Both the position numbers and the translations under genes were made by a program. Shown here one piece after another: positions 1 to 64,000 of a stretch of 64,000 nucleotides of DNA. Under the pieces are notes generated by a model. It ran no database searches. It was not told the origin of the DNA and was given only the letters and a program-made list of their open reading frames with translations. The DNA comes from an uncultured Bradyrhizobium sp. Its GTDB lineage: Bacteria > Pseudomonadota > Alphaproteobacteria > Rhizobiales > Xanthobacteraceae. Positions within the stretch are counted from its first letter, which is position 1, and each line of letters opens with the position of its first letter. The stretch spans positions 143,069-207,068 of the forward strand of contig NZ_CANSMR010000014.1 of the NCBI RefSeq assembly GCF_947648125.1, written 5' to 3'.

Positions 1-970
1 CCTGCCTCGCCGCTTCGCGAGCCTCCTCCCGGATCTCTGCCACGCATTCCCGGAAATCATCCAGCTCGGACCCGTCGTAGAGATTAGCCCAATCTCCTCT
101 GTCGAACTTCGACACGAACTCCACGCGGCGCTGTATCGCCGGGCCGATGTTCTCCGAATAGCCAGCGAGCTTCGTGCAGGTGACCGGCGGCGTCTCCATA
201 AACGGATGCGTCATCCCGAAGATCTCACGGGCCGGACGCAATCCGTAACCATCCGGGGTGCGCTCCATATGATCGGGATGCAGGCTCTTTGTAATGTAGC
301 GAAACCATTCCCACTGCCGCTCAACCGCAAAGCTCTCGCGCATGCCTTCATAAGGCTTGAACTGCTTCAGCTTCGCGCTGGCCGGCGAGAAGAACACGGC
401 CCGCTCGTCGACTTGGCGCTGGCCGGCGAGACGCCCCAGGCAATCCCGGCTCCAGTCCGCGAACGCTTGCGCCCGGCATACCGGCAGGCACATCAATTCG
501 TGCGTGTGAAAGCCTTTCTCCCGCGCATTCTCATGCACATACACGAACAGGTGCAGCGCACTTGTCCCTGACGACCGGCGCGAAACCCGACGCCGTTCAA
601 CGCCGTCGCCAATCCCGACATCGAGCCACTTCGCCGCTTCATGATTGTAGCGACTCAGCAACTCCGCAGCCCAGGCGTGGTTCATGACGCCGAGCAACCG
701 CCAGCAAATGGTCAGGTGCGCGTTCATGATGACACCGTACTGCCACATCGCGTAGGCCACCGCCGCATACAGGCGCGGCACCTCCACCGTCAGCGCGGAT
801 GCCTTCTGCCGGGATGGATGAAACGGATTGTTCTTCCGGAACGCCGCCTCCTTCTTGCTGAGATATTTTCTGAGATCGGCGGGGGATAGAAGCTTCATCT
901 TCTCCTGTTCGTGAAAGAAGCGAGCGAGAGTCTGATCGAAGTTGTCCTTCGGCACGGAGAGCTTGGTCAT
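1..970 (-). CDS. Possible HUH-type replication/relaxase-like protein, 3' end outside window
   Basis: An open frame runs from ATG at 970 to the left edge without a stop, about 323 codons, so the C terminus is missing. I do not recognise the family with certainty. Two features resemble rolling-circle Rep and HUH nucleases: a hydrophobic strand followed by H155-T-H157 in GFHTHELMC, and downstream Y225-I-T-K228 in FRYITKSL, the order and spacing expected for a metal-binding HxH and a YxxK active site. The N terminus is charged and helical. If the reading is right, the protein would nick DNA at an origin or transfer site of a mobile element. It is followed upstream on the same strand by a 74-residue protein and, divergently, a nuclease gene, which suits a mobile context. 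An unrelated conserved protein with chance motifs remains possible. Confidence 0.5.
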   Translation of the reverse strand, partial: MTKLSVPKDNFDQTLARFFHEQEKMKLLSPADLRKYLSKKEAAFRKNNPFHPSRQKASALTVEVPRLYAAVAYAMWQYGVIMNAHLTICWRLLGVMNHAWAAELLSRYNHEAAKWLDVGIGDGVERRRVSRRSSGTSALHLFVYVHENAREKGFHTHELMCLPVCRAQAFADWSRDCLGRLAGQRQVDERAVFFSPASAKLKQFKPYEGMRESFAVERQWEWFRYITKSLHPDHMERTPDGYGLRPAREIFGMTHPFMETPPVTCTKLAGYSENIGPAIQRRVEFVSKFDRGDWANLYDGSELDDFRECVAEIREEAREAARQ

Positions 971-1052
971 TGTTTAATTCCAGGTGGGGTGATTGGAGAC
1001 GCAAAGAAGCCCACCGCGCTGAACGCGATGGGCCTTGAACGGGGTGGCCTTT

Positions 1053-1277
1053 TCAGAGCAGCGGCGGCACGCGCGGAAAGACGAACGTCGGCTTGCGGCG
1101 CTTCGGCCGCTTCATGCCGGCGAAGATCGAGACCTCGCGGACGGCGGACTTGCCGGCCCGGGTGAGGTAGTCGGCCAGCGTTTCGTCGCCGAAATTGCGG
1201 CCCTCCCCGGCGCCGGCCGGATCGAGCGGCTTTTCAGTCAACTCTTTGTTTTCATTTTGATTATTGCGATTCGACAT
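1053..1277 (-). CDS. Small basic-tailed hypothetical protein (74 aa)
   Basis: ATG at 1277 is preceded by GGAG with eight bases of spacing, which favours it over the longer frame starting at 1355. The product has a polar, Asn/Gln-rich start (MSNRNNQNENKEL), a middle segment GRNFGDETLADYLTRAGKSAVREVSIF that could form one helix, and a strongly basic KRPKRRKP tail. No catalytic motif is visible. It sits 82 bases upstream of the HUH-like gene on the same strand, so the two may be co-transcribed. A small DNA-binding accessory protein is a guess from charge only. Confidence 0.5.
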   Translation of the reverse strand: MSNRNNQNENKELTEKPLDPAGAGEGRNFGDETLADYLTRAGKSAVREVSIFAGMKRPKRRKPTFVFPRVPPLL

Positions 1278-1495
1278 GGTGTCGGCTCCATAGTTTCGGG
1301 CCGATCCACGGAATGTGTCTCGCACCCCCAGTATATAGGGCCGAGATTTATGCACTTAGCGCATACCTTACCTGCGCGGTCTTCATGCCTACGCCCGCCG
1401 GACACCGCCCCGTGCGCCCGAAGAGCGCCGATCACGCCGTCAACATCGCTCCCCCATCGCTGAATCTTCCGCACTTCACCAACGCGGACATTCAG

Positions 1496-2704
1496 ATGCC
1501 CAACGACTCGACCACGCCTTTTCCCGCCGATCACCCCCCTTCATCCGTTCCGACCTTCAAGCAGCTTTCCCGGACGCCGCTCGTTCCCGAAGCCGTGCTG
1601 AAGCGTCACGGGGCATATTGCGCTATCGACACGCGCTTCCGAGCCGCCGCGCGGGTCCTGCAATGCATCTGGCTCAAAGCCCAGGGCATCGCGACCGCCG
1701 CATCCGACGATCACAGCGCGGCCGGCGCACATTCGTCCTTCGGCTCGACCCTGAGCGCCGATGCCGCCAACGCCGGCAAGAACTTCCTCCATCCCGACAT
1801 TCATCGTCTCGCGCTTCAGGAATGGCTGTTGTGCGAAGACGACGCCGCGATCGACGAGGAGCGGCTGTTCGGGAACGCGCTGTCCTCGATGCCGCTGGTC
1901 TTCAATCTGTTTGGGCTGCTTGCGCTCGACCACGAACTTGCCACCGCCGTCTTCCGTCGCCTGCTTCCCAACTTCGTTCACAGCGTCGAGCGGATCATCT
2001 TCGAGCATTCACCCGGCCGCCGCGAGGACCGCTTCCTTGCAGACCGCACCGCTTTCGATCTCGCTGTCCGCGTCATCACGCCGGATGGCGAACAGGCCAC
2101 CGTGTTCATCGAGACGAAATACTCCGAGAGCATGGAAGGTCCGGCCGCCCGGATCCGCGACCGCTACAATGAGGCATCGAAGCAGGTTCGCCTCTATCGG
2201 GACGCCGACAGTGCATCGTTGCGATCGACCGCGCTCGAACAGCTTTGGCGCGAACACATGCTGGCGCAGCTCGCGGTCGATAACGGTGTCACGCCGCGCG
2301 CCATCTTCATGGCCCTCGGCCCACGCCTCAACCGCCGTGTCCAAGCCGCCTTCCGTCTCTACGAAGCCGAATTGATCAATGCCGATCAACGTGAACCTGA
2401 TCGAGTCGCATTTGCGCCGTTGACACTGGAGACCGTGATCGACGCAATCGCGGCAGCGGGAGCCTTGGACCCGGCTGAGGCGCTCTGGCGGCGCTATTGC
2501 GATTTCGATCAGGTCTATCGTCTGTCGATGGAGGTGCTTGCTGGCGGCGAGAATTGTTCATCGGCCTCGCAGCCAAGCGTCACAAGCCGTCGCGCGCTGC
2601 CTCCGGCACGTCGCTCGCTCCCGCCATCCGGCCGACGATGCACCAACCAGGTGCCCACCAGAGCGAAACGGACCTCGGGCACGGCCAAACAAGCGGTAGC
2701 GTGA
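1496..2704 (+). CDS. PD-(D/E)XK nuclease-like protein (PGN_0703-type)
   Basis: The protein contains a recognisable PD-(D/E)XK core: an acidic FDLAVR strand, then VFIETKYSES carrying the E-x-K pair. The N-terminal block (LSRTPLVPEAVLKRHGAY, then RFRAAARVLQ) matches what I recall of the putative restriction endonuclease family called PGN_0703. It would bind Mg2+ and cut or trim DNA; no methyltransferase is adjacent. The C-terminal 60 residues are Ser/Arg-rich and probably disordered. ATG 1496 is chosen because the family core begins soon after it; ATG 1385 is an in-frame alternative and neither has a clear ribosome site. An imperfect dyad TATGC-N7-GCATA (1349-1365) lies in the shared divergent upstream region. 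The stop overlaps the next start by one base. Confidence 0.65.
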   Translation: MPNDSTTPFPADHPPSSVPTFKQLSRTPLVPEAVLKRHGAYCAIDTRFRAAARVLQCIWLKAQGIATAASDDHSAAGAHSSFGSTLSADAANAGKNFLHPDIHRLALQEWLLCEDDAAIDEERLFGNALSSMPLVFNLFGLLALDHELATAVFRRLLPNFVHSVERIIFEHSPGRREDRFLADRTAFDLAVRVITPDGEQATVFIETKYSESMEGPAARIRDRYNEASKQVRLYRDADSASLRSTALEQLWREHMLAQLAVDNGVTPRAIFMALGPRLNRRVQAAFRLYEAELINADQREPDRVAFAPLTLETVIDAIAAAGALDPAEALWRRYCDFDQVYRLSMEVLAGGENCSSASQPSVTSRRALPPARRSLPPSGRRCTNQVPTRAKRTSGTAKQAVA

Positions 2705-3045
2705 TGACCAGCACAGAACTCATCACCGTCGAAGATCGCGTTCGACTATTCGCCAACGCCCTGGCCGACGAGCGCGATCATTTCCCGGTCCTCAAGCTCT
2801 TTACACCCGATGCCGGCGCAACGTGGCTGATTTCCGAAGTCGATCCCGACGACCCGGACCGATTGTTCGGCTTATGCGACCTTGCTCTGGGCTATCCAGA
2901 ACTCGGATATGTCAGCCTCCTGGAAATCGTGGAGGTCAGAGGTCGGCTCGGCCTTCCCGTCGAGCGAGACATCCACTTCGTCGCAGACAAGCCACTCTCG
3001 GCCTATGCGGACGAGGCGCGGGTCAAAGGGCGGATCATCACCTAG
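2704..3045 (+). CDS. DUF2958 family protein (113 aa)
   Basis: The sequence carries the family signature in order: DHFPVLKLFTPDAGATWL, DPDRLFGLCDLALG, PELGYVSLLEI, and RLGLPVERDIHF. DUF2958 proteins are short, common on plasmids and integrative elements, and have no settled biochemical role. ATG at 2704 overlaps the stop of the nuclease gene (TGATG), so translation is probably coupled. Longer forms of the frame beginning at 2497 overlap the nuclease and are less likely. The gene is followed after 120 bases by a strong terminator, so it ends the transcript. Confidence 0.85.
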   Translation: MTSTELITVEDRVRLFANALADERDHFPVLKLFTPDAGATWLISEVDPDDPDRLFGLCDLALGYPELGYVSLLEIVEVRGRLGLPVERDIHFVADKPLSAYADEARVKGRIIT

Positions 3046-3166
3046 TCCGGCCCTTCAAAGGACTTTCGTGCGAATCTTCCCAGAGCAGCGACGAGGGGTA
3101 CCGGCACGTGAGGGACAATTCGGAAGCGTAACGTAGCCTGATGACTCGCAAGGTGCGAAAGTCCAA

Positions 3167-3190
3167 GAGCCCCCACCGGGGGCTCTTTTT
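3167..3190 (+). terminator. Rho-independent terminator after the nuclease/DUF2958 operon
   Basis: GAGCCCCC (3167-3174) pairs with GGGGGCTC (3178-3185) around a three-base loop and is followed by TTTTT. Two flanking A:T pairs extend the stem to ten pairs. The 120 bases between the DUF2958 stop and this hairpin could be a 3' UTR or a small RNA; nothing in them decides which. Confidence 0.85.
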
Positions 3191-3539
3191 CGTTCCTACT
3201 GCTCGGGCAGCCGCGCCACACAACGAGATCTTTCGGAAACCGAACCCTTGTCTCAGCTCTGAGCCCAACAGCCGACGCCAGGTCAAGGATCGGGGTTGTC
3301 ACGTACGGGCCAAAGGCGGAAGTGCATCGCTGCACTCAAGATGAACTAACTCGCGCCGCCGGATCTAGGAAGACCGCGAGTTGAGCCGTTATCCGAAATT
3401 GCGCGGCCGCAGTAACGGGTCTGAACTAGAACTGCGTACATTGTCGGACGCGAGACGTCGTCGGCGCTGGTCCCCGCGAGATTGCCACCAGCTTTAAGTT
3501 CCGATTGTGCGTAGGCTCTCAATCTGCTGTATAACGCAC
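3191..3539. other. Intergenic stretch without a convincing gene
   Basis: No frame here shows family features or a good ribosome site. The stretch separates the terminator from the next rightward gene and presumably contains that gene's promoter, but I cannot point to clear -35/-10 elements. Confidence 0.4.
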
Positions 3540-4433
3540 ATGGCTGCGACTCAAACTCGTGAAGCTATTCTGTCGACTTATTTTGGATCGATGGCAGCTT
3601 CCATCTGGAAGCTGCTGCCATCGATTGATGCCGAAACGAGCGCGCAGAATTACACGTTCATGGACATGGACGTGTTCAATGCATTGATTCATCAGAATCC
3701 GGAGCGTGCGCAAGCGATCTACTGGCGAGAAATGACGTTACGGATTCATCTCGCCTGCTGCGCGTCTCTATTGCGACACGCCGACTGGCTGAACACCCTA
3801 CTTCTTGCGGTCAAAGAGGACAATCTTTTCGGGGCTCTTGCCGCCTGCCGGGGCTTCCTGGAATCTGCGGCTGACACGTTCTATTCGCTCGGCACGGTGC
3901 CCAAGACGCTTGCGCCGAATTTGGCGCTCATCCGGGCGCGAATCAGAGAAAAGCCGACCGCTACGATCTTTCTTTCAAAGGAGCTGGAGGACGCGCTGAT
4001 CCATTTCTCGCATGGCCGCAAACTGCAACGGAGCGAAGCCGCCGAACCGATGCATGCCGCAAAGCAGATGCGCGAATATCTGGAGAGTTTGAAGCGGGGA
4101 GGCGTTTCTCAGGTCCACGATTATTACAGCCAGCTCTGTTCAATTACCCACCCCTCCGCCGAGACTGTCATGATCTGGTTCGAGGGCGAGAAAGAAGGCG
4201 ATCAAGTCGTCTGGCGGCGTACGAACATTACGCACCGGGACAGGATTGACCGGTTTCTCCTCGGTTGGAAGGAGACCAACGAGCTCGTGGTTGCCGCTGC
4301 TTTTGTGCCGGCATTGATGAGTCTGCGCATGCTCCACAAGCTTGATTTCCTTCCCAAGATTTCCAGCCTCAAGTCGTTTCCTTTGGAAAAGATGCCGGCG
4401 TGGAAGGAGTTCGAGCGTCATCTTAGACGGTAG
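3540..4433 (+). CDS. Hypothetical mostly helical protein (297 aa)
   Basis: I do not recognise this protein. It is Leu/Ala-rich and predicted helical, with a conserved-looking segment FGALAACRGFLESAADTFYSL near residues 90-115 and HDYYSQLCSITHPSAETVMIWF near 195-220. Arg-Glu pairs followed by a His-Pro-Ser segment are seen in some helical DUF5677-like and abortive-infection-associated proteins, but the resemblance is weak. There is no signal peptide or membrane helix. ATG 3540 is chosen; an upstream in-frame start at 3507 has no better ribosome site. The downstream neighbour, convergent, is an XRE regulator. Confidence 0.6.
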   Translation: MAATQTREAILSTYFGSMAASIWKLLPSIDAETSAQNYTFMDMDVFNALIHQNPERAQAIYWREMTLRIHLACCASLLRHADWLNTLLLAVKEDNLFGALAACRGFLESAADTFYSLGTVPKTLAPNLALIRARIREKPTATIFLSKELEDALIHFSHGRKLQRSEAAEPMHAAKQMREYLESLKRGGVSQVHDYYSQLCSITHPSAETVMIWFEGEKEGDQVVWRRTNITHRDRIDRFLLGWKETNELVVAAAFVPALMSLRMLHKLDFLPKISSLKSFPLEKMPAWKEFERHLRR

Positions 4434-4552
4434 TAGATTCCGACCTCCCTGGGCTTCAGCTGGCACGAGGTCGCCCAAGGGTCGATCGCGTTGACTGACC
4501 TCTTGCAAAGAATGTCCGATGTGCTCCTTACAGTAGACCTGCCGTGATGCGG

Positions 4553-4789
4553 CTAGCGTTTGCTAAGTTTCCGTACGACTTCGGCTGGATCGAAACCAAT
4601 AATTCGGCCAAGCTCAATTAACTCGACAACGTCGATGCGACGCTGACCGGATTCCATGTGTGTCACCCAGGATTGGTACACTCCGAGCTTTTCGGCGAGA
4701 TCGACCTGACGCAGACCGGCACCCTTCCTGAGCTCGACCAGCATGGCCGCGAGCTTCTTTTGAAGTGGTGAGGTGACCGTTTTGGGCAT
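4553..4789 (-). CDS. XRE-family helix-turn-helix regulator (78 aa)
   Basis: A single HTH_3 domain fills the protein: LRKGAGLRQVDLAEKLGVYQSWVTHMESGQRRID contains both helices of the motif, followed by VVELIELGRIIGFDP. Such short proteins bind an operator, often beside their own promoter. ATG 4789 is preceded by GGGAGG with good spacing. It is divergent from the small membrane-protein operon that begins at 4937, and the roughly 150-bp intergenic region, which is AT-richer than its surroundings, is the likely operator region. Confidence 0.85.
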   Translation of the reverse strand: MPKTVTSPLQKKLAAMLVELRKGAGLRQVDLAEKLGVYQSWVTHMESGQRRIDVVELIELGRIIGFDPAEVVRKLSKR

Positions 4790-4936
4790 CCAGCCTCCCG
4801 GAGGGGGCTAGAGACATAAAACGACTTTCCAGATACCGAAAAAATAGGTATTTGTGCTCACGCCGGTGAGAGATGGCCGCAATTTGCGGAAGCGACAGCT
4901 GAATCCTTCCCGGCTTCAAACTTTCCGGCGGGGAAA

Positions 4937-5113
4937 ATGATGAATAAGCTTACGAGTGAATGGTGGCCTTTTGGCCTGCTGGTCGGAGGCGCCGTCCTCC
5001 TTTGGGTCATGGGGTATAGCTGGAGCGATACAGGCGCGATCGCGTTCATGGCTCTCCTTGTTACTGGAGCCGGAGGCTACATCGTCGCGATTGAGCGGCA
5101 GAGGCACAAGTGA
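4937..5113 (+). CDS. Small two-helix membrane protein (58 aa)
   Basis: The frame starts MMNKLTSEWW and has two hydrophobic stretches: WPFGLLVGGAVLLWVM (about 10-25) and TGAIAFMALLVTGAGGYIVA (about 32-51), ending in a basic ERQRHK tail. It is preceded by a purine-rich GGCGGGGAAA and is followed after seven bases by the next gene, so it appears to be the first gene of the operon. ATG 4940 is an equal alternative start. I know no family for it. Location in the inner membrane is inferred from hydrophobicity only. Confidence 0.65.
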   Translation: MMNKLTSEWWPFGLLVGGAVLLWVMGYSWSDTGAIAFMALLVTGAGGYIVAIERQRHK

Positions 5114-5120
5114 CGATCCA

Positions 5121-5525
5121 ATGAGCCACCTCGCGCAATCGAAAGCGACCGAAATGACCAATGCTATTGACCCGCCTGTACAGCAGGCTCGCCAAGCTAA
5201 CGACCAAGGCTACGCTTTCGCCGTTTACACCCTTTATACGATTGGCTTCTTAACGGTCATCACCGCTGTGATCGGCCTGATCATTGCTTATGTGAAGGCG
5301 CCCACAGCCGGCGGCATCTGGCAGAGCCATTTCCAGTTCCAGATCCGCACGTTCTGGATCGGATTGCTGTATTTCATTGCCGGCTTTGCGCTGCTCTATT
5401 TCGTCATCGGCGCCTTCGTCATCTTGTGGTGGACAATCTGGACACTCGTTCGCATCATCAAGGGCGCGATCTTGCTGCACGATCAGCGCCCGATTCCTCA
5501 GCCAGCCTCATGGCTATTCGGCTAG
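5121..5525 (+). CDS. DUF4870-like integral membrane protein (134 aa)
   Basis: The protein has a short soluble N terminus, then a hydrophobic segment TIGFLTVITAVIGLIIAYV and a long double segment FWIGLLYFIAGFALLYFVIGAFVILWW leading into WTLVRIIKG, the layout of DUF4870-type proteins. Their function is not established. ATG 5121 is chosen because it follows the preceding stop by seven bases; the longer frame from 4956 would overlap the 58-residue protein. It is followed after 60 bases by a PP2C phosphatase, so the three may form one signalling or envelope operon. Confidence 0.75.
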   Translation: MSHLAQSKATEMTNAIDPPVQQARQANDQGYAFAVYTLYTIGFLTVITAVIGLIIAYVKAPTAGGIWQSHFQFQIRTFWIGLLYFIAGFALLYFVIGAFVILWWTIWTLVRIIKGAILLHDQRPIPQPASWLFG

Positions 5526-5585
5526 CGACGAGACAGCGTTCGTGCATTGACAAGGGACGGCATCATTCACTCCGATCGTTTGAAT

Positions 5586-6335
5586 ATGCCAAGCTGGACC
5601 ATTGCTGCCTTCACCCATCGCGGTCGGATGCGCCCGAACAACGAGGACGCTATCGCGATCGACAACCATGTCCTCACCGGTGACATGGACGCACCGATAG
5701 TCATGGCGTCACCGAACGATTGCTGCCTCCTGATGATCGCGGACGGCATGGGTGGCCACGCGCACGGCGCGATGGCCAGCCGGGCGGTTCTCGATTATCT
5801 GGTTGCTGCTGTCGGTCGGCTTTCAAATCCTGGCGGCTGCGCCGAAGCGATCGAGGAAGCCAATCAACATCTCTATGATCTCATGCAGGAGCGCGAAGAA
5901 GCGCTCGGCATGGGCTCGACGCTCGTCGGAGCCGTTCTGACGGCCGGTCAGCTACTCGCGTTCAACGTTGGCGACAGCCGCTGCTACCTGTTCAGCGCTG
6001 GCCAATTGGTGCAGCTCAGCCACGATGATCTGCCCGAACGCGAGGACGGCCACTTCGGTCCCCGCCGGTCCCATGCCCTCACTCAGGCTCTGGGCGGCTC
6101 TTCATTTCCTATCGCGGTCGAACCTCACACCTCCATCGACGCGCCGCTTGCACCCGGCGAGACCCTACTTCTTTGCAGCGACGGCCTCACCGACATGGTC
6201 AGCGGCCAAGCCATCAGCGACACGGTGCGAATAGCCAAGGACCCGTTGCAAGCCGCGAAGAAGCTCGCCGCCAAGGCTTTTAGCGCCGGAGCACGCGACA
6301 ACATCTCCTTGCTGGTTGCACGCTGTCGGGCCTGA
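5586..6335 (+). CDS. PP2C-type serine/threonine protein phosphatase
   Basis: This is a complete bacterial PP2C domain of the Stp/PrpC kind, which removes phosphate from Ser/Thr using two metal ions. The metal motifs are in order: GRMRPNNEDA near residue 14, MIADGMGGH near 53, MGSTLVGAVL, FNVGDSRCYLF, LLLCSDGLTD, and ARDNISLLVA at the end. ATG 5586 puts the domain at the N terminus; a TTG at 5547 would add 13 residues. No cognate Hanks-type kinase gene is visible in the window. It lies downstream of two small membrane proteins and just upstream of two exported ones. Confidence 0.92.
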   Translation: MPSWTIAAFTHRGRMRPNNEDAIAIDNHVLTGDMDAPIVMASPNDCCLLMIADGMGGHAHGAMASRAVLDYLVAAVGRLSNPGGCAEAIEEANQHLYDLMQEREEALGMGSTLVGAVLTAGQLLAFNVGDSRCYLFSAGQLVQLSHDDLPEREDGHFGPRRSHALTQALGGSSFPIAVEPHTSIDAPLAPGETLLLCSDGLTDMVSGQAISDTVRIAKDPLQAAKKLAAKAFSAGARDNISLLVARCRA

Positions 6336-6356
6336 TTTGCAACGAAAGGAATGTGG

Positions 6357-6731
6357 ATGAGGTTGGGACATTTCTTAAAGGGTTGCAGCCTTGCGGTCGT
6401 CTGCACGGCGATCAACTGCCCAAGCAGCCCAGCAGCAGAAATGAAGACCTTCGACTGCTCAGGTGAACTCTGGAACATTTCGATCGATTCAGCCGGCCCT
6501 ACATGGCTCGAAATAGGGCATGGGGTTCATCAGTGCTCGATCAGGAATGCGTCGAGCGAGAACGCAAAGCGGATTCTGTCTATCTGCAATTTGAATGCTG
6601 TCTGCTCGATCAAAGTCGAGGTAGATGCTCAGCGCCTTCGGAAGTCGGCAGCAGAGGGCGAGTGTGATGACGTGTGCATTTTTGAAGACGACAAAATCGT
6701 CTGGGTAAAGAAGGGGAGGGCAGAGAAATGA
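6357..6731 (+). CDS. Small exported cysteine-containing protein
   Basis: The N terminus MRLGHFLKGCSLAVVCTAI followed by SSPAA looks like a Sec signal peptide. The mature part has about five cysteines, enough for disulfides in the periplasm (FDCSGELW, HQCSIRN, SICNLNAVCSI, GECDDVCIF). The second ATG (6357) is preferred because AAAGGA lies six bases before it; the first ATG at 6351 touches that motif. The stop overlaps the next start as ATGA. Function unknown. Confidence 0.65.
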   Translation: MRLGHFLKGCSLAVVCTAINCPSSPAAEMKTFDCSGELWNISIDSAGPTWLEIGHGVHQCSIRNASSENAKRILSICNLNAVCSIKVEVDAQRLRKSAAEGECDDVCIFEDDKIVWVKKGRAEK

Positions 6732-7027
6732 AGCGCACTATCATCAGCGCGCTCGTCGCGATTTCCGCCAATTCAGCACAGGCAAACACCTACAACTATG
6801 TTTGCAAGGACCAGGGAAAGTCTTTTCCGCTGAAGGTCGACGACGCACAAAACACGCTGGAATGGAAAGGGACCACCTACAAAATTAAGGAAAACGAAGA
6901 TTGCGCCAAATTTGGTTGGCGCGCTGAAAAGGACGGTGCTTCTTTTGATTTCTGTACGGCCACGAAAGGTTACGCCGGCATTGAACAGAATGGCATTGAA
7001 ATTCCGTGCGACTTGAAGCGGCGATAA
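6728..7027 (+). CDS. Small exported protein with MliC-like features (99 aa)
   Basis: A signal peptide is evident (MKRTIISALVAISANSAQA, then NTYNYVCKD). The mature 80 residues are beta-rich, starting YNYVCKDQGKSFPLKVDD, a pattern resembling small periplasmic lysozyme-inhibitor (MliC) folds with Cys residues that could form disulfides (YVCKD, EDCAKF, DFCTA, PCDL). That relation is inference. The start overlaps the previous stop by four bases, so the two exported proteins are translationally coupled. Confidence 0.65.
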   Translation: MKRTIISALVAISANSAQANTYNYVCKDQGKSFPLKVDDAQNTLEWKGTTYKIKENEDCAKFGWRAEKDGASFDFCTATKGYAGIEQNGIEIPCDLKRR

Positions 7028-7558
7028 GAGTTCAGCCAGCCCAATGACCTATGGCCTCGGGTCCGCATGCACATCGGGACCGGTACGTGCAGAAGGGGAA
7101 CCGGAGGTCGACGCCAAGAATGGTTTGGTGGAATCCTATTGTCGTCCGCACGTGCACCGCCAACCGCAATGGATTGAGAGCAGGACCAGAAAGCCCCTTT
7201 ACCGTCCGATCCAAAGTATGGGCCGGGATATGGGCCACAGAACGGCCGGTTTCTGGAAGCGCTTAAAAATAAGGACTTTTCGGCCTGTATGGCGGAGAGA
7301 GTGGGACTCTCACCCAGCGTCACCGGCCAATCAAAAAACTCGGTAAAACAAGCGCTTTCCGCGATGCTCGGCGGATGTTGTGTCCACCTGCGTGTACCAC
7401 CTTTTGGCCTTCCGAGAAAGCAAGGATTCGATAATTCGGAGGCGCTGGACGTTTAGGTAGCACCACCCCTCCTGAGAAGCCCTGTGCCGGACCTCGGCCA
7501 AGGCCGCTATCCATGGCGAATGGGTCGCCCGCATCACCGAAATAAAGCGGCCTCTCCT
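7028..7558. other. Intergenic stretch without a convincing gene
   Basis: Open frames on both strands lack family features, good ribosome sites and typical codon use. The only recognisable item is a 27-base segment resembling the 3' end of a serine tRNA (7290-7316, listed separately). Confidence 0.4.
7290..7316 (-). other. Degenerate tRNA-Ser 3'-end-like segment
   Basis: On the minus strand this reads as a T stem TGGG/CCCA around a seven-base loop, then acceptor-like CTCTCTCCGCCA, as at the end of many bacterial serine tRNAs. The loop is TGAGAGT instead of the near-invariant TTCGAAT-type loop, and no 5' half of a tRNA is present, so it is not a functional tRNA. Such fragments are often left where integrative elements enter tRNA genes; that origin is inference. 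Confidence 0.3.
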
Positions 7559-7789
7559 TCACCATTTGCGACCTCCCAGCACCCGTCCCCTCGGCTTGGG
7601 CAATTGAGCCTTCATCTGAGCCCGCTCGGCACAGAGTCCATCAATCTTGCCGAGCATCCGTTGCAACAACTCTTCCGCGGACCGGGTTGGGATGCCGGCT
7701 CTCTGGAGCTGGAGGATTTCCTTGCGCTGGCGGCCGACCTGCACGCGCATGCGCTCGATCTCCGAACGGAGAAATTCGAGTGTGGGCAT
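7559..7789 (-). CDS. Small coiled-coil-like hypothetical protein (76 aa)
   Basis: The product MPTLEFLRSEIERMRVQVGRQ begins a long charged amphipathic helix with heptad-like Leu/Ile/Met spacing, then AEELLQRMLGKIDGLCAERAQMK, then a basic Gly/Arg tail ending LGGRKW. ATG 7789 is chosen for the compact protein; longer versions of the frame add an unlikely N terminus. Similar short proteins are, as I recall, common in Bradyrhizobium with no assigned role. Confidence 0.6.
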   Translation of the reverse strand: MPTLEFLRSEIERMRVQVGRQRKEILQLQRAGIPTRSAEELLQRMLGKIDGLCAERAQMKAQLPKPRGRVLGGRKW

Positions 7790-7959
7790 GGTTTCGCTTC
7801 TGGAATGACGGTAAGTCGCCATAAGAACGAAACATGAATCTTGAGTCAAGATCCTATCTTCGGGATTTGACGGCCAACATCTCGATCCAGGTTTCCCAAC
7901 GCTGTGAGCGGAGCGTTGGCAGGTTAAAGGAATTCGGGAAATTCCGCCGACGCATCGCG

Positions 7960-8679
7960 CTAAGACCACGCCTTATTAACGCCGTCGACGATCACCGAAC
8001 TCAGCGCCCGCGCGAGGCGATCCGTGACCCACTCGCTTTGGTGCAGCCTGGTGTCATCTCCCGGATCGACCATCCGGTCGAACGACACTTGCTCCACTTC
8101 ATGCAACCCCTTCATGAACGCGAAGCGGCGGAACACATTGACGCCTTCGACACCTACCGCGAGTTCGCTGATTGCTTCGACCATCTTGATCGCCTTGTCC
8201 TTCTTGGCAGACGTCAGGACGGCCGGCAGATATTGGAGGTCCATCAAGATCACGTCGGCCCGCGTTTCGTCGCGGAGCTTGATAAGCCCGTCGCGGATGG
8301 CCGTTACGGTCTCAGCGAACGACGGTGGTGGAGGCTTCAGGTCCGGGCTTTGCCAGACTGCATTCGTTCCAACTTGCCATATCACGAGATCGGGCTTCTC
8401 GGCGATGACATCGGTATCGAAGCGCTCGAGCTCAATCGGAGCTTCCTGACCGCCAATTCCCTGGTTAACCATGGTGATCTTGGCGTTCGGATATGGGATC
8501 TGAAGAAGCACCGGGAGCCGATCCGGGTAGGGCTTTATGCTGCCTTCGCCCGCCGTCGTCGATGAGCCGATCGCAACGATCTTGGGCTTTCCTCTCACGA
8601 GGCTATTCGCAAAGTTGGGGAGGCCGCACTCAAAGGGGATCGGCCCGACCGGGATGGTCAGTGAGGGATCGCTGTCCAC
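7960..8679 (-). CDS. SGNH/GDSL-type hydrolase
   Basis: The SGNH blocks are in order: block I IVAIGSSTTAGEG with the nucleophile serine, block II Gly in MVNQGIGGQE, block III VIWQVGTNAVW with the Asn, and a C-terminal DDTRLHQSEW with the Asp and His. Such enzymes hydrolyse esters or acetyl groups on sugars and lipids; the substrate cannot be read from the sequence. The start is GTG 8679. There is no obvious signal peptide, so a cytoplasmic location is likeliest. A strand-opposite frame over the same bases is a shadow. Confidence 0.88.
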   Translation of the reverse strand: MDSDPSLTIPVGPIPFECGLPNFANSLVRGKPKIVAIGSSTTAGEGSIKPYPDRLPVLLQIPYPNAKITMVNQGIGGQEAPIELERFDTDVIAEKPDLVIWQVGTNAVWQSPDLKPPPPSFAETVTAIRDGLIKLRDETRADVILMDLQYLPAVLTSAKKDKAIKMVEAISELAVGVEGVNVFRRFAFMKGLHEVEQVSFDRMVDPGDDTRLHQSEWVTDRLARALSSVIVDGVNKAWS

Positions 8680-8770
8680 GGGGCACCTGCGGGTTTCAGC
8701 CAGGATAACATGAGGTCGAAGGAGAATAGCGCGCCAGTACGATATCGCCTAGCGCTACAAGCGCGAGGGA

Positions 8771-10558
8771 TCACCCTTCGGGCACGCCAGCCAACCGCAT
8801 GCCCTCATAGACCCGCTCCCTCGCAGCGAGGTAAACGGGGTTGTCACTCTGTGCGCCGTCGCGGAAGCGACGGATTGTAAAGCTTGGAACGATCGTGAGA
8901 CCCGCCCTTGCGGCAGCACGCGCGTCATCCAGCGAGCCGCGCAGGGCCAGTGCAGCGGCAAGCGAGAAGTGAACAAACGGCTGGTTTCGGCTGATCTCGA
9001 TGCTTCGATTGAACCACCCGAGCGCCTCTTCATCGTTGTTGAGTGCCAATTTGGCAAGGCCTGCCAACAGGCACCAGCGATGGGCGAAGATATCACGTGG
9101 GGAAAGACGGAGTGCTTCGCTTATATGCCCTTCCGTCTCTCCACTGAGGCCCAAGAGATGCTTGGCGAGGCCGATTTGCGCGTGAGCTTCAGCCATATTT
9201 CGATCGAGCGCCAACGCTCTCTCGCACTCCGCGATGCCTTGGGCAGCGCGCTTCGTTGCGGCTAGTACGGCGCCCAAGACCATATGAGCGAAGCCGTGGT
9301 TCGGTGCCCTGTACAGCGCATCCATTAGGGTCGCTTCTGCCCTCGCGAGAAGCGCAACCCGATGTTCATTCATCCAATTGGCGCCCATTATCGCATCTAC
9401 GATGGCCGTGCCGACCATCGCTTCGACGTTCTTGGGATCAATGATCAACGCACGCTCGAAGTTGTTGCGTGCCGGCACCAGATACTGGTCTAGCCACCCC
9501 ATGTTCAGCAGAGCTCTGCCTTGAAAATACAGTTCCATCGAACTTGGATGTAGAGATCGTTCCGACCGCCGCGCCTCCTCCGCAGTGAGCCGAGCCTGCA
9601 GTTGATTTGCGAGCCTCGATACAATCTCATCCTGCATATCGAAGAGAGCGACGACCGGCTTGTCAAACCGGTCCGCCCAAAGGTGTGTGCCGGTTCTTGC
9701 GTCCACAAGCTGCACATTCACACGGACCCGATCGTTGCTACGCTGCACCGATCCTTCGAGCACGTAATTGACGTTCAACTCGCGACCGATCTGTTTGAGA
9801 TCGATTGCCTTGCCTTTGAAGGTAAATGCGGTATGGCGCCCAATGACAAACGAGCCACTTATGCTGGATAGGTCGGTGGTAAGATTCTCGGTTACACCGT
9901 CGACAAAATAGTCTTGCGCCGGATCGCCACCAAGATTGTCGAAAGGCAACACAACGATGGAGAGGTGTGGAGATGTACGCGCGTCCAATTTCGTGCGCCA
10001 TGCGTGGGTAACCGGGTCATCTTTCTTCGGAAGAACAGCATAGACGCGCACCGGACGTGGGATATTTTTGAGATCTTGCTCTCCTAGATCGACAAAGTAT
10101 GCGCTAACTTTGCCGTGCACCTGCTCGTAGGCCGAAAGAGAGATGCAGGTGAGGCCCGGTTCGGCGATGCCCTCGAGCCGCGCCGCAATGTTCACGCTAT
10201 CCCCAAAGATGTCATTGGGTTCGACGATTACGTCACCCACGTTGATCCCAATACGGAAAGCAATGCGCCTATCCTCGGCATCGCCAATGGTGAGCTCGTT
10301 GGTTCGGGCCTGGAGTTGAAGCGCAGATCGAACGGCTTCGACCGCGCTCGGAAATTCTGCCAAGAATCCGTCGCCAGTATTCTTGACGATGCGGCCGCCG
10401 TGATCGGCAATCGCAGGGGCGACAGCATCCGCGAGCAACACACTTAGCCTGGTGTGCGTAGTCTCTTCATCGTCGTGCATGAGCCGCGAGTAACCGGCCA
10501 CATCAGCGGCCATTATGGCTGCTAACCTTCGCGAATGACCTGATCGCCCATGCGCCAT
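8771..10558 (-). CDS. Class III adenylate/guanylate cyclase with TolB-like and TPR regions
   Basis: An N-terminal cyclase domain (about residues 8-175) carries the first metal Asp in MAADVAGYSRLM, then KNTGDGFLAEF, and GDSVNIAARLEG with the transition-state Asn and Arg. A middle region (about 200-330) has SIVVLPFDNLGGDP, GVTENLTTDL and VNYVLEGSVQRSNDRVRVNVQLVDA, as in TolB-like/CadC C-terminal domains. The rest is tetratricopeptide-like helices. This architecture is frequent in Bradyrhizobium and is thought to make cAMP in response to an unknown signal. ATG 10558 is used; GTG 10564 is possible. It is divergent from an XRE gene across a perfect palindrome. Confidence 0.9.
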   Translation of the reverse strand: MAHGRSGHSRRLAAIMAADVAGYSRLMHDDEETTHTRLSVLLADAVAPAIADHGGRIVKNTGDGFLAEFPSAVEAVRSALQLQARTNELTIGDAEDRRIAFRIGINVGDVIVEPNDIFGDSVNIAARLEGIAEPGLTCISLSAYEQVHGKVSAYFVDLGEQDLKNIPRPVRVYAVLPKKDDPVTHAWRTKLDARTSPHLSIVVLPFDNLGGDPAQDYFVDGVTENLTTDLSSISGSFVIGRHTAFTFKGKAIDLKQIGRELNVNYVLEGSVQRSNDRVRVNVQLVDARTGTHLWADRFDKPVVALFDMQDEIVSRLANQLQARLTAEEARRSERSLHPSSMELYFQGRALLNMGWLDQYLVPARNNFERALIIDPKNVEAMVGTAIVDAIMGANWMNEHRVALLARAEATLMDALYRAPNHGFAHMVLGAVLAATKRAAQGIAECERALALDRNMAEAHAQIGLAKHLLGLSGETEGHISEALRLSPRDIFAHRWCLLAGLAKLALNNDEEALGWFNRSIEISRNQPFVHFSLAAALALRGSLDDARAAARAGLTIVPSFTIRRFRDGAQSDNPVYLAARERVYEGMRLAGVPEG

Positions 10559-10650
10559 GACCACTCCAGACTGAGCCGAGTGTAGAATGAGCTAGGCGAA
10601 AGCGCTAGCCGCAAGCGGCTCGCTCGCCATCTGGCGCCAACCTTCATAAT

Positions 10651-10666
10651 ATATGATGCATCATAT
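10651..10666. promoter_or_regulatory. 16-bp perfect palindrome between cyclase and XRE genes
   Basis: The sequence ATATGATGCATCATAT is fully self-complementary and sits 36 bases before the XRE gene start and about 93 before the divergent cyclase start. It is a good candidate operator for the XRE protein. A related ATATGAT...ATCAT pair occurs at 12295-12313 over the promoter of the next rightward gene set. Confidence 0.55.
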
Positions 10667-10701
10667 GGACGATCAGAGCGGTTCCGCTGAGCGTGCCGAA
10701 T

Positions 10702-10965
10702 ATGGCCCGGTCAGGATTCGTTCGCCGCTTCCCCACGCGAAGTTCGCAAGTAGCGAAGGCCCTCGCGCGTAACGTTCGCCGGCTTCGCAAAGACCGAGGC
10801 TGGACCCAAGACGAGCTCGCCGCCAAGCTCGAGATTGAGCAAACCGCGATCAGCTTGATCGAAAATCATCGGGCGAATCCCACACTGGAAACGCTGGAAG
10901 CAATTGCGAACTGCCTGGGCGTGAAATTTGCTGACCTGTTCGATTCCCGCCACACGAGGTCGTGA
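10702..10965 (+). CDS. XRE-family transcriptional regulator (87 aa)
   Basis: A single HTH_3 domain is clear: LARNVRRLRKDRGWTQDELAAKLEIEQTAISLIENHRANPTLETLEAIANCLGVKFADLF holds the five helices of a Cro/CI fold. ATG 10702 is used; GTG 10693 would add three residues. Its likely target is the palindrome just upstream, giving autoregulation and possibly control of the divergent cyclase gene. That link rests on position only. Confidence 0.85.
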   Translation: MARSGFVRRFPTRSSQVAKALARNVRRLRKDRGWTQDELAAKLEIEQTAISLIENHRANPTLETLEAIANCLGVKFADLFDSRHTRS

Positions 10966-11051
10966 CGCATCCTCGGACACACGCTGCTAGAGATCAAATG
11001 AATTCCAGCGACCGCTGCGTGTCCCTACCCCGCTGACCACTTCAGACCACA

Positions 11052-11291
11052 CTAGGGCACACGAATTCCCTTGGACACCATGCCTTCGAATACGAATTGA
11101 ATTCCCGCGGATTCAAATGCGTCGCGCATCTTGGTCAAGCTTTTCGGATAAGGTACCGACAGCTCCAACTCGTATCGCGCAATGGACTTTTGTGAGACCC
11201 CCGATCGCTCTGAGAGTTCATGTTGGGTCCAATTAAGCCATGATCGCGCAGCGCGGACTTGGGCAGGAGAAAGATGGGCTATGCGCTCCAT
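11052..11291 (-). CDS. XRE-family helix-turn-helix protein (79 aa)
   Basis: The pattern is LSPAQVRAARSWLNWTQHELSERSGVSQKSIARYE, then VPYPKSLTKMRDAFESAGIQF, a very common alphaproteobacterial short XRE type with an HTH and a trailing helix and strand. ATG 11291 gives the usual compact length; an upstream ATG at 11309 adds six residues. It is divergent from a possible small gene at 11312. Confidence 0.82.
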   Translation of the reverse strand: MERIAHLSPAQVRAARSWLNWTQHELSERSGVSQKSIARYELELSVPYPKSLTKMRDAFESAGIQFVFEGMVSKGIRVP

Positions 11292-11311
11292 AACGTCTCT
11301 TGGCCACACAA

Positions 11312-11536
11312 ATGGTGTCGTCGACAGGCAGATCCAGACTGCCTTGTCTGGAGGACAACACTTACATAGTCAAAGCTTACAATCGAATCCTTGAAAAGAA
11401 TACTGACACTGGCACCCGTTCCAAACTTCATCCAAAAGACCGAGTCCTTCGAACTTTAGCCGAGCGCTTCATCGTCGAGGAGCGTCGCAAGCTCGTGCCG
11501 GCAATGGCGAGCGGCCAAGAACGACCGACACAATAA
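11312..11536 (+). CDS. Possible small hypothetical protein (74 aa)
   Basis: The frame from ATG 11312 reads MVSSTGRSRLPCLEDNTYIV and continues with Lys/Asn-rich codons, then LAERFIVEERRKLVPAM. Base composition in its first half is lower in GC than the neighbours, which could mean foreign DNA or non-coding sequence. No ribosome site or family is evident, so this is a weak call. Confidence 0.3.
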   Translation: MVSSTGRSRLPCLEDNTYIVKAYNRILEKNTDTGTRSKLHPKDRVLRTLAERFIVEERRKLVPAMASGQERPTQ

Positions 11537-12290
11537 GCCGCAGGCTACGCCAGGTTTGCTGATGGCGCTTTTCGTCGAGCAGACCATCGGCTCTTCGGCT
11601 ATTGGATTACGGTGTGGGCTCGCGAGCGAGCTGACGTAATTCCGAACTGACTTGCTCCGGTCGGCCAGTCCCGACGGGCCGGGCAGTGAGCCCGGGTCGC
11701 CAGCGCTGGCCGAGCCGTGGCACCGCAATGCCGCTGGCGCGGCCTCCGGGATCCGGAGGCATGTCCGGTTTGCCCGTAAGTCCTCAAGTCTAGCATCTTT
11801 GGCCACCTAATCGACTAGCCGCGGTGCCTTCAAAGGCCGGCTAAGGACGGGTGTCCGAGCGCTTCGCGGCCATGTCCGACGCCGAACTTGGTCGAGGCGC
11901 TTTTAGTTTTCTGTTAACCACCACTTGATCTGGAGGATGGCGACTTATTCTAAACCAAAACTTGCTGTGTTATATTGCCGGCTCTGACTTGCTAGGCAGA
12001 AGCCTGACGGCTTTCCGGGCGCCGCGAAGAGGGGCGCTCCCAGTTCGGCAAGCGACTCTTGAAGGAGATCGCTTCCCAGCGCGAGGAAGCGGAACACCGC
12101 CACTGCCGCCAAATCGGCGAGGCATCTTGGCTGGTTCGTCCAGCACATCTAATCGTCTGAAATTCTGAAGCCACGCTGACTGCAAGCATGCTTGTGTCTG
12201 TCGTGCCTGAGGACATCCGAGCCAGCTCTCCAGTCATCTCCCGCCCTGTGAAGACGCCGCCTATGTGACGGTCGGTTCGCTGTCGGCACA
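11537..12290. other. Long stretch without a convincing gene
   Basis: Several short frames exist but none has a ribosome site plus plausible composition. A leftward frame (11945-12148) encodes a hydrophobic run, LADLAAVAVFRFLALGSDLL, which could be a remnant. GC-rich inverted repeats near 11690-11760 could fold but lack a T run. Confidence 0.35.
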
Positions 12291-12313
12291 TATAATATGA
12301 TTTATCACATCAT
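12291..12313 (+). promoter_or_regulatory. Candidate -10 element and overlapping dyad before the cassette
   Basis: TATAAT at 12291-12296 matches a sigma-70 -10 box. GTGACG at 12265-12270 is a possible -35, but the 20-base spacing is long. Overlapping it, ATGAT (12297-12301) and ATCAT (12309-12313) form an inverted repeat resembling the palindrome at 10651-10666, so an XRE protein may repress this promoter. Confidence 0.45.
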
Positions 12314-12824
12314 GGAGTTCACTCCGATGCAGTGTATAGGTCATGCGCTAAGCACCTCTACACGCGGATCCCGGCGGCAGCATTCGTGCAGTGCGCGGCC
12401 GGCTCACGCGCCAGCCCACCCGCGAAACTCGGGGGAGGCGCGCATCGAATTTCCGCATCCACTGAGCTGGTGGCGGGTGCGGCCTGTTCACTCGTTCAGA
12501 AATGTGGATGTACTGATCGCGCGACAGTTTCTTCGCAAGGTCGCGATCGCCGGCGAGCCGTTTTGGTACCTGGGCGCAGCCGGCAACGCCGCAGTCGCCA
12601 TGCGCGTAGCCGTACGCATTCAAAGCCAACAGAAACCGAACCTAGTTACACTCGACGTGGCGATGACCGCCGTCTTGTGTATCGCGCTCGCGGGTCACGA
12701 ACCCGCGGCCGTCCTTCTAGCGTCTGCGCTCAAACGACGTTCCGATATCGAGCCTCATTGCGTAGCGCTTTCGGACGGATGGTTAGCTTCACACAGCCGG
12801 ATGCAATTCCTGAGTTCGGCTTGA
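12312..12824 (+). CDS. Cassette paralogue A, unassigned (170 aa)
   Basis: I know no family for this protein, but it is related to two others in this cassette (12944-13429 and 14484-14924). Shared features are W85 with a following small-residue G-N-x-A run (AAGNAAVA), D115-x-x-M-T (LDVAMTAVL), and W157-L near the end (SDGWLAS), separated by 30 and 42 residues. The N-terminal 60 residues are basic and low-complexity, so the true start may be further in. The centre is alpha-helical and mildly hydrophobic. It heads the rightward gene set after the candidate promoter. Confidence 0.5.
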   Translation: MEFTPMQCIGHALSTSTRGSRRQHSCSARPAHAPAHPRNSGEARIEFPHPLSWWRVRPVHSFRNVDVLIARQFLRKVAIAGEPFWYLGAAGNAAVAMRVAVRIQSQQKPNLVTLDVAMTAVLCIALAGHEPAAVLLASALKRRSDIEPHCVALSDGWLASHSRMQFLSSA

Positions 12825-12943
12825 GCGGCATCGCGAACGAGCCGGCACTCGCGTGCGGGCGATCCGCGGCCCGTCCACCACCGCTAGAGCACGCACGCCG
12901 CCATTGTCAGAGCCGTTATCCGCTCAGATGAGGGATATTCTCC

Positions 12944-13429
12944 ATGTACTCGACGATAGCAACATGCCTCACCCCGCCATGTCCTAAGTCCCACCCCAAG
13001 AAGCTTTGGCGCTTTCGGACCGCCACCGAATTCTCTCAAGCCGACGTGTCTGCAGTTCGTTTCGGACTGCAACATACCTCCTTGAAAGATGAACGCTGGG
13101 CTTTCGCACGCGAAGGCCACCCCGCGGACGCAATTTCCATGATGATCGGAGAGTGGCCTGTCGGGCGTATTTCGCACCGCGTTGATGCCATCATGACAGC
13201 GATCGTGCTCGCTGCGCTGATGGGCAGCGCTGCCTCGACACTCGTCGCGTATCACACGATCGCGCAACTTGCCTTTCGGCGACCCAGACTTCGCGAGATC
13301 GCCGCTTCATGGCTGGTTGTCGTAGAAGAACAGGAGAGACGAAGATTCTGGCATCCGACCGCGTCGGATGCCATCCCACGTTCGAGCGACGACGTCCGCT
13401 CACCTTTTCCCGGGCGGAGCTATGCTTGA
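12944..13429 (+). CDS. Cassette paralogue B, unassigned (161 aa)
   Basis: This is a relative of A and C. W52 in DERWAFAREGHPAD, D81-x-x-M-T in RVDAIMTAIVL and W123-L in AASWLVVVEE lie 29 and 42 residues apart, matching its paralogues. The C-terminal 30 residues are basic and unique to it. The stop at 13427-13429 shares a base with the start of the HNH gene, so the two are probably translated together. Function unknown. Confidence 0.6.
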   Translation: MYSTIATCLTPPCPKSHPKKLWRFRTATEFSQADVSAVRFGLQHTSLKDERWAFAREGHPADAISMMIGEWPVGRISHRVDAIMTAIVLAALMGSAASTLVAYHTIAQLAFRRPRLREIAASWLVVVEEQERRRFWHPTASDAIPRSSDDVRSPFPGRSYA

Positions 13430-13764
13430 TGAAATACCGCAAGTACATGTCGAGCGACGCGTGGCGCTTCAACCAAGCCCGACTGCGCGAATTCGAGGCG
13501 GCACGGTTCCAATGCCGGCTGTGCCCTAACACCCGAGATCAGGGCTACGCTCTGGAAGCCCATCACAGGACCTACAAGCGCCTCGGACGCGAACTCGATG
13601 GTGATCTCACGGCGCTCTGCCGGGAATGTCACCAGGGCGTGACATCGATGCTGCGCGCACGTCGCTACGCGTCATCGGCGCCACCTACATCTTCCGACTG
13701 CACACCAGCAATCGCCGATCCGCCTCCCCTGTTTGACCCGTTCGCAATCGGAGCAAAGAAGTGA
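13429..13764 (+). CDS. HNH endonuclease (111 aa)
   Basis: The HNH motif is clear: a first Cys pair in QCRLC, EAHHRTYKRLG with the His pair, and DLTALCRECH with the Asn/His-equivalent end and the second Cys pair. Proteins of this size nick or cut DNA using one metal ion, and in phages they act beside the packaging or recombination genes. ATG 13429 is fixed by the TGATG overlap with gene B; the longer frame from 13309 lies inside B. The C terminus is Pro-rich. Its stop overlaps the next start as GTGA. Confidence 0.85.
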   Translation: MKYRKYMSSDAWRFNQARLREFEAARFQCRLCPNTRDQGYALEAHHRTYKRLGRELDGDLTALCRECHQGVTSMLRARRYASSAPPTSSDCTPAIADPPPLFDPFAIGAKK

Positions 13765-14336
13765 GCATAGAACGCATCGCTCTCAGGCTCGTTGGTGTCG
13801 GACCGATGTTGATGCACTCGTCCCGGCTCGCGGATCCGCTTGATCCAACGACCAAGGCTATCGCTTCGATCACTTCAAAGAGCAAGAAGACGGAAGCTGA
13901 CCACGCGCGTATTGCTGAGTTAGAGTGGCACGGGGGGCTCTGGCTGAGCGAAGGTCGGCCTTGCCTTCCACCCCACTGCATAAATGCGGTCCTGGTGGAC
14001 GGCGCGCGACAGCGCAAGAAAACCGAAATGGCAAGAGCGGCATTTGTCGCAGATGGGCCGTCGATCATCGAATACGACGGTCCCAAGACGATTCCCCAAC
14101 TCTGGGCGGACGAACGCTTCCGCCATCGTGAGATGGTCCGGGTGCGGGATTCACTCTTGGCACGAACCCGTCCATGCTTTCCCCAATGGGGCGCGCGGAT
14201 CACAGCCACCTTTCTCACATCGATGATCAACCGCGGCGAGATCGTCGAGTTTTTCAAGCTCGCGGGGCCTTATGGCCTCGGTGATCACCGTCCCCAGTTC
14301 GGGCGCTTCCTCGTTGAGGATCTCGGACCGGAATAA
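13761..14336 (+). CDS. Unassigned GLGD-motif protein (191 aa)
   Basis: I do not know a function. The protein has LRLVGVGPMLMHSSRLADPLD at the start, AELEWHGGLWLSEGRPCLPP in the middle, ARTRPCFPQWGARITATF, and ends AGPYGLGDHRPQFGRFLVEDL. The glycine-rich GLGDxRPxFGRF end loosely recalls the Gly-rich loop of RAMP-fold proteins (Cas5/Cas7), and similar proteins occur, as I recall, in phage genomes; neither is proof. GTG 13761 overlaps the HNH stop as GTGA, so coupling is likely. A GGCNN pentamer array follows its stop after eight bases. Confidence 0.7.
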   Translation: MSIERIALRLVGVGPMLMHSSRLADPLDPTTKAIASITSKSKKTEADHARIAELEWHGGLWLSEGRPCLPPHCINAVLVDGARQRKKTEMARAAFVADGPSIIEYDGPKTIPQLWADERFRHREMVRVRDSLLARTRPCFPQWGARITATFLTSMINRGEIVEFFKLAGPYGLGDHRPQFGRFLVEDLGPE

Positions 14337-14344
14337 CGCAACAC

Positions 14345-14394
14345 GGCGTGGCGTGGCGGGGCGTGGCCCGGCTACGCATGGCATGGCCCGGCAA
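14345..14394 (+). repeat. GGCNN pentanucleotide array, ten units
   Basis: Ten consecutive in-phase pentamers fit GGCNN: GGCGT twice, GGCGG, GGCGT, GGCCC, GGCTA, then CGCAT (one G to C), GGCAT, GGCCC, GGCAA. It lies between the stop of the GLGD gene and the next gene. The two variable positions differ between units, unlike a simple slippage repeat. Role unknown. Confidence 0.85.
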
Positions 14395-14483
14395 GGACCC
14401 CTTTCGAAAGTAACGAGCTTCGCGAGCGGTACGCGCGCTTGGTGGTGCCGCGTCGCGAGCTCATGCGCAACGGAGTGTTCGGC

Positions 14484-14924
14484 ATGACTCCAAAGCCCCG
14501 GCCCCCTTCAAATGGCGCCGACAAGGAAGATTGGCCCGCGGTTCTGTCTTACTGGCGCACGATTGCCGCTGAAGCATTCGACGACGGACGTCGCGCCCAA
14601 GTCGCCGAATGCATCAGCCGGATCTCCTCCACGTCCCCGGAGTGGCAAGCCGCGATCAACGGCGACGCGGCCGTCGCAGCGGGATTAGTCCTACGCCTGG
14701 AGCCGCCCCCGCGCATATCCGGCGGGGTGGACCTGGTGATGACCATCTTGCTGAACACCGCCTTCGGAGACGCCGGCGCCGCTCTCGTCCTGGCGCATGG
14801 CCTCCGAAAAATGCCTCTCGACCCCCGACTGCGCGCGAGGCTGGCTACCTCGTGGCTGGTCCACAATGTGTGGCTCAAGCATCGCAACCGCCGCAGCGGC
14901 GCTTCGAACCGAGGCGACCAATGA
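14484..14924 (+). CDS. Cassette paralogue C, unassigned (146 aa)
   Basis: This is the third member of the family with A and B: W54 in SPEWQAAINGDAAVAAG, D83-x-x-M-T in GVDLVMTILL, and W124-L in ATSWLVHNVW, spaced 29 and 41 residues. The region before W54 is helical and charged. ATG 14484 has GGAG eight bases upstream; ATG 14463 is an in-frame alternative. The stop overlaps the phosphoesterase start as ATGA. Function unknown. Confidence 0.65.
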   Translation: MTPKPRPPSNGADKEDWPAVLSYWRTIAAEAFDDGRRAQVAECISRISSTSPEWQAAINGDAAVAAGLVLRLEPPPRISGGVDLVMTILLNTAFGDAGAALVLAHGLRKMPLDPRLRARLATSWLVHNVWLKHRNRRSGASNRGDQ

Positions 14925-15694
14925 CAAGAATTCAGGTCATGTCCGACCTTCATGTGGATTTTCCGGGAGCTCGCGACTTTCCACAGCGCGCCGCAGGTGC
15001 CGAACTCGTGCTCATTGCTGGAGACACGTGCGAAGGCCTGGTTCGCGCAATCGAACGGACGCGGATTGCTTATCCGGATGTTGAGATTGTAGCCGTCGCG
15101 GGGAACCACGAGTTCTACGGCCACGCGTTCGGGGAAGAACTCAACGCTGGCCGCGAACGCGCGCGCCAACTCGGCGTGCATCTTCTCGAAAACGAGACCG
15201 TCAGATTCGGTCGTCTGCGGATCATCGGCGCCACCTTGTGGACGGACTACGCACTGCTCGCCGAATCGCTGCGCGGGGCCGCCATGCGGGACGCCTACGA
15301 CACCATGCGTGACCACAAGCGAATAAAGTGGTCCCGTCGACCGTGGCGGAGATTTCGCCCCCAGGAAGCGCGACTGTTGCACTTGCAATCGCGAACCTAC
15401 ATCGAAGCCGAACTCTCCAACGTGTTTGACGGTACAACTATCGTATTGACACACATGGCTCCCACGATCGAAGCGATCGAGCCGCTTTTCCGCGACAGCA
15501 CAATCTCAGCTGCATACGCTTCGAACCTGTTGGCCGTGATCGATCGACACCAGCCGCATTTCTGGATATCCGGCCATACGCACTACAGTATGGATCTACG
15601 TCGCGGTCGTACACGGCTGATATCGAATCCATGCGGATACGCCAACGAGAACCGGCTGTTCGACCCCCTGATGACGATCGAAGTCGGCCCCTGA
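14921..15694 (+). CDS. Calcineurin-like metallophosphoesterase (257 aa)
   Basis: All metal-binding motifs are present in order: D-x-H in VMSDLHVDF, GD in VLIAGDTCEG, GNHE in AVAGNHEFYG, the His in LTHMAP, and GHTH in WISGHTHYSMD. Such enzymes hydrolyse phosphodiesters or phosphomonoesters, including nucleic acids and cyclic nucleotides; substrate unknown here. The start at 14921 overlaps the previous stop (ATGA). The insertion RMRDHKRIKWSRRPWRRFRP-like basic stretch near residues 125-150 could contact nucleic acid. It precedes the FtsH-like gene by 85 bases. Confidence 0.88.
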   Translation: MTRIQVMSDLHVDFPGARDFPQRAAGAELVLIAGDTCEGLVRAIERTRIAYPDVEIVAVAGNHEFYGHAFGEELNAGRERARQLGVHLLENETVRFGRLRIIGATLWTDYALLAESLRGAAMRDAYDTMRDHKRIKWSRRPWRRFRPQEARLLHLQSRTYIEAELSNVFDGTTIVLTHMAPTIEAIEPLFRDSTISAAYASNLLAVIDRHQPHFWISGHTHYSMDLRRGRTRLISNPCGYANENRLFDPLMTIEVGP

Positions 15695-15779
15695 TCGAAG
15701 AACGACCGTAGGTCAGCCAAAGCTGCGTTTGACATATCGAGCGCCGATCGATCCATCCCATTCGACGCGAGCAAACAGC

Positions 15780-18074
15780 ATGAGCCGCAAGATTACCGGT
15801 CCGAGCAAACGGAGCGCATCGAAAACCGTCGTCGTTGGGGCGGCATCGCCGCAGCAACCGCGAAGGCCCCCTCCGGAATCGGTCGCGGGGATGGGTCCGC
15901 TCGAGCTGGCGGCGTACAAGGTCGATTGGCGCGCCTCTTGGCGCTACCGCCGACACGCTGCTGAGGTGAGTGCCGCGCGCGACCACACGCTGCGCGTCAA
16001 GCAGCTGGAGATCGAAGCGCTGGTCGCGACCGACAGGGCCAGGCGCGCCGCGTGTCCGAAGGCCGAACGTCGAGCCGCCATCGCGCGCCTACGGCAGATA
16101 GGGAAGGCGATCGAGCAAAGTCAGGGAGCCGATCGACCTCGTTCCTTTCCGCCTACCGGTCCGGTCATCCCGGCAACGGTTTCCGCCCGCCTCCTGTTTG
16201 CGCGGCTGTTCGACTCACGGCCCAATTTGTGGGAGGCGATCCGATCAGCCGCGCCGGTTGTGATCATCGAGATTTCTGACCCCGAGTTTTACAATCCGGT
16301 AGTCTCAGCCTGGCAAGCCATTCTCTTTGCCGACCCCCGTCGTGTATTGAGGGTAGGTCACGATTCCATCGGTAAGCGCGCCGACTGCGACGCCGTGTGT
16401 ATTGCGGTCGGAGAGCCACCGATTGCGAGGCACCGAGGCACCAACGAGACGGAGGCGCTTGCCGCTCTCTCGCTTGCGCTTCCGATGATCGCAATTTCGC
16501 CGGCCCCGGAGACTCACCTTCCTTCGGCCGTGCTAAGGGCAGCGCAGGAACGCTTGACGTTGCCGCGACTGGATCCAACGGCTGTCGCACGTGCCATTCG
16601 TATTGTGACTGGAAAGCGCTGCCGTGACCTTCTCGATGAAGCCACCGTCGCACGCGTCACGCCGAGCGACCTGATCATTGCCATCCGTTTTGACCGTACG
16701 CCCGCGGAATGCATGGCCGAGCTTCGTCGGCTTGCTGGCGACGAGGCCGCACGCAAGGGTGGGCGCGACATCTCGTTGGACGAACTTTACGGTATGGACG
16801 AAGCGGTCGCGTGGGCTCGCTCGACGATCTGCGATCTCGAAGCGTGGCGCCGCGGTGAAATTGCCTGGTCCGCTTTGGACAGCGGCGCCTGTCTGGTCGG
16901 CCCGCCAGGAACTGGAAAAACGTTGCTTGCACAGTGCTTTTCGCGGGCGGCCGGGCTTCCCATGATCGCTTGTTCGCTGGCCCAGTGGCAAAGCACAGAC
17001 GAGGGGCACCTGGGACACTTGTTGAGAGCAATGAGAAGAGACTTCGACAGCGCTCGCAGTCGTACACCCTGTGTCATGTTCATCGACGAAATCGACTCTT
17101 TCGCCGATCGCAGCAAGGTTCGCCACAGTCATGCAGACTACGTCGTAGAGGTTGTAAATGGCTTTATCGCTCAACTTGACGGCGTGGCCGACCGCGAAGG
17201 GCTGATCTTCCTCGCCGCTTCGAACGACGTCAGCCGGTGCGACCCCGCCATTCTCCGCTCCGGCAGGCTCAATCGCATCATCCGTATTGGCCTTCCGAAC
17301 GTCGAACAACTCGAACGCATGTTTCGCGTCAGACTCGGACAACAGCTCGGCGGCGAAGATCTCAGCGAGATCTGCCTGCTCGCTCTGGGATCGACAGGCG
17401 CTGACGTGGAGAGGATCACGAAGGACGCAGCCCGGTTCGCGCGTCATCAGAACAGGCAGATGCAGCTTGGCGATCTGCGCAGGGCACTCGTGGACGTCGA
17501 AGAGCGCGCTCCCCGCGAAGTTGCCCGCGCTGCCGGTCACGAGGCCGGACACATCCTGATGGAGATTTTGCTGTTCGGCGAACCGGAAAACCTGCACGCC
17601 AACGTCGCCACCTCGGACGGACGGGGCGGAGCGACGATGAGGACCAAGACGCCTCCGTTCGCTGGTACGTACGCGGATTACCATCACCGATTGCAGATCC
17701 TCCTCGCGGGTCGCACCGCCGAGGAAATGCTATTCGGCGACGCGTCGCACGGCGCGGGCGGACGACGCGGATCCGACTTGCAGCAGGCAACGGCGTTCGC
17801 CGCCGCGATGGTGGCCTCGCTGGGACTTGCCGGCCCGAGGCACCTTCTCTTCCTGGCGCCGGCCGAGGACACCGACGAACTGCTCGCCTATGCAGACGTG
17901 CGCGCGACGGCGCACTCCGAACTGGAGAAGGCGGCGCAGGCTTGCCGCGCGACATTGATGATGCACAACGCCGCTCTCGGCGAGATCTCAGCGAGCTTGT
18001 TGCTGACAGGACGGATCGATGGTGTGACCGCGGCCGCAATCATCGACGCCCATCGCGAAGCGATGGGAGCGTAA
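15780..18074 (+). CDS. Soluble FtsH-like AAA ATPase and zinc metalloprotease (764 aa)
   Basis: The C-terminal two thirds match FtsH: Walker A GPPGTGKT near residue 374, Walker B CVMFIDEIDSF near 431-441, the arginine-finger region LRSGRLNRI, then an M41 peptidase with HEAGH near 587 and the third zinc-ligand Asp in GSDLQQATAF near 666. It should unfold and degrade proteins using ATP and zinc. Unlike housekeeping FtsH it has no membrane segments; a 330-residue N-terminal extension, charged and helical at first, probably selects substrates. ATG 15780 is used; a TTG frame extends to 15729, and TTGACA at 15731 could instead be a -35 box. The adjacent genes suggest a role within a mobile element. 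Confidence 0.88.
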   Translation: MSRKITGPSKRSASKTVVVGAASPQQPRRPPPESVAGMGPLELAAYKVDWRASWRYRRHAAEVSAARDHTLRVKQLEIEALVATDRARRAACPKAERRAAIARLRQIGKAIEQSQGADRPRSFPPTGPVIPATVSARLLFARLFDSRPNLWEAIRSAAPVVIIEISDPEFYNPVVSAWQAILFADPRRVLRVGHDSIGKRADCDAVCIAVGEPPIARHRGTNETEALAALSLALPMIAISPAPETHLPSAVLRAAQERLTLPRLDPTAVARAIRIVTGKRCRDLLDEATVARVTPSDLIIAIRFDRTPAECMAELRRLAGDEAARKGGRDISLDELYGMDEAVAWARSTICDLEAWRRGEIAWSALDSGACLVGPPGTGKTLLAQCFSRAAGLPMIACSLAQWQSTDEGHLGHLLRAMRRDFDSARSRTPCVMFIDEIDSFADRSKVRHSHADYVVEVVNGFIAQLDGVADREGLIFLAASNDVSRCDPAILRSGRLNRIIRIGLPNVEQLERMFRVRLGQQLGGEDLSEICLLALGSTGADVERITKDAARFARHQNRQMQLGDLRRALVDVEERAPREVARAAGHEAGHILMEILLFGEPENLHANVATSDGRGGATMRTKTPPFAGTYADYHHRLQILLAGRTAEEMLFGDASHGAGGRRGSDLQQATAFAAAMVASLGLAGPRHLLFLAPAEDTDELLAYADVRATAHSELEKAAQACRATLMMHNAALGEISASLLLTGRIDGVTAAAIIDAHREAMGA

Positions 18075-18077
18075 ACG

Positions 18078-18218
18078 ATGAAGAATGGGCGAACGAAATT
18101 CGCCGGGTCGCCGCCTGCCGATGAGGACCGGCGCACATGGCAATCTTGGCGGCTGCGTTGGCGTACTACTGGGGCCTCGCCGGACGATCTGCAAAAGCGC
18201 ATGGGGGCAGAGAAGTGA
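18078..18218 (+). CDS. Coupled 46-residue protein
   Basis: ATG 18078 follows the protease stop by three bases, and the TGA at 18216-18218 overlaps a GTG start at 18215 (GTGA), the same coupling used elsewhere in this cassette. The product is polar and basic with aromatic residues (RRTWQSWRLRWRTTG) and a helical end SPDDLQKRMGAEK. No family is known. Position between stop and start on both sides is the main evidence. Confidence 0.6.
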   Translation: MKNGRTKFAGSPPADEDRRTWQSWRLRWRTTGASPDDLQKRMGAEK

Positions 18219-18601
18219 GCCGAACGAAAGGCTCATCATCGGACACCGTGCCGAAATGCCCGCGCGTTGGCGCGCGGCCGAACCCCGAGGACTGGGGGAT
18301 GGACGAGTTGCTGACGCTGCCGGAGGCTGCGGAACTTTGTTGGCCCGAAGGCCCATTGACCGTCACAAGCCTCAGGACGGCGGTACGTCACCGCCAACTC
18401 GCGGTCGCCGTGGTTGCTGGCAAATTTCTGACCACGAGACGACAACTCGCGAAAATGGCCTCCTGTCAAATCCTTGGAGCGGCCGAAACGCCTGAGATTG
18501 CTGCGAAAAATGGGCGCCTCCTCTCGACTGGTGAGGCCCGGACGCTTCTCGATTCAGAGCTGGAAAGGCTGCGCCCTCCCCGTAATCCACATCCCCGGTA
18601 G
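18215..18601 (+). CDS. Excisionase-like HTH protein
   Basis: The segment DELLTLPEAAELCWPEGPLTVTSLRTAVRHRQLAVAVVAGKFLTTRRQLAKM matches the layout of MerR-like excisionase and DNA-binding HTH domains: an N-terminal LTLPEAA helix pair and a wing ending in an L-T-T-R-x-x-L stretch. It lies just before the integrase, as Xis genes often do, and would direct excision. GTG 18215 is preferred because it overlaps the previous stop and has GGGGCAGAG before it; ATG 18137 is a longer alternative. Confidence 0.6.
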   Translation: MSRTKGSSSDTVPKCPRVGARPNPEDWGMDELLTLPEAAELCWPEGPLTVTSLRTAVRHRQLAVAVVAGKFLTTRRQLAKMASCQILGAAETPEIAAKNGRLLSTGEARTLLDSELERLRPPRNPHPR

Positions 18602-18686
18602 CCCAGCTCACATTGCTCAGGAGCCCGATCAATGAGATTGGACACGAGCAAGTTACGGTCACTCAGCAAGAGAAAGGAACCAACAG

Positions 18687-20174
18687 ATGAAGATCCGTCC
18701 CGTTCGCGCAGCACGAGAACTCCGTGGTAGCGAGAATCCGCTGCTTGATTTCGCCTCGGCACTCAATCGGGGTACTGGCGATGGTGCCAGTGCATTCGAT
18801 GGGCGTCTCGAATTGCGCGCGCCTCGTCGCTCGCAAAAGAGTCGGCGCCGCAAAAAGCTCGGCATCTACTACGTCGTGAGCCGCGAGGGTGCGGTGAGCA
18901 CCGGCATCCGTGAGAATGAGCCCGACCGCGCGCAAAGGTATCTCGATGGCTACCGGGCACGTAGGCTGAATGAGACGCTCGGCCGCGTCCTGCCCGGCTC
19001 GCTCACGTTCGCCACGGTCATCGCGGACCACGTCGACAACGTGCGCCGGTCTGCAAAGACGCCAGGTCAGCGCCGGCGCGCGGCAGCCGTCGAATACCAG
19101 TCAGTGGTGCTGAACCGGTTCTTCGGAACCAAGACCCTTTCCGAATACCGGATGCAGATGTCGATCGACTTCAAGAATCAGTACATCGACGAACGCAATG
19201 CCTTCTACGATGCCAATCCCGATCGCCACCGAAAGGATCCCGAAAGCACGGCCACGCAGCTGTTGCGGCTGCTGAGGTACGCCATCCGTTCATATCCCGA
19301 ACGTCACGGCTACTTCTGGGTATTGAACATTCACGTTCCAAAACCGGGCCCGAAAAAGCCGGCGCGCTGGCTGCGTCGGCAGGAGGTCGCTCGTCTCCTG
19401 CTCGCGTGCATGGGTTACAGGTGGGACCACGAACGCGGCGACTGGATGACGAAAGAGGTCATTCGCGCCGACGGCACCACCACCATAACCCGCAAGGTCG
19501 CGCCCGAGAATCGAATTATGGGCGAGTACCTCTCGCGCGTAATTCGCTTCATAACCAAAACAGGGACCAGGCACGATGTAATGCTCTCGATGGCATGGGG
19601 CAGCCGTATGAGATTGGCCTGCATCGTTGCAAACGCCGACGGAAGCGGCTGGATCCACCGCCGCGGACTCGCCGAGATTGACACCACGAAGGCCAGGCCA
19701 TCGACCGAGATCGTTGACGACTTGAAGTGCCTCATCCGCGCCTGGGGCCGCCAGGATGGTTACATCCTGCCCGACGGCACCATTAGCAAGCAGCCCAAGC
19801 ATAAGTATCTGATCCGTCCCCCGGGCGGTGGCAACTACAAAACCTACCTGAACGTTCAGTTCCGCAAGCTCTGCAACAACGCAGGTCTCTCTCGCGACGT
19901 CACCATCCATTCGCTGAAGCACACCGCTGTAAGCTGGGCCTATCAGCGCGGCGTTTCATTGGCAGCAGCGGAGCAAATGCTTGGCACCTCGGCTGAAACG
20001 CTCCTGGCTCATTACGTGCACTGGGGTCACGACAGCCGTATAAGCGCGAAGGACGAGTTCAACAACTACGCCTCGCGCCGGAAGCTGCGCGCCATTCATC
20101 ACCATGACCCCGAGCCTGATGACCGCGTCCGGCCTTATGACCGTCCCTTCAAGGGTCGGACGCGGCGTAGGTAG
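18687..20174 (+). CDS. Tyrosine recombinase (integrase)
   Basis: The C-terminal catalytic domain shows the first Arg in KTGTRHDVML near residue 294, a box-II H-x-x-K-H in IHSLKHTAVSW near 408 (Lys in place of the usual Arg), and the nucleophile Tyr in LLAHYVHW near 443. The N-terminal half holds a core-binding region with a long basic stretch. It should integrate or excise the element it belongs to. AAGGA lies upstream of ATG 18687. The tail is rich in His, Asp and Arg. A bidirectional terminator follows 20 bases after the stop. Confidence 0.85.
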   Translation: MKIRPVRAARELRGSENPLLDFASALNRGTGDGASAFDGRLELRAPRRSQKSRRRKKLGIYYVVSREGAVSTGIRENEPDRAQRYLDGYRARRLNETLGRVLPGSLTFATVIADHVDNVRRSAKTPGQRRRAAAVEYQSVVLNRFFGTKTLSEYRMQMSIDFKNQYIDERNAFYDANPDRHRKDPESTATQLLRLLRYAIRSYPERHGYFWVLNIHVPKPGPKKPARWLRRQEVARLLLACMGYRWDHERGDWMTKEVIRADGTTTITRKVAPENRIMGEYLSRVIRFITKTGTRHDVMLSMAWGSRMRLACIVANADGSGWIHRRGLAEIDTTKARPSTEIVDDLKCLIRAWGRQDGYILPDGTISKQPKHKYLIRPPGGGNYKTYLNVQFRKLCNNAGLSRDVTIHSLKHTAVSWAYQRGVSLAAAEQMLGTSAETLLAHYVHWGHDSRISAKDEFNNYASRRKLRAIHHHDPEPDDRVRPYDRPFKGRTRRR

Positions 20175-20194
20175 CTTGGGCGCTCGCCACCATT

Positions 20195-20240
20195 AAAAGC
20201 GTCGCTTCATCCGGCTCTTGCCGGACGCGGCGACGCTTTT
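20195..20240. terminator. Bidirectional terminator after the integrase
   Basis: AAAAGCGTCGC (20195-20205) and GCGACGCTTTT (20230-20240) are perfect 11-base inverted arms, giving a T run on either strand. A second hairpin CCGGC-TCTT-GCCGG (20211-20224) sits in the loop. It ends integrase transcription and shields the next gene. Confidence 0.85.
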
Positions 20241-20290
20241 CGTCCGCTGCCTGCGCTTTCGCGCCCCCGCATCGCCTGAGAGCCCAATCC

Positions 20291-21805
20291 TTGTTTTCAA
20301 AACACGAGAGCCTTCCATTGTCTTCGCTGGCCGGAATTATCGCACCACATTTTGTTCGAACTGGTGTCCTCACACGAGAAGACCTGCTCGATCTCTTTGA
20401 TCCCGCCATTTGGCGTAACCACTGCGCCACGGACGTCACCCCGCTCCGCGGACCCGCGCTCTGCGCTATGATCGCGTGCTGTGGAGCTTCGATGGCAGAG
20501 ATCACCCGTATCAAATGCTCCCATTGGCTGAACGATCATAGAGACCAGGTCGAACTGAGTGGCGGTCACCACCGCGCCTCGCGCACGTCCCCTGTCATGG
20601 CGATCGCCAAGGTCGTCATCGATCGTTACCACAAGGCAGCGAAACGCCAGGCTGGCGTCGACCACCTGTTCGTTAGCCGAAACGGCCGCCCGATCGACGT
20701 CAATGGGATACTCCAACAGCTCAACTGGTTAGCGAGAAGTGGCGGCCTTCCCTGCAAAAGCCTCGGAATGGCGCTCCAACACGCATTCGAAGGTTGGGCC
20801 AAGGCCGGTGGCGAAGCTATGGAGCGCGCTCTTACCGGTTGCCTGCAGAGGTCTTGGATGGAGCCAGTCCCGCCGCTCGAGTTGCTTGATAAGCAGAGCT
20901 TTCTCGCGGAGGCTCATCCTTTAGGAAGGTTCGACCGTGAGATGCTCAAGTGGGTTGGCCCCGCGGCGCGTCTGCATCCTGATCCGCACTTTCCACGTCT
21001 GTCACGTGAGGCGAGGAGAGACCTCGAGCCCGCCTTGAATATCCCTGGGTCTTCGTATCCGCTCGAACTGCGAGAGGCGGTGAACTCGGCATTATCGTTA
21101 GGAAAACACCCCAACGATATTGCCACACATTACGGCATCAGCACCAAATACGTTCTTGACCTGCGCGACGGAAACGCTTCGCAGGCGTCTACCCTTCTCA
21201 CTTTGCGGACAGTTTCGGTTCAGAAAATTCTTGCCGCCCGCCTGCGCGCGGCTCCGGGCTCGAAAGCAAGTGATTTGCAGGCTTGGATGCATGACGAGCA
21301 CGGCGTTGCGTTGACCCGCGCGTCAATCAGCAAGTTTGCAAAGAAGAGAAACATCGATCTGCCGCCAACGCCCCGAGGCCGCCATCTGCGAAGATACGAA
21401 CCCCTGCTCCGGGAAGAGTTAACCCGAAATCCAGATCAAGATACCCTTGCGCTCGCTACATGGCTTCGCCGCGAGCACGGCATCGTGGCCCGCGACTCCG
21501 CGATTTACCAGTTTCTGCGCAAGCGTGGCGTGCTTGGGCCGCGACAGCATTTACTCGTTGGACATGAAGAGGCGCTCGGAGAATTATTCAACCTTCGGCC
21601 TACGATTACCTACAAGGAAATCGTGGCATGGCTGCGTGTGGAGCGCGGTGTGTACGCCACCACCGAGGAGCTGATGAGGGCGATGAAGAAGGCGGGCATT
21701 CGCAGGCCGTCGTACCGACCTCGCCCACGCCGGAAGAAAAGACAAGCCCGACTCAGACCATCGGCGATCGCTCTTGTGCCGTTGCAGCGAGCTCAAGCAA
21801 GTTGA
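20291..21805 (+). CDS. Degenerate tyrosine-recombinase-like protein with HTH repeats (504 aa)
   Basis: Residues 50-175 follow the integrase fold, but the catalytic positions are altered: the box-I Arg is Ser67 (CGASMAEI), and the H-x-x-R of box II reads M160-A-L-Q163 (GMALQHAFEGW). I see no nucleophile Tyr in context. Residues 260-475 contain an HTH (DIATHYGISTKYVLDL) and three repeats of a W-x-x-x-E-H-G type, beginning LQAWMHDEHGV, LATWLRREHGI and IVAWLRVERGV, each followed by a K-rich helix, like transposase winged helices. It may be a DNA-binding regulator or recombination partner. The start is a weak TTG. Confidence 0.6.
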   Translation: MFSKHESLPLSSLAGIIAPHFVRTGVLTREDLLDLFDPAIWRNHCATDVTPLRGPALCAMIACCGASMAEITRIKCSHWLNDHRDQVELSGGHHRASRTSPVMAIAKVVIDRYHKAAKRQAGVDHLFVSRNGRPIDVNGILQQLNWLARSGGLPCKSLGMALQHAFEGWAKAGGEAMERALTGCLQRSWMEPVPPLELLDKQSFLAEAHPLGRFDREMLKWVGPAARLHPDPHFPRLSREARRDLEPALNIPGSSYPLELREAVNSALSLGKHPNDIATHYGISTKYVLDLRDGNASQASTLLTLRTVSVQKILAARLRAAPGSKASDLQAWMHDEHGVALTRASISKFAKKRNIDLPPTPRGRHLRRYEPLLREELTRNPDQDTLALATWLRREHGIVARDSAIYQFLRKRGVLGPRQHLLVGHEEALGELFNLRPTITYKEIVAWLRVERGVYATTEELMRAMKKAGIRRPSYRPRPRRKKRQARLRPSAIALVPLQRAQAS

Positions 21806-22013
21806 TCCGCGCACCGCAAATAATGAATGAACGCATATGGGGCCACAAACCGACCACACGGCGACCCGCTTGACCTTGATCGGCTTCCCGTGCGCGGCGA
21901 ACATTGCAGCCCTTAGCAAACCTTGGCCACGGGCTATGCCGGTCATCAGGATACGTCTTACGGCGCCTCGCAATAGTATGCGTTAGCTGCTTCGCGCCGC
22001 CTTCCGCGAGCCT

Positions 22014-22512
22014 TCATGGTGATGTCGAAGGGATGAAGGCGTGTATCGAGCGCGAACGCTTCTGAAGGTGCTGCTGGTACGCGTCTTTCGCCCTGGTCGG
22101 GCCGAAGATCAGATTCCAGCTGTGATTGGACAAAATACTTGGGGTCACGGCGAATTGGTGCTTGGCCAAGAGCGCATCTCCGAACGCCTGCTGGCCCGCG
22201 CCTGGGATTCCGGGCCGCAGCCAATTGGCGTTCGGAACGTCGACAGGGCGAACGATGTGAACGTCGGACACGTCGGCGATATGAAGCGCGGTGAGAACGT
22301 GCGCCATGGTGTCGAGCGCTTTGAAGGCCTTGTGAACCGCGACTTCGAGGATCGCGGTCGCTGGATCAAGAGCGCAATACACGACGCGAGCGCCTTTGCT
22401 GTTACACCTGGAATGCGCCTTTGCCACTGTTCCAGGTCGACGCAAAGCGCGCTTGGTCGAGGCGCCAAGCGATGAGCTTGCCGCCACCCAATGGCTCTAC
22501 AGGAGGCGTCAT
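22014..22512 (-). pseudogene. RES-domain toxin gene with two frameshifts
   Basis: The gene begins at ATG 22512, overlapping the antitoxin stop as ATGA, and reads MTPPVEPLGGGKLIAWRLDQ then ARFASTWNSGKGAFQV before a TAA. The rest, from NSKGARVVYCALDPATAILEV to SWNLIFGPTRAKDAY, continues in another frame. The normal RES protein has a GGRW-type segment at the break, so a short deletion is inferred. Near the C terminus a second shift occurs: the family-like end EAFALDTRLHPF is in yet another frame. RES toxins degrade NAD+. This copy should be inactive unless frameshifting is programmed, which nothing suggests. Confidence 0.75.
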
Positions 22513-22985
22513 GCATAGACGCCGTATGCGAGGCGTGTGAGGTATTGTTCAACCAGTTCAATGCCCGCCGGCGTGGCAAGAAGGTCGATCGGACGGCGCT
22601 GGTCGAAACCGATGGCCGGACGTTCGAGCCACTGCTCTGCCTCTTCCTGCGAGCCGAACACGTCCGTGGCCTTGGCCAGGATTTCGGCAAACTTCCAGGT
22701 CCGCCCACTTTGCTCCTGGCTGAGCGGCTTTTCCGGAGCATCCTTGCGTCGTTGAAAGGTGCGGAGGCTCATTCCGAAGGCTTTTTCTAGCGAGTCCGTT
22801 TGAATGAAGAGGAGGTGACTGACGAAGTGGGTCAGCGCGGAGCCAGGCAGGCCGTCCAGCAGTAGGTCGTGGGCGTCGAGGGTGCTTGTGATGCGGCGGG
22901 ACAGGATCCGCGGCCCGCCGAGCAAATCGGCCACTTTCTGGAGATCATTGCTTGGCCCCTTTGGGGCCAGTTTCTCAGCAGTCAT
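22509..22985 (-). CDS. Xre/MbcA/ParS-type antitoxin (intact)
   Basis: The protein has the antitoxin layout: an N-terminal HTH-like half (ADLLGGPRILSRRITSTLDAH to AFGMSLRTFQRRKD) and the C-terminal toxin-binding part GSQEEAEQWLERPAIGFDQRRPIDLLATPAGIELVEQYLTRLAYG, which is the conserved DUF2384 signature. It would bind and neutralise a RES toxin and repress its own promoter. ATG 22985 is chosen over a longer frame starting at 23036 that has no support. The stop overlaps the broken toxin gene by four bases. Confidence 0.85.
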   Translation of the reverse strand: MTAEKLAPKGPSNDLQKVADLLGGPRILSRRITSTLDAHDLLLDGLPGSALTHFVSHLLFIQTDSLEKAFGMSLRTFQRRKDAPEKPLSQEQSGRTWKFAEILAKATDVFGSQEEAEQWLERPAIGFDQRRPIDLLATPAGIELVEQYLTRLAYGVYA

Positions 22986-23002
22986 AGGTCGCCTCGCGAT
23001 GA

Positions 23003-23404
23003 GTGTCGTATTATAAGCGTAATTTGTCGCAATCAATCAAGCGTACACTGGTCCGCGGGACCGACCACGGCGGACTGACCGGCCAGGCCATCACCGATCG
23101 GTTGCGCGTTGCCGACCGCGTCTCCGCCGCCCTCATCAAGTACAGGCACCTCAGATCGATCACCGTGGTCAACCCTATCAATCGGTGCCCGACCGTGGTG
23201 GTGCCTCTCCGGGAAGTCGAACGGTTCGAACGGGAGTTCGTGTCGCTGTTCGCCCTCGCCAAGCTGCGGGGGCGACATTTCATGGCGGTCAAGAAGGAGC
23301 TTCAGCACGCCGGCGTGAAGCCGGTGTTCAATCCGAGAAAGATCGGGGCGACGTTCTATCGGAGGGCGGGGGTCCTGAGAGCCGAATGCCTTAATGGGGA
23401 TTAA
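23003..23404 (+). CDS. Conserved-looking hypothetical fragment
   Basis: The segment SITVVNPINRCPTVVVPLREVERFEREFVSLFALAKLRGRHFMAVKKELQHAG and the end FNPRKIGATFYRRAGVLRAE look like a real, mostly helical DNA-interacting C terminus. The N-terminal 35 residues overlap the antitoxin promoter and look arbitrary, so this is probably a truncated gene. I recall similar C termini in larger recombination-related proteins but cannot name a family. Confidence 0.35.
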   Translation: MSYYKRNLSQSIKRTLVRGTDHGGLTGQAITDRLRVADRVSAALIKYRHLRSITVVNPINRCPTVVVPLREVERFEREFVSLFALAKLRGRHFMAVKKELQHAGVKPVFNPRKIGATFYRRAGVLRAECLNGD

Positions 23405-23485
23405 CCGCGGAACGCCTGGCGGTTAAAATGATCTCCAAGGCCCAAAAATCGGACTATATTGTAGGGTGTGAACAAGGACTGTCCG

Positions 23486-23731
23486 ATGCATACGATCGAA
23501 ATCAGCGACGATATCTACGAGAAGGCGAAGCGAACGGCCGCCCTCGATAGCATCGACGTGAAAACTCTCATCGAAGGTCTTGTCCGTCGTCACGCCGAGT
23601 ATATCGAACTGTTCCAGGACGCGTCCCCCGATATGCCGCGCTTCAGCCTCGAGCACTACGAAATGGACCGTGTTCCTGGCGAGTCCGAGGAGGACTACCA
23701 GGAGCGTCTCAGGATGTTCACCACCCTATGA
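23486..23731 (+). CDS. Antitoxin of a MazF/PemK-like pair (81 aa)
   Basis: MHTIEISDDIYEKAKRTAALD is typical of small antitoxins with a ribbon-helix-helix or AbrB-like DNA-binding start, followed by a Glu-rich C terminus (ESEEDYQERL) suited to covering a toxin's basic groove. ATG 23486 is chosen over 23468 because the domain starts there. The stop overlaps the toxin start by four bases (ATGA). Confidence 0.7.
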   Translation: MHTIEISDDIYEKAKRTAALDSIDVKTLIEGLVRRHAEYIELFQDASPDMPRFSLEHYEMDRVPGESEEDYQERLRMFTTL

Positions 23732-24195
23732 CGGCTCCATTCGAGCCCGGAGATTTCGTCTGGACAAATTTTCCCTTCGAGGCTGATCCGAACCACCCGG
23801 GACCGGGTCGGCATGCCGCGCTCATCATGGCGACCTTTGGCACGCGGGAAGTTGCTCAAATCTCTGCCACGCCCGCTCCCAAGCGCGGCATTGTAGTCGC
23901 CGTTTATACCTCTTCGCAGGTTGGAAAATTTGGGACAAATCCGCCCATCGGCGTGATTCCGGTGCCTGTCGATCGGGCTCTGAAGAGCGGCAATCGCACC
24001 GCCTTCTTCATCGACGTGCGAAAGCGCGCGTTCATGCCACTCTCGACGGATTATTTCCCGGAGTTGGACAGGCCCGGCTTCGGAATTGTTGGTCGAGCGG
24101 ACAAGGGCTTGTTCGCCGAAGCGCGCCGGCAATTCATCCTGGTGAATGAGCGGCACAAAGAGATGATCGTGAACCTCGGTCCTTATAGGCCATAG
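23728..24195 (+). CDS. MazF/PemK-like toxin (155 aa)
   Basis: The fold signature is FEPGDFVWTNFPFEADPN at the start and RHAALIM after it, as in PemK/MazF mRNA endonucleases, where a strand pair around GD-x-V-W begins a small beta barrel. The protein is longer than typical MazF (about 110), with an extra central region. Together with the coupled upstream antitoxin it forms a type II toxin-antitoxin module, here in a mobile-DNA neighbourhood. Confidence 0.75.
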   Translation: MTAPFEPGDFVWTNFPFEADPNHPGPGRHAALIMATFGTREVAQISATPAPKRGIVVAVYTSSQVGKFGTNPPIGVIPVPVDRALKSGNRTAFFIDVRKRAFMPLSTDYFPELDRPGFGIVGRADKGLFAEARRQFILVNERHKEMIVNLGPYRP

Positions 24196-24280
24196 TCGTT
24201 AGACGGTTCAACTGCCACTTCGAACCGAGCTTTCGGACATGCCTTTGGGTCCAGAGGGCTCGCTACGGAGCAACCTGCGA

Positions 24281-25057
24281 ATGGCTTCCGCCGATATTGT
24301 ACGAGTATTCCTTGCAGCGTTGGGTCTGGCGATGGGGGCATGTGAGGCTTCAGCAGAATTCCTGCCGGGTACACCTTGCCCCGAAGGATTTACCTGCTTT
24401 TCTGCCGAACCACGCGACGGCGTGTGCCAGCACCCTGACGTGATCCTCGACAAGGAGATGAAGGTCACTCGCGTCGACGGCGATCAGTTCTCGCCAGAAC
24501 GCGAACGCGCTTGCATCGCGCAAACGGTGGGATCAGTCGTTCGAAGCGACACCGGTCTTCATCTGAAGCTCGACAACGCCAAATCCAGATCCTTCAAGGA
24601 CAAGGCTGACTGCGAACGAAGCCCGGACACCTGCGAACGCTTCTCGCTTTACGACTACTTCCCGAAAGGCAGGTTGTTCCTGGTTCACGATCAGGGTTAT
24701 GAGAGCGACGCGTGGTTCATGGTCAGCCAGCGGGATGGCCGCAAGCAAAGGATTGTCGCGCCCCCGGGCTATTCGCCCCAAAAACGATGGTTGGCTTCGG
24801 TCTATGCGACTGAAGGACCTGATGATGCCAACAATGGCTTCGACATCCTGCCGGCGGACATGAACACGAATGAACCTGCCATCCATTACAGACCCACCGA
24901 CTACGAACTTTGGGAATTTGTCCGCTGGGATGGAGAAGATCGTCTCTTGCTGAACGTGACGGTTCACGAAAATGGCAGTTCGGCGCTCGTCACTCGCCCC
25001 GCCGAAGCGAGTTTGATGAAGGGAAAATGGGTCCTCAATAAATCGTCGCCACGTTAA
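24281..25057 (+). CDS. Exported hypothetical protein (258 aa)
   Basis: ATG 24281 gives MASADIVRVFLAALGLAMGA then CEASAEF, a plausible Sec signal peptide. The mature part has several Cys (PCPEGFTCFSAE, GVCQHPD, ACIAQT, DCERSPDTCERF) and beta-rich segments such as GRLFLVHDQGYESDAWFMVSQ. No catalytic motif or family is recognised. Periplasmic location is inferred. It is separated by 85 bases from the toxin gene and probably has its own promoter. Confidence 0.65.
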   Translation: MASADIVRVFLAALGLAMGACEASAEFLPGTPCPEGFTCFSAEPRDGVCQHPDVILDKEMKVTRVDGDQFSPERERACIAQTVGSVVRSDTGLHLKLDNAKSRSFKDKADCERSPDTCERFSLYDYFPKGRLFLVHDQGYESDAWFMVSQRDGRKQRIVAPPGYSPQKRWLASVYATEGPDDANNGFDILPADMNTNEPAIHYRPTDYELWEFVRWDGEDRLLLNVTVHENGSSALVTRPAEASLMKGKWVLNKSSPR

Positions 25058-25407
25058 TCCGGTTCGGCTTCAACGGCGGGATCTGCCGACAAGATGAGGG
25101 ACGCACTTTACCCCCGCGAGAACTGTTCGGCTGTTGACGCGCCCTGACGTGCGTGTCCGATTTGAACGGCTTATACTAAGTGTAGGGGACCTGCTTTGCC
25201 CGTTGCCGCAGCCGGTCACGTTCTCGCAAAACGACTACCGTCTTGATCTCCGTAGCGAGAGCCTTGGCCGCATCAATCGCGGACGCGAAAGTGCGTGTCA
25301 GCTTCGACGCGATCGAGCAAGAACTGAGTGGCCCGGCTCCCGAAGACTCCACGCTCGCGGACAGTCAGCGCTCCGTGATTTAACAACACGCGGCCAGAGA
25401 GTGCTCG
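25058..25407. other. Intergenic stretch with a possible gene remnant
   Basis: No complete gene is visible. A short frame ending at 25383 contains VARALAASIADAKVRVSFDA and EQELSGPAPEDSTLAD, which looks like the tail of a real protein but lacks a start. TTGACG near 25134 and TATACT near 25174 are promoter-like, though too far apart to form one promoter. Confidence 0.35.
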
Positions 25408-25485
25408 TCGAATTTGCCCTCGCCCTCGTAGCCCGTTAGTGGCATCGCGCCCGATACAAGCCGTTGCAATAACGATGAAATTTCC

Positions 25486-25566
25486 TTTTGTGACAGTTTT
25501 GTGACAGTCGAGATCTTGGTAGCCGAATGGCGTCGACACGAAGCCCGCTGGCATCGACACGAAGCC
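25486..25566 (+). promoter_or_regulatory. Phased direct repeats upstream of the S24-like regulator, copy 1
   Basis: TTTTGTGACAG occurs twice in perfect tandem (25486-25496, 25497-25507), an 11-base period. Then TGGCGTCGACACGAAGCC (25528-25545) and TGGCATCGACACGAAGCC (25549-25566) recur at 21 bases. One- and two-turn spacing suggests protein binding to one face of DNA. Confidence 0.65.
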
Positions 25567-25637
25567 GAATGAGGCCGAATTAGACCCCTTTGGATCGGAT
25601 TAGACGGAGGGAAAATCCAGCAAAATCAATGGTTTCG

Positions 25638-25673
25638 AACCTCGCGGAGTATCTAGCGAATACACGCGAGGTT
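25638..25673. promoter_or_regulatory. Nested dyad operator candidate, copy 1
   Basis: Outer arms AACCTCGC (25638-25645) and GCGAGGTT (25666-25673) enclose inner arms GTAT (25649-25652) and ATAC (25660-25663). It lies ten bases before a leader ORF and is a likely binding site for the regulator encoded downstream. Confidence 0.6.
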
Positions 25674-25683
25674 AGGAAAAACA

Positions 25684-25731
25684 ATGACTTATGAGCTATT
25701 TGGTGTGCATTTGGCGGGAGATCATTCGTGA
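25684..25731 (+). CDS. 15-residue leader ORF, copy 1
   Basis: ATG 25684, preceded by TTAGGAAAAAC, encodes MTYELFGVHLAGDHS and its TGA overlaps the GTG start at 25728 (GTGA). It could couple or regulate translation of the regulator gene. Short length makes the call tentative. Confidence 0.4.
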   Translation: MTYELFGVHLAGDHS

Positions 25732-26900
25732 TCAAACCGCATCAAACGAATCCGCTTTTCGGCAACGACAGGGCCCTTGATCGGCTCACCGAGGGTCTCC
25801 GATCTGGTAATGGTCGCGGCAGGAGAAAGCGGCGAATGAGTCGAGCCTATCTCGGCGACCCATCGAAGGCAAACCGGCTGCATGCGGCTCGGAAAAAAGC
25901 TGGTTTCAAGTCCGGCCGCGCGGCCGCGCTCCACTTCGGATGGTCGGTTGCCACTTATCGCGCCCATGAGACAGCGACGCGTTATCTCCACGACGAGACG
26001 GCCAAGATCTATGCGTCTGCGTTCATGGTTAACACCGAATGGCTCCTCCGTGGGTTGGGCGCTGGCCCGGCCGTAGATCCAGTCCGCGCCACCCAATTCA
26101 AGAACAAGATCGAGCGCAAGGCCGAACTGGCAAAGAGCGATCCAGCTGCGTCGTCCGGCCGGCGGCTTCGGCTTGCGCGACGCCTGGCTGGCTTCCGCTC
26201 AACGACTGCCGCAGCCGCGACGACCGGGTTGATGCGCACCACCCTCAGTGCGCACGAGACCGGCCAAAACTCCCTCTCCGAAAAAATGGCGCTGCTGTAC
26301 GCCGAGGCCTTCCGCGTCAGTGCGGATTGGTTAACAACAGGGAAACTACCTTCTGGCTACCCGTGGGATATCGAGCAGCAATTGCCGTCGATCATCGAGA
26401 CATATGGCGAATTGGATAAAGACGCCATGGAGGCTCTAAGTCACCTTTTGCCCGCGACCAGCCTGCCGCCTGAAGAGGTTCGCAAGGTCAGCCCCCCGGT
26501 TCGGCCGAAAGCCGAAAAGGACATCAAGACGGATATGGTCCCTGAGATATCCGCCCGGCATCTATTCCGGGGCCTGGTATCCGGAGACTTGGCTGATGTG
26601 CCCCACGAGCACATGTGGTCGTTTCCGCATCGGTATGTGACGGAAGTCCTCGGTGGAAATCTGCCGACGACCGTAATTGTGGCGCTTGGGTCGCGAGTGA
26701 AAGAACTTCACCGCGGCGATCGCATCATTGTCGATATGTCTGCCCGAGTAGCCGTGGCAGGGGGAACTTTCGTTTTGGTCAATCAGCACGGAAACTTCGA
26801 TCTGATCGAACCCAAAGAGGGCGAGGGTCTTGTTTCAGTCCCCCCGCAATCGGGGTGGAGGATCTTCGGAAAGAGGATCGGACGAGTCACGACGGGATGA
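25728..26900 (+). CDS. Double-HTH regulator with S24-like C terminus, copy 1
   Basis: Two related HTH units occur: SKANRLHAARKKAGFKSGRAA with an ATYRAHE helix (about 45-110), and GRRLRLARRLAGFRSTTAAA with TLSAHETG (about 140-205); both are followed by an aromatic-Trp-Leu helix (TEWLLRGL, ADWLTTGK). The C-terminal 110 residues resemble the LexA/CI S24 fold, with GDRIIVDMS and GGTFVLVNQHG, but the usual S-M-x-P around the nucleophile and the catalytic Lys are not seen, so self-cleavage is unlikely. It is probably a phage- or element-type repressor. GTG 25728 has GGGAG before it and overlaps a leader stop; ATG 25836 with AGGAG is an equally good start. Confidence 0.75.
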   Translation: MIKPHQTNPLFGNDRALDRLTEGLRSGNGRGRRKRRMSRAYLGDPSKANRLHAARKKAGFKSGRAAALHFGWSVATYRAHETATRYLHDETAKIYASAFMVNTEWLLRGLGAGPAVDPVRATQFKNKIERKAELAKSDPAASSGRRLRLARRLAGFRSTTAAAATTGLMRTTLSAHETGQNSLSEKMALLYAEAFRVSADWLTTGKLPSGYPWDIEQQLPSIIETYGELDKDAMEALSHLLPATSLPPEEVRKVSPPVRPKAEKDIKTDMVPEISARHLFRGLVSGDLADVPHEHMWSFPHRYVTEVLGGNLPTTVIVALGSRVKELHRGDRIIVDMSARVAVAGGTFVLVNQHGNFDLIEPKEGEGLVSVPPQSGWRIFGKRIGRVTTG

Positions 26901-27372
26901 TGGGAGCGGGCGCAAGAAGTGGCGGTTCACAAAAGCTTTGGCGGCAACCGGCTCTTGGGTTAGGAGCCGCTCATTCGCGGCCCGCGCCAACGATCCCATC
27001 GGATTTGCCTGCCGGCACCCTCGATCTGCCCCGGCGGCTGGGTCTCTAATGCAGGAGATCGGCCAAGCGCGGCGATCGGGTCGTCGTCGATTCGTCTTAT
27101 ACTAACCTCGTGCGGCTCTGCTCGCTTTGCGCTGGAACGGATGAGGTTGCGATCCATCGTGGGGAGCCCTTGATTTGGAGTGCCATTGCTCATCGCATGA
27201 CCGAAGTCGGTGATCCAGTCGCAAGGACTCGCCCACAGTGCGCTTTTCATTCTCCTGGCGCGATCCTCCTCGAGGAGCTCCCAAAAGGCTAGGACTCCCC
27301 CAAGCCCGCGAAGACCAGAAGCATCCCCTCGTCAAGCACGTCTAGACCTGGCGGCGGTGCGAAAGTATGCGA
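26901..27372. other. Downstream tail of repeat copy 1, no clear gene
   Basis: Frames on both strands lack support. CTTATACTAA near 27093 resembles a similar string at 25170. The stretch is duplicated with the gene. Confidence 0.4.
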
Positions 27373-27450
27373 TCGAATTTGCCCTCGCCCTCGTAGCCCG
27401 TTAGTGGCATCGCGCCCGATACAAGCCGTTGCAATAACGATGAAATTTCC

Positions 27451-27531
27451 TTTTGTGACAGTTTTGTGACAGTCGAGATCTTGGTAGCCGAATGGCGTCG
27501 ACACGAAGCCCGCTGGCATCGACACGAAGCC
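27451..27531 (+). promoter_or_regulatory. Phased direct repeats upstream of the S24-like regulator, copy 2
   Basis: Same 11-base tandem TTTTGTGACAG pair and 21-base-spaced 18-mers as at 25486-25566. Confidence 0.62.
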
Positions 27532-27602
27532 GAATGAGGCCGAATTAGACCCCTTTGGATCGGATTAGACGGAGGGAAAATCCAGCAAAATCAATGGTTT
27601 CG

Positions 27603-27638
27603 AACCTCGCGGAGTATCTAGCGAATACACGCGAGGTT
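27603..27638. promoter_or_regulatory. Nested dyad operator candidate, copy 2
   Basis: Identical to the dyad at 25638-25673, with AACCTCGC and GCGAGGTT outer arms. Confidence 0.58.
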
Positions 27639-27648
27639 AGGAAAAACA

Positions 27649-27696
27649 ATGACTTATGAGCTATTTGGTGTGCATTTGGCGGGAGATCATTCGTGA
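27649..27696 (+). CDS. 15-residue leader ORF, copy 2
   Basis: Identical to the leader at 25684-25731, again overlapping the downstream GTG start by four bases. Confidence 0.38.
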   Translation: MTYELFGVHLAGDHS

Positions 27697-28865
27697 TCAA
27701 ACCGCATCAAACGAATCCGCTTTTCGGCAACGACAGGGCCCTTGATCGGCTCACCGAGGGTCTCCGATCTGGTAATGGTCGCGGCAGGAGAAAGCGGCGA
27801 ATGAGTCGAGCCTATCTCGGCGACCCATCGAAGGCAAACCGGCTGCATGCGGCTCGGAAAAAAGCTGGTTTCAAGTCCGGCCGCGCGGCCGCGCTCCACT
27901 TCGGATGGTCGGTTGCCACTTATCGCGCCCATGAGACAGCGACGCGTTATCTCCACGACGAGACGGCCAAGATCTATGCGTCTGCGTTCATGGTTAACAC
28001 CGAATGGCTCCTCCGTGGGTTGGGCGCTGGCCCGGCCGTAGATCCAGTCCGCGCCACCCAATTCAAGAACAAGATCGAGCGCAAGGCCGAACTGGCAAAG
28101 AGCGATCCAGCTGCGTCGTCCGGCCGGCGGCTTCGGCTTGCGCGACGCCTGGCTGGCTTCCGCTCAACGACTGCCGCAGCCGCGACGACCGGGTTGATGC
28201 GCACCACCCTCAGTGCGCACGAGACCGGCCAAAACTCCCTCTCCGAAAAAATGGCGCTGCTGTACGCCGAGGCCTTCCGCGTCAGTGCGGATTGGTTAAC
28301 AACAGGGAAACTACCTTCTGGCTACCCGTGGGATATCGAGCAGCAATTGCCGTCGATCATCGAGACATATGGCGAATTGGATAAAGACGCCATGGAGGCT
28401 CTAAGTCACCTTTTGCCCGCGACCAGCCTGCCGCCTGAAGAGGTTCGCAAGGTCAGCCCCCCGGTTCGGCCGAAAGCCGAAAAGGACATCAAGACGGATA
28501 TGGTCCCTGAGATATCCGCCCGGCATCTATTCCGGGGCCTGGTATCCGGAGACTTGGCTGATGTGCCCCACGAGCACATGTGGTCGTTTCCGCATCGGTA
28601 TGTGACGGAAGTCCTCGGTGGAAATCTGCCGACGACCGTAATTGTGGCGCTTGGGTCGCGAGTGAAAGAACTTCACCGCGGCGATCGCATCATTGTCGAT
28701 ATGTCTGCCCGAGTAGCCGTGGCAGGGGGAACTTTCGTTTTGGTCAATCAGCACGGAAACTTCGATCTGATCGAACCCAAAGAGGGCGAGGGTCTTGTTT
28801 CAGTCCCCCCGCAATCGGGGTGGAGGATCTTCGGAAAGAGGATCGGACGAGTCACGACGGGATGA
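27693..28865 (+). CDS. Double-HTH regulator with S24-like C terminus, copy 2
   Basis: The encoded 390 residues are identical to those of copy 1: two HTH units, then the S24-like region lacking the catalytic Lys. Two copies with the same operators would double the repressor dose. ATG 27801 is the alternative start. If the duplication is an assembly artefact, this gene does not exist separately. Confidence 0.72.
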   Translation: MIKPHQTNPLFGNDRALDRLTEGLRSGNGRGRRKRRMSRAYLGDPSKANRLHAARKKAGFKSGRAAALHFGWSVATYRAHETATRYLHDETAKIYASAFMVNTEWLLRGLGAGPAVDPVRATQFKNKIERKAELAKSDPAASSGRRLRLARRLAGFRSTTAAAATTGLMRTTLSAHETGQNSLSEKMALLYAEAFRVSADWLTTGKLPSGYPWDIEQQLPSIIETYGELDKDAMEALSHLLPATSLPPEEVRKVSPPVRPKAEKDIKTDMVPEISARHLFRGLVSGDLADVPHEHMWSFPHRYVTEVLGGNLPTTVIVALGSRVKELHRGDRIIVDMSARVAVAGGTFVLVNQHGNFDLIEPKEGEGLVSVPPQSGWRIFGKRIGRVTTG

Positions 28866-29707
28866 TGGGAGCGGGCGCAAGAAGTGGCGGTTCACAAAAG
28901 CTTTGGCGGCAACCGGCTCTTGGGTTAGGAGCCGCTCATTCGCGGCCCGCGCCAACGATCCCATCGGATTTGCCTGCCGGCACCCTCGATCTGCCCCGGC
29001 GGCTGGGTCTCTAATGCAGGAGATCGGCCAAGCGCGGCGATCGGGTCGTCGTCGATTCGTCTTATACTAACCTCGTGCGGCTCTGCTCGCTTTGCGCTGG
29101 AACGGATGAGGTTGCGATCCATCGTGGGGAGCCCTTGATTTGGAGTGCCATTGCTCATCGCATGACCGAAGTCGGTGATCCAGTCGCAAGGACTCGCCCA
29201 CAGTGCGCTTTTCATTCTCCTGGCGCGATCCTCCTCGAGGAGCTCCCAAAAGGCTAGGACTCCCCCAAGCCCGCGAAGACCAGAAGCATCCCCTCGTCAA
29301 GCACGTCTAGACCTGGCGGCGGTGCGAAAGTATGCGATCGCGCCCGCGGCCCACTCGAACGCCACGCCAACCTGCCAAGCAGGTTCACTTCGAGGATAAA
29401 TAGCATCTAGCGCTGAGCTCAAGATCTTGCCTTTCGCTTGGATCGATACCCCTTCAAGTAAGCCGCGTCCGTTCAGCCCTTCGCACTGGTTGTAGAGCGC
29501 GACAAGAACGTGCGCGACTTTGGAGAGGCCACTGCATCGGGAAGCTAACTCGACTTAGCTTCCCGATGAGTCGGTTTTCCCCGCAGTTCCTCGACCATCT
29601 CTCGCTCAGTTGTTGACCCTTGCTGGCACAACTGCGCCAATGCCGGCGGATGGTTCGGACGTTGTGCTTCCGCACCGATGAGCACTGCTAGATTGGGAGA
29701 GTGAGTG
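28866..29707. other. End of repeat copy 2 and unique sequence without a clear gene
   Basis: Bases 28866-29337 repeat 26901-27372. The unique 29341-29700 has short frames on both strands with no ribosome site or family feature. GAAGCTAACTCGACTTAGCTTC near 29540 forms a possible hairpin with no T run. Confidence 0.4.
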
Positions 29708-30232
29708 ATGTTGACCGAGAATCTGACGCCAGCAAATATCCAAGATTTTCTCAAACGATTGTTGGCTGCGATTGAGCTCGATCAGGTGAACGTCGACGCT
29801 CTGCCGTCAGAGAGCTTCTCGATTGACTACGACGAAAGCATGTGGCGCACGTTGCGGCAGGATCATTGCGCCTATATCGAGAAATTGCTCTCTACCGCCG
29901 ATGCGATTCCGCCGGTCGTGCTCAAGCAGTTGACCGAAATTGCGACGGCTTATGAGCCCGCACATGTCGGAAGCATTTTGCAAGGTCTGTTCGCCGAGGT
30001 GGTCAGCGGCAGCTGCGCGGAAGACGTTGGAACGACGACGGCGTTCTTTAGCGCGCTGATCAAGGAGATGAGCGGACAGCGCGAAGGCGCCCCTCGCCAG
30101 AGAAGCGCTCAAGCGTCGATTTTACAGTGGCTATCCCCTACCGATCCTCTGCGGATTGCTCTAGATCCTGAAGTTCAATCTGAGCAGTCACAGGTCCGGC
30201 CGCTGGACATCGCACGTCTTCGCAGAGCCTAG
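29708..30232 (+). CDS. Hypothetical helical protein (174 aa)
   Basis: ATG 29708 has a GGGAGAGTG stretch upstream; GTG 29705 is an alternative start. The product MLTENLTPANIQDFLKRLLAA continues mostly helical and acidic, with HVGSILQGLFAEVV and TTAFFSALIKEM. It has no signal peptide, membrane helix or motif I recognise. The C-terminal 50 residues are Gln/Ser-rich. It lies alone between the duplication and the hydroxylase genes. Confidence 0.55.
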   Translation: MLTENLTPANIQDFLKRLLAAIELDQVNVDALPSESFSIDYDESMWRTLRQDHCAYIEKLLSTADAIPPVVLKQLTEIATAYEPAHVGSILQGLFAEVVSGSCAEDVGTTTAFFSALIKEMSGQREGAPRQRSAQASILQWLSPTDPLRIALDPEVQSEQSQVRPLDIARLRRA

Positions 30233-30516
30233 GGCGGTTATCAGGTGCGGCTCTAGACCGCCGGATCTCTTAAGCTTCGCGTTCGAGCAGCGGCGACCCG
30301 CCCTCCCCTCTTACTGTAGGCGTCGTACTACCCGAAGAGTCGCCGGTTAAATAGTTACGACCCGCCGCAGGCATTTCTATGAAGGTCCCGGCCATGGGAC
30401 GGCGCGTTCACCTGGCAGGACAATGGATGCTGGCCGACGCGCTATGTCGCGCGATGCGGGACGTTCGCGAGTTTTTCGCGGAGCAAACAGAGGCTGGCCT
30501 TCGAAGGTCGCCAGGA
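30233..30516. other. Intergenic stretch, boundary of accessory and catabolic DNA
   Basis: I see no gene. A possible hairpin of GGCGGT and ACCGCC arms just after the preceding stop could end transcription. Confidence 0.35.
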
Positions 30517-32742
30517 TCAGGACAGTGACGCTTTCACGCGTTCCGGCGTCATGGGCAGCTCGCGCAATCGCCGGCCGGTCGCATGGGCAAACGCATTGGC
30601 GAGGGCAGCCGACGTTGGCGGCAGCGAGCCTTCGCCCGCTCCGAGCGACGGATCGCTCCGCTGCATCAGAACGATGTCGATACTGGGAACCTCGGGGAAT
30701 GTGAGGACGGAATAGCCCGACCAGTCCCTGCTCGTGATCTGGCGTCGGTCGAAAGCGACCTGCTCCTTCAGCGCGAGACTGACTGCCTGCACGATCCCGC
30801 CTTCGAGCTGATTCTTCGCGCCGTCAGGATTGACGACGAGACCGAGATCGGCCGCGATCACTACGCGAGGGACCTTGATGACGCCAGTCTTGCGGTCGAC
30901 GTCGACGTCGACGGCCACGGCCGCATACATCCCGATGCTCTTGTAGCGGCAGAACGCCAGGCCGCGGCCGCGCTGGCCATCGCCTTCCTTTCCTGGAGTC
31001 CAGCCCGCCCTGTCGGCAGCGGCCTGCAGCACGGCTTTCGCGCGGGGATCCCTGAGATGCGCGAGGCGGAATGCGAGGGAATCGCTGCCGGCCGCCTGCG
31101 CGAGCTCATCCATGAAGGACTCGATGGCAAAAATGTTGCCGTGCGATCCGAGCGTCCGGAACGAGCCGTTGCGCACGGGCGTATCGAGCAGCAGATGATA
31201 CCGGATTTCCTTGCGCGGCAGCTCATAGGAAGGCACCGCATTGCGGTCTCCGTCGCCGAACGGCTGAGGGATATGCGGCGCCGGAGATTTGACGAAGGGC
31301 GTTTTCAAATCCCAGGCGGCGAGCAGATTGACGCCGCCGGCCTGCCCCGGCCGCATCGCGTGGCTGTTGCTCCAGACGTCGTAGGACCAGTCGACGATCC
31401 TGCCGTCGGATCCGAGCGCCGCCTCGACCTTCATCGCCATTGCCGGACCAAACGGCGCCCACGCGAACTCGTCGTCCCGCATCCATTGCAGCTTGACCGG
31501 CACGCCCGGAACGGCACGCGCGACGAGCACTGCGTCGAGTGCAACGTCATCGGCGCCGTTGTGCCCGTAGCATCCGGCGCCAGACATATGAACGACGTCG
31601 ACCTCGCCGGTCTGCAGGCTCAACACTTTGGCCAGGTCGCCCCTCAGCGGAAACGCGCCCTGGGTGTGCGACCACACCGTCATATGTCCATCCTTCAACC
31701 ACGCGACTGCGCAGGACGGGCCGATCGCGGCATGCGAGAGATAGGCGCGGGAGTATTCCGCACTGAGCCGTCTGGCTTCGCCCGGCGCCGGCTCCGACTG
31801 ACCGGCGGTGCCCACAACGATGGTTTCCGCGCGCAGCTTCTTAAGCTCGGGGCGCAAACTCGCCATGTCGGGAAGCTCGACTGCGTCGTCGCTCCAACGC
31901 GCGCTTGCGGCCAGTGCGTCGCGGGCGGCAATCGCCTGCTCCTCACGTCCGGCCGCAACAGCGAGGAAATTGCCGTCGCTGACGACCGCGACCACCCCGG
32001 GACGCGCGCGCACGGCCGCCTCGTCAAATGCGACAAGCTTTGCGCCATAGCGTGGCGGACGAACCACTCGCGCAAAGACCATGCCGGGAAGCCGGATATC
32101 CTGGACATACGACGGCGCTCCCGTCAGCTTGCCGGGCAGATCGATCCGGTGGACCGACTTGCCGACGATGGCGTAGTCGCCCGGCTTTTTTGGTGCTGTG
32201 GCGAGTGCGATATCTCCCTTCAGCAGACCGGCCCCCTCGTTCGCGAGCTCCCAGAAGCTTGCGCGCCGGCCATCGGCCGCCACGATCGTGCCGTTCCTGA
32301 CTTGCAATTGCTCGGTAGGAACGCCAAACCGACGCGCCGCCGCAGCGAGCAAACGGCCGCGCACCTCGGCACCGGCCGCACGAACGGCGCCGCCGCCCTG
32401 CTCGACCGACTGGCTGCCGAACGTGTATTGCTCATCCGGTCCTCGCGACGTGTCGGCGGAAACCATGCGGATCTTGTCGAAGCCGACGTCGAGCTCTTCC
32501 GCAGCGATCTGCGCCAGCGCAGTCAAAATCCCTTGCCCGAGCTCGGCCTTGCCGGTGAAGACCGTCACCGTCTCATCCGCCTCCAGGCGGATCCAGCCTT
32601 CCAGCTTACGATTGTTGCGCAGGCTGAACGGCACGTTTCCAGGCGCCTGGCCGAATGCCGAAAGGGACGGCAGTGCGAACGTCGCGAGCACCACGCCGAG
32701 CGACCGCGTCAACTGCCTGCGGGACGGCCTCAAAGCACTCAT
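30517..32742 (-). CDS. Molybdopterin-binding large subunit of an IorB-like hydroxylase
   Basis: The protein starts with a twin-arginine signal (RPSRRQLTRSLGVVLATFALPSLSAFGQA), so it is exported folded with its cofactor. Family motifs include GKAELGQGILTALAQIAAEEL, QSVEQGGGAVRAAG, and near the end GEGSLPPTSAALANA with the active-site Glu. This is the xanthine dehydrogenase type, closest in layout to isoquinoline 1-oxidoreductase beta subunits, which insert oxygen from water into N-heterocycles or aldehydes. At 741 residues it has usual length. It overlaps the iron-sulfur subunit gene by four bases (ATGA). Electrons would go to a cytochrome not found here. Confidence 0.9.
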   Translation of the reverse strand: MSALRPSRRQLTRSLGVVLATFALPSLSAFGQAPGNVPFSLRNNRKLEGWIRLEADETVTVFTGKAELGQGILTALAQIAAEELDVGFDKIRMVSADTSRGPDEQYTFGSQSVEQGGGAVRAAGAEVRGRLLAAAARRFGVPTEQLQVRNGTIVAADGRRASFWELANEGAGLLKGDIALATAPKKPGDYAIVGKSVHRIDLPGKLTGAPSYVQDIRLPGMVFARVVRPPRYGAKLVAFDEAAVRARPGVVAVVSDGNFLAVAAGREEQAIAARDALAASARWSDDAVELPDMASLRPELKKLRAETIVVGTAGQSEPAPGEARRLSAEYSRAYLSHAAIGPSCAVAWLKDGHMTVWSHTQGAFPLRGDLAKVLSLQTGEVDVVHMSGAGCYGHNGADDVALDAVLVARAVPGVPVKLQWMRDDEFAWAPFGPAMAMKVEAALGSDGRIVDWSYDVWSNSHAMRPGQAGGVNLLAAWDLKTPFVKSPAPHIPQPFGDGDRNAVPSYELPRKEIRYHLLLDTPVRNGSFRTLGSHGNIFAIESFMDELAQAAGSDSLAFRLAHLRDPRAKAVLQAAADRAGWTPGKEGDGQRGRGLAFCRYKSIGMYAAVAVDVDVDRKTGVIKVPRVVIAADLGLVVNPDGAKNQLEGGIVQAVSLALKEQVAFDRRQITSRDWSGYSVLTFPEVPSIDIVLMQRSDPSLGAGEGSLPPTSAALANAFAHATGRRLRELPMTPERVKASLS

Positions 32743-33206
32743 CGCACCGGCTCCATGGCTGCCCGGCGCACGGCGCTGACGATCCGGTTGTGGCTACCGC
32801 AGCGGCAAAGCTGGTCGGCGAGCGCGCCCCGGATTTCTTCGTCGCTGGGCTTTGAATTGCGATCGAGCAGAGTCTTGGCCGCCATGATCATGCCGTTCGA
32901 ACAATAGCCGCATTGGGCGGCCTGCTCGTCGATGAAAGCCTTCTGCAGAGGATGCGGCCTTTGCAGCGTACCCAATCCCTCCAGCGTGATGATGGGGTCA
33001 TTTCCGACATCTCTCAGTGCGATCGAGCAGGTACGTGTCAGCTTGCCGCCGACCGATGCGGCGCAGGCACCGCATTGTCCGAGACCGCAGCCGAACTTCG
33101 GACCATTCAATCCGAGATCGTTCCGCAGCACGTAGAGCAGCGGCGTCTCGGGTGCCGCGGTCACCTCATGGGATTCGCCGTTGACCGTGATCCAGTATGA
33201 CATCAT
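32739..33206 (-). CDS. [2Fe-2S] small subunit of an IorA-like hydroxylase
   Basis: The plant-type cluster site GCGLGQCGACAASV with a later Cys in LTRTCSI, and the second cluster CGYCSNGMIM and CRCGSHNRI, are all present, as in 150-residue small subunits of molybdenum hydroxylases. It passes electrons from the molybdenum centre. It has no signal peptide and would be exported as a complex with the large subunit. Its start has ATGATG at 33206, either of which may be used. Confidence 0.92.
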   Translation of the reverse strand: MMSYWITVNGESHEVTAAPETPLLYVLRNDLGLNGPKFGCGLGQCGACAASVGGKLTRTCSIALRDVGNDPIITLEGLGTLQRPHPLQKAFIDEQAAQCGYCSNGMIMAAKTLLDRNSKPSDEEIRGALADQLCRCGSHNRIVSAVRRAAMEPVR

Positions 33207-33336
33207 CCACCCAACGCAATGCGCGGGCCGGACTCACGATTCAAGCGGAGTTCGGCCAGTGTGATAGGCACTTATGATGGCGCGAGTGCCAGAGTCGTGG
33301 ACAAAATCAGCATCCCCGGGCCGGCATGGAAGCAGC

Positions 33337-33753
33337 TCAGTGAGCTGCCGCCGCGCTTCCGACGGCTGCGCCCTTGGACAGGCGGTTGTCGAGGCTGAAC
33401 GCACCCGCACCGAACGCTGCGATCTGAAGCAGGCCACCCGCCATCATCACGTTCTTGAGGAAGTGGATCATCTGGTTCTGGTCGGCGAAGTTGTTGTGGA
33501 ACGAGACGCCGGCGGCAACACAGAACACGGCCAGCGCAAGCGCGACATAACGGACCTGGTAGCCAGCGATCAGCAGCAGCCCGCCGCCGAGTTCGAGCGC
33601 GACTGCGACGATGTAGGCGATCGGCGGCACGGGCAGGCCAGCCGCGGCAATCATGGAAGTGGTTGGCCCAAACGCGGCGAGCTTGCCGAGGCCACTCATT
33701 GCGAAGGGCAGACCGATCAGCACGCGGCCGATCACAGGAAGGTAGCGGTTCAT
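33337..33753 (-). CDS. DoxX family membrane protein, module 1
   Basis: Four hydrophobic segments fit the DoxX fold: LPVIGRVLIGLPFAMSGLGK, PPIAYIVAVALELGGGLLLIAGYQ, YVALALAVFCVAAGVSF, and VMMAGGLLQIAAFGAG. FHNNFADQNQMIHFLKN is typical of the family. Function in quinol or redox homeostasis is suggested for relatives but not proven. It is downstream of a pirin gene (26 bases), and this pair is present a second time at 41.1-42.3 kb. Confidence 0.88.
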   Translation of the reverse strand: MNRYLPVIGRVLIGLPFAMSGLGKLAAFGPTTSMIAAAGLPVPPIAYIVAVALELGGGLLLIAGYQVRYVALALAVFCVAAGVSFHNNFADQNQMIHFLKNVMMAGGLLQIAAFGAGAFSLDNRLSKGAAVGSAAAAH

Positions 33754-33779
33754 GGTAGGATTCCTTTGCTGGTGGATAT

Positions 33780-34487
33780 TCAGGCGGCGTCGACGAGGAT
33801 GAATTCCGCGTCCTTGACCGCCGTGATGGTGAGTTCGGGTTCGTCGATGGCGGCGATACGGTCGCCGACCGCAACCCGTTGCCCGTTGACGAGGATCTCG
33901 CCCTGGGCGGGAGCGAGATAAGTGTGCCGGAAGCCCGCCGGCGTCGTGTGGGTGAGCGTGGTCCTGGCTAGCGGCGTGGCACCAAGGACCCGCGCGTCGG
34001 CCCGGATCATCAGAGTCTCCGGCGCCTTCGGATCACCACTCGCCAGCTCGATGAGACGACCGGCGCGATCTGCTTTCGGAAATTTGCGGGTATCCCAACG
34101 CGGCGAGCCGCCGCGCTGGCGCGGACGCAGCCAGATCTGGAACAGCCTGAGCGGATCGTCGTCGCGGTTGTGCTCGGAATGGCTGATGCCCGTTCCGGCG
34201 CTCATGACCCGAACATCGCCGGCCACGGTGCGACCGACATTGCCCACGCTGTCATCGTGCGTAACGGCACCCTGCCGGACGTAAGTCACGATCTCCATGT
34301 CAGCATGGGAGTGGCGGCCGAAGCCGGTGCCGGGCGCGATCTCGTCGTCATTCCAGACTACCAGCGCGCCAAGCGCAGCATTGGCAGGATTGCCGTCGGC
34401 CGAGACCACGAAATGGTGACGCGCCTCCAGCCAGCCGCGATCGCCGTGATCGAGCGTCTCCCTGGATCGAAGCTGCAACACGATCAT
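33780..34487 (-). CDS. Pirin family protein, module 1
   Basis: The cupin metal site is RHSHADMEIVTYV with HSHxxxE, followed by GTGISHSEHN with the fourth His ligand, as in pirins such as YhhW. These iron proteins can have quercetinase activity or act as redox-dependent regulators. A second cupin half is degenerate. Usual length (235). It lies just upstream of its DoxX partner and closely resembles the module 2 protein, including GEILVNGQRVAVGD and EPELTITAVKDAEFILVDAA. Confidence 0.9.
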   Translation of the reverse strand: MIVLQLRSRETLDHGDRGWLEARHHFVVSADGNPANAALGALVVWNDDEIAPGTGFGRHSHADMEIVTYVRQGAVTHDDSVGNVGRTVAGDVRVMSAGTGISHSEHNRDDDPLRLFQIWLRPRQRGGSPRWDTRKFPKADRAGRLIELASGDPKAPETLMIRADARVLGATPLARTTLTHTTPAGFRHTYLAPAQGEILVNGQRVAVGDRIAAIDEPELTITAVKDAEFILVDAA

Positions 34488-34528
34488 TCCTCGATATCGG
34501 ACGCGGTGTGCGTCCGTTTCGGGAAAAG

Positions 34529-34798
34529 TTATGTGGCTGAACCGGCCACTTGATTAGTCAGCAGATTCTGGACACGTCGTTCTATCTGGTGAACGACCGC
34601 CGGCGCGCGGCCTTCGAATAGCAGTTTCGCCGCAACGGACGACGCGTGATGTTCTACCGAGATAGGCGAACTGCGCCAGCGGCGCGCACAAGACGATGGT
34701 GACCCTTGGTCATTGCACACTATCTGCCGCCGAAGGGGCGCGATCTGCGACTGGACCTGTTCCGTGGCATCGCCAACTGGGCAATCTTCCTGGATCAT
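34529..34798 (-). CDS. Short unassigned ORF upstream of pirin, module 1
   Basis: The end HQIERRVQNLLTNQVAGSAT matches the end HQLERSVSNLLTNHMAGPAA of the frame at the same place in module 2, with mainly third-base and conservative differences, which implies coding. The start is uncertain because the 5' part overlaps a truncated gene on the other strand. Function unknown. Confidence 0.35.
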   Translation of the reverse strand: MIQEDCPVGDATEQVQSQIAPLRRQIVCNDQGSPSSCARRWRSSPISVEHHASSVAAKLLFEGRAPAVVHQIERRVQNLLTNQVAGSAT

Positions 34799-34891
34799 GT
34801 TCCGAACAACCTGCTGAACCTCATCACGGACCGAAACTTCGGCTTCAGCGACGCAGCCGGCCTGTTCATCTTCATATTCCGAGATTCATAG
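34706..34891 (+). pseudogene. Truncated OpgC-like acyltransferase gene (N terminus only)
   Basis: RDLRLDLFRGIANWAIFLDH, then NNLLNLITDRNFGFSDAAGLF, is the typical N-terminal start of OpgC-type membrane succinyltransferases, which have about 380 residues. Here the frame leaves homology at FIFIFRDS and stops after 61 codons, with no continuation visible. It is a fragment left by a rearrangement at about 34,885. Confidence 0.7.
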
Positions 34892-35222
34892 ACGGCTGGC
34901 CAAGCCGAACAGGCTCGGCGTCCTATCCCGATCGGATGCGACGGATTCGCTCGGCGAAGCGCGCAAGATCCCGATGCAGGTACTATGCATCAACCTTCGA
35001 TCCGTTGAAGAACAGAACGAATTTCGCGACATCCCCGTCGAGGACCCGAATGCCCATTGGCTAGGCAATATCGCGTTGACCACGCCCGGGCGGACCAGAA
35101 TGTCTCCTTCCGCGGAATAGCCGAAACGGTACGGCACCCATCATCTCGCCCGTCTTCCGTGTGACCTATGTCGCACCTAACCGATCGAAAGCAAGGTTCG
35201 CCATTCTGCTTGTAGTTGCGGA
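34892..35222. other. Stretch without an intact gene
   Basis: A rightward frame around 34,960-35,120 gives PMQVLCINLRSVEEQNEF and NAHWLGNIALTTPGR, which may be a protein remnant. No start or family is evident. Confidence 0.3.
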
Positions 35223-36053
35223 TCAGGTCCCTTGGATCGCAAGAATCTTCCTTGCTTCGTCGGGCGTCGCGGGCTGCCGGCCGTTACGCGAAGCGACTTC
35301 TCCAGCGATCTCTACAAGCTCAGCGTTGCTGGCCGCAAGACGGCCCTTGTGAACTCTGATGTTGTCTTCCAGTCCGGTGCGCACCGCGTGCGCGCCGCGA
35401 GCGAGGGCCCACCGCATAACTTCTGTCTGATGTCGCCCGATCCCTGCAGCCGCCCAAGTTGCCTTTGGAAGAAGTCGCTGCGTCTCTCTCAGCATGATGT
35501 CGAGTACGTGTTCATCCGCAGGCAAGGCATTTTTGATGCCCATAACGAATTGAACGTGGACGTCCTCGTCCACGATTCCCTTGGCTACCAAATCGCGCGC
35601 GCCATGGATGTGCGAGAGATCGAATATCTCGATTTCCGGGCGAATCTGGAATTCCCGCATCTTCACTGCGAGATCCAAAACCAGTGAGGTGTCGTTCTCG
35701 TAGATCGAGGTTGGGAAATTGACGGATCCCGTCGATAACGAAGCCATATCTGGCTTGAGATGTAGTGACGAGCCGCGAGCCGAGGGATCGCGACCGCGTC
35801 CGCCTGTCGAGAATTGCACGATCATTCCCGGACAATGCTTCTTGACGCCCTCCTGGACGATCGCGAACCGATGGGGATCGGATGACGAACTCTCATCATC
35901 GTTTCTTACGTGAATGTGGACTAGGCTCGCTCCAACCTCATATGCCTCATGAGCCGACTCGATTTGCTCCGACGGCAGAATCGGAACCGCTGGATTGTCC
36001 TTTTTTCGAGGAAGGGATCCGGTTATCGCAACGGCTACAACGATGGGATCCAT
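35223..36053 (-). CDS. BKACE family beta-keto acid cleavage enzyme
   Basis: The zinc and substrate motifs fit DUF849/BKACE: ASLVHIHVRND with the HxH zinc pair, MASLSTGSVNFP, RPEIEIFDLSHI, AAAGIGRHQTEVM, and AVRTGLEDNIRV. These enzymes condense a beta-keto acid with acetyl-CoA to give acetoacetate and a CoA ester, like Kce in lysine breakdown. The substrate is unknown. ATG 36053 has GAGGAAG upstream; a longer frame to 36107 has none. Next upstream on the same strand is an FAD monooxygenase. Confidence 0.88.
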   Translation of the reverse strand: MDPIVVAVAITGSLPRKKDNPAVPILPSEQIESAHEAYEVGASLVHIHVRNDDESSSSDPHRFAIVQEGVKKHCPGMIVQFSTGGRGRDPSARGSSLHLKPDMASLSTGSVNFPTSIYENDTSLVLDLAVKMREFQIRPEIEIFDLSHIHGARDLVAKGIVDEDVHVQFVMGIKNALPADEHVLDIMLRETQRLLPKATWAAAGIGRHQTEVMRWALARGAHAVRTGLEDNIRVHKGRLAASNAELVEIAGEVASRNGRQPATPDEARKILAIQGT

Positions 36054-36227
36054 TGAATCTTCCTCATACGGATCGAGATTTTCGAAACTCGACGAAGTTG
36101 AAAGCATCGCAACAATTCGGCCGAACTGAGCTCACGATCAGCTACCACCGGATGAGTATGTTGGCTGACGCAAGAGAGTGCACCGTCGCGGCTTCGCTCG
36201 ACCTGATGTCGCACTTGACCACGAACC

Positions 36228-37421
36228 TCAGCGAGGACGGTTCGATAGTGCATCTGCGGCCACCTTTTCCGCATCGTGCTCAAACACCCACTTTCTCTGT
36301 GCCGCCCACTCACGCAAGCGAGCAGCCATTTCCGCAGGGGTATCGTGCTCGGAGCGGTAGAGTTGGCCAGCAGCGCGTGCAAGCGCCTGCACTTTGCTGG
36401 TACGTTCGCGCCTGATCACCTCATACAGGTCCAGCCTGTCCGCGACATCTTTGGCGGTGCACCCCTCCAAAAGAACGGCAAGGGTAAAGCCGTCTTCGAT
36501 CGACTGTCCGGCACCTTGGCCGACATGAGGGACCATCGGATGAGCCGCGTCGCCCATAAGCGTGATGCGATCAGTCGACCAGTAAGGCAGCGGAGCGCGA
36601 TCGTAGATGCCCCAACGAAAGGTCTCATCAAGCGAATTGATGGTGTCCTGGACGGGCCGATCCCAGCCGGCATATTCGGCCGCCAATGCCTTCAGGTCGC
36701 CCGGCGCCGACCACGATTCCTCCGAATCCGTGTCGGTGGGCACGAACGCAACCATGTTGATCAATCGTCCTTGAGCCACTGGATAAAGGAGGAAGCTCCG
36801 GCCGGATCCCAACCAAAAGTGGGTCCCCTTAAGATCGGGCGCCCATGGAAGTCGCTCGGCGGGGATCAATCCTCTATACGCCATGATCCTTTCGCTCGTC
36901 GGACGGCTCTGCAGGCCAATCTCGCGTTGGACAACGGAACGAATTCCGTCGGCGCCGATCACGACGTCGGCTTCCGCGGCGACTCCATTGGCAAAGGAAA
37001 GGCGGACCCGATCGTCTTCCTCCTTGAGCTGGACGCACCGATGACCGAGAGCGACGGTCCCTTTTGGCAGCGCATCAAAAAGCAGATTTAGTAAGTCGGC
37101 GCGATGGACGTTGTACCCCAGATCGCCTTCTGCGAGCGCGGGCGTCGCGGACCCGTCGCGAACGGTAATCAAATCCCCCTGCGAGGTGCGCAACACGGCA
37201 GCGCTGATCGGTGAGCCGATCTTCTGCAGCTGCTCCTCGAAGCCAACACGTTTCAGCAACCGAGCCGCGTTCGGGTGGACTGATACCCCGGCTCCAATCT
37301 CTCTCAGGACCTCAGCTTGTTCGAAGACCCTTACCTCGAGGCCGCGCGCCCGAAGCGCAAGCGCGGCCGTGAGGCCCCCAATGCCGCCGCCAACTATTGC
37401 GATGCGAAGCGAGCCAGGCAT
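36228..37421 (-). CDS. FAD-dependent aromatic hydroxylase (salicylate hydroxylase-like)
   Basis: This is a group A flavoprotein monooxygenase: the FAD-binding GGGIGGLTAALALRARG at the N terminus, DG in VIGADGIRSVVQREI, and GDAAHPMVPHVGQGAGQSIEDG. Such enzymes hydroxylate activated aromatic rings using NAD(P)H and O2. The ring substrate cannot be read; salicylate, 3-hydroxybenzoate and 6-hydroxynicotinate types look alike. It has the usual length (397). Its upstream region (37,470-37,620) is homologous to that of the aldolase at 42532-43335 and contains two TTCG-N7-CGAA dyads nearby. Confidence 0.88.
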   Translation of the reverse strand: MPGSLRIAIVGGGIGGLTAALALRARGLEVRVFEQAEVLREIGAGVSVHPNAARLLKRVGFEEQLQKIGSPISAAVLRTSQGDLITVRDGSATPALAEGDLGYNVHRADLLNLLFDALPKGTVALGHRCVQLKEEDDRVRLSFANGVAAEADVVIGADGIRSVVQREIGLQSRPTSERIMAYRGLIPAERLPWAPDLKGTHFWLGSGRSFLLYPVAQGRLINMVAFVPTDTDSEESWSAPGDLKALAAEYAGWDRPVQDTINSLDETFRWGIYDRAPLPYWSTDRITLMGDAAHPMVPHVGQGAGQSIEDGFTLAVLLEGCTAKDVADRLDLYEVIRRERTSKVQALARAAGQLYRSEHDTPAEMAARLREWAAQRKWVFEHDAEKVAADALSNRPR

Positions 37422-37556
37422 GTCTCTAAACCTTTGCTGTTAAACCGCATTCACGGACCCGGCGAGCGAGGGCGGTCATAGTCGGTTCGGAATGGGTCAC
37501 AGCTCTTCTATTGCCGCCGAAGGGTCAGGACGCAATTCGACTTTGAGAAAGCCGCA

Positions 37557-37571
37557 TTCGCAGGACACGAA
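37557..37571. promoter_or_regulatory. TTCG-N7-CGAA dyad, site 1
   Basis: TTCGCAGGACACGAA, about 136 bases before the FAD hydroxylase start. The equivalent position upstream of the aldolase gene holds site 3. Confidence 0.5.
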
Positions 37572-37684
37572 GCGGCAACTGAGCCACTACTTGCTGCCGA
37601 GATCGGTTTACGCGACAGCAGGAACGCCGTCTTGGCAAGACCGGACGCGTCGCGAAAAGCATACCCTTCGGTGTTTGGCTCCCT

Positions 37685-37699
37685 TTCGCAGTTTGCGAA
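37685..37699. promoter_or_regulatory. TTCG-N7-CGAA dyad, site 2
   Basis: TTCGCAGTTTGCGAA, a near-perfect dyad with six-base arms, followed by GAC-rich sequence (GACGACTGGA) also found after site 4 at 46489-46503. Confidence 0.55.
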
Positions 37700-38077
37700 G
37701 ATATGAGCGTGACAGACGACTGGACCGCCGATCTTGGTTATTCGTATAGCTGCAAAAATCATTAGAAGCCGGCGAGCGCTCCGCCTGAGCATGAACTTCC
37801 GCGAGGGAGGGAGACATGGCTATGACCCGTTTGCGGACGAACGCACGTCTGCGCGACCAGCATGGTGTCGCTTGGCAACCGCGACCTTCCCTTTTTACTG
37901 ATCCGCTTTGGGATCGGCGAAATTGCTCTATCGGGCCAATCAGAGCCTCTAGGCAGCTACGATCTGGCGATCCTTCTTCGGGAGAGGTTTCGAGACGCGC
38001 GCGATACATCCGCATGACTATCGGGACGACTTGGGTTTCCTCGTCGCGGGCGGCTCTCCAGAAATTGAGAGGACGAC

Positions 38078-38833
38078 ATGACTAATCGTACACTCGACGG
38101 CAAGGTAGCCCTCGTGACCGGCGCTGCCGGCGAAATCGGAACTGCAACCATCCAACTCCTGGCTGAACGCGGTGCGCGCATCGTCGCAGTCGACCGCGAT
38201 TCGGAGGGCCTCGCTCGCGCTTTCGGGAAGTTGCCCGCTTCAGCAGAGGCACTTTCCATTGTCGCGGACGTCAGCCACGAACAGGATGTCGCTTCTTACG
38301 TGACGCGGGCACGCGACGCCATGGGCGGCGTCCATATCTTCTTTAACAATGCCGGCATCGTAGGAGATATCAAGCCGATCCCGGACTATCCGGTCGAAAC
38401 GCTTCGCCGGGTGCTCGATATCAATGTCGTTGGCGTCTTCCTCGGGCTCAAATACGTCCTACCGGTCATGCGCAGTCAGGGTGTCGGCAGCATCGTCAAC
38501 ACCGCCTCGGTAGCAGGCCTGATGGGTGGTCCCCATTTCGCCGCCTACAGCGCAAGCAAGCACGCTGTCATCGGCTTGACAAAGAGCGCTGCACTCGAAT
38601 GCGCGGGCAGCCAAGTTCGCGTGAACTGCGTTTGCCCTGGCCTGATCGACAGCCGCATGCTGTCCACCATCGTCAACGGGATGCCCGTGGAGAAAGCGCT
38701 CGAGCGCATTCCAGCGCGGCGTCTCGGCCTCGCGACTGATGTTGCTGCCGTGGTCGCGTTTCTCGCCTCAGACGACGCGCGCTATGTCACCGGCGCATCT
38801 TATCCCGTCGATGGCGGGCGAACCGCGGGCTGA
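38078..38833 (+). CDS. Short-chain dehydrogenase/reductase (251 aa)
   Basis: Classical SDR with cofactor motif TGAAGEIG, NNAG in FFNNAGIVGD, and the catalytic Ser, Tyr and Lys in NTASVAGL and AAYSASKHAV. VDRD after the second strand suggests NAD(H). It interconverts an alcohol and ketone, probably on a catabolic intermediate. The end GASYPVDGGRTAG is typical. It is divergent from the FAD hydroxylase. Confidence 0.9.
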   Translation: MTNRTLDGKVALVTGAAGEIGTATIQLLAERGARIVAVDRDSEGLARAFGKLPASAEALSIVADVSHEQDVASYVTRARDAMGGVHIFFNNAGIVGDIKPIPDYPVETLRRVLDINVVGVFLGLKYVLPVMRSQGVGSIVNTASVAGLMGGPHFAAYSASKHAVIGLTKSAALECAGSQVRVNCVCPGLIDSRMLSTIVNGMPVEKALERIPARRLGLATDVAAVVAFLASDDARYVTGASYPVDGGRTAG

Positions 38834-39128
38834 TCCGGCGTGTCCATAAATCCCATCCATCGTGTGATGCGTTCAGCTGACCAACCTCGGGCACATTGCG
38901 GCTTCGGGTGGGACGTTCGATGACCCGAACCCCGAGCTGCTCTTCGGGGAGCGCGACGCGACGGGTGACCGCGGGACTTGGGAATACCTAGCTGCCGCGC
39001 GCCGCCGAGAAGCTCGTTGTCCGACAACGACAGCAAGGAAAGAGCGGGTCTTTCAGACCTCTCATGGTTGCGCTCGCTTGGGGTCGTGTGGCGCTCTTGA
39101 AGAGGAAGCGACCGCCAGCCGGGAAGCC

Positions 39129-40613
39129 TTAGTTTGCAACGATCCGCCGTTCATGCGCAGTAAACGAGAAAAAGTGCGTCTTGATCTCCTGAAACTCCTC
39201 CATCGCTCGCGCGCCGCGCATGCGACCTGTGCCGCTGTTCTTGAAGCCGCCCTCCTCGACTGTATTGGACAGAATTCCCCACCCATTCGTCCACACCGTG
39301 CCCGCTTTCAGTCTCCGCACTACGCGGGCCGCGCGGTCGATGTCCTTGGTGAAGACCGCCGCCGCCAACCCATAAGTAGTCGCGTTGGCACGCGCAATGG
39401 CTTCCGCCTCACCCTCGAAGGTCTCAAAGCTCAGCACCGGTCCGAATATCTCCTCCTGGATGAGCGGCACGTCGAGCCGTTCGGTTTCCAGCATCGCGGG
39501 CCGATAGAAGGCGCCCTTGGCCAGTGCGGCGTCCGCGGGCCGACCGCCGCGCACCAGGACTTTAGCGTACTTCGCTGCCGCTTCGACAATACCGTCAATA
39601 CGATCCACGCTAACGTTGTCGATCAGCGGTCCCATTTCGCTGGCTTCCTGATCGGCCGGGCCGACGATCAAGTTGCCCAGTAGCTCCGAGAGCCGCGCCC
39701 GGTAGGTTTCCGCCACGCTCCGTTGCACCAGAACGCGCGACCCGGTCATGCAGAACTGACCGTTGAACTGTGTGAGAGCCCGGACGACTAGGGGTGCGAC
39801 CGTATCGATATCCGCGTCGCCAAACACGATCAGCGGGGTCTTCCCGCCCAACTCGAGCGAAGTCCGCTTGAGCGTCTCGGCGGCCTTTGCGCCAATGATA
39901 CGGCCGACCTTTGTGCTTCCCGTGTAGTTGATCACATCGACATCGTTGGAAGCGATCAGCAGGGGAGCCCCTTCGTTACCGGTTTCCGTGAATATGTTTA
40001 CGACGCCCTTTGGCAGTGACTTGGTGGCGGCAATTGCCTCGGCGAGGATCGCATTAGTCAGCCCCGTTTGACCGGGCATCTTGACCGACACGGTACAACC
40101 CGCCGCGAGAGCAGGAGCGAGGGCTCGGACAAGGAGCGCGATCGGCGCGTTCCACGGCACGATGATGCCCGCAACACCAATTGGCTCACGCCACGTGGTT
40201 GCGAGGAGGCCCGGTGCCAGCTCCGCTGTAGAGCCCGTCTGCGAAAGAGCTGCGCCCGCATTGTATCGAAGGGTGAGCGGTGCCCCTGAAGCTTCCCGGC
40301 GCGCCTGCGTAATGACTTTACCCATTTCGCGCGCCAATGTGGTAGCGAGGCGATCGACACGCTCTTCAATCCGGTGAGCAAGTTCGAAGAGCGAAGCCGC
40401 TCGCGCGCTGCGATCAGAAACCCAGGTCTCGGTGTCAAATGCACGACGTGCGGCCGCGATCGCGGCACGCGCTTCCGCTGCGCCTGCGTCAGAAAAATAG
40501 CCAATAACTTCGCCATTTGACGGATTGACCGATGAGCTCACGCGCGTAGAGGCAACCCACTCGCCGTCAATCCAGTGGCCAGGATTTTCGGTTGCATTGT
40601 GACTATCGTGCAC
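39129..40613 (-). CDS. NAD(P)-dependent aldehyde dehydrogenase (494 aa)
   Basis: The catalytic Glu in TSLELGGKTPLIVFGDAD and Cys in GQFCMTGSRVLVQ are present, with the cofactor segment IIVPWNAPIALLVRALAPAL and the end GGFKNSGTGRMRGARAMEEF. It oxidises an aldehyde to an acid; the substrate is not known. GTG 40613 with AGGAG upstream is preferred to the frame start at 40676. It is convergent with the SDR gene and may remove its product's aldehyde. Confidence 0.92.
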   Translation of the reverse strand: MHDSHNATENPGHWIDGEWVASTRVSSSVNPSNGEVIGYFSDAGAAEARAAIAAARRAFDTETWVSDRSARAASLFELAHRIEERVDRLATTLAREMGKVITQARREASGAPLTLRYNAGAALSQTGSTAELAPGLLATTWREPIGVAGIIVPWNAPIALLVRALAPALAAGCTVSVKMPGQTGLTNAILAEAIAATKSLPKGVVNIFTETGNEGAPLLIASNDVDVINYTGSTKVGRIIGAKAAETLKRTSLELGGKTPLIVFGDADIDTVAPLVVRALTQFNGQFCMTGSRVLVQRSVAETYRARLSELLGNLIVGPADQEASEMGPLIDNVSVDRIDGIVEAAAKYAKVLVRGGRPADAALAKGAFYRPAMLETERLDVPLIQEEIFGPVLSFETFEGEAEAIARANATTYGLAAAVFTKDIDRAARVVRRLKAGTVWTNGWGILSNTVEEGGFKNSGTGRMRGARAMEEFQEIKTHFFSFTAHERRIVAN

Positions 40614-41120
40614 GATGGAGCTCCTTCCTCGGACAACGCAGGCAAAGTAGAATGCGTCGATCGGGCGACTAGTCATAGATTTTCGAACAGCCTGTTCCTA
40701 CAAGGTGAACAATACACGGCTGATCTGATGGCATTCGTCATAGCGTTTCTTGCCGGCGCTCGATCCTGAGTAGAACGGACTCTGATGTTCCTGAAGATCT
40801 CTTGCGTTCGCTCGACGATGCTGTCGAGCTCCCAAAGGTGCATCATCATGAGATACACGACGAAGGTGCGCTGCCCCACCTGCGGCAGGATGTTGCAGCG
40901 GCTGATGTATTACTAGAAGTCCGGATCCTTCGCGGCCGACGCCAGAGTCCTCCTTCTGCGGGCGGAGGCGCGCTGGGGCGGTCACGGGGGCCCGTAAACC
41001 GTGCCGAAACGTCGAGCAGATACGGGAAGCTACGAAACTATGGAAAGGCCTGGTCTTGGCCGGCCCATGGACGGCTCCACGCATCCGGCCAGCAGGCACA
41101 CACCAGGTCCATCAAAGTCT
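40614..41120. other. Stretch without a convincing gene
   Basis: A leftward frame (40673-40879) holds VGQRTFVVYLMMMHLWELDS and could be a protein remnant. Nothing else is supported. Confidence 0.35.
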
Positions 41121-41525
41121 TTACGTTGCGGTGGCTATAGTCGGACGGTTGAAACGCTCGTCGAGACTGACCGCTCCTGCACCGAAAGCGACGATCTGAA
41201 GCAAGCCACCAGCCATCATGACGTTTTTTAGGAAGTGGATCATCTGGTTCTGGTCTGCGAAATTGGCGTGGAACGACAGCGCAGTTGCGATGGAGAACAC
41301 GGCCAGCGCTGCCGCAACGATGCGGGTCTGATAACCAGCGATCAGCAGGAGCCCGCCGCCGAGTTCGACGGCGACCGCCACGATGTAGGCGAGTGGTGGA
41401 ACGGGCAGCCCGACCGCGCCAATCATCGCGGTCGTCGGCCCGTAAGCGGCGAGCTTACCGAAGCCGCTCATCGCGAATGGCAAGCCTATAAGTACGCGGC
41501 CGATCAGGGGAAGGTAACGATTCAT
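41121..41525 (-). CDS. DoxX family membrane protein, module 2
   Basis: The sequence is very like that of module 1 (same MNRYLP-IGRVLIGLPFAMSG start, same NFADQNQMIHFLKNVMMAGG centre), with four membrane segments. Substitutions are conservative, and the C terminus is shorter. It follows its pirin gene by 24 bases. Same uncertain redox role. Confidence 0.88.
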   Translation of the reverse strand: MNRYLPLIGRVLIGLPFAMSGFGKLAAYGPTTAMIGAVGLPVPPLAYIVAVAVELGGGLLLIAGYQTRIVAAALAVFSIATALSFHANFADQNQMIHFLKNVMMAGGLLQIVAFGAGAVSLDERFNRPTIATAT

Positions 41526-41549
41526 GTGTCTGCTCCTTGCGACAAGACT

Positions 41550-42251
41550 TCAGGCGGCATCGACGAGAATGAATTCAGCATTCTCCACCGCCGTGATGGT
41601 GAGTTCAGGTTCATCGATGGCGGCGATGCCGTCGCCGACTGCGACCCGCTGCCCATTGACGAGGATCACGCCTTGGGCGGGGGCGAGATAGGTGTTCCGC
41701 AAGCCCACCGCTGGGGTGTGAGTAACAGTGCTTCTGGCAAGCAGCGTAGCGGCAAGAATTCGCGCGTCTGCGCGGATCAAGAGCGTCTCGTTGCTCTGAG
41801 GATCGCCGCTTGCCAACTCGACGAGACGACCGGCGCGATCTGTCTTCGGAAATTTGCGAGTGTCCCAACGCGGCTTCCCACCGCGCTCGCGCGGAAGTAG
41901 CCAGATTTGGAAGAGCTTAAGTGGGTCTTCATCGCGGTTGTGTTCGGAATGCCTGATGCCCGTCCCGGCGCTCATCACCTGAACATCGCCAGCGACGGTC
42001 CGGCCAACATTGCCAGCGCTGTCTTCATGCGTGACGGCTCCCTCGCGTACGTATGTTAGGATCTCCATGTCCTCATGGGAGTGCAGGCCAAAGCCTGTGC
42101 CTGGCGCGATCTCGTCGTCGTTCCAAACGACAAGAGAACCCAAAGGACGATTCGCTGGATTGCCTCCAGGCGAAACGATGAAGTGATGACGCGCCTTGAG
42201 CCACCCGTGGTCGCCGTGATCCAGTGTCTCTTTTGAGCGTAGCTGTAACAT
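41550..42251 (-). CDS. Pirin family protein, module 2
   Basis: HSHEDMEILTYV and GTGIRHSEHN give the metal site. It differs from module 1 by scattered conservative changes and shares its C-terminal VENAEFILVDAA. Expected iron-binding cupin with dioxygenase or regulatory activity. Confidence 0.9.
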   Translation of the reverse strand: MLQLRSKETLDHGDHGWLKARHHFIVSPGGNPANRPLGSLVVWNDDEIAPGTGFGLHSHEDMEILTYVREGAVTHEDSAGNVGRTVAGDVQVMSAGTGIRHSEHNRDEDPLKLFQIWLLPRERGGKPRWDTRKFPKTDRAGRLVELASGDPQSNETLLIRADARILAATLLARSTVTHTPAVGLRNTYLAPAQGVILVNGQRVAVGDGIAAIDEPELTITAVENAEFILVDAA

Positions 42252-42298
42252 GACTGTTCCTCAGCTTCGGACCCGATCGGTCCGCGTTTCTGGAATAG

Positions 42299-42490
42299 TT
42301 ATGCGGCCGGGCCGGCCATATGATTAGTCAGCAGATTGGAGACACTCCGTTCTAGCTGGTGAACGCTCGTGGTTACGCCCTGCCCGTCCGTCGACAATTT
42401 TAGAACCGCTGCCGCAGATGCAGCAACGTGATCGGTACTTGTTGTTTGGGTGCACTTAATTCGCCGCGGAACGGGGGGAACTAGAGCCAT
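42299..42490 (-). CDS. Short unassigned ORF upstream of pirin, module 2
   Basis: The 63-residue frame ends SVHQLERSVSNLLTNHMAG, matching the frame before the module 1 pirin. It is 47 bases upstream of the pirin start and may be part of the module. Function unknown. Confidence 0.4.
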   Translation of the reverse strand: MALVPPVPRRIKCTQTTSTDHVAASAAAVLKLSTDGQGVTTSVHQLERSVSNLLTNHMAGPAA

Positions 42491-42531
42491 GAGTTCAACT
42501 GACGCGTCCAGCTCGCGGACAGGTTTCTGCT

Positions 42532-43335
42532 CTACGTGGCGCTTGACTGCATTTCTCGCAGCGCGGTCATCACGATCCGCCGGTCGGTACCCGCAATGAC
42601 GATCCTCGCATTCATGGCGTCGATCAGCTCCCGCTCTTCATGATTCATCGATCCGGAGAACATCGTCCAGACGATCTCAATGCCGCCCTTTCTTGCCTTC
42701 GCACTTATCTGTCTGCAGGCGTCGAGAACGACCTCATGTTTGGTTTGACCCGGCAAACCCAACGCATGTGCGAGGTCGAAAGGACCAAGCATGATTGCAT
42801 CAATCCCGGGCACTTCTACGATCGCGTCAACCGCCTGAAGCGCCTCTGGCGTTTCCAACAGAAGCCAAACCGACGTCTCATTGTTACTCGCTATAGAGAA
42901 ATCTGCCCAATCTCGAACCTGATGCCAGGTAGCCCGCGTGCCCGGACACGCACCGCGCGATCCGCCATTGGAGTTCCAAGCATACTTTGCTGCCGAGACA
43001 GCAGACTGGGCTTCAGCCGCGCTCTTCACGTTTGGAACGATCACCCCCATCGCTCCAGCGTCCAACACACGCATTATCGAGCTTGGCGTGTGATCAGGAA
43101 CACGCACCAACGGTGTGATACCCGATGCCTCCGCCGCTCTGATCAAGTCGATCGCTGAATCAAAGCCAAACGATCCGTGCTCAAGATCAAGATACACAAA
43201 ATCGAAATCCGCGGCGGCCGCCATTTCGACCATATCAGCGGAGTTGGTCTGAACACCGATTCCCAAGGCTACCTTACCCTCGGCGATCGCATGCTTTACT
43301 GCGTTCCGACGTTGACGTGCCTTTCCATAGGTCAT
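42532..43335 (-). CDS. HpcH/HpaI-type class II aldolase
   Basis: Family motifs are FVYLDLEHGSFGFD, LVRVPDHTPSSIMRVLDAGA, VIVPNVKSAAEA, LLLETPEALQAVD and MLGPFDLAHALGLPG. Metal-dependent enzymes of this type cleave 2-keto-3-deoxy or 4-hydroxy-2-keto acids to pyruvate and an aldehyde, often last in aromatic or sugar-acid routes. Length is usual. Its upstream sequence is homologous to that of the FAD hydroxylase, which suggests shared regulation. Confidence 0.88.
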   Translation of the reverse strand: MTYGKARQRRNAVKHAIAEGKVALGIGVQTNSADMVEMAAAADFDFVYLDLEHGSFGFDSAIDLIRAAEASGITPLVRVPDHTPSSIMRVLDAGAMGVIVPNVKSAAEAQSAVSAAKYAWNSNGGSRGACPGTRATWHQVRDWADFSIASNNETSVWLLLETPEALQAVDAIVEVPGIDAIMLGPFDLAHALGLPGQTKHEVVLDACRQISAKARKGGIEIVWTMFSGSMNHEERELIDAMNARIVIAGTDRRIVMTALREMQSSAT

Positions 43336-43422
43336 ATGCGACGCCTCATAGTCGGTTCGGGATGTATCGCAGCCCTGCTATCCCTGTTGCAAAACTGAGA
43401 CGCAAACTTTGAGAAAGCTGTC

Positions 43423-43437
43423 TTCGCGCAGAACGAA
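43423..43437. promoter_or_regulatory. TTCG-N7-CGAA dyad, site 3
   Basis: TTCGCGCAGAACGAA about 88 bases before the aldolase start, in the block (43,345-43,495) that matches the FAD hydroxylase upstream region. Confidence 0.5.
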
Positions 43438-43519
43438 GCCATAAACTGGATGCTCGGTTAACTATCGAGGTCGGTTCACATGACAGCAGCAAGTCCACCT
43501 ATGATGCTGAATCGTGGCG

Positions 43520-44308
43520 CTAGAACATTCCGTTAATTGTACCACCGTCGATGACCAAGTTCTGGCCAACAATGGAATTTGCGAAATCGCTGCAGAGCAG
43601 AGCACAAAATGCTCCGAAATCGTCTGGATCTGCCAACCGTTTCGTCGGCGTACCAAAGAATTCAATGAGCCGCTTCTCCTCGAAAGCGTAGGTGCTCCCA
43701 TTTCGTTCGGCTCGATCGGACAACATCTTCTCTAGACCAGGTGTCGCATGAAGCCCGGGAAGAAGATTGTTCAGTATGACGTTATCTTTTGCAAACCGCT
43801 TTGACAGTGCCACAGTATAATTCACGAGAGCCGATCTCGTCGGTCCGGATAGCAGCCTCAGCTCGGTCGGGTGTTTAGCGGCACCTGTCGCTATATTGAC
43901 GATACGACCCCACTTCCTCTCGGCCATACCGTCGATCGCGGCCTTCATCAGTTCGATTGGTCCAACTAACGTCGTCGCCACCGACCCGTACCAATCCTCC
44001 TCGCTAATTTCGTGGAAATCCTCCACAGCTCTCGGCGGAGAGCACGTAATGACCAGAATATCTGGATGAGGGCACGCCTCCAGAAGAGCTTGTCGTCCCT
44101 CGCGCGTTCCATGATCGGCAACGATGGGGGTGACTGAAACCCTCGTTTCTCGCTCGATCGTATCGGCAGCATTGCGAAGACGGTCTTCTCCGCGAGCTGA
44201 GATGAAGAGATGGACGCCCTCTCGTGCCAGCGCCATTGCGCTGCTGTATCCAAGGCCAGCGCTGGCTCCCGCAATGATGGCTCGGCGATTCCGAATGCGA
44301 AGATCCAT
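43520..44308 (-). CDS. Atypical SDR lacking the usual YxxxK (262 aa)
   Basis: A Rossmann start (AIIAGASAGLGYSSAMALA) and the end IVGQNLVIDGGTINGMF mark an SDR. The N-A-G motif reads VITCSPP, and the expected YxxxK is replaced by LLSGPTRSALVNY, so the Tyr and Lys are missing. It may bind a cofactor without classical catalysis or use other residues. ATG 44308 has GGAGGA upstream. It is divergent from another SDR at 44478, 170 bases away. Confidence 0.8.
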   Translation of the reverse strand: MDLRIRNRRAIIAGASAGLGYSSAMALAREGVHLFISARGEDRLRNAADTIERETRVSVTPIVADHGTREGRQALLEACPHPDILVITCSPPRAVEDFHEISEEDWYGSVATTLVGPIELMKAAIDGMAERKWGRIVNIATGAAKHPTELRLLSGPTRSALVNYTVALSKRFAKDNVILNNLLPGLHATPGLEKMLSDRAERNGSTYAFEEKRLIEFFGTPTKRLADPDDFGAFCALLCSDFANSIVGQNLVIDGGTINGMF

Positions 44309-44477
44309 CAAATCCTCCAGCGTGATAGGCTTGCGACCACCAATCCTATTTAGCAAATGGCTTGAGGGGGAGTTCCATACAGGAGAACGGAGTGTTGCCC
44401 AGAGAGGAACGTACCTTGATGTTTCGAAATAGCGACCACATCCCCATCCTTCTCTCATCAATAGAGGAGAGATTCGC

Positions 44478-45233
44478 ATGTCGCGCAAACTGGAAGGAAA
44501 GGTTGCAGTCGTAACAGGGGCTACAACGGGTATTGGTCTGGCCATAGCCGCACGCTTCGCCGCGGAAGGTGCACAAACTGTTCTCACCGGCCGCCGGCAG
44601 GCTGAGCTGGACAAAGCCAGGAATGCCGTAGGTCCCAATACACTGGCGGTACGGGCCGACTCGGCGAACCTGGCCGATTTGGACCAGCTCTATAGCGAAG
44701 TGAAGAGCCGATATGGCCGCATTGATGTGTTGGTAGCCAATGCGGGAGGCGGCTCCATGCTGCCTTTGGGATCCATCACTGAGGAACAGTACGACGATAC
44801 GTTCAACCGCAACGTAAAGGGCGTGCTATTCACGGTCCAGAAGGCCCTGCCGCTTCTCGCAGACGGCGCTTCGGTCATCCTCACGGCGTCAAATGTCAGC
44901 ATAAAGGGAACGCCGGCCTTCAGCGTCTATTCGGCATCAAAAGCCGCGGTCCGCAACTTCGCGCGCAGTTGGACGCTCGACCTCAAGCCACGCGGAATCC
45001 GGGTAAACGCCATCAGCCCCGGCCCCATAAAAACACCGGGCTTAGTCGAATTGGCCGGGCCGGATTCGGTTAAGAGGCAAAGCATGCTCGACTATATGGC
45101 AACAACCGTGCCTCTCGGTCGAGTCGGCGACCCTGACGAGGTTGCAAAGGCTGCCCTGTTTCTGGCATCGGACGATTCCAGCTACATCGCAGGAATTGAG
45201 CTCTTCGTCGATGGCGGACAAGCCCAAATCTGA
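44478..45233 (+). CDS. Short-chain dehydrogenase/reductase (251 aa)
   Basis: The SDR motifs are complete: TGATTGIG, NAGGG in VLVANAGGG, and YSASK in SVYSASKAAV. A GR pair after strand two (TGRRQAE) suggests NADP(H). ATG 44478 is used. The GST gene starts 62 bases after its stop, so they probably form an operon. Confidence 0.9.
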   Translation: MSRKLEGKVAVVTGATTGIGLAIAARFAAEGAQTVLTGRRQAELDKARNAVGPNTLAVRADSANLADLDQLYSEVKSRYGRIDVLVANAGGGSMLPLGSITEEQYDDTFNRNVKGVLFTVQKALPLLADGASVILTASNVSIKGTPAFSVYSASKAAVRNFARSWTLDLKPRGIRVNAISPGPIKTPGLVELAGPDSVKRQSMLDYMATTVPLGRVGDPDEVAKAALFLASDDSSYIAGIELFVDGGQAQI

Positions 45234-45294
45234 GTTCTGCACGCGAACCGCACATCAATACCACCATTTCGAAACCCCAAATAGGAGATCGTTC

Positions 45295-45924
45295 GTGATC
45301 GACGTCTATGCTTTTGCTACCCCGAACAGCCTCAAAATTCCGATCGCACTGGAGGAACTGGAGCTTCCTTATCGTCTAATTCCAGTAAATCTCCGGAACG
45401 GTGAGCATAAGTCGGTTGATTTCATCGCTATGAACGCCAACGCAAAGATCCCTGTTGTCGTGGACCGCACCGTCCCGGAAGCGGCCCCCGTCACAATCAG
45501 TGAATCTGGAGCGATCCTCCTTTATCTCGCCGAAAAAGCCGGACGCCTCCTACCGACCACTCTCCAGCTGCGTGCACGCGTTATTGAAGAGCTCTTCTTT
45601 CACGCTGCGGGACTCGCACCCGCGTTTACGAGTAGCTTTTTTCAGCAGATCGCAAAGTCTCCGAACGCCGAAGCGGTGGCGCGCGCTCAAGCTGAAGCGG
45701 AACGTACCCTAAGGGTATTCGACACCAGGCTGGGTGGATCCAAGTATGTGGCAGGTGAAGACTTCACCATAGCGGATATCGCGCACTATGGCTGGATCTG
45801 GCGACACGAGGCGGCCGGAGTCGGTCTTGGCGGCACTCCCAATGTGAAGCGTTGGTTCGACGCCGTGTCCGGCCGCGACGCGGTGAAGCGAGCAATTGCC
45901 CGCACCGTTGCGCTTGCTTCATAA
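45295..45924 (+). CDS. Glutathione S-transferase family protein (209 aa)
   Basis: The N-terminal thioredoxin-like domain (VYAFATPNSLKIPIALEEL, NAKIPVVVD with the cis-Pro, ISESGAILLYLAEKAG) and the C-terminal helical domain (GEDFTIADIAHYGW) fit the YghU/Nu-type GSTs. Likely conjugates glutathione to, or reduces, an intermediate. GTG 45295 has AGGAG eight bases upstream; longer versions overlap the SDR gene. Confidence 0.88.
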   Translation: MIDVYAFATPNSLKIPIALEELELPYRLIPVNLRNGEHKSVDFIAMNANAKIPVVVDRTVPEAAPVTISESGAILLYLAEKAGRLLPTTLQLRARVIEELFFHAAGLAPAFTSSFFQQIAKSPNAEAVARAQAEAERTLRVFDTRLGGSKYVAGEDFTIADIAHYGWIWRHEAAGVGLGGTPNVKRWFDAVSGRDAVKRAIARTVALAS

Positions 45925-45949
45925 GCGAGCCTGTAGACGCATTGGCCTC

Positions 45950-45980
45950 GCGGCGTTTCGGAACCTACCCGAAACGCCGC
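45950..45980 (+). terminator. Strong hairpin after the SDR-GST operon
   Basis: GCGGCGTTTCGG (45950-45961) pairs perfectly with CCGAAACGCCGC (45969-45980) over a seven-base loop. No T run follows, so it may act as a 3' stabilising or T-less termination structure. Confidence 0.6.
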
Positions 45981-46488
45981 TCGGGCACGCGTCTGATTCG
46001 GAACGTATTGAAGCAGCCTGCAGAACGGGGCGCCCCATGGCGTGTGCCGTTGCCTATGCCAGGCGATCGCGCGTTTCTAGCCTGAATCGAAGAGCAAACC
46101 CTCGGCGCGCTCCTGATCGAAGATTTCTTGCTTATCTTCCGCCGCCAATATTGCTAGCACTTCCGCTTCCAGAGCGAGTCGCTGCGCGATGTGAGGAGCC
46201 TGTGGGGGCGCCACAGCCTCCTCTTGAATTGATGCCTTCATGCGTATCCGCCGCTCCAATCGGACAGCATCCTGCGATCCGCCGCTCTCAGGCTAAGCCG
46301 CTCGTCACCTCCAAGCCATTAGCAGCTCGCGGGCGCCCGTTCGCGTCGCGCGAAGGGCCGCAACGCGGTTCGCGCAAGCGCGTGCAGCACCGCTATGTCC
46401 TGAGAGAGCCCGTCCTTCGCGAACGAACTGGATCGTATAGCCCGACAAAATCTGCTGAAGGAACCCGGCTTCTCGGCCGCAAACTCTT

Positions 46489-46503
46489 TTCGCAATCTGC
46501 GAA
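46489..46503. promoter_or_regulatory. TTCG-N7-CGAA dyad, site 4
   Basis: TTCGCAATCTGCGAA with six-base arms. The next 40 bases resemble those after site 2. No gene starts nearby, which suggests a leftover promoter. Confidence 0.45.
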
Positions 46504-46768
46504 GATTGCACCGCGAGAGACGACTGGATCGTTGATCGGGTCAATCCGTATTGCTTCAAGTCAGGAGAAGCAGTTGGGCGCTCAGTCCAGCTGCGAACGT
46601 AACGGGTCGAGAGGTCATGACACTGATGTTACGCCCAGAAAGATCGTTCGGATGAACCGCATCATCGCTTAGCGGTCAGGAAACCCTCGTCGGATTTGTT
46701 GGCACGATGCTTGAATACTTCATTGTCTACGATGGCGCTCTGCCAAAGACACTTAACGGAGGACTGGA

Positions 46769-46897
46769 ATGGAACGCATGATCTGGTTGATGCCGTGGGT
46801 GATGACTGAGATTTGGTTGTCAACCTTTGAGGCGCTCATGCCACAACGCTTCCCTACGAAAGAAGAACGCGACGGAATGGAGCCAGATGCTGGATAA
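46769..46897 (+). CDS. Predicted 42-residue protein
   Basis: ATG 46769 has GGAGG at good distance. The product MERMIWLMPWVMTEIWLSTF is hydrophobic and aromatic, then RFPTKEERDGMEPDAG. It could be a membrane-surface helix. No family known; the ribosome site is the main evidence. Confidence 0.4.
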   Translation: MERMIWLMPWVMTEIWLSTFEALMPQRFPTKEERDGMEPDAG

Positions 46898-47023
46898 CTC
46901 GTGCCGCCTGCACGCGCAGGGCGTCAACGCAACTCGGATCCAGAAACGATGCATTTCAATCGTTGTTGCTTCGCAGTGTCGTAAAGGACTGCATTAAGGC
47001 AACGAAATTCAAGGAGCCTTCAG

Positions 47024-47437
47024 ATGACCGACCAAGCCAGTAAAAAGAGCGTCCCACCTTCCGCAGGCGTAGATGTGGATGGCATCGCGACGCTGCTTAA
47101 CCGCAATCTTCCGGAAGTTTTCGGTGAAGGCGATCCCGCGCGCCGAAAGGCCGCAATCGAGGAGCTATACACCAACGATTGTGTGCTCTATGTCCCTCCC
47201 GGGATATTCGTCGGCCACGATGCATTAGATAAGTTTGCAGGCGATCTCCGGGCGACACATCCCCACTACGTATATACGCCTCGTGGCGCGACCCAGGTTC
47301 TGCATAATTCGGCGCGCTTAGCGTGGGGCTCGGGACCAAAAGGCGAAAGGCCCCTTTATACCGGTGTAGATTTTATCATTGCACGGGACGGTAAAATCGC
47401 GGCTCTTTACGTCTACCTTGACTCTCCCCCCGCTTAA
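47024..47437 (+). CDS. SnoaL/NTF2-like protein (137 aa)
   Basis: The pattern IEELYTNDCVLYVPPGIFVGHDALDKFAGDLRA with the later VDFIIARDGKIAALYVYLD is typical of SnoaL-like alpha+beta barrels. Some are isomerases or hydrolases; others have no known role. AAGGAG lies before ATG 47024. It is convergent with a hydrolase gene. Confidence 0.82.
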   Translation: MTDQASKKSVPPSAGVDVDGIATLLNRNLPEVFGEGDPARRKAAIEELYTNDCVLYVPPGIFVGHDALDKFAGDLRATHPHYVYTPRGATQVLHNSARLAWGSGPKGERPLYTGVDFIIARDGKIAALYVYLDSPPA

Positions 47438-47438
47438 A

Positions 47439-47453
47439 TTCGCTACTTGCGAA
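47439..47453. promoter_or_regulatory. TTCG-N7-CGAA dyad, site 5
   Basis: TTCGCTACTTGCGAA directly after the SnoaL-like stop. Position between convergent genes argues against a promoter role here. Confidence 0.3.
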
Positions 47454-47566
47454 TAACGAGCATCTGCCCTGTCCCAAGGGCGGGTCACCCGAGCTTCGAC
47501 CTCGTCCTGATAGCGGGAACGGAGCTCCGTGAGCCCCGTCTCACCGGACGGTGGACCGGGGCCGGG

Positions 47567-48487
47567 TCAGTTCGTCCGCGAGAGTTCTGCTCTCCCGGAC
47601 CTTCTGATATCAGCCTCTCTCTTGACCTTCTCCATCAGGGTGCGAAGGGGGATAGGACCCGGCTCGAGAATGGTCGCAGCCGCGTTCGTGGTGTCCACGG
47701 GCGCGATGGCAGAGCTGTCGGCGTCAGCAAGGAATTTATCGAGCATGGCTTGGATCGACCCCTTGGCCTCCTCGGGGCCAGTGTCACGCATGTCGTTGTG
47801 TTGGAAGTTGGTGTTCACAACAATGATGCCCGCCTTCTCACACTCGTCCTCATCAGGCACCACGCCGGGATCGGGTTTAAAGTGCGGGTCATGTGAGCGG
47901 AACGACAGAATCTTGAACCTGCCGTCGGTGACAAACGGCACGCGCAGATTATCCAGCGTCACGACGTTCTTGATCTCGTCGGGATACTGCTTGGCAAAGT
48001 ACATCGCGATGTCGCCACCATTCGAATGGCCGACCATCGTTAGCTTGCTGTAGTCGGCACTAGGCTTGATCTCCTTCATCTGTTCGATAGCGAACTTGAT
48101 GTTAGTGATCGCACGCTGATATTGAGGCAGACGGCCGACGTAGAGCTCGCCGACTTTGGTCACCATCGGTCCGTCCGAGGGAATGTCGTTCTGAATGCTG
48201 ATCGCCAAGTAGCCGCGAGCAGCGAACACGTTCGCGAGGAACGAATACTCGGTAAACCTGACGGTATTACCGTGATTGAGGATTGCGACAGGCAGCTTGA
48301 GCATGCCGGCGTCGGCTTGCATCTCTTTGTCACGACGCACCGCGAAATCGACCGCGACTGGGCGCTTGCCGCGCGTCGAATCATTGAACACGATGCTCTC
48401 GTGACGGATCGCCCACTTGTCCGCGGTGAAAACCGCCGCCGCGGCCACCACAGAGAGCGAAAGCAGAACGATGATTCCACGTCTCAC
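47567..48487 (-). CDS. Exported alpha/beta hydrolase (306 aa)
   Basis: A signal peptide or anchor (MRRGIIVLLSLSVVAAAAVF) leads into an alpha/beta hydrolase: VAILNHGNTVRF as oxyanion loop, TMVGHSNGGDIAM with the nucleophile Ser, and later SHDPHFKPD and NTNFQHNDM segments with candidate Asp/His. It may hydrolyse an ester or CoA ester outside the cytoplasm. It is last in the leftward operon, 36 bases after the thiolase stop. Confidence 0.82.
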   Translation of the reverse strand: MRRGIIVLLSLSVVAAAAVFTADKWAIRHESIVFNDSTRGKRPVAVDFAVRRDKEMQADAGMLKLPVAILNHGNTVRFTEYSFLANVFAARGYLAISIQNDIPSDGPMVTKVGELYVGRLPQYQRAITNIKFAIEQMKEIKPSADYSKLTMVGHSNGGDIAMYFAKQYPDEIKNVVTLDNLRVPFVTDGRFKILSFRSHDPHFKPDPGVVPDEDECEKAGIIVVNTNFQHNDMRDTGPEEAKGSIQAMLDKFLADADSSAIAPVDTTNAAATILEPGPIPLRTLMEKVKREADIRRSGRAELSRTN

Positions 48488-48523
48488 GGAGCCCTCTGGG
48501 AAACTGATCGCCTCATGGCGATC

Positions 48524-49663
48524 CTAGCTAGCGTTCTTCGAAAACACGATTGTGCTGCTGGCTGCGAACATACCTCCCACTCCATGAGCGACAGAGATAT
48601 TGACGTCGGGGACCTGAGCCGCGGCGATGCCGCGCACCTGTCTGACCGACTCCTGTAAGGCGTACATGCCGTACATACCAGAGTGCATGTAGCTTAGCCC
48701 GCCGCCATTGGTGTTCATCGGCAGTTTACCGCCGGGAGCGGTATTGCGCTCACGAATGAATGCGGCGGCCTCCCCTGGTTTACAGAAGCCCAGATCTTCC
48801 AGGCCGTAGAGCGGCAGATGGGCAAAGGCGTCGTAAATCATCAGGTGATTGACATCGGCGTGTGTGATGCCGGCAGACTTGAACGCTTCGCGACCGGAAA
48901 CTCTGAATGCGCGCGAGGTAGTGAAATCCTCCATCTGGCTCACCATCGGAGTTTCGACACTCTCGCCCGTACCGACGATATATACTGGCCGACTGAAGTC
49001 CTTGGCACGGTCTGCCGATGTGACGATCAATGCTCCGCCACCATCGGTGACGAGGCAGCACATCAGCAGTCGGAACGGGTAGGAAATCATTCGTGAGTTC
49101 ATCACGTCATCAACCGAGATCGGATTCTTGAAGGTAGCACGCGGATTTTTCGCAGCCCATTCGCGCTGCACTACCGCTACTTCCGCAAGCGCGTCCTCAC
49201 CCAATCCATGCTTTTTCAGATATCTCAACACGGGAACCGTGAACATCGTCGCCGGGCCCGTAGTACCGTAGGGCGTTTCGAATTGTTGGAGCAGGCTACC
49301 GCGGATCGGAACAGGAAATCCTGCTGCCGCGATGCCGGACCGTCCGCTTTCACCATGGGTGATCAGTACAGTGCGACACAAGCCGGCCTCGATGGCTGCC
49401 GTCGCGTGCCGAACATGCATGAGAAATGAGCAACCGCCGACGCCAGTCGCATCGATCCAGGTCGGCGTGATGCCCAGATAGTGCGCGAGCGATTCTGGTG
49501 TTTCGCCCGCTGTAGCGATCCCATCAATGTCCGAAACAGTCAGTCCGGCATCGCGAATTGCGTTGAGCGCCGCATCAGCGTGCAGCTGGACTTGAGACAT
49601 AGGTATCACGCCGAGCTGCGTCGTCTCAGCTGCGCCGACGACGGCTGCCTTGGATCGCTTCAT
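48524..49663 (-). CDS. Thiolase-fold enzyme (SCP2/Ltp type, 379 aa)
   Basis: The nucleophile Cys in GVGGCSFLMHVRHA and the Asn-Gly-Gly-Gly/His loop in NTNGGGLSYMHSGMYG mark the SCP2-type thiolase superfamily, in which several members pair with a DUF35 protein and act as retro-aldolases. Here such a partner gene lies one base upstream. The pair would remove acetyl- or propionyl-CoA or cleave a hydroxyacyl-CoA side chain. ATG 49663 has GGGAG upstream; the longer frame to 49720 overlaps the partner. Confidence 0.88.
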   Translation of the reverse strand: MKRSKAAVVGAAETTQLGVIPMSQVQLHADAALNAIRDAGLTVSDIDGIATAGETPESLAHYLGITPTWIDATGVGGCSFLMHVRHATAAIEAGLCRTVLITHGESGRSGIAAAGFPVPIRGSLLQQFETPYGTTGPATMFTVPVLRYLKKHGLGEDALAEVAVVQREWAAKNPRATFKNPISVDDVMNSRMISYPFRLLMCCLVTDGGGALIVTSADRAKDFSRPVYIVGTGESVETPMVSQMEDFTTSRAFRVSGREAFKSAGITHADVNHLMIYDAFAHLPLYGLEDLGFCKPGEAAAFIRERNTAPGGKLPMNTNGGGLSYMHSGMYGMYALQESVRQVRGIAAAQVPDVNISVAHGVGGMFAASSTIVFSKNAS

Positions 49664-49664
49664 G

Positions 49665-50075
49665 TCATACTCCCAGAGGCTTAAAGAGAGGAAGAGTGAT
49701 TTCCTCATTCTGCTTGGCAAAAGCGACCTCGAGCGGCATGTCGAGGGAGAGAGCTTCCGGCGTCTGAGCGCAATCGACTATATTTGTCATCATCCTGGGG
49801 CCCTCCTTGAGCTCTACTACGGCAATCGCGTAAGGAGCTTCGAACCCGGGGATCGGTCGATGCGAAATAACATAGCTGTAGAGCGACGCGCGGCCGCTAG
49901 CGACGAACGTCTCGATTTCTGCGCTGGAACACTTGGGGCAGAAAGGACGCGGCGGGAAGTAGGCATGGGCACAATGGGTACACCGTTGGAGCCGCAGTTC
50001 GCCATGTCTGGTGCCTTCCCAGAAGTGGGCGGTCTCGGGTGTTGGGACCGGCAGAGGTCTCGTCTGATCTTTCAT
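49665..50075 (-). CDS. Zn-ribbon/OB-fold (DUF35) partner protein (136 aa)
   Basis: A rubredoxin-like zinc ribbon (LQRCTHCAHAYFPPRPFCPKCS) precedes an OB fold (SGRASLYSYVISHRPI, APYAIAVVELKEGPRMM). DUF35 proteins are usual partners of thiolase-like enzymes. ATG 50075 gives the usual length; ATG 50111 adds 12 residues and overlaps the ligase stop. Confidence 0.9.
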   Translation of the reverse strand: MKDQTRPLPVPTPETAHFWEGTRHGELRLQRCTHCAHAYFPPRPFCPKCSSAEIETFVASGRASLYSYVISHRPIPGFEAPYAIAVVELKEGPRMMTNIVDCAQTPEALSLDMPLEVAFAKQNEEITLPLFKPLGV

Positions 50076-50107
50076 TTGAGTGCTTGCTCCTTGGGAAGGT
50101 TCGGGGA

Positions 50108-51691
50108 TCAATCGAGCTTGTCGAGTTTCCCGTCAGCCACCAACTCTTTCAGCGCAACTTTCCGGATCTTCCCGCTGGGAGTAAGTGGAAACGCCGCAGC
50201 TCGGAAGTATCTTGCTGGAATTTTATATTTTGCGATCCGGCTGGCGCAGTGATCGCCAAGTTCGGCGGCAGTAACTTTCCCACCGCGAACCGCTGCAGCA
50301 ACTATTTCTCCGAAGTGATCATCCTTGATTCCGAAGACAGCGACCTCAGATACTGCGGGATGCGAAAGGAGAATTCGTTCGACTTCTGCGGGATAGATAT
50401 TTTCGCCACCGCGAATGATCATGTCCTTGAGACGTCCGCCGGAGAGCACCAGCTTTCCATCCTTCCGGATCTGGCCTAGGTCGCCTGTCTTTAGCCAACC
50501 ATCAGCATCAATTGTCTTTCGCGTCTCGCCTTCGTTCGCGAAGTAGCAACGCATAATTGAAGGACTTTTGATCTGTACTTCGCCGATCGCGTCGTGGCTT
50601 AGAATCGCGCCACTCTCTGCATCGACAATCCGAACGCTATATTCTGGTAAGGGTCGACCGGCCGTCTCGAAGCGATCCGGATCGTCGGGTTCTGGACAGA
50701 AGGCGAGACCGGTCGATTCAGTCAGGCCGTACGCTTGGACCAGCCCGGGGATAGGGAACTCAACGGCGCAGCGTCGCAGCAGTTCGGGTTCGACGTCAGC
50801 CCCTCCACAAGTACCGACGCGGAGCGACGATAAGTCAAAATCACTTCTCCGAGGGTGCTCGAGCATCATCCGCAGTGAGGTAGGAACTGCGATATGGACC
50901 GTCGCTCGATAACGCTCAATAATATTGAACATCTCGACCGCGTCGAACGCTTCTAGCCCAAGGAATGTTGCGCCGACGGCGAGACAGCCCGGGATCGCGA
51001 CACAGAAGGATGCAGAATGAAACATCGGAACGATGGAGGTAATCCGATCGTCAGATCCGATCTTTAGCCTGGAGAAAACGGCGCGCCCGTCAGCCATAAC
51101 GCCCTCGTGCGTGAGCATCGCGCCTTTGGGAAAGCCGGTAGTACCCGAAGTGTAGATGATTGCCGCATCATCTTTGCCGTGGATGGGCGAAAGGGACGTA
51201 TGCGACGTAGCCCCCTCTGCAATGAGGTCTTCGATGCTGAGACACCCATCGGCCCGTCCACCAATTACTATCTTGCGACGAAGGTACTTGCTCTGCTCTG
51301 CAGCCTCTCGAACTAAGTCGAGATACTTGTTCGTCCTAAAGGCCGGGGTGAAAAATACGGCGCGAGCCTCGGAATGTCCCAAAGCGTAGGCGAGGTCATC
51401 GACCTTGTAGTAGGTGTTCAACGGCACCAAGACCATTCCAGCTTTGGCAACAGCCAGCTGAACGATCGGCCAGTGAATCGAATTCTGAGCTAGTATCGCG
51501 ATGTTCTCGCCTGGCGAGAAGCCGAGATCCAGAAGGGCTTTGGCCAAGGATGTAGACTTGTTGTTCCAATCCCCGAAAGACAGCGCGCCTTCGGGAAAGA
51601 TGAACGCCTCCTTTTCCGGGCTGTGCGCGGCGGCGGCCGCCAAAGCGGTAACCGGGTTATCGAACGCAATTTTCTCTGCGCGCTGAATCAT
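50108..51691 (-). CDS. Acyl-CoA ligase (AMP-forming, 527 aa)
   Basis: The ANL signatures are present: YTSGTTGFPKGAMLTH, AYGLTESTG, WLKTGDLG, GRLKDMIIRGGENIYPAEVE, and the Lys in TPSGKIRKVALKEL. It makes an acyl-AMP and then an acyl-CoA, probably of an aryl or alkyl acid. It follows MaoC in the leftward operon. Confidence 0.92.
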   Translation of the reverse strand: MIQRAEKIAFDNPVTALAAAAAHSPEKEAFIFPEGALSFGDWNNKSTSLAKALLDLGFSPGENIAILAQNSIHWPIVQLAVAKAGMVLVPLNTYYKVDDLAYALGHSEARAVFFTPAFRTNKYLDLVREAAEQSKYLRRKIVIGGRADGCLSIEDLIAEGATSHTSLSPIHGKDDAAIIYTSGTTGFPKGAMLTHEGVMADGRAVFSRLKIGSDDRITSIVPMFHSASFCVAIPGCLAVGATFLGLEAFDAVEMFNIIERYRATVHIAVPTSLRMMLEHPRRSDFDLSSLRVGTCGGADVEPELLRRCAVEFPIPGLVQAYGLTESTGLAFCPEPDDPDRFETAGRPLPEYSVRIVDAESGAILSHDAIGEVQIKSPSIMRCYFANEGETRKTIDADGWLKTGDLGQIRKDGKLVLSGGRLKDMIIRGGENIYPAEVERILLSHPAVSEVAVFGIKDDHFGEIVAAAVRGGKVTAAELGDHCASRIAKYKIPARYFRAAAFPLTPSGKIRKVALKELVADGKLDKLD

Positions 51692-51823
51692 TGTGCTTCG
51701 CCGGCTTGGTTGGAGTCGTTCGCGTATCCACTTGCGCCCGCCGAAGGCGGGTCGCTCCTGGATCGATTTGGCTGCTCATCTCGGCGCCGGGCGCTGCTTG
51801 CGCCGGAAGCCGGGACTCTTCGT

Positions 51824-52285
51824 CTAGGCTGCGGCAGCCATGAGTAGAGCCTGATCGTACGTGAGCACCGTTTCGTCTTTTTGATTCTTGACGGTGATGG
51901 TCATCGAGACCACGCCACGATCATTCTTTTTTTCGCTCTTCCGGACGTCGGTGATCGCGACACTAGTCAAGACCGTATCGCCGAACCTCACCGGGTTGGA
52001 GAAACGAACCTTTTCCAGACCAAGAAAGCCGATCGTCGTTCCTTCAAACAAGCCCGTACCATTGATCTGACCCGAGGTGATCGCGAGGGTCAGAAGTCCA
52101 TGCGCGATACGCGTACCAAACTGGCTCTTCTTGGCGTGCAGTTCGTTGAGATGGACAGGGTTGAAATCGCCCGACAGCCCCGCGAATAGGCTGACATCCC
52201 CGCTCTCGACCGTCCGACCAACGGTTTCGATGATTTCGCCGACTTTGAATTCATTCCAATAGCGCGCGTTCCGACCTTTTTGCAT
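51824..52285 (-). CDS. MaoC-type (R)-specific enoyl-CoA hydratase (153 aa)
   Basis: The hot-dog fold motif FAGLSGDFNPVHLNE with the Asp and His pair, followed by RIAHGLLTLAITSGQ, marks a hydratase adding water to an enoyl-CoA. ATG 52285 has AAGGAG upstream; the longer frame would run into the operator. It is the first gene of the leftward operon. Confidence 0.9.
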   Translation of the reverse strand: MQKGRNARYWNEFKVGEIIETVGRTVESGDVSLFAGLSGDFNPVHLNELHAKKSQFGTRIAHGLLTLAITSGQINGTGLFEGTTIGFLGLEKVRFSNPVRFGDTVLTSVAITDVRKSEKKNDRGVVSMTITVKNQKDETVLTYDQALLMAAAA

Positions 52286-52390
52286 TTCCCGCTCCTTGTG
52301 CTGCTCGCCCCACAATCCGGACTTCGCAAGACGCCAATCCAGCGCCGCTCTGGGGTCGAAATGCAAAATAGGCCAGCTTCGCTCGAATGT

Positions 52391-52431
52391 CAATAGACCT
52401 ATTTGTTAGTTCGATTGGTCTATTTGTTGAG
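52391..52431. promoter_or_regulatory. Composite operator, left operon side
   Basis: CAATAGACCTATTTG (52391-52405) and GATTGGTCTATTTGTTGAG (52413-52431) start 22 bases apart. They overlap the TetR stop and precede MaoC by about 105 bases. The same pair with the same spacing lies at 53146-53186. Confidence 0.7.
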
Positions 52432-53074
52432 GCTCTAAACCTTTGAGGATGACCTCAATTATTGAGTCCCCGTGCGAGATGAGAAACTCCTTACGCGTAA
52501 TGTCGACGTTGTAGATCTCATCAATCAAAACACTCAGACTGGAAGTCATCGCACAAACCGACACGATAATTTTCGTTACGTCCGCAGTCGGCAACGGACG
52601 GATCATCCCGGCCTCGATTGCCTCGTCGATTGCCTGATCAAAGAACCGATAACCGGCGACCATGTACCGACGGGCGAGCCATCGCAGCCGCGCACTGCGC
52701 GCCGTACCTTCGTGCATCAAAATTCGATTGAGATTTGGATCGACCGCATTCGCAGCGAAGAATCTGCGAATTATGACTTTCAGACGTGAAAGCGGATCAA
52801 GATCTCGCAGATCGGCATCGGCTATCGGGAAGGCAAGCCCCCGCTCGTACATGAGGCGCTCGATGACCGCTCTCCATATCCGAGACTTTTTGCCGAAGTG
52901 ATAATGAACCATCGATTGCGTGAGGCCGGCCGCAGCCGCAATTTGCCCCGTCGACACAGGCTCATACCCATACGCCGAAAAGAGATCAATCGCAGCGGCG
53001 AGCAGCTTCTCGCGGGGCTCTTGAGCTTCCGTCTTGCCGCGCATGGGCCCGCGAGCAGGCGTCGTCATCAGCAC
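52406..53074 (-). CDS. TetR/AcrR-family regulator (222 aa)
   Basis: The HTH is LLAAAIDLFSAYGYEPVSTGQIAAAAGLTQSMVHYHFGKKSRIWRAVIE, standard for TetR, and the ligand domain is helical with RILMHEGTARSARLRWLA. Such proteins leave DNA when a metabolite, often an acyl-CoA in catabolic clusters, binds. The gene sits between two composite operators, one on each operon's side. ATG 53068 is an alternative start. Confidence 0.92.
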   Translation of the reverse strand: MLMTTPARGPMRGKTEAQEPREKLLAAAIDLFSAYGYEPVSTGQIAAAAGLTQSMVHYHFGKKSRIWRAVIERLMYERGLAFPIADADLRDLDPLSRLKVIIRRFFAANAVDPNLNRILMHEGTARSARLRWLARRYMVAGYRFFDQAIDEAIEAGMIRPLPTADVTKIIVSVCAMTSSLSVLIDEIYNVDITRKEFLISHGDSIIEVILKGLEPQQIDQSN

Positions 53075-53145
53075 GCTCCTTCACTCCGAATTGAGCTCGT
53101 CGGACGGACCCGGCGATGACTTATCGCATTAGGGCGCGCAAAAAC

Positions 53146-53186
53146 CAATAGACCTATTGAGAATAACGATTGATCTATTTGTCAAG
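53146..53186. promoter_or_regulatory. Composite operator, right operon side
   Basis: CAATAGACCTATTG (53146-53159) and GATTGATCTATTTGTCAAG (53168-53186) start 22 bases apart, as at 52391-52431. They lie about 40 bases before the CoA-transferase start and 70 before the TetR start, so would control both. Confidence 0.72.
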
Positions 53187-53225
53187 TTGGACTATGTGTG
53201 CGAGCACGACCTGAGGAGCTCTGCA

Positions 53226-54341
53226 ATGAACAAGCCATTTAGTTCGCCAAGTGGGCCGTCGTCCGGACCCCTCCGCGGTGTCAAGATCGTGGAGTTCGCT
53301 GGCATGGGGCCAGGGCCCTTCGCGGCGATGCTCCTTGCGGACATGGGCGCTGACATCATACGGATCGAGCGGCCCGACGCTCCTGACGAGTTGATTAGCC
53401 CGATCGCCGATCGGGGAAGGCGTCGCGTACGCGCGGACCTAAAAAATCCGGATCACCTTCGGCGAATATTCTCTTTGCTTGAAGAGGCGGACGCACTCAT
53501 TGAGGGCTATCGGCCAGGCGTCATGGAGCGAGCGGGCCTTGGCCCGGACGAGGTACTGCGCCGAAATCCCAGCCTCGTCTACGGAAGAATCACCGGCTGG
53601 GGTCAAACTGGGCCGCTCGCAAAAGTCGCCGGACACGACATCAACTACATCGCTATCACTGGTGCATTGTCGGCGATCGGCCCCAAGGCCCAACCCATGC
53701 CACCACTAAACCTTGTGGGGGATTTCGGCGGAGGCGCTCTCTATCTTGCCATGGGCATTCTGGCCGCGCTCATCGATGCGCGCGTGAGCGGGAAGGGTCA
53801 AGTAGTCGACAGCGCCATGTGCGACGGGGCCGTCTCCCTGATGACCGCAATTTACGAGAAGACTTCGTTGGGAGAATGGACTGACGCTCGCGAAGCAAAC
53901 ATCTTTGACGGTGGAGCTCCCTTCTATCGCACATTCGAATGCGCCGATGGCGGCTACGTCTCGATTGGTGCACTTGAACCAAAATTCTACGGGCTTCTTT
54001 GCGAATCGATCGGTATTACCGAGCAGCTATCTGAGGACGAGCGCGACGATCCCAAGAACTGGCCAAAATTGCACGCGCAACTGGCTGCAGTCTTCAAGCA
54101 AAAGACGCGCGACGAGTGGACACAACAGTTAGAGGGCACGGACGCGTGCTTCGCACCGGTCCTTTCGCTGTCCGAAGCTCCCTTCCACCCTCATCTGAAA
54201 GCCAGGCAGTCGTTCCTGACGCGAAACGGCGTCATGCAGCCAGCTCCCGCTCCCCGCTTCTCGCGGAGCGTCTCCTCGGTACGCGAGGTAGATCAAGTAC
54301 CCGTTCCGATCTCATCTCTGGTAACGGACGCCTCGCTGTGA
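53226..54341 (+). CDS. CaiB/BaiF family CoA-transferase (371 aa)
   Basis: GVKIVEFAGMGPGPFAAMLLADMGADIIRIERP is the typical start; GYRPGVMERAGLGPDEV and GQTGPLAKVAGHDINYIAI with the catalytic Asp follow. Class III enzymes move CoA between acids, and racemases such as alpha-methylacyl-CoA racemase share the fold. ATG 53226 has GAGGAG. The stop overlaps the ligase start as GTGA. Confidence 0.92.
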   Translation: MNKPFSSPSGPSSGPLRGVKIVEFAGMGPGPFAAMLLADMGADIIRIERPDAPDELISPIADRGRRRVRADLKNPDHLRRIFSLLEEADALIEGYRPGVMERAGLGPDEVLRRNPSLVYGRITGWGQTGPLAKVAGHDINYIAITGALSAIGPKAQPMPPLNLVGDFGGGALYLAMGILAALIDARVSGKGQVVDSAMCDGAVSLMTAIYEKTSLGEWTDAREANIFDGGAPFYRTFECADGGYVSIGALEPKFYGLLCESIGITEQLSEDERDDPKNWPKLHAQLAAVFKQKTRDEWTQQLEGTDACFAPVLSLSEAPFHPHLKARQSFLTRNGVMQPAPAPRFSRSVSSVREVDQVPVPISSLVTDASL

Positions 54342-55885
54342 TCAGACTCCCGTCTTGCGATACCATCAGCGACCTCTATGTGCGCTCTTGTCAGACGAAG
54401 GGGCAAGAGATCATCTTCGCCGATGATGACGGAAACACCATCTCGGGCGACCGCGCTCTGGATTTGTCGCTACGCTTTGCGGGAGCATTGGACTCACTCG
54501 GCACCCAACCTGGTGACGTCGTAGCTTTTCTCTGTCTAGGATCCGCGACCCACGCCGTGGCCTGGTTCGGCACAGTGGTGGGCGGACGAGTCGCTTGCAA
54601 CCTCCACATTCGAGGAGAGACCGTCGAACGTATCGCAGAAGCACTCGACTGGATTGGCGCAAAGGTGCTTGTGCACGATCCTGACCTTACGTCGATCGCT
54701 ACAGACGCAATAGCGGCTACCGGACGATCAATTGAGCGCGTGACGCTGTCCGACGGCTTTCCGGACACCAACAGCTTCTATCCCCTCATTTCGCAGCACC
54801 AAGCTATCGACTATGCGACCAACCGGCCGGATCCGGATGTGCTCGCTGCCATCGCACTTTCTTCGGGTAGCACGGGAAAGCCCAAAGGGGTCATGCATAG
54901 TCAACGCTCCCTCCTGGAGTCGAGCAAGGCCGGACAAAACGTCCTCGAATGTGTCAGTCCGAACGATTGCCTGCTCGTGGTGATGAACCCATCGTTCGTC
55001 GCTTGGCAGTTGTTCGTCCTGGCTGGATTGGGCGGAAAGGCAAAGACCGTCCTTCTGAGGCGTTTCGACGCCGAAACAGTCCTGCATCTGATTGAAAAAG
55101 AGCTTGTCACAGTCTTGCCGCTGATACCCACAATGTGGCGGATGCTTATGGACGCGTCGCCAGAGGATTACGACTTGACCAGCCTGCGTCTCGCCTCGGT
55201 TGGGGGCGAGTCCCCTTCTGCGGCTCTGGTCGAGCGGTTGAGATCGGTCATTTGCGACCGCATCGTTGGGACGTATATGGCTGGTGAATCGGGTACAGCC
55301 TCTACGGTCGTCGTCAGGACCGAGGACCTTATCGTCCACAATAAAGCTGGCTCGACTGGTCTCCCGACACTCGGTGCCGACATCAAGGTGATCGATCCGG
55401 ACGGCGATCTTGATGACGAGCTTGCAGTCGGAGAAACCGGAGAAATCGCTGTATCCAGTCCGTCAGTCGCGATGGGATATTGGCGCGAGCCGGAGTTAAC
55501 CGCGAAGAAATTCGTAAAAGGGTGGTGGCGAAGCGGAGATCTCGGTCACATCGACACCGATGGTTATCTGTGGGTCGATGGTCGCGTTGACAACGTCATT
55601 AATACAGGCGGGATCAAGGTACACGCAGAAGAAGTCGAAGCAGCGCTCGGTTGTCACCCCCAGGTTCAGCATTGCGCCGTCGTTGGACGCGCTGACAGCA
55701 AATATGGGCAAAGAATCGAAGCCTTCATCATCGCGAGCGAACCGATACCTACGGCCGAAACACTGGATCGATTTCTCAGAGAAGATCAAAAGCTGAGCGG
55801 TCATAAAGTCCCAAAGACCTTTAATTTCGTTTCCGAACTGCCGATCGGATCGACCGGCAAAGTGAACCGACGCGCGCTGCGGTAA
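54338..55885 (+). CDS. Acyl-CoA ligase (AMP-forming, 515 aa)
   Basis: ANL motifs are [37 protein letters not shown] and [20 protein letters not shown], and the Lys in [11 protein letters not shown]. It differs from the other ligase in this window and so probably uses another substrate or step. GTG 54338 overlaps the previous stop. Confidence 0.9.
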
Positions 55886-55955
55886 GCAACTTCCAGGATC
55901 GGACAATTACTGCAAGTCGTTTGCAACCTTACGGCTTACGTCGAGGAGGCTCGAG

Positions 55956-57284
55956 ATGAACTATACGAGTTCGCAGATTGTAACTGAAGCACGAGGCTAT
56001 ATGTCGGGCTTCGGCAACAGCTTTGAGACCGAAGCGCTACCCGGGACGATACCCGTCGGTCGAAACTCCCCTCAACGCTGTGCTTATGGCCTTTATGCCG
56101 AACAGCTTTCCGGCTCTCCATTCACCGCGCCACGCGGAACTAACGAGCGGTCTTGGCTCTATCGCATTCGTCCGTCGGTGAGACACTCTGGGCGCTTTAC
56201 GAAGGTCGATGCAGGGCTCTGGCGAACTGCACCTTGCCACGAGCACGATGCGCCCATAGCTCAGTTGCGCTGGGATCCCACACCAATACCGCCAGATGCA
56301 GTGACGTTCCTTCAGGGGGTCAACACGATGACCACCGCTGGCGACGTTCATACCCAAAACGGCATGGCTGCGCACGTCTATCTCATAACGAGATCGATGG
56401 TCGATCAGCACTTTTACAATGCCGATGGCGAGATGCTGTTTGTGCTACAGCAAGGCGATTTGCGGTTTGTCACCGAGTTCGGCCGCATTGACGCCCGACC
56501 AGGCGAGATTGTTGTAATTCCACGGGGCGTAAAGTTCCGGATCGAAATTTCTTCAGGCCCAGCGCGCGGCTACTTGTGCGAAAATTACGGGGGCGCCTTC
56601 ACGCTTCCCGAACGCGGCCCCATCGGCGCGAACTGCCTGGCGAATTCGCGCGACTTCCTTACTCCAGTCGCGGCGTACGAGGACAAAGAAACTCCGACCG
56701 AGTTGTTCGTGAAATGGGGCGGATCGCTCTACAGGACGGAGTTGTCTCACTCTCCGATCGACGTGGTTGGCTGGCACGGCAATTATGCGCCGTACAAGTA
56801 TGACCTGCGGACCTTTTCTCCGGTCGGCGCGATCTCCTTCGATCATCCCGATCCATCAATCTTTACCGTTCTCACATCACCATCTGAGACAGCGGGCACC
56901 GCGAACATCGACTTCGTCATCTTCCCTGAGCGTTGGATGGTGGCGGACAACACCTTCCGTCCGCCATGGTATCATATGAACATCATGTCGGAGTTCATGG
57001 GGCTGGTATACGGCACCTATGATGCGAAGCCGCAAGGGTTTGCACCTGGAGGCGTGAGTTTGCACAACTGCATGCTGCCGCATGGCCCGGACAACCAGGC
57101 TTTTGAACACGCCAGCCAGGGCGAGTTGAAGCCAGTCAAGTTGACCGGCACCTTGGCTTTCATGTTTGAGACGCGTTATGCGCAACATGTCACAAAGCAC
57201 GCTGCAAGCCTGAACACATTGCAGAGAGACTACGCGGACTGCTGGAATGGGCTTGAAAGGCGTTTCGACCCCTCTCGACCTTAG
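55956..57284 (+). CDS. hmgA: Homogentisate 1,2-dioxygenase
   Basis: Complete enzyme: [17 protein letters not shown] at the start, [24 protein letters not shown], and the iron-ligand segment [18 protein letters not shown] with [15 protein letters not shown]. It opens the homogentisate ring with O2 to give maleylacetoacetate. Length 442 is usual. GAGGAGG precedes ATG 55956. It begins the hmgA-maiA-fahA part of the operon, 70 bases after the ligase. Confidence 0.96.
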
Positions 57285-57293
57285 CGCAGCACG

Positions 57294-57941
57294 ATGCCTC
57301 AAGATCTGGAAGCCAAGCTATACGGCTACTACCGCTCAACGGCGGCTTATCGTGTTCGGATCGCGCTCGGCCTGAAGGGCTTGAACGTCATTCATGAGTA
57401 TATTCATCTACGCAATGGACAACAGACCTCCGCGGATTACCTGGCGATCAACCCAGCGGGTCTTGTACCGTACTGGATCGACGCTGAACTGAATCTTGCT
57501 CAGTCGATCGCCATCATCGAGTATCTTGAAGAGACTTATCCTGATCCGCCGCTTCTGCCGAAAGATCCGGCTTCTCGCGCCGTCGTTCGCGAAGTTGCTC
57601 TGGCCGTCTGCTGCGACATTCATCCAATTGGCAACTTGCGGGTCTTAAAGCGGCTGGAAGGCCTAGGCGTCGGGGAAGCCGATCGCGCGAATTGGTCCCG
57701 ACACTGGATTGATGCCGGCTTCGCCGCGATCGAGGAGAGATTGGCCAGCCAGCTTGGGCCGTTTGCGTTTGGTGAGAAACCATCTTTGGCTGACATCTGC
57801 ATTGTGCCGCAAGTGTTCAATGCCAGACGGTTCGGCGTCGATCTAACTCCGTATCCTCGGATACGGGAGATCGATGCTGTCGCGTCAACCCACGAGGCCT
57901 TTGCGGTGGCGTCGCCTGCTCGCCAGCCGGATTCCGAATAA
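57294..57941 (+). CDS. maiA: Maleylacetoacetate isomerase (zeta-class GST)
   Basis: YYRSTAAYRVRIALGLKGL is the glutathione-binding start; NPAGLVPYWID and QSIAIIEYLEETYPDPPLLP follow, then SLADICIVPQVFNARRFGVD. It converts maleylacetoacetate to fumarylacetoacetate. It starts ten bases after the hmgA stop, so the enzymes are made together. Confidence 0.94.
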   Translation: MPQDLEAKLYGYYRSTAAYRVRIALGLKGLNVIHEYIHLRNGQQTSADYLAINPAGLVPYWIDAELNLAQSIAIIEYLEETYPDPPLLPKDPASRAVVREVALAVCCDIHPIGNLRVLKRLEGLGVGEADRANWSRHWIDAGFAAIEERLASQLGPFAFGEKPSLADICIVPQVFNARRFGVDLTPYPRIREIDAVASTHEAFAVASPARQPDSE

Positions 57942-57965
57942 CTTCCTTGCTCGACTGGAAAGATA

Positions 57966-59264
57966 ATGCACCCAAACGATCCTAGACTGCGTTCCTTCGT
58001 CGAAGTTGGCTCATCGTCGCACTTCCCGATCCAGAACCTGCCATACGGCGTCTTCTCGACGCCGGCGACGCCGGCACGACGGATTGGCGTGGCTATCGGT
58101 GACTTTGTTCTCGATCTCTCTGTTCTAGAGCAAGAGCGACTGCTTCATCCGGCGCCCTCACCCTCCATCTTTTCGCAAACCACGATCAATGATTTCATGT
58201 CTCTCGGACCTCATACTTGGTCCGAGGTCCGAATGAGAATTAGCGAGCTACTTCGTCATGACTGCGGGGAGCTGCGTGATAATGAGAAACTGAGAGCTCG
58301 AGCTCTCCTGCCGCGCGACAGCGTTACCCTGCATTTGCCGTTAGAAGTGAAGGGCTTTACGGACTTCTATTCTTCAAAGGAACATGCGACCAATGTTGGC
58401 ACCATGTTCCGAGACAAGGACAATCCGTTGCTCCCGAATTGGCTGCATATTCCGATCGGCTATAATGGGCGCGCATCGACTGTTGTGGTCAGCGGAACAC
58501 CGATTCGCCGGCCACTAGGCCAAATCAAGCCTCCGACATCACATGATCCTGTGTTTGGCCCTTGTCGTCGAATGGACTTTGAACTCGAGATGGGCGTTGT
58601 AGTAGGCCAACCGTCGACGATGGGCGAAATGCTTTCTGAAGTCGAGGCAGATGCCCTGATCTTTGGGTTCACCCTCCTGAATGATTGGAGCGCGCGAGAC
58701 ATCCAGCAATGGGAGTACGTGCCGCTCGGCCCTTTTCAAGCGAAGGCCTTCGCCACTTCGATCAGCCCCTGGATCGTCACGCGGGAGGCATTGGAGCCGT
58801 TCCGGGTCCAGGGACCCGCTCAGGATCCGACTCCCCTCCCCTACCTGCGGCAGCGCGGCCTAAACAATTACGATATCAACCTCGATGTCGCACTACGATC
58901 TGCTGAAATGCGTACAGCGGAACGCATCAGCCGCACCAATTTCAAGTACATGTACTGGTCGTCGATCCAACAACTCGTTCACCATGCTTCGTCAGGCTGT
59001 TCTCTTAGTGTCGGCGACTTAATGGGGTCGGGCACAATTAGCGGTCCTGAAAAGCACCAACGCGGTAGTCTGCTGGAATTGAGCTGGGGAGGTGCTGAAC
59101 CGCTCGAACTTGGATCGGTGCCTCGCACCTTCCTTGAGGACGGCGACTCCGTGACCATCACTGGCTATTGTCAAGGGGATGGATACCGTGTCGGCTTTGG
59201 GGAGGTTGAAGGGACAATAACCCGGGCGTTGGGTGATTCGACGTCGCTCGCGGGCGGTCAGTGA
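57966..59264 (+). CDS. fahA: Fumarylacetoacetase
   Basis: Motifs are DFYSSKEHATNVGTMFRD, GYNGRASTVVVSG, DFELEMGVVVG with metal ligands, NDWSARDIQQWEYVPLGPF, and KPH-like end segments. It splits fumarylacetoacetate to fumarate and acetoacetate. Length 432 is usual. It ends the rightward operon, 24 bases after maiA. Confidence 0.95.
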   Translation: MHPNDPRLRSFVEVGSSSHFPIQNLPYGVFSTPATPARRIGVAIGDFVLDLSVLEQERLLHPAPSPSIFSQTTINDFMSLGPHTWSEVRMRISELLRHDCGELRDNEKLRARALLPRDSVTLHLPLEVKGFTDFYSSKEHATNVGTMFRDKDNPLLPNWLHIPIGYNGRASTVVVSGTPIRRPLGQIKPPTSHDPVFGPCRRMDFELEMGVVVGQPSTMGEMLSEVEADALIFGFTLLNDWSARDIQQWEYVPLGPFQAKAFATSISPWIVTREALEPFRVQGPAQDPTPLPYLRQRGLNNYDINLDVALRSAEMRTAERISRTNFKYMYWSSIQQLVHHASSGCSLSVGDLMGSGTISGPEKHQRGSLLELSWGGAEPLELGSVPRTFLEDGDSVTITGYCQGDGYRVGFGEVEGTITRALGDSTSLAGGQ

Positions 59265-59461
59265 TCTTGAGCGTATGCAGTCATATTCCCGCGCCGCAGA
59301 CCAAGTGCGTATGTAGAGAGGTCCGCCGAATTCTGAGTTGGGCCACAAGCTTACAGCGGTTTATCGAGGCGAACCTAGATGGCCCCCGAGTTGGACCAGA
59401 TTTCGCATGCCACGAGCTTGGCGAATCGCGAGCAAAGCTTTACGGGCTTCCTTTGGCATCC

Positions 59462-59662
59462 TCATACGAGCCTGATCCTATCCTTTAGCTTGCGATTGAT
59501 GAGCATCTCTGCGCGACGCCTTGCTAACTCAGGCAAGCGAGTTCGCACCTTAGTCCGGATCGATTGGCCGTCTAATCGAATGACGATCCAGAATTGATCG
59601 TCGAAGCGGCGGGTCACGCTGAACGTAACGCCTCTGTGGGTGTAAATGTTGGGCATGTTCAC
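59462..59662 (-). CDS. Small basic hypothetical protein (66 aa)
   Basis: The frame MNMPNIYTHRGVTFSVTRRF, then FWIVIRLDGQSIRTKVRTRL and ARRRAEMLINRKLKDRIR, is beta-then-helix and strongly basic, which looks coding. No family is recognised. A nucleic-acid-binding role is only suggested by charge. Confidence 0.5.
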   Translation of the reverse strand: MNMPNIYTHRGVTFSVTRRFDDQFWIVIRLDGQSIRTKVRTRLPELARRRAEMLINRKLKDRIRLV

Positions 59663-59705
59663 GATCTAGCGATCGGCGCGCGCCAGCTACACCGAAGCGA
59701 AGTCA

Positions 59706-60002
59706 TCAGCCTCGTCGCCAGACAATCTCCAAGGGCTCGCGAAAGGCAAATCGATTCAAATGCTCTGCCACGACATTCTCCAGACTGGCTGCGGTCTCTT
59801 CGTCTGGGACCGTAAGCTCGATGGCCAAGATATTATCTTTGGAGGTGATGACACATTGTCCGGCCGGAAATGGAATGTCAGCCCGTGACTCATCCCAAGT
59901 CAGATCCGGAAACTTGTGGCGCCAATGCTTTGCCAGTTGAACCAGATACTGTCCGGCGTACGCGGTTTCAATCTTAGCGGTGCTGATCAACCTCTCCTCC
60001 AT
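59706..60002 (-). CDS. DUF2218 family protein (98 aa)
   Basis: The pattern YLVQLAKHWRHKFPDLTWDE, PAGQCVITSKDNILAIELTVPDEE and VVAEHLNRFAFREPLEIVWRR is typical of this family, which is often next to siderophore or iron genes but has no defined activity. The start at 60002 gives the usual length. Confidence 0.85.
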   Translation of the reverse strand: MEERLISTAKIETAYAGQYLVQLAKHWRHKFPDLTWDESRADIPFPAGQCVITSKDNILAIELTVPDEETAASLENVVAEHLNRFAFREPLEIVWRRG

Positions 60003-60419
60003 CGCTGACTGTGCAAGGGTGCCTCGACGGCCTCTCTCCCGAGATGAGCGGGACAGTCGCCTGGCGGTGGGCTGCCCCTCATGCTCAGTTCAGATCGGGC
60101 CAACCAGCTTTCCGCCGAACGAATGATCATAAGGACAGCGTCCCGAATTTCCGCCAGTCGCGCTTAAAACGAACCCCCAGTTGCCAAACCGTTTCGGCTA
60201 CATGTGCGTTGGTGTCGCTGTAGCCCAGACGGCAGCTATGGAATAGGTGGACGCCGGGACGCTTGCGGGATCGCCAGGTTGTAACCAGCCGCCGCCGTAC
60301 GCAAGCTGCAGCAGCCTATAAAGAGCGCGACGCCTTTCGGCATCGCGCTCTTCGAAGATGCGATCAAGATCGGCTCTCATCGACCGAATTGGGACGAGCC
60401 ATCCGCTCTCGATCCAAAA
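60003..60419. other. Stretch without a strong gene
   Basis: A leftward frame (60198-60380) reads MRADLDRIFEERDAERRRAL and then LLQLAYGGGWLQPGD; it could be a short helical protein or a remnant. Nothing else is supported. Confidence 0.35.
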
Positions 60420-61022
60420 TTAACGCGCCGACTGACGCGCGGCAACTTCGGTGACGTGACGCCCCTGGAAGCGAGCGAGGTCGAGTTCATTCGCACTCGG
60501 CTTGCGCGATCCGTCGGGTCCCGCAATGGTGGTCGCACCGTAAGGGCTCCCACCTGTGATCTCGTCCAACCGCATTAGGCCTTGGGCGGAATAGGGAAGA
60601 CCGACGACTATCATGCCATGGTGCAAGAGCACAGGCAGCGTCGAAAGAATGGTCGACTCTTGCCCGCCGTGCTGCGTGGCTGTCGACGTAAATACCGACG
60701 CGACCTTGCCGACCAATTTTCCTCCAAACCAGAGGCTTCCCGTCTGATCGAGGAAGTTTTTCATCTGCGCCGCCATATTTCCAAATCTTGTCGGTGTACC
60801 GATGATAATCGCATCATAGTCGACGAGTTCGTCCGGTGTGGCGATAGGTGCGGCCTGATCGAGTTTGAAATAGCTTGCTTTCGCAACATCCTCGGGCACC
60901 AGTTCGGGTACGCGCTTCACGGTCGCCGTGGCGCCTGCCTCCCGAGCACCGCTCGCGACCGCGTTGGCCATCTCTTCGATATGCCCGTACGAAGAATAGT
61001 AGAGCACCAGAACTTTCGTCAT
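60420..61022 (-). CDS. wrbA: NAD(P)H:quinone oxidoreductase, WrbA type
   Basis: [19 protein letters not shown] binds FMN phosphate; [23 protein letters not shown] and [14 protein letters not shown] are family-specific. The enzyme reduces quinones by two electrons, avoiding radicals, which suits a region with dihydroxy-aromatic intermediates. Length 200 is usual. It is likely a stand-alone gene. Confidence 0.94.
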
Positions 61023-61236
61023 TTCTCGGATCCCCTTTTTGCGGTCACCGGACCGCGGCCGACGTTGTCACAGACCCAACACGGCGCCGGATACCCGAGC
61101 CGCGCCACACGCGCGAAGGGTATACGCGCTCAAGTCAGTGCACACGGTCCAATGATGCGATCTCTGTGTTGCTCAAAGCGGAACGCTTGAAATTGAGGGC
61201 ACCACCACGTGCGAAATACGCACGATGGCAACCTGC

Positions 61237-62142
61237 CTATTGACCACCAGCGCTCGCGAAAACTTCCGAAATCCAGTCGACGAACACGCGTAGCTTCGCA
61301 CTTAAGTGCCGATTTGGGGGGTATAGGATGTGCATCGGATGCGGAGGCCGCCTCCAATCGTCGAGCACCGAAACGAGCGAGCCATCGTTGAGGTATCGTT
61401 GCGCCATAAATCTGAAGGTTTGCCCGATCCCAAGGCCCTCGAGTAGGCAGGTCATGTGCGCCGTACTTTCGTTCACGGCAATCGCCGACGACGCAATTAC
61501 TTCGATCGCTTCGTCGCGGCGTCGAAAATGCAGCGGAAAAGGCCTTCCGCTCAGCGACGACGTGTAACTGACTACAGAGTACGTCGTCTCAAGGTCACGT
61601 GGATGCGCCGGCGATCCAAAGCCTTCAACAAACGACCGGCTTGCGCATGTAACGTACTCAAACTGGCACAATCGCTTTGCTATCAATGATGAATCGGCTA
61701 GCGCCCCGCCTCTTATCGCACAATCCACACCCTCATCGACTAAGTCCACAGGTCGGTCATTAACGCCGAGATGAAGAACGATGTCGGGATATTTGGGACG
61801 AAACTCTCGCAGGGCGGGAATGAGGATCAAATTCGCGAGCGACGATCCGATTTCAACTCGCAGAATGCCTTTCGGTCGCGCGCGCGTTTGCGATGCTGCG
61901 GCGTCCATTTCCTCGAGCTCCGCAAGGAGGCGTACGGCGCGCTCGTAATATGCGGCTCCTTCCGGAGTGACTGAAACAGAGCGCGTGGTCCGCTGCACCA
62001 ACCTGACGCCAAGATGATTCTCGAGATCCTGGATCAGCTTGCTAACCGTCGATCGCGGCAGGTTCAATTGGTTCGCCGCCCGACCAAAGGCACCGCTCTC
62101 GGAAATCCGCAGAAAGGCCCTCAAAGCAAGGACGTGGTCCAT
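61237..62142 (-). CDS. LysR-family regulator (301 aa)
   Basis: The HTH ALRAFLRISESGAFGRAANQLNLPRSTVSKLIQDLENHLGVRLVQRTTRSVSVT is standard, and the effector domain begins GILRVEIGSSLANLILIPAL. It would sense a small molecule and act on the divergent epoxide hydrolase gene. ATG 62142 is chosen because the domain starts there and a 22-bp palindrome lies just before it. Confidence 0.92.
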   Translation of the reverse strand: MDHVLALRAFLRISESGAFGRAANQLNLPRSTVSKLIQDLENHLGVRLVQRTTRSVSVTPEGAAYYERAVRLLAELEEMDAAASQTRARPKGILRVEIGSSLANLILIPALREFRPKYPDIVLHLGVNDRPVDLVDEGVDCAIRGGALADSSLIAKRLCQFEYVTCASRSFVEGFGSPAHPRDLETTYSVVSYTSSLSGRPFPLHFRRRDEAIEVIASSAIAVNESTAHMTCLLEGLGIGQTFRFMAQRYLNDGSLVSVLDDWRRPPHPMHILYPPNRHLSAKLRVFVDWISEVFASAGGQ

Positions 62143-62146
62143 ATCT

Positions 62147-62168
62147 ATTATCCATATATATGGATAAT
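62147..62168. promoter_or_regulatory. 22-bp perfect palindrome between LysR and epoxide hydrolase
   Basis: The left arm is ATTATCCATAT and the right arm is its exact complement. It starts five bases from the LysR start codon and lies 74 before the hydrolase start, the expected place for an autoregulatory and activating site. Confidence 0.75.
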
Positions 62169-62241
62169 GTTGCCACAAACTCGATCTTTATGCAACAGAA
62201 TGACCGATTAGGTTCTCGGAGGAAACTCTTGGAGCCAAAAA

Positions 62242-63519
62242 ATGAGCGATTCAGATATCGATACAATTCTGTCCCGCCGCGGGGCCCTTCTCGGCGCGGC
62301 CGCGATTGCTGCAGGCAGCATGGCAGCCGTTTCATCAAGCAACGCACTCGCAACTCCCGCACCGCCGTCGCTGCCGCCAGCGACGTCTGAAGTCTCGCCA
62401 TTCATTGCCCGAATTCCCCAAGTCCAACTTGACGACCTAAAGCGTCGTCTTGCAGCAACCCGCTGGCCCGACCGCGAACAAGTTTCCGATTGGTCCCAAG
62501 GCGTTCCTCTCGAGCGTTTGCGTTCGCTTGTGACGTACTGGGAGAAGCAGTACGACTGGCGGAGAGGCGAGCGGCAGTTGAACAGTTTCCCTCAATTCCG
62601 GACCAACATCGACGGGCTCGGCATCCACTTCCTTCATGTGAGGTCAAAGCACGAAAACGCGCTTCCGATTATTCTCACCCACGGTTGGCCCGGATCGATC
62701 TTCGAGTTTCTTAAGGTAATCGGACCGCTAACGAATCCGACCGCCTACGGCGGCAAGGCGGAAGATGCCTTCCATGTTGTAATACCTTCGTTGCCTGGCT
62801 TCGGCTTCTCCGACAAACCGATCGAGAAGGGTTGGAATCTTCCGCGTATCGCGCGGGCTTGGGCTACTTTGATGAAGCGCCTCGGATATGATCGATGGGT
62901 CGCCCAAGGTGGAGACTGGGGCGCTGGCGTAACAACCTGGTTGGCGCAACAGCGGGCGGTTGGGCTTGCCGCCGTGCACCTCAACCTTCCGATCATGTTT
63001 CCGCCACCCGTCGAGGGGACGCCGAATTCCGAAGAAAAGGAGTCGATCGCGCAACTCATCGCTTTCGATAAGACCCTGTCCGGCTACGCCAAGATCCAAG
63101 CAACCAGGCCGCAGACGCTCGGCTACGCGCTGACCGATTCTCCGGTCGGGCAAGCCGCTTGGATTTATGAAAAGTTCGGGGACTGGACCGACAGCAAGCA
63201 CGATCCAGAAAGCGTTCTGACGCGTGAAGAAATGCTGAACAACATCAGTCTATACTGGTTGACATCGACCGCGACCTCCTCCGCGCGGCTCTACTCCGAA
63301 AGCTTCTACACGGACTTTTCAACTCAGAAGCTGGACTTGCCGGTGGCCGTTAGCGTCTTCCCCGGAGAACTGTACCGGCCGCTAAAACCCTGGGCCGAGC
63401 GGATCTATCCTCAACTCTATTATTGGAATGAAGTTTCCAAGGGAGGGCATTTCGCGGCATTCGAACAACCTGGAATCTTTGTCGCCGAACTGCGTCAAGC
63501 GTTCCACAAATTACGCTGA
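62242..63519 (+). CDS. Tat-exported epoxide hydrolase family protein (425 aa)
   Basis: A twin-arginine-like signal (ILSRRGALLGAAAIAAGSMA) precedes the epoxide hydrolase N-terminal domain (DDLKRRLAATRWPD). The hydrolase core has ILTHGWPGSIFEF with the oxyanion HGWP, VAQGGDWGAGVTTWL with the nucleophile Asp, YTDF tyrosines, and the His in EVSKGGHFAAFEQP. It adds water to an epoxide, perhaps on a host- or plant-derived compound. The SD is GGAGG. Confidence 0.9.
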   Translation: MSDSDIDTILSRRGALLGAAAIAAGSMAAVSSSNALATPAPPSLPPATSEVSPFIARIPQVQLDDLKRRLAATRWPDREQVSDWSQGVPLERLRSLVTYWEKQYDWRRGERQLNSFPQFRTNIDGLGIHFLHVRSKHENALPIILTHGWPGSIFEFLKVIGPLTNPTAYGGKAEDAFHVVIPSLPGFGFSDKPIEKGWNLPRIARAWATLMKRLGYDRWVAQGGDWGAGVTTWLAQQRAVGLAAVHLNLPIMFPPPVEGTPNSEEKESIAQLIAFDKTLSGYAKIQATRPQTLGYALTDSPVGQAAWIYEKFGDWTDSKHDPESVLTREEMLNNISLYWLTSTATSSARLYSESFYTDFSTQKLDLPVAVSVFPGELYRPLKPWAERIYPQLYYWNEVSKGGHFAAFEQPGIFVAELRQAFHKLR

Positions 63520-63676
63520 TTATCGCCGCAAAGCGATCTTCCAATAGAGACTGGGTCATGTACGCTTAGTTCCGCGGTCAGCATCGCTCCAATCAAAGTG
63601 CATTGCGCATACGGCAGGAGGTCGCACTTGCGTCCTCCTGCTTCATTCGCCGGACTGCTGCAACAACGACCGCATC

Positions 63677-63880
63677 CTATTGCAGCCTCGCTAGTCCGGC
63701 TTCGATTTCGTTGAGATCATTGTCTAGAAGACGCACCAAGCTGCTCGTGTCGAACCATTGACTACTGCTAGCCAGAAGCCTTCCGCGAATTGTTTGCCAA
63801 TGCTCGCGAAGTCCTTGAATCGCCTCGCGATCGTTCAGACCGACATATGCTTCAACGATAAGTTTCAAGGATTCCGACAT
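63677..63880 (-). CDS. Small helical hypothetical protein (67 aa)
   Basis: MSESLKLIVEAYVGLNDREA and the end VRLLDNDLNEIEAGLARLQ form two amphipathic helices. It has no motif or neighbour that explains it. Composition and codon use look normal for the region. Confidence 0.55.
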   Translation of the reverse strand: MSESLKLIVEAYVGLNDREAIQGLREHWQTIRGRLLASSSQWFDTSSLVRLLDNDLNEIEAGLARLQ

Positions 63881-63948
63881 CGCTAATTCTCACTACTTGG
63901 TATTGACCCGATAGATTCCTAACTAGAACGCCCAGTCAGAAACACGCC

Positions 63949-64000
63949 CTACATCGCCTTGACGATGTTCTCGGTGACCTTCTTGGCGTCGCCGAGCAGC
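63949..64000 (-). CDS. pntB: C terminus of NAD(P) transhydrogenase beta subunit (partial)
   Basis: The last 16 residues, LLGDAKKVTENIVKAM, match the typical PntB end, in which a GDAKK segment is followed by a helix. The 5' part is outside the window. PntB forms the proton-translocating transhydrogenase with PntA. Confidence 0.7.
   Translation of the reverse strand, partial: LLGDAKKVTENIVKAM

Follow-up and report, generated by a model that had tools for sequence, protein, structure and literature searches.

A predicted VIPR locus whose family guides follow a protein motif lies within an AAA-protease operon of an uncultured Bradyrhizobium

Introduction

A contig of an uncultured Bradyrhizobium sp. 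(NZ_CANSMR010000014.1) carries a compact cassette of rightward genes around a soluble FtsH-like protease, which raises the question of what such a gene set serves. The first-pass annotation of the window (the whole 64-kb stretch of DNA that we analysed) knew of no described system with this set, and proposed either a mobile element with its own proteolysis or a defence cassette. We find that the protein it called GLGD is, by sequence, a Vipr protein, a RAMP homolog belonging to a described system, VIPR, which was first described only in 2026 (PMC13142463). Of the two proposals, the defence cassette fits best.

Results

Gene content of the cassette

All genes named in the first-pass annotation are open reading frames on the plus strand (Table 1), and the HNH, metallophosphoesterase (MPE), AAA, M41 and integrase assignments are backed by Pfam or PHROG. 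The gene set is thus real, but the conserved unit extends further left, to a divergent XRE-type gene that is a putative regulator of the cassette, and the gene list had missed a guide tract in the gap behind the GLGD gene. Of six tight junctions claimed we count five: s2/HNH (TGATG), HNH/Vipr (GTGA), s3/MPE (ATGA), orf46/excisionase (GTGA) and the protease gene, which orf46 follows after 3 nt.

The three small proteins, s1 to s3, indeed form one family by HMM, with no significant match in Pfam or PDB. The start of s1 is uncertain, homology running from about position 12357 onward, and the structure model of s3 is all-helical at low confidence (mean pLDDT 48.6). MPE keeps its metal ligands, with D9, H11, D35, N62, H63, H178, H219 and H221 invariant across 17 sequences, and the PDC-S10 family that it matches is a PADLOC candidate defence family. 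For vipr, hnh, ftsh and mpe, dN was well below dS. The last gene had been read as an inactive recombinase, consistent with its weak XerC similarity and the absence, by eye, of an HxxR or Tyr motif. PADLOC assigned no defence system among the 10 cassette and 10 flanking proteins, giving domain-level or candidate matches only (IetA, PDC-S10), and no tRNA gene was found in the window.

Table 1. Features of the cassette and its flanking regulator, in window positions
Feature	Position	Strand	Basis
Small XRE-type HTH regulator, divergent	11052..11309	-	Family HMM; PADLOC Control_protein E=2e-8
s1, small 'WWR' protein	12297..12824	+	Family HMM, alignments
s2, s1/s3 paralogue	12944..13429	+	Family HMM, alignments
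HNH nuclease, putative vap nuclease of VIPR system	13429..13764	+	Pfam HNH E=2.7e-4, just above cut-off
Vipr protein (RAMP homolog; 'GLGD protein')	13761..14336	+	PDB 36pp_D match and profile
vrRNA guide tract, ten GGY/NN units	14345..14392	+	Control-tested tract scan
Putative vrRNA 3' tail/spacer	14393..14483	+	Folding z-score
s3, small protein, conserved next to MPE/AAA	14484..14924	+	Alignment, family HMM
Metallophosphoesterase (MPE)	14921..15694	+	phrog_1649 E=6.9e-44; PADLOC PDC-S10 E=2.8e-10
Soluble FtsH-like AAA + M41 zinc protease	15780..18074	+	Pfam AAA 1e-25, Peptidase_M41 1e-10
46-residue ORF (orf46), no conservation shown	18078..18218	+	ORF list
Excisionase-like DNA-binding protein	18215..18601	+	Clusters with L047 and L048 proteins; family HMM
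Tyrosine integrase, H-S-L-K-H where HxxRH expected	18687..20174	+	phrog_1 E=1.5e-19
Degenerate recombinase-like protein (504 aa)	20291..21805	+	Weak XerC match, NCBIfam E=5.6e-7

A soluble relative of FtsH

The protease shares with FtsH/M41 proteins the AAA Walker A and B motifs, the second region of homology, the HEAGH zinc motif and a downstream Asp, all conserved; K380, D436, E437, R493, R496, H587, E588, H591 and D666 are invariant in 22 sequences, and the model (mean pLDDT 76) matches FtsH structures. A hydropathy scan found no segment of transmembrane strength in the window protease, whose best 19-residue value was 1.47, compared with 1.26-1.97 for 21 relatives and 2.35-2.62 for two membrane FtsH controls. 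Against the NCBIfam FtsH equivalog model it scored 151.5 bits, where the cut-off is 600. A canonical FtsH was considered and rejected, and because the N-terminal membrane anchor is absent we call the protein FtsH-like rather than an FtsH orthologue. It further differs from FtsH in having a 330-aa N-terminal region and in carrying a W where FtsH has its pore motif, F-V-G. Strands and helices alternate in the model of residues 131-326, and this region could be another AAA-like domain in degenerate form; searched against PDB by sequence, it returned nothing significant. An alternative TTG start at 15729 is possible for this gene.

In phage records the AAA/M41 part alone matched the protease, over at most 54% of its length, and a single-sequence query found no match in viral contigs. 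A protease alignment retrieved 142 viral relatives; among the best 80 of these 142, three (L124, L125 and L130) also have a phosphoesterase within a few kb.

A Vipr protein and guide tract in a recurring neighborhood

As a single sequence, the window's Vipr matched the SUSP1 Vipr protein (PDB 36pp_D) over residues 6-187 with E=3.2e-18, and the family profile matched PDB 36pp with E=7.4e-72. In VIPR systems, Vipr binds a vrRNA of 9-16 alternating GGY/NN units, whose NN dinucleotides pair with DNA while one target base is skipped between them, and the skipped bases tend toward wobble positions (PMC13142463). Because the Vipr match has a vrRNA tract directly behind it, we assign the cassette as a VIPR locus that carries an HNH nuclease, and its core is, by prediction, a VIPR system. 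Control DNA resampled by a Markov model (1.66 Mb) held no comparable tract.

We compared 26 family loci, namely the window, two plasmid loci, one named genome and nine genome loci that the protease retrieved, and 13 loci that vipr alone retrieved (L331-L343); three of the 26 (L049, L050 and L051) are near-identical. Partial vipr matches in G169 (L346) and G139 and a plasmid locus (L391) were left out. B. japonicum USDA 123 and B. barranii 1S5 are among the relatives that carry the locus. The recurring order is xre (divergent)-HNH-Vipr-vrRNA-s-phosphoesterase-AAA. Of the 26 loci, 24 have an AAA gene, which is either FtsH/M41-like or Lon-like, and 19 have divergent xre; HNH adjoins vipr at 25, as a vap accessory gene does. 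An automatic scan found the guide tract at 22/26 loci, the other four holding remnants recognizable by eye, and L391, a 27th locus, also has a tract. The 13 loci found by vipr alone carry hnh (13), vrRNA (10), s (10), phosphoesterase (9) and AAA (11). Rather than occurring only singly, the genes thus recur as a neighborhood across the 26 family loci compared, so that a chance cluster was rejected; on comparative sequence grounds the operon is conserved.

Family guides read antisense as a He_PIG motif

We scored 20 family guides (four of them shortened, with 5-6 units) and 6 out-of-family guides. Under the published 1-nt-skip rule, the antisense reading of each of the 20 family guides fits the He_PIG Ig-like core (...STGVISGTPT...), and none of the 6 others fits the He_PIG profile. 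The sense reading scored below the antisense one in all 20 and was rejected. When the units of each guide were permuted, 0-36 of 2000 permutations reached the observed fit (1 of 2000 for the window guide). The 16 family guides of at least 8 units scored 7.9-18.1, compared with a mean of 4.2 and a maximum of 7.6 for 154 unique viral tracts of at least 7 units from 52 loci. The consensus core, found verbatim in guide L060, matched 98 viral stretches, and its reversed control matched 1. Open frames were checked at first in 80 of the 98 stretches (82 sites) and then in all 98 (100 sites): each of the 100 sites has an opposite-strand open frame of at least 80 codons, and 86 have an LPxG-type context upstream.

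Variation among the guides is mostly conservative in the He_PIG reading, including a change of Ser TCN to AGY. Across the family the NN letters are conserved, under constraint of the protein motif, rather than hypervariable. These guides are not independent because they are related. The decoded guide peptides (X-padded), which may be too short, gave no He_PIG match in Pfam. For the family, the guide tract and its He_PIG reading are shown at the level of sequence.

The divergent copy in the window

The NN letters of the window guide are GT GT GG GT CC TA AT AT CC AA, and one of its ten units is degenerate (CGC). Its full 20 letters had no exact viral match; a shortened core had seven, none in a He_PIG protein. 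Among the loci retrieved, its best He_PIG site agrees at 18/20 letters, and two non-He_PIG sites, in loci retrieved via the shortened core, reach 19/20. Its own genome holds no site within 3 mismatches. The putative vrRNA tail, an element that is structured in VIPR systems, shows no stable hairpin (z=+0.66), whereas 10 of 16 relatives have a strong one (z<-3), and the USDA 123 locus has a canonical tail; the MAFFT alignment of the tails was too poor for covariation counting.

The window's VIPR copy is divergent. It may even be decaying, with intact proteins and a guide RNA that no longer functions, as the CGC unit, the diverged NN letters, the tail and the failure to find an exact target would fit. 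We consider this doubtful, given that all frames are open and constrained and that the window guide scores 11.4 for He_PIG, above every one of the 154 viral tracts.

Is the protease module a mobile-element function?

Seven loci (L046, L054, L056, L058, L061, L062 and L064) have s-MPE-FtsH and divergent XRE without Vipr, an arrangement in favor of an independent mobile-element module in which, for example, the protease removes the XRE repressor and frees the integrase, with VIPR as a passenger. ImmA/ImmR would be the comparison case for a protease that removes a repressor. In the window, excisionase and then integrase genes come downstream, and an integrase-like gene of any of the three kinds searched occurs at 11/26 vipr loci, but the other 15 have no match to the three queries, and a Lon-like AAA protein can replace FtsH while Vipr and s remain. 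A search for att repeats, which the first-pass annotation had suggested for the cassette ends, found none that were convincing, the direct repeats being short only, with one 20-nt pair at 12861/22905 (85%). We therefore judge such a module unlikely as the explanation. The earlier idea, a mobile element that brings its own proteolysis, is possible but lacks generality, as the window's excisionase and integrase families occur at 5/26 vipr loci.

He_PIG in phages and hosts

Among the phage matches listed (60 of 84), the motif lies in proteins annotated as major tail or tail fiber in 56, and the phages are mostly Gordonia phages. Six of ten viral He_PIG proteins tested matched PHROG tail families. 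In the one rhizobial phage examined, 13 of 16 guides had their best site, alone or tied, at He_PIG and the other 3 did not; we can show no host-family phage with a perfect guide match.

The motif also occurs in hosts, namely in 83 of 382 family genomes, which would allow VIPR to silence large Ig-repeat surface proteins (bacterial adhesins) of the host or on mobile DNA. Exact consensus target sites are present in the relatives G737 and G722, and those of G737 lie within a 1234-aa protein adjoining transporter-like genes that by eye resemble type I secretion. Sites with 2 mismatches to the consensus core occur once in the window's own genome and once each in seven other VIPR+ genomes. Nevertheless, the window's genome has no He_PIG, and neither have 20 of 23 VIPR+ genomes (E<=0.001), so that the genome usually offers VIPR no target gene of its own; a role against adhesins is in our view improbable. 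The 23 were taken from 25 vipr genomes, excluding G760 and G761, and include two (G139, G169) with partial vipr only; the VIPR+ genomes of the He_PIG count, equal in number, are taken as the same sample. He_PIG carriers make up 3/23 VIPR+ and 80/359 other genomes (p=0.43), a difference that does not amount to significant target avoidance.

That the He_PIG reading is a coincidence, with NN letters of related, G+C-rich and hence non-independent guides kept by common descent or RNA folding, is very improbable in light of the permutations, the reversed control, the low-scoring viral tracts and the conservative changes.

Discussion

We regard a hard-wired, motif-level anti-phage VIPR as the best reading of the cassette, and a probable one. 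In this model, one vrRNA bound by Vipr would locate DNA through NN pairs with single-base skips. The fixed family guide would read, antisense, the codon-1/2 letters of STG-V/I-I/L-SGTPT and skip the wobble base, so that DNA encoding the motif would be recognizable whatever its synonymous third bases. Since phage tail proteins commonly contain the motif, the guide would serve as a germline-encoded, motif-level phage sensor. The target might be silenced by binding or cut with the HNH protein, and the operon of s, MPE and AAA protease, controlled by the divergent XRE, would form a coupled response module. We infer guide transcription and binding, the phage as natural target, cutting by HNH and the role of MPE and the protease. 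In a broader proposal, to which we give slightly better than even credence, this clade froze its VIPR guide, which became an innate immune receptor for a He_PIG tail signature, coupled to HNH and to an AAA effector that can be exchanged (either the M41 protease or the Lon-like protein).

If the wobble skip holds true, about ten dinucleotides would read an amino-acid motif rather than a single DNA sequence. To our knowledge, no nucleic-acid guides kept over evolution to recognize DNA by its encoded amino acids have been described before. RNA-guided recognition would then exist in an innate-like form, beyond the hypervariable guides reported for VIPR (PMC13142463).

Comparison with known systems

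The cassette protease resembles IetA, the AAA ATPase of the anti-phage system IetAS, in its AAA domain (PADLOC E=1e-22; NCBIfam 74 bits), but this domain alone matches, and 74 bits is far under the NCBIfam cut-off of 510. Vipr is distantly related to the RAMP proteins of Class 1 CRISPR (Cas7 and kin), from which VIPR differs in that its pairing is gapped and that of CRISPR contiguous (PMC13142463); an unsystematic look noticed no cas genes in the cassette.

With published VIPR systems the locus shares the Vipr RAMP protein, a ten-unit GGY/NN tract, an adjoining predicted nuclease and a chromosomal setting (PMC13142463). That paper mentions single-vrRNA systems and predicted nucleases in types III and V only, and its main text uses none of the terms HNH, protease, phosphoesterase, Ig-like or Bradyrhizobium (PMC13142463). 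Published NN dinucleotides are described as hypervariable, a property outside the definition of VIPR in the abstract (PMC13142463), whereas the guide letters of this family are conserved and spell a protein motif. The locus differs from published VIPR also in lying inside an s-MPE-AAA protease operon, and it suggests a partner module of protease and phosphoesterase for VIPR.

A VIPR locus with a single guide tract

All genes listed in the first-pass annotation were present in the window, which lies in an 8.57-Mb genome, as judged from reading frames and Pfam/PHROG and NCBIfam matches; we count five tight or overlapping junctions, one fewer than the six claimed there. The profile of the GLGD protein family matched one solved structure well, chain D of 36pp ("SUSP1 Vipr protein", E=7.4e-72), and the window protein alone matched this chain over residues 6-187 (E=3.2e-18). 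By sequence, the GLGD protein is Vipr, and the window cassette is a VIPR locus that has HNH as a neighbour, one guide tract and a conserved operon. VIPR systems combine a RAMP protein with vrRNAs of alternating GGY/NN, whose NN pairs locate DNA with a one-base skip and without a PAM, and the target is repressed (preprint PMC13142463).

Features located in the window
Feature	Position	Strand	Basis
Small XRE gene	11052-11309	minus	family HMMs and gene maps
vrRNA guide tract, ten units behind the vipr stop codon	14345-14392	plus	tract scan
Putative RES-type toxin gene and Xre-type antitoxin partner	22014-23036	minus	by eye
390-aa ORF	25728-26900	plus	weak RmrA match, E=6.1e-4
390-aa ORF	27693-28865	plus	weak RmrA match, E=6.1e-4

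In the window tract, GGC (CGC in the seventh unit) is followed by gt, gt, gg, gt, cc, ta, at, at, cc and aa in turn. Relatives carry a tract at the same place, with a core of mostly gt gg gt cc ga at/ag ac/at/gt cc gt/tt, and the scan, run on 1.66 Mb of Markov-resampled family DNA, gave no tract. The tract precedes a hairpin (z below -3) in 10 of 16 relatives; no such hairpin was found in the window tail 3' of the tract (z=+0.66). Separately, the equal length and identical RmrA match of the two 390-aa ORFs suggest that they are probably a duplicated gene.

By sequence, the guides read a protein motif

When the NN letters were reverse-complemented and taken in codon order, guides from three other loci decoded to SSTGL[IM]SGTPTA[FL]AVV (L067), SLSTGV[IM]SGTPTV (L060) and PSSTGT[IM]SGTP (L223), and the window guide to [FL]G[IM][IM]YGTPTT, in which Y is alternatively a stop. 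We take these peptides to represent the Ig-like He_PIG signature (Pfam PF05345). Searched with skipped bases, the consensus core matched 98 viral stretches, against one for the same letters reversed, and at each of the 100 core sites in these stretches the opposite strand has an open frame of 80 codons or more. Such a frame necessarily reads TGV[IM]SGTPT, but at 86 of the 100 sites the upstream context was also of the LPxG-type He_PIG kind; one site without it (L268) lies in a baseplate protein.

Against a codon-dinucleotide profile of 62 He_PIG sites, not core-selected but from the same contigs, all 20 family guides fitted antisense (log-odds 5.9 to 14.4) and scored lower in the sense reading. 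Of 2000 unit permutations per guide, 0-36 reached the fit that was observed (window, 1 of 2000), and six guides from outside the family showed no fit to the profile. He_PIG scores were 7.9-18.1 for 16 family guides (window, 11.4), and averaged 4.2 with a maximum of 7.6 for 154 unique viral tracts. Most differences between guides are conservative when decoded as He_PIG (I to L, V to T or I, Ser TCN to AGY). Together, the core-match, profile-fit and viral-tract tests, which are not independent of one another because the guides are related, show at the sequence level that the family guides read a protein motif.

At three HNH-Vipr loci from outside the family, L068, L344 and L345, the guides (L068, L206/L344 and L210/L345) lack the He_PIG reading, and the stretch examined showed no s-MPE-AAA operon (small s proteins, phosphoesterase and AAA protein); L068 does have an FtsH-like gene, on the opposite strand. 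These loci are a hint that fixed guide and s-MPE-AAA module belong together.

Candidate targets

A He_PIG peptide matched 84 phage records, 61 of them from Gordonia phages; among the 60 listed, 56 are annotated as major tail or tail fibre protein. Of 10 viral He_PIG proteins, 6 have a match among the PHROG tail families. In one of the 84 records, Rhizobium phage RHph_X2_24, the motif ends a 706-aa protein whose gene is the fourth after that for the tape measure protein. For guides L205 and L226 this site agrees at 16 of 18 letters (next best in 16 kb, 12); it ranks best or joint best for 13 of the 16 guides, the exceptions being L063, L065 and L229.

Exact consensus sites also occur in the relatives' own genomes G737, within a large surface-like protein, and G722, which counts against a purely phage target. 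The G737 locus (G737:C1:6028274-6031249) encodes a 1234-aa surface-like protein with tandem He_PIG repeats of 273-nt period, including seven exact matches to the consensus guide; G737 is not among the 25 family genomes with a vipr match. He_PIG occurrence did not differ significantly between genomes with a vipr match (3/23) and others (80/359). The window's genome has no He_PIG and one 2-mismatch site for the consensus core.

The window's own guide had no exact viral match, and its shortened core had seven viral matches, none He_PIG. It matches 18 of 20 letters at the best He_PIG site compared and reaches 19 at non-He_PIG sites in two of the seven loci selected by its shortened core. Within the fixed-guide group, the window's copy may be diverged or weakened.

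A recurrent operon that looks modular

The gene order of the cassette was found again in other family genomes by family HMMs and gene maps, bearing out a recurring neighbourhood, and the conserved unit extends upstream to the small divergent XRE gene. The nearest named protease match is from Bradyrhizobium erythrophlei GAS478 (62%), in a scan that may omit the window's near kin; its eight closest relatives in the family sample are 45-47% identical to the window protease. In six of these eight loci the genes run HNH, GLGD, s, (phosphoesterase), protease; in L046 the module lacks HNH-GLGD, and L048 is interrupted by a contig end.

Among 26 family loci whose vipr gene is complete (in brackets, the 13 retrieved with vipr alone), HNH was found in 25 (13), the guide tract by automatic scan in 22 (10), s in 21 (10), phosphoesterase in 18 (9) and either AAA gene in 24 (11), FtsH-like in 18 and Lon-like in 7 of the 26. 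Divergent XRE was present in 19/26, the window's xis/int families in 5/26 and an integrase-like gene (by match to any of three queries) in 11/26. Tract remnants are visible by eye in the four loci missed by the scan, and the tract is clear in a plasmid locus outside the 26, from B. japonicum USDA 123. The vipr gene is uncommon, matching in 25/391 family genomes (E<=1e-15) and 7/397 genomes of the order sample (E<=1e-10), some matches being partial.

Seven loci (L046, L054, L056, L058, L061, L062 and L064) carry s-MPE-FtsH without HNH-Vipr, and in four of them (L054, L056, L058 and L061) a family of ~300-aa proteins lies between xre and s, the position of HNH-Vipr elsewhere. As s-MPE-FtsH occurs with and without HNH-Vipr, with another family in its place, the operon looks modular. 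The ~300-aa family, with no Pfam match in the two members scanned, is perhaps another recognition module for the same operon. The phosphoesterase-protease pair is also found on viral contigs L124, L125 and L130; L130 (1198-3138) has divergent xre, DUF6634, phosphoesterase and FtsH-like genes, ordered as in the bacterial module, without Vipr. In GAS478 (L032, 641-7601), small Cys-rich proteins (CEICG..) form a repeated set just upstream of the HNH-Vipr genes, accompanied there by a Lon-like AAA protein and a second phosphoesterase, resembling a string of related modules.

The associated enzymes and a possible mechanism

The protease is FtsH-like and soluble, as first annotated: all AAA and zinc-site residues are kept, the predicted fold resembles FtsH, no membrane-strength segment was found and the score is far beneath the FtsH model cut-off. 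Residues 131-326, modelled as alternating strands and helices, may form a second, degenerate AAA-like domain. On an Acidiphilium plasmid (L074, 619-2708), an ATP-binding protease relative is accompanied by multiubiquitin and ThiF-like genes, a set reminiscent of a bacterial ubiquitin-like operon. In the phosphoesterase the metal ligands are conserved, and the protein matches PADLOC candidate family PDC-S10; PADLOC assigned no named system to the cassette. For vipr, hnh, ftsh and mpe, dN was 0.20-0.42 versus dS of 1.3-3.1, some values near saturation.

We propose that Vipr would find phage DNA encoding a tail Ig domain, which HNH would cut or Vipr alone would silence. The XRE gene would regulate the cassette, and s, phosphoesterase and AAA protease would act as a response or support module.

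Comparison with described VIPR systems

According to PMC13142463, predicted nucleases occur in VIPR types III and V only, and both types are enriched in defence islands; its main text contains none of the words HNH, protease, phosphoesterase, Ig-like or Bradyrhizobium. Different from VIPR as described there, the guide here is fixed and motif-reading and is accompanied by an AAA-protease operon. Judged from its sequence, the system belongs to VIPR, and what appears new is this guide together with the operon.
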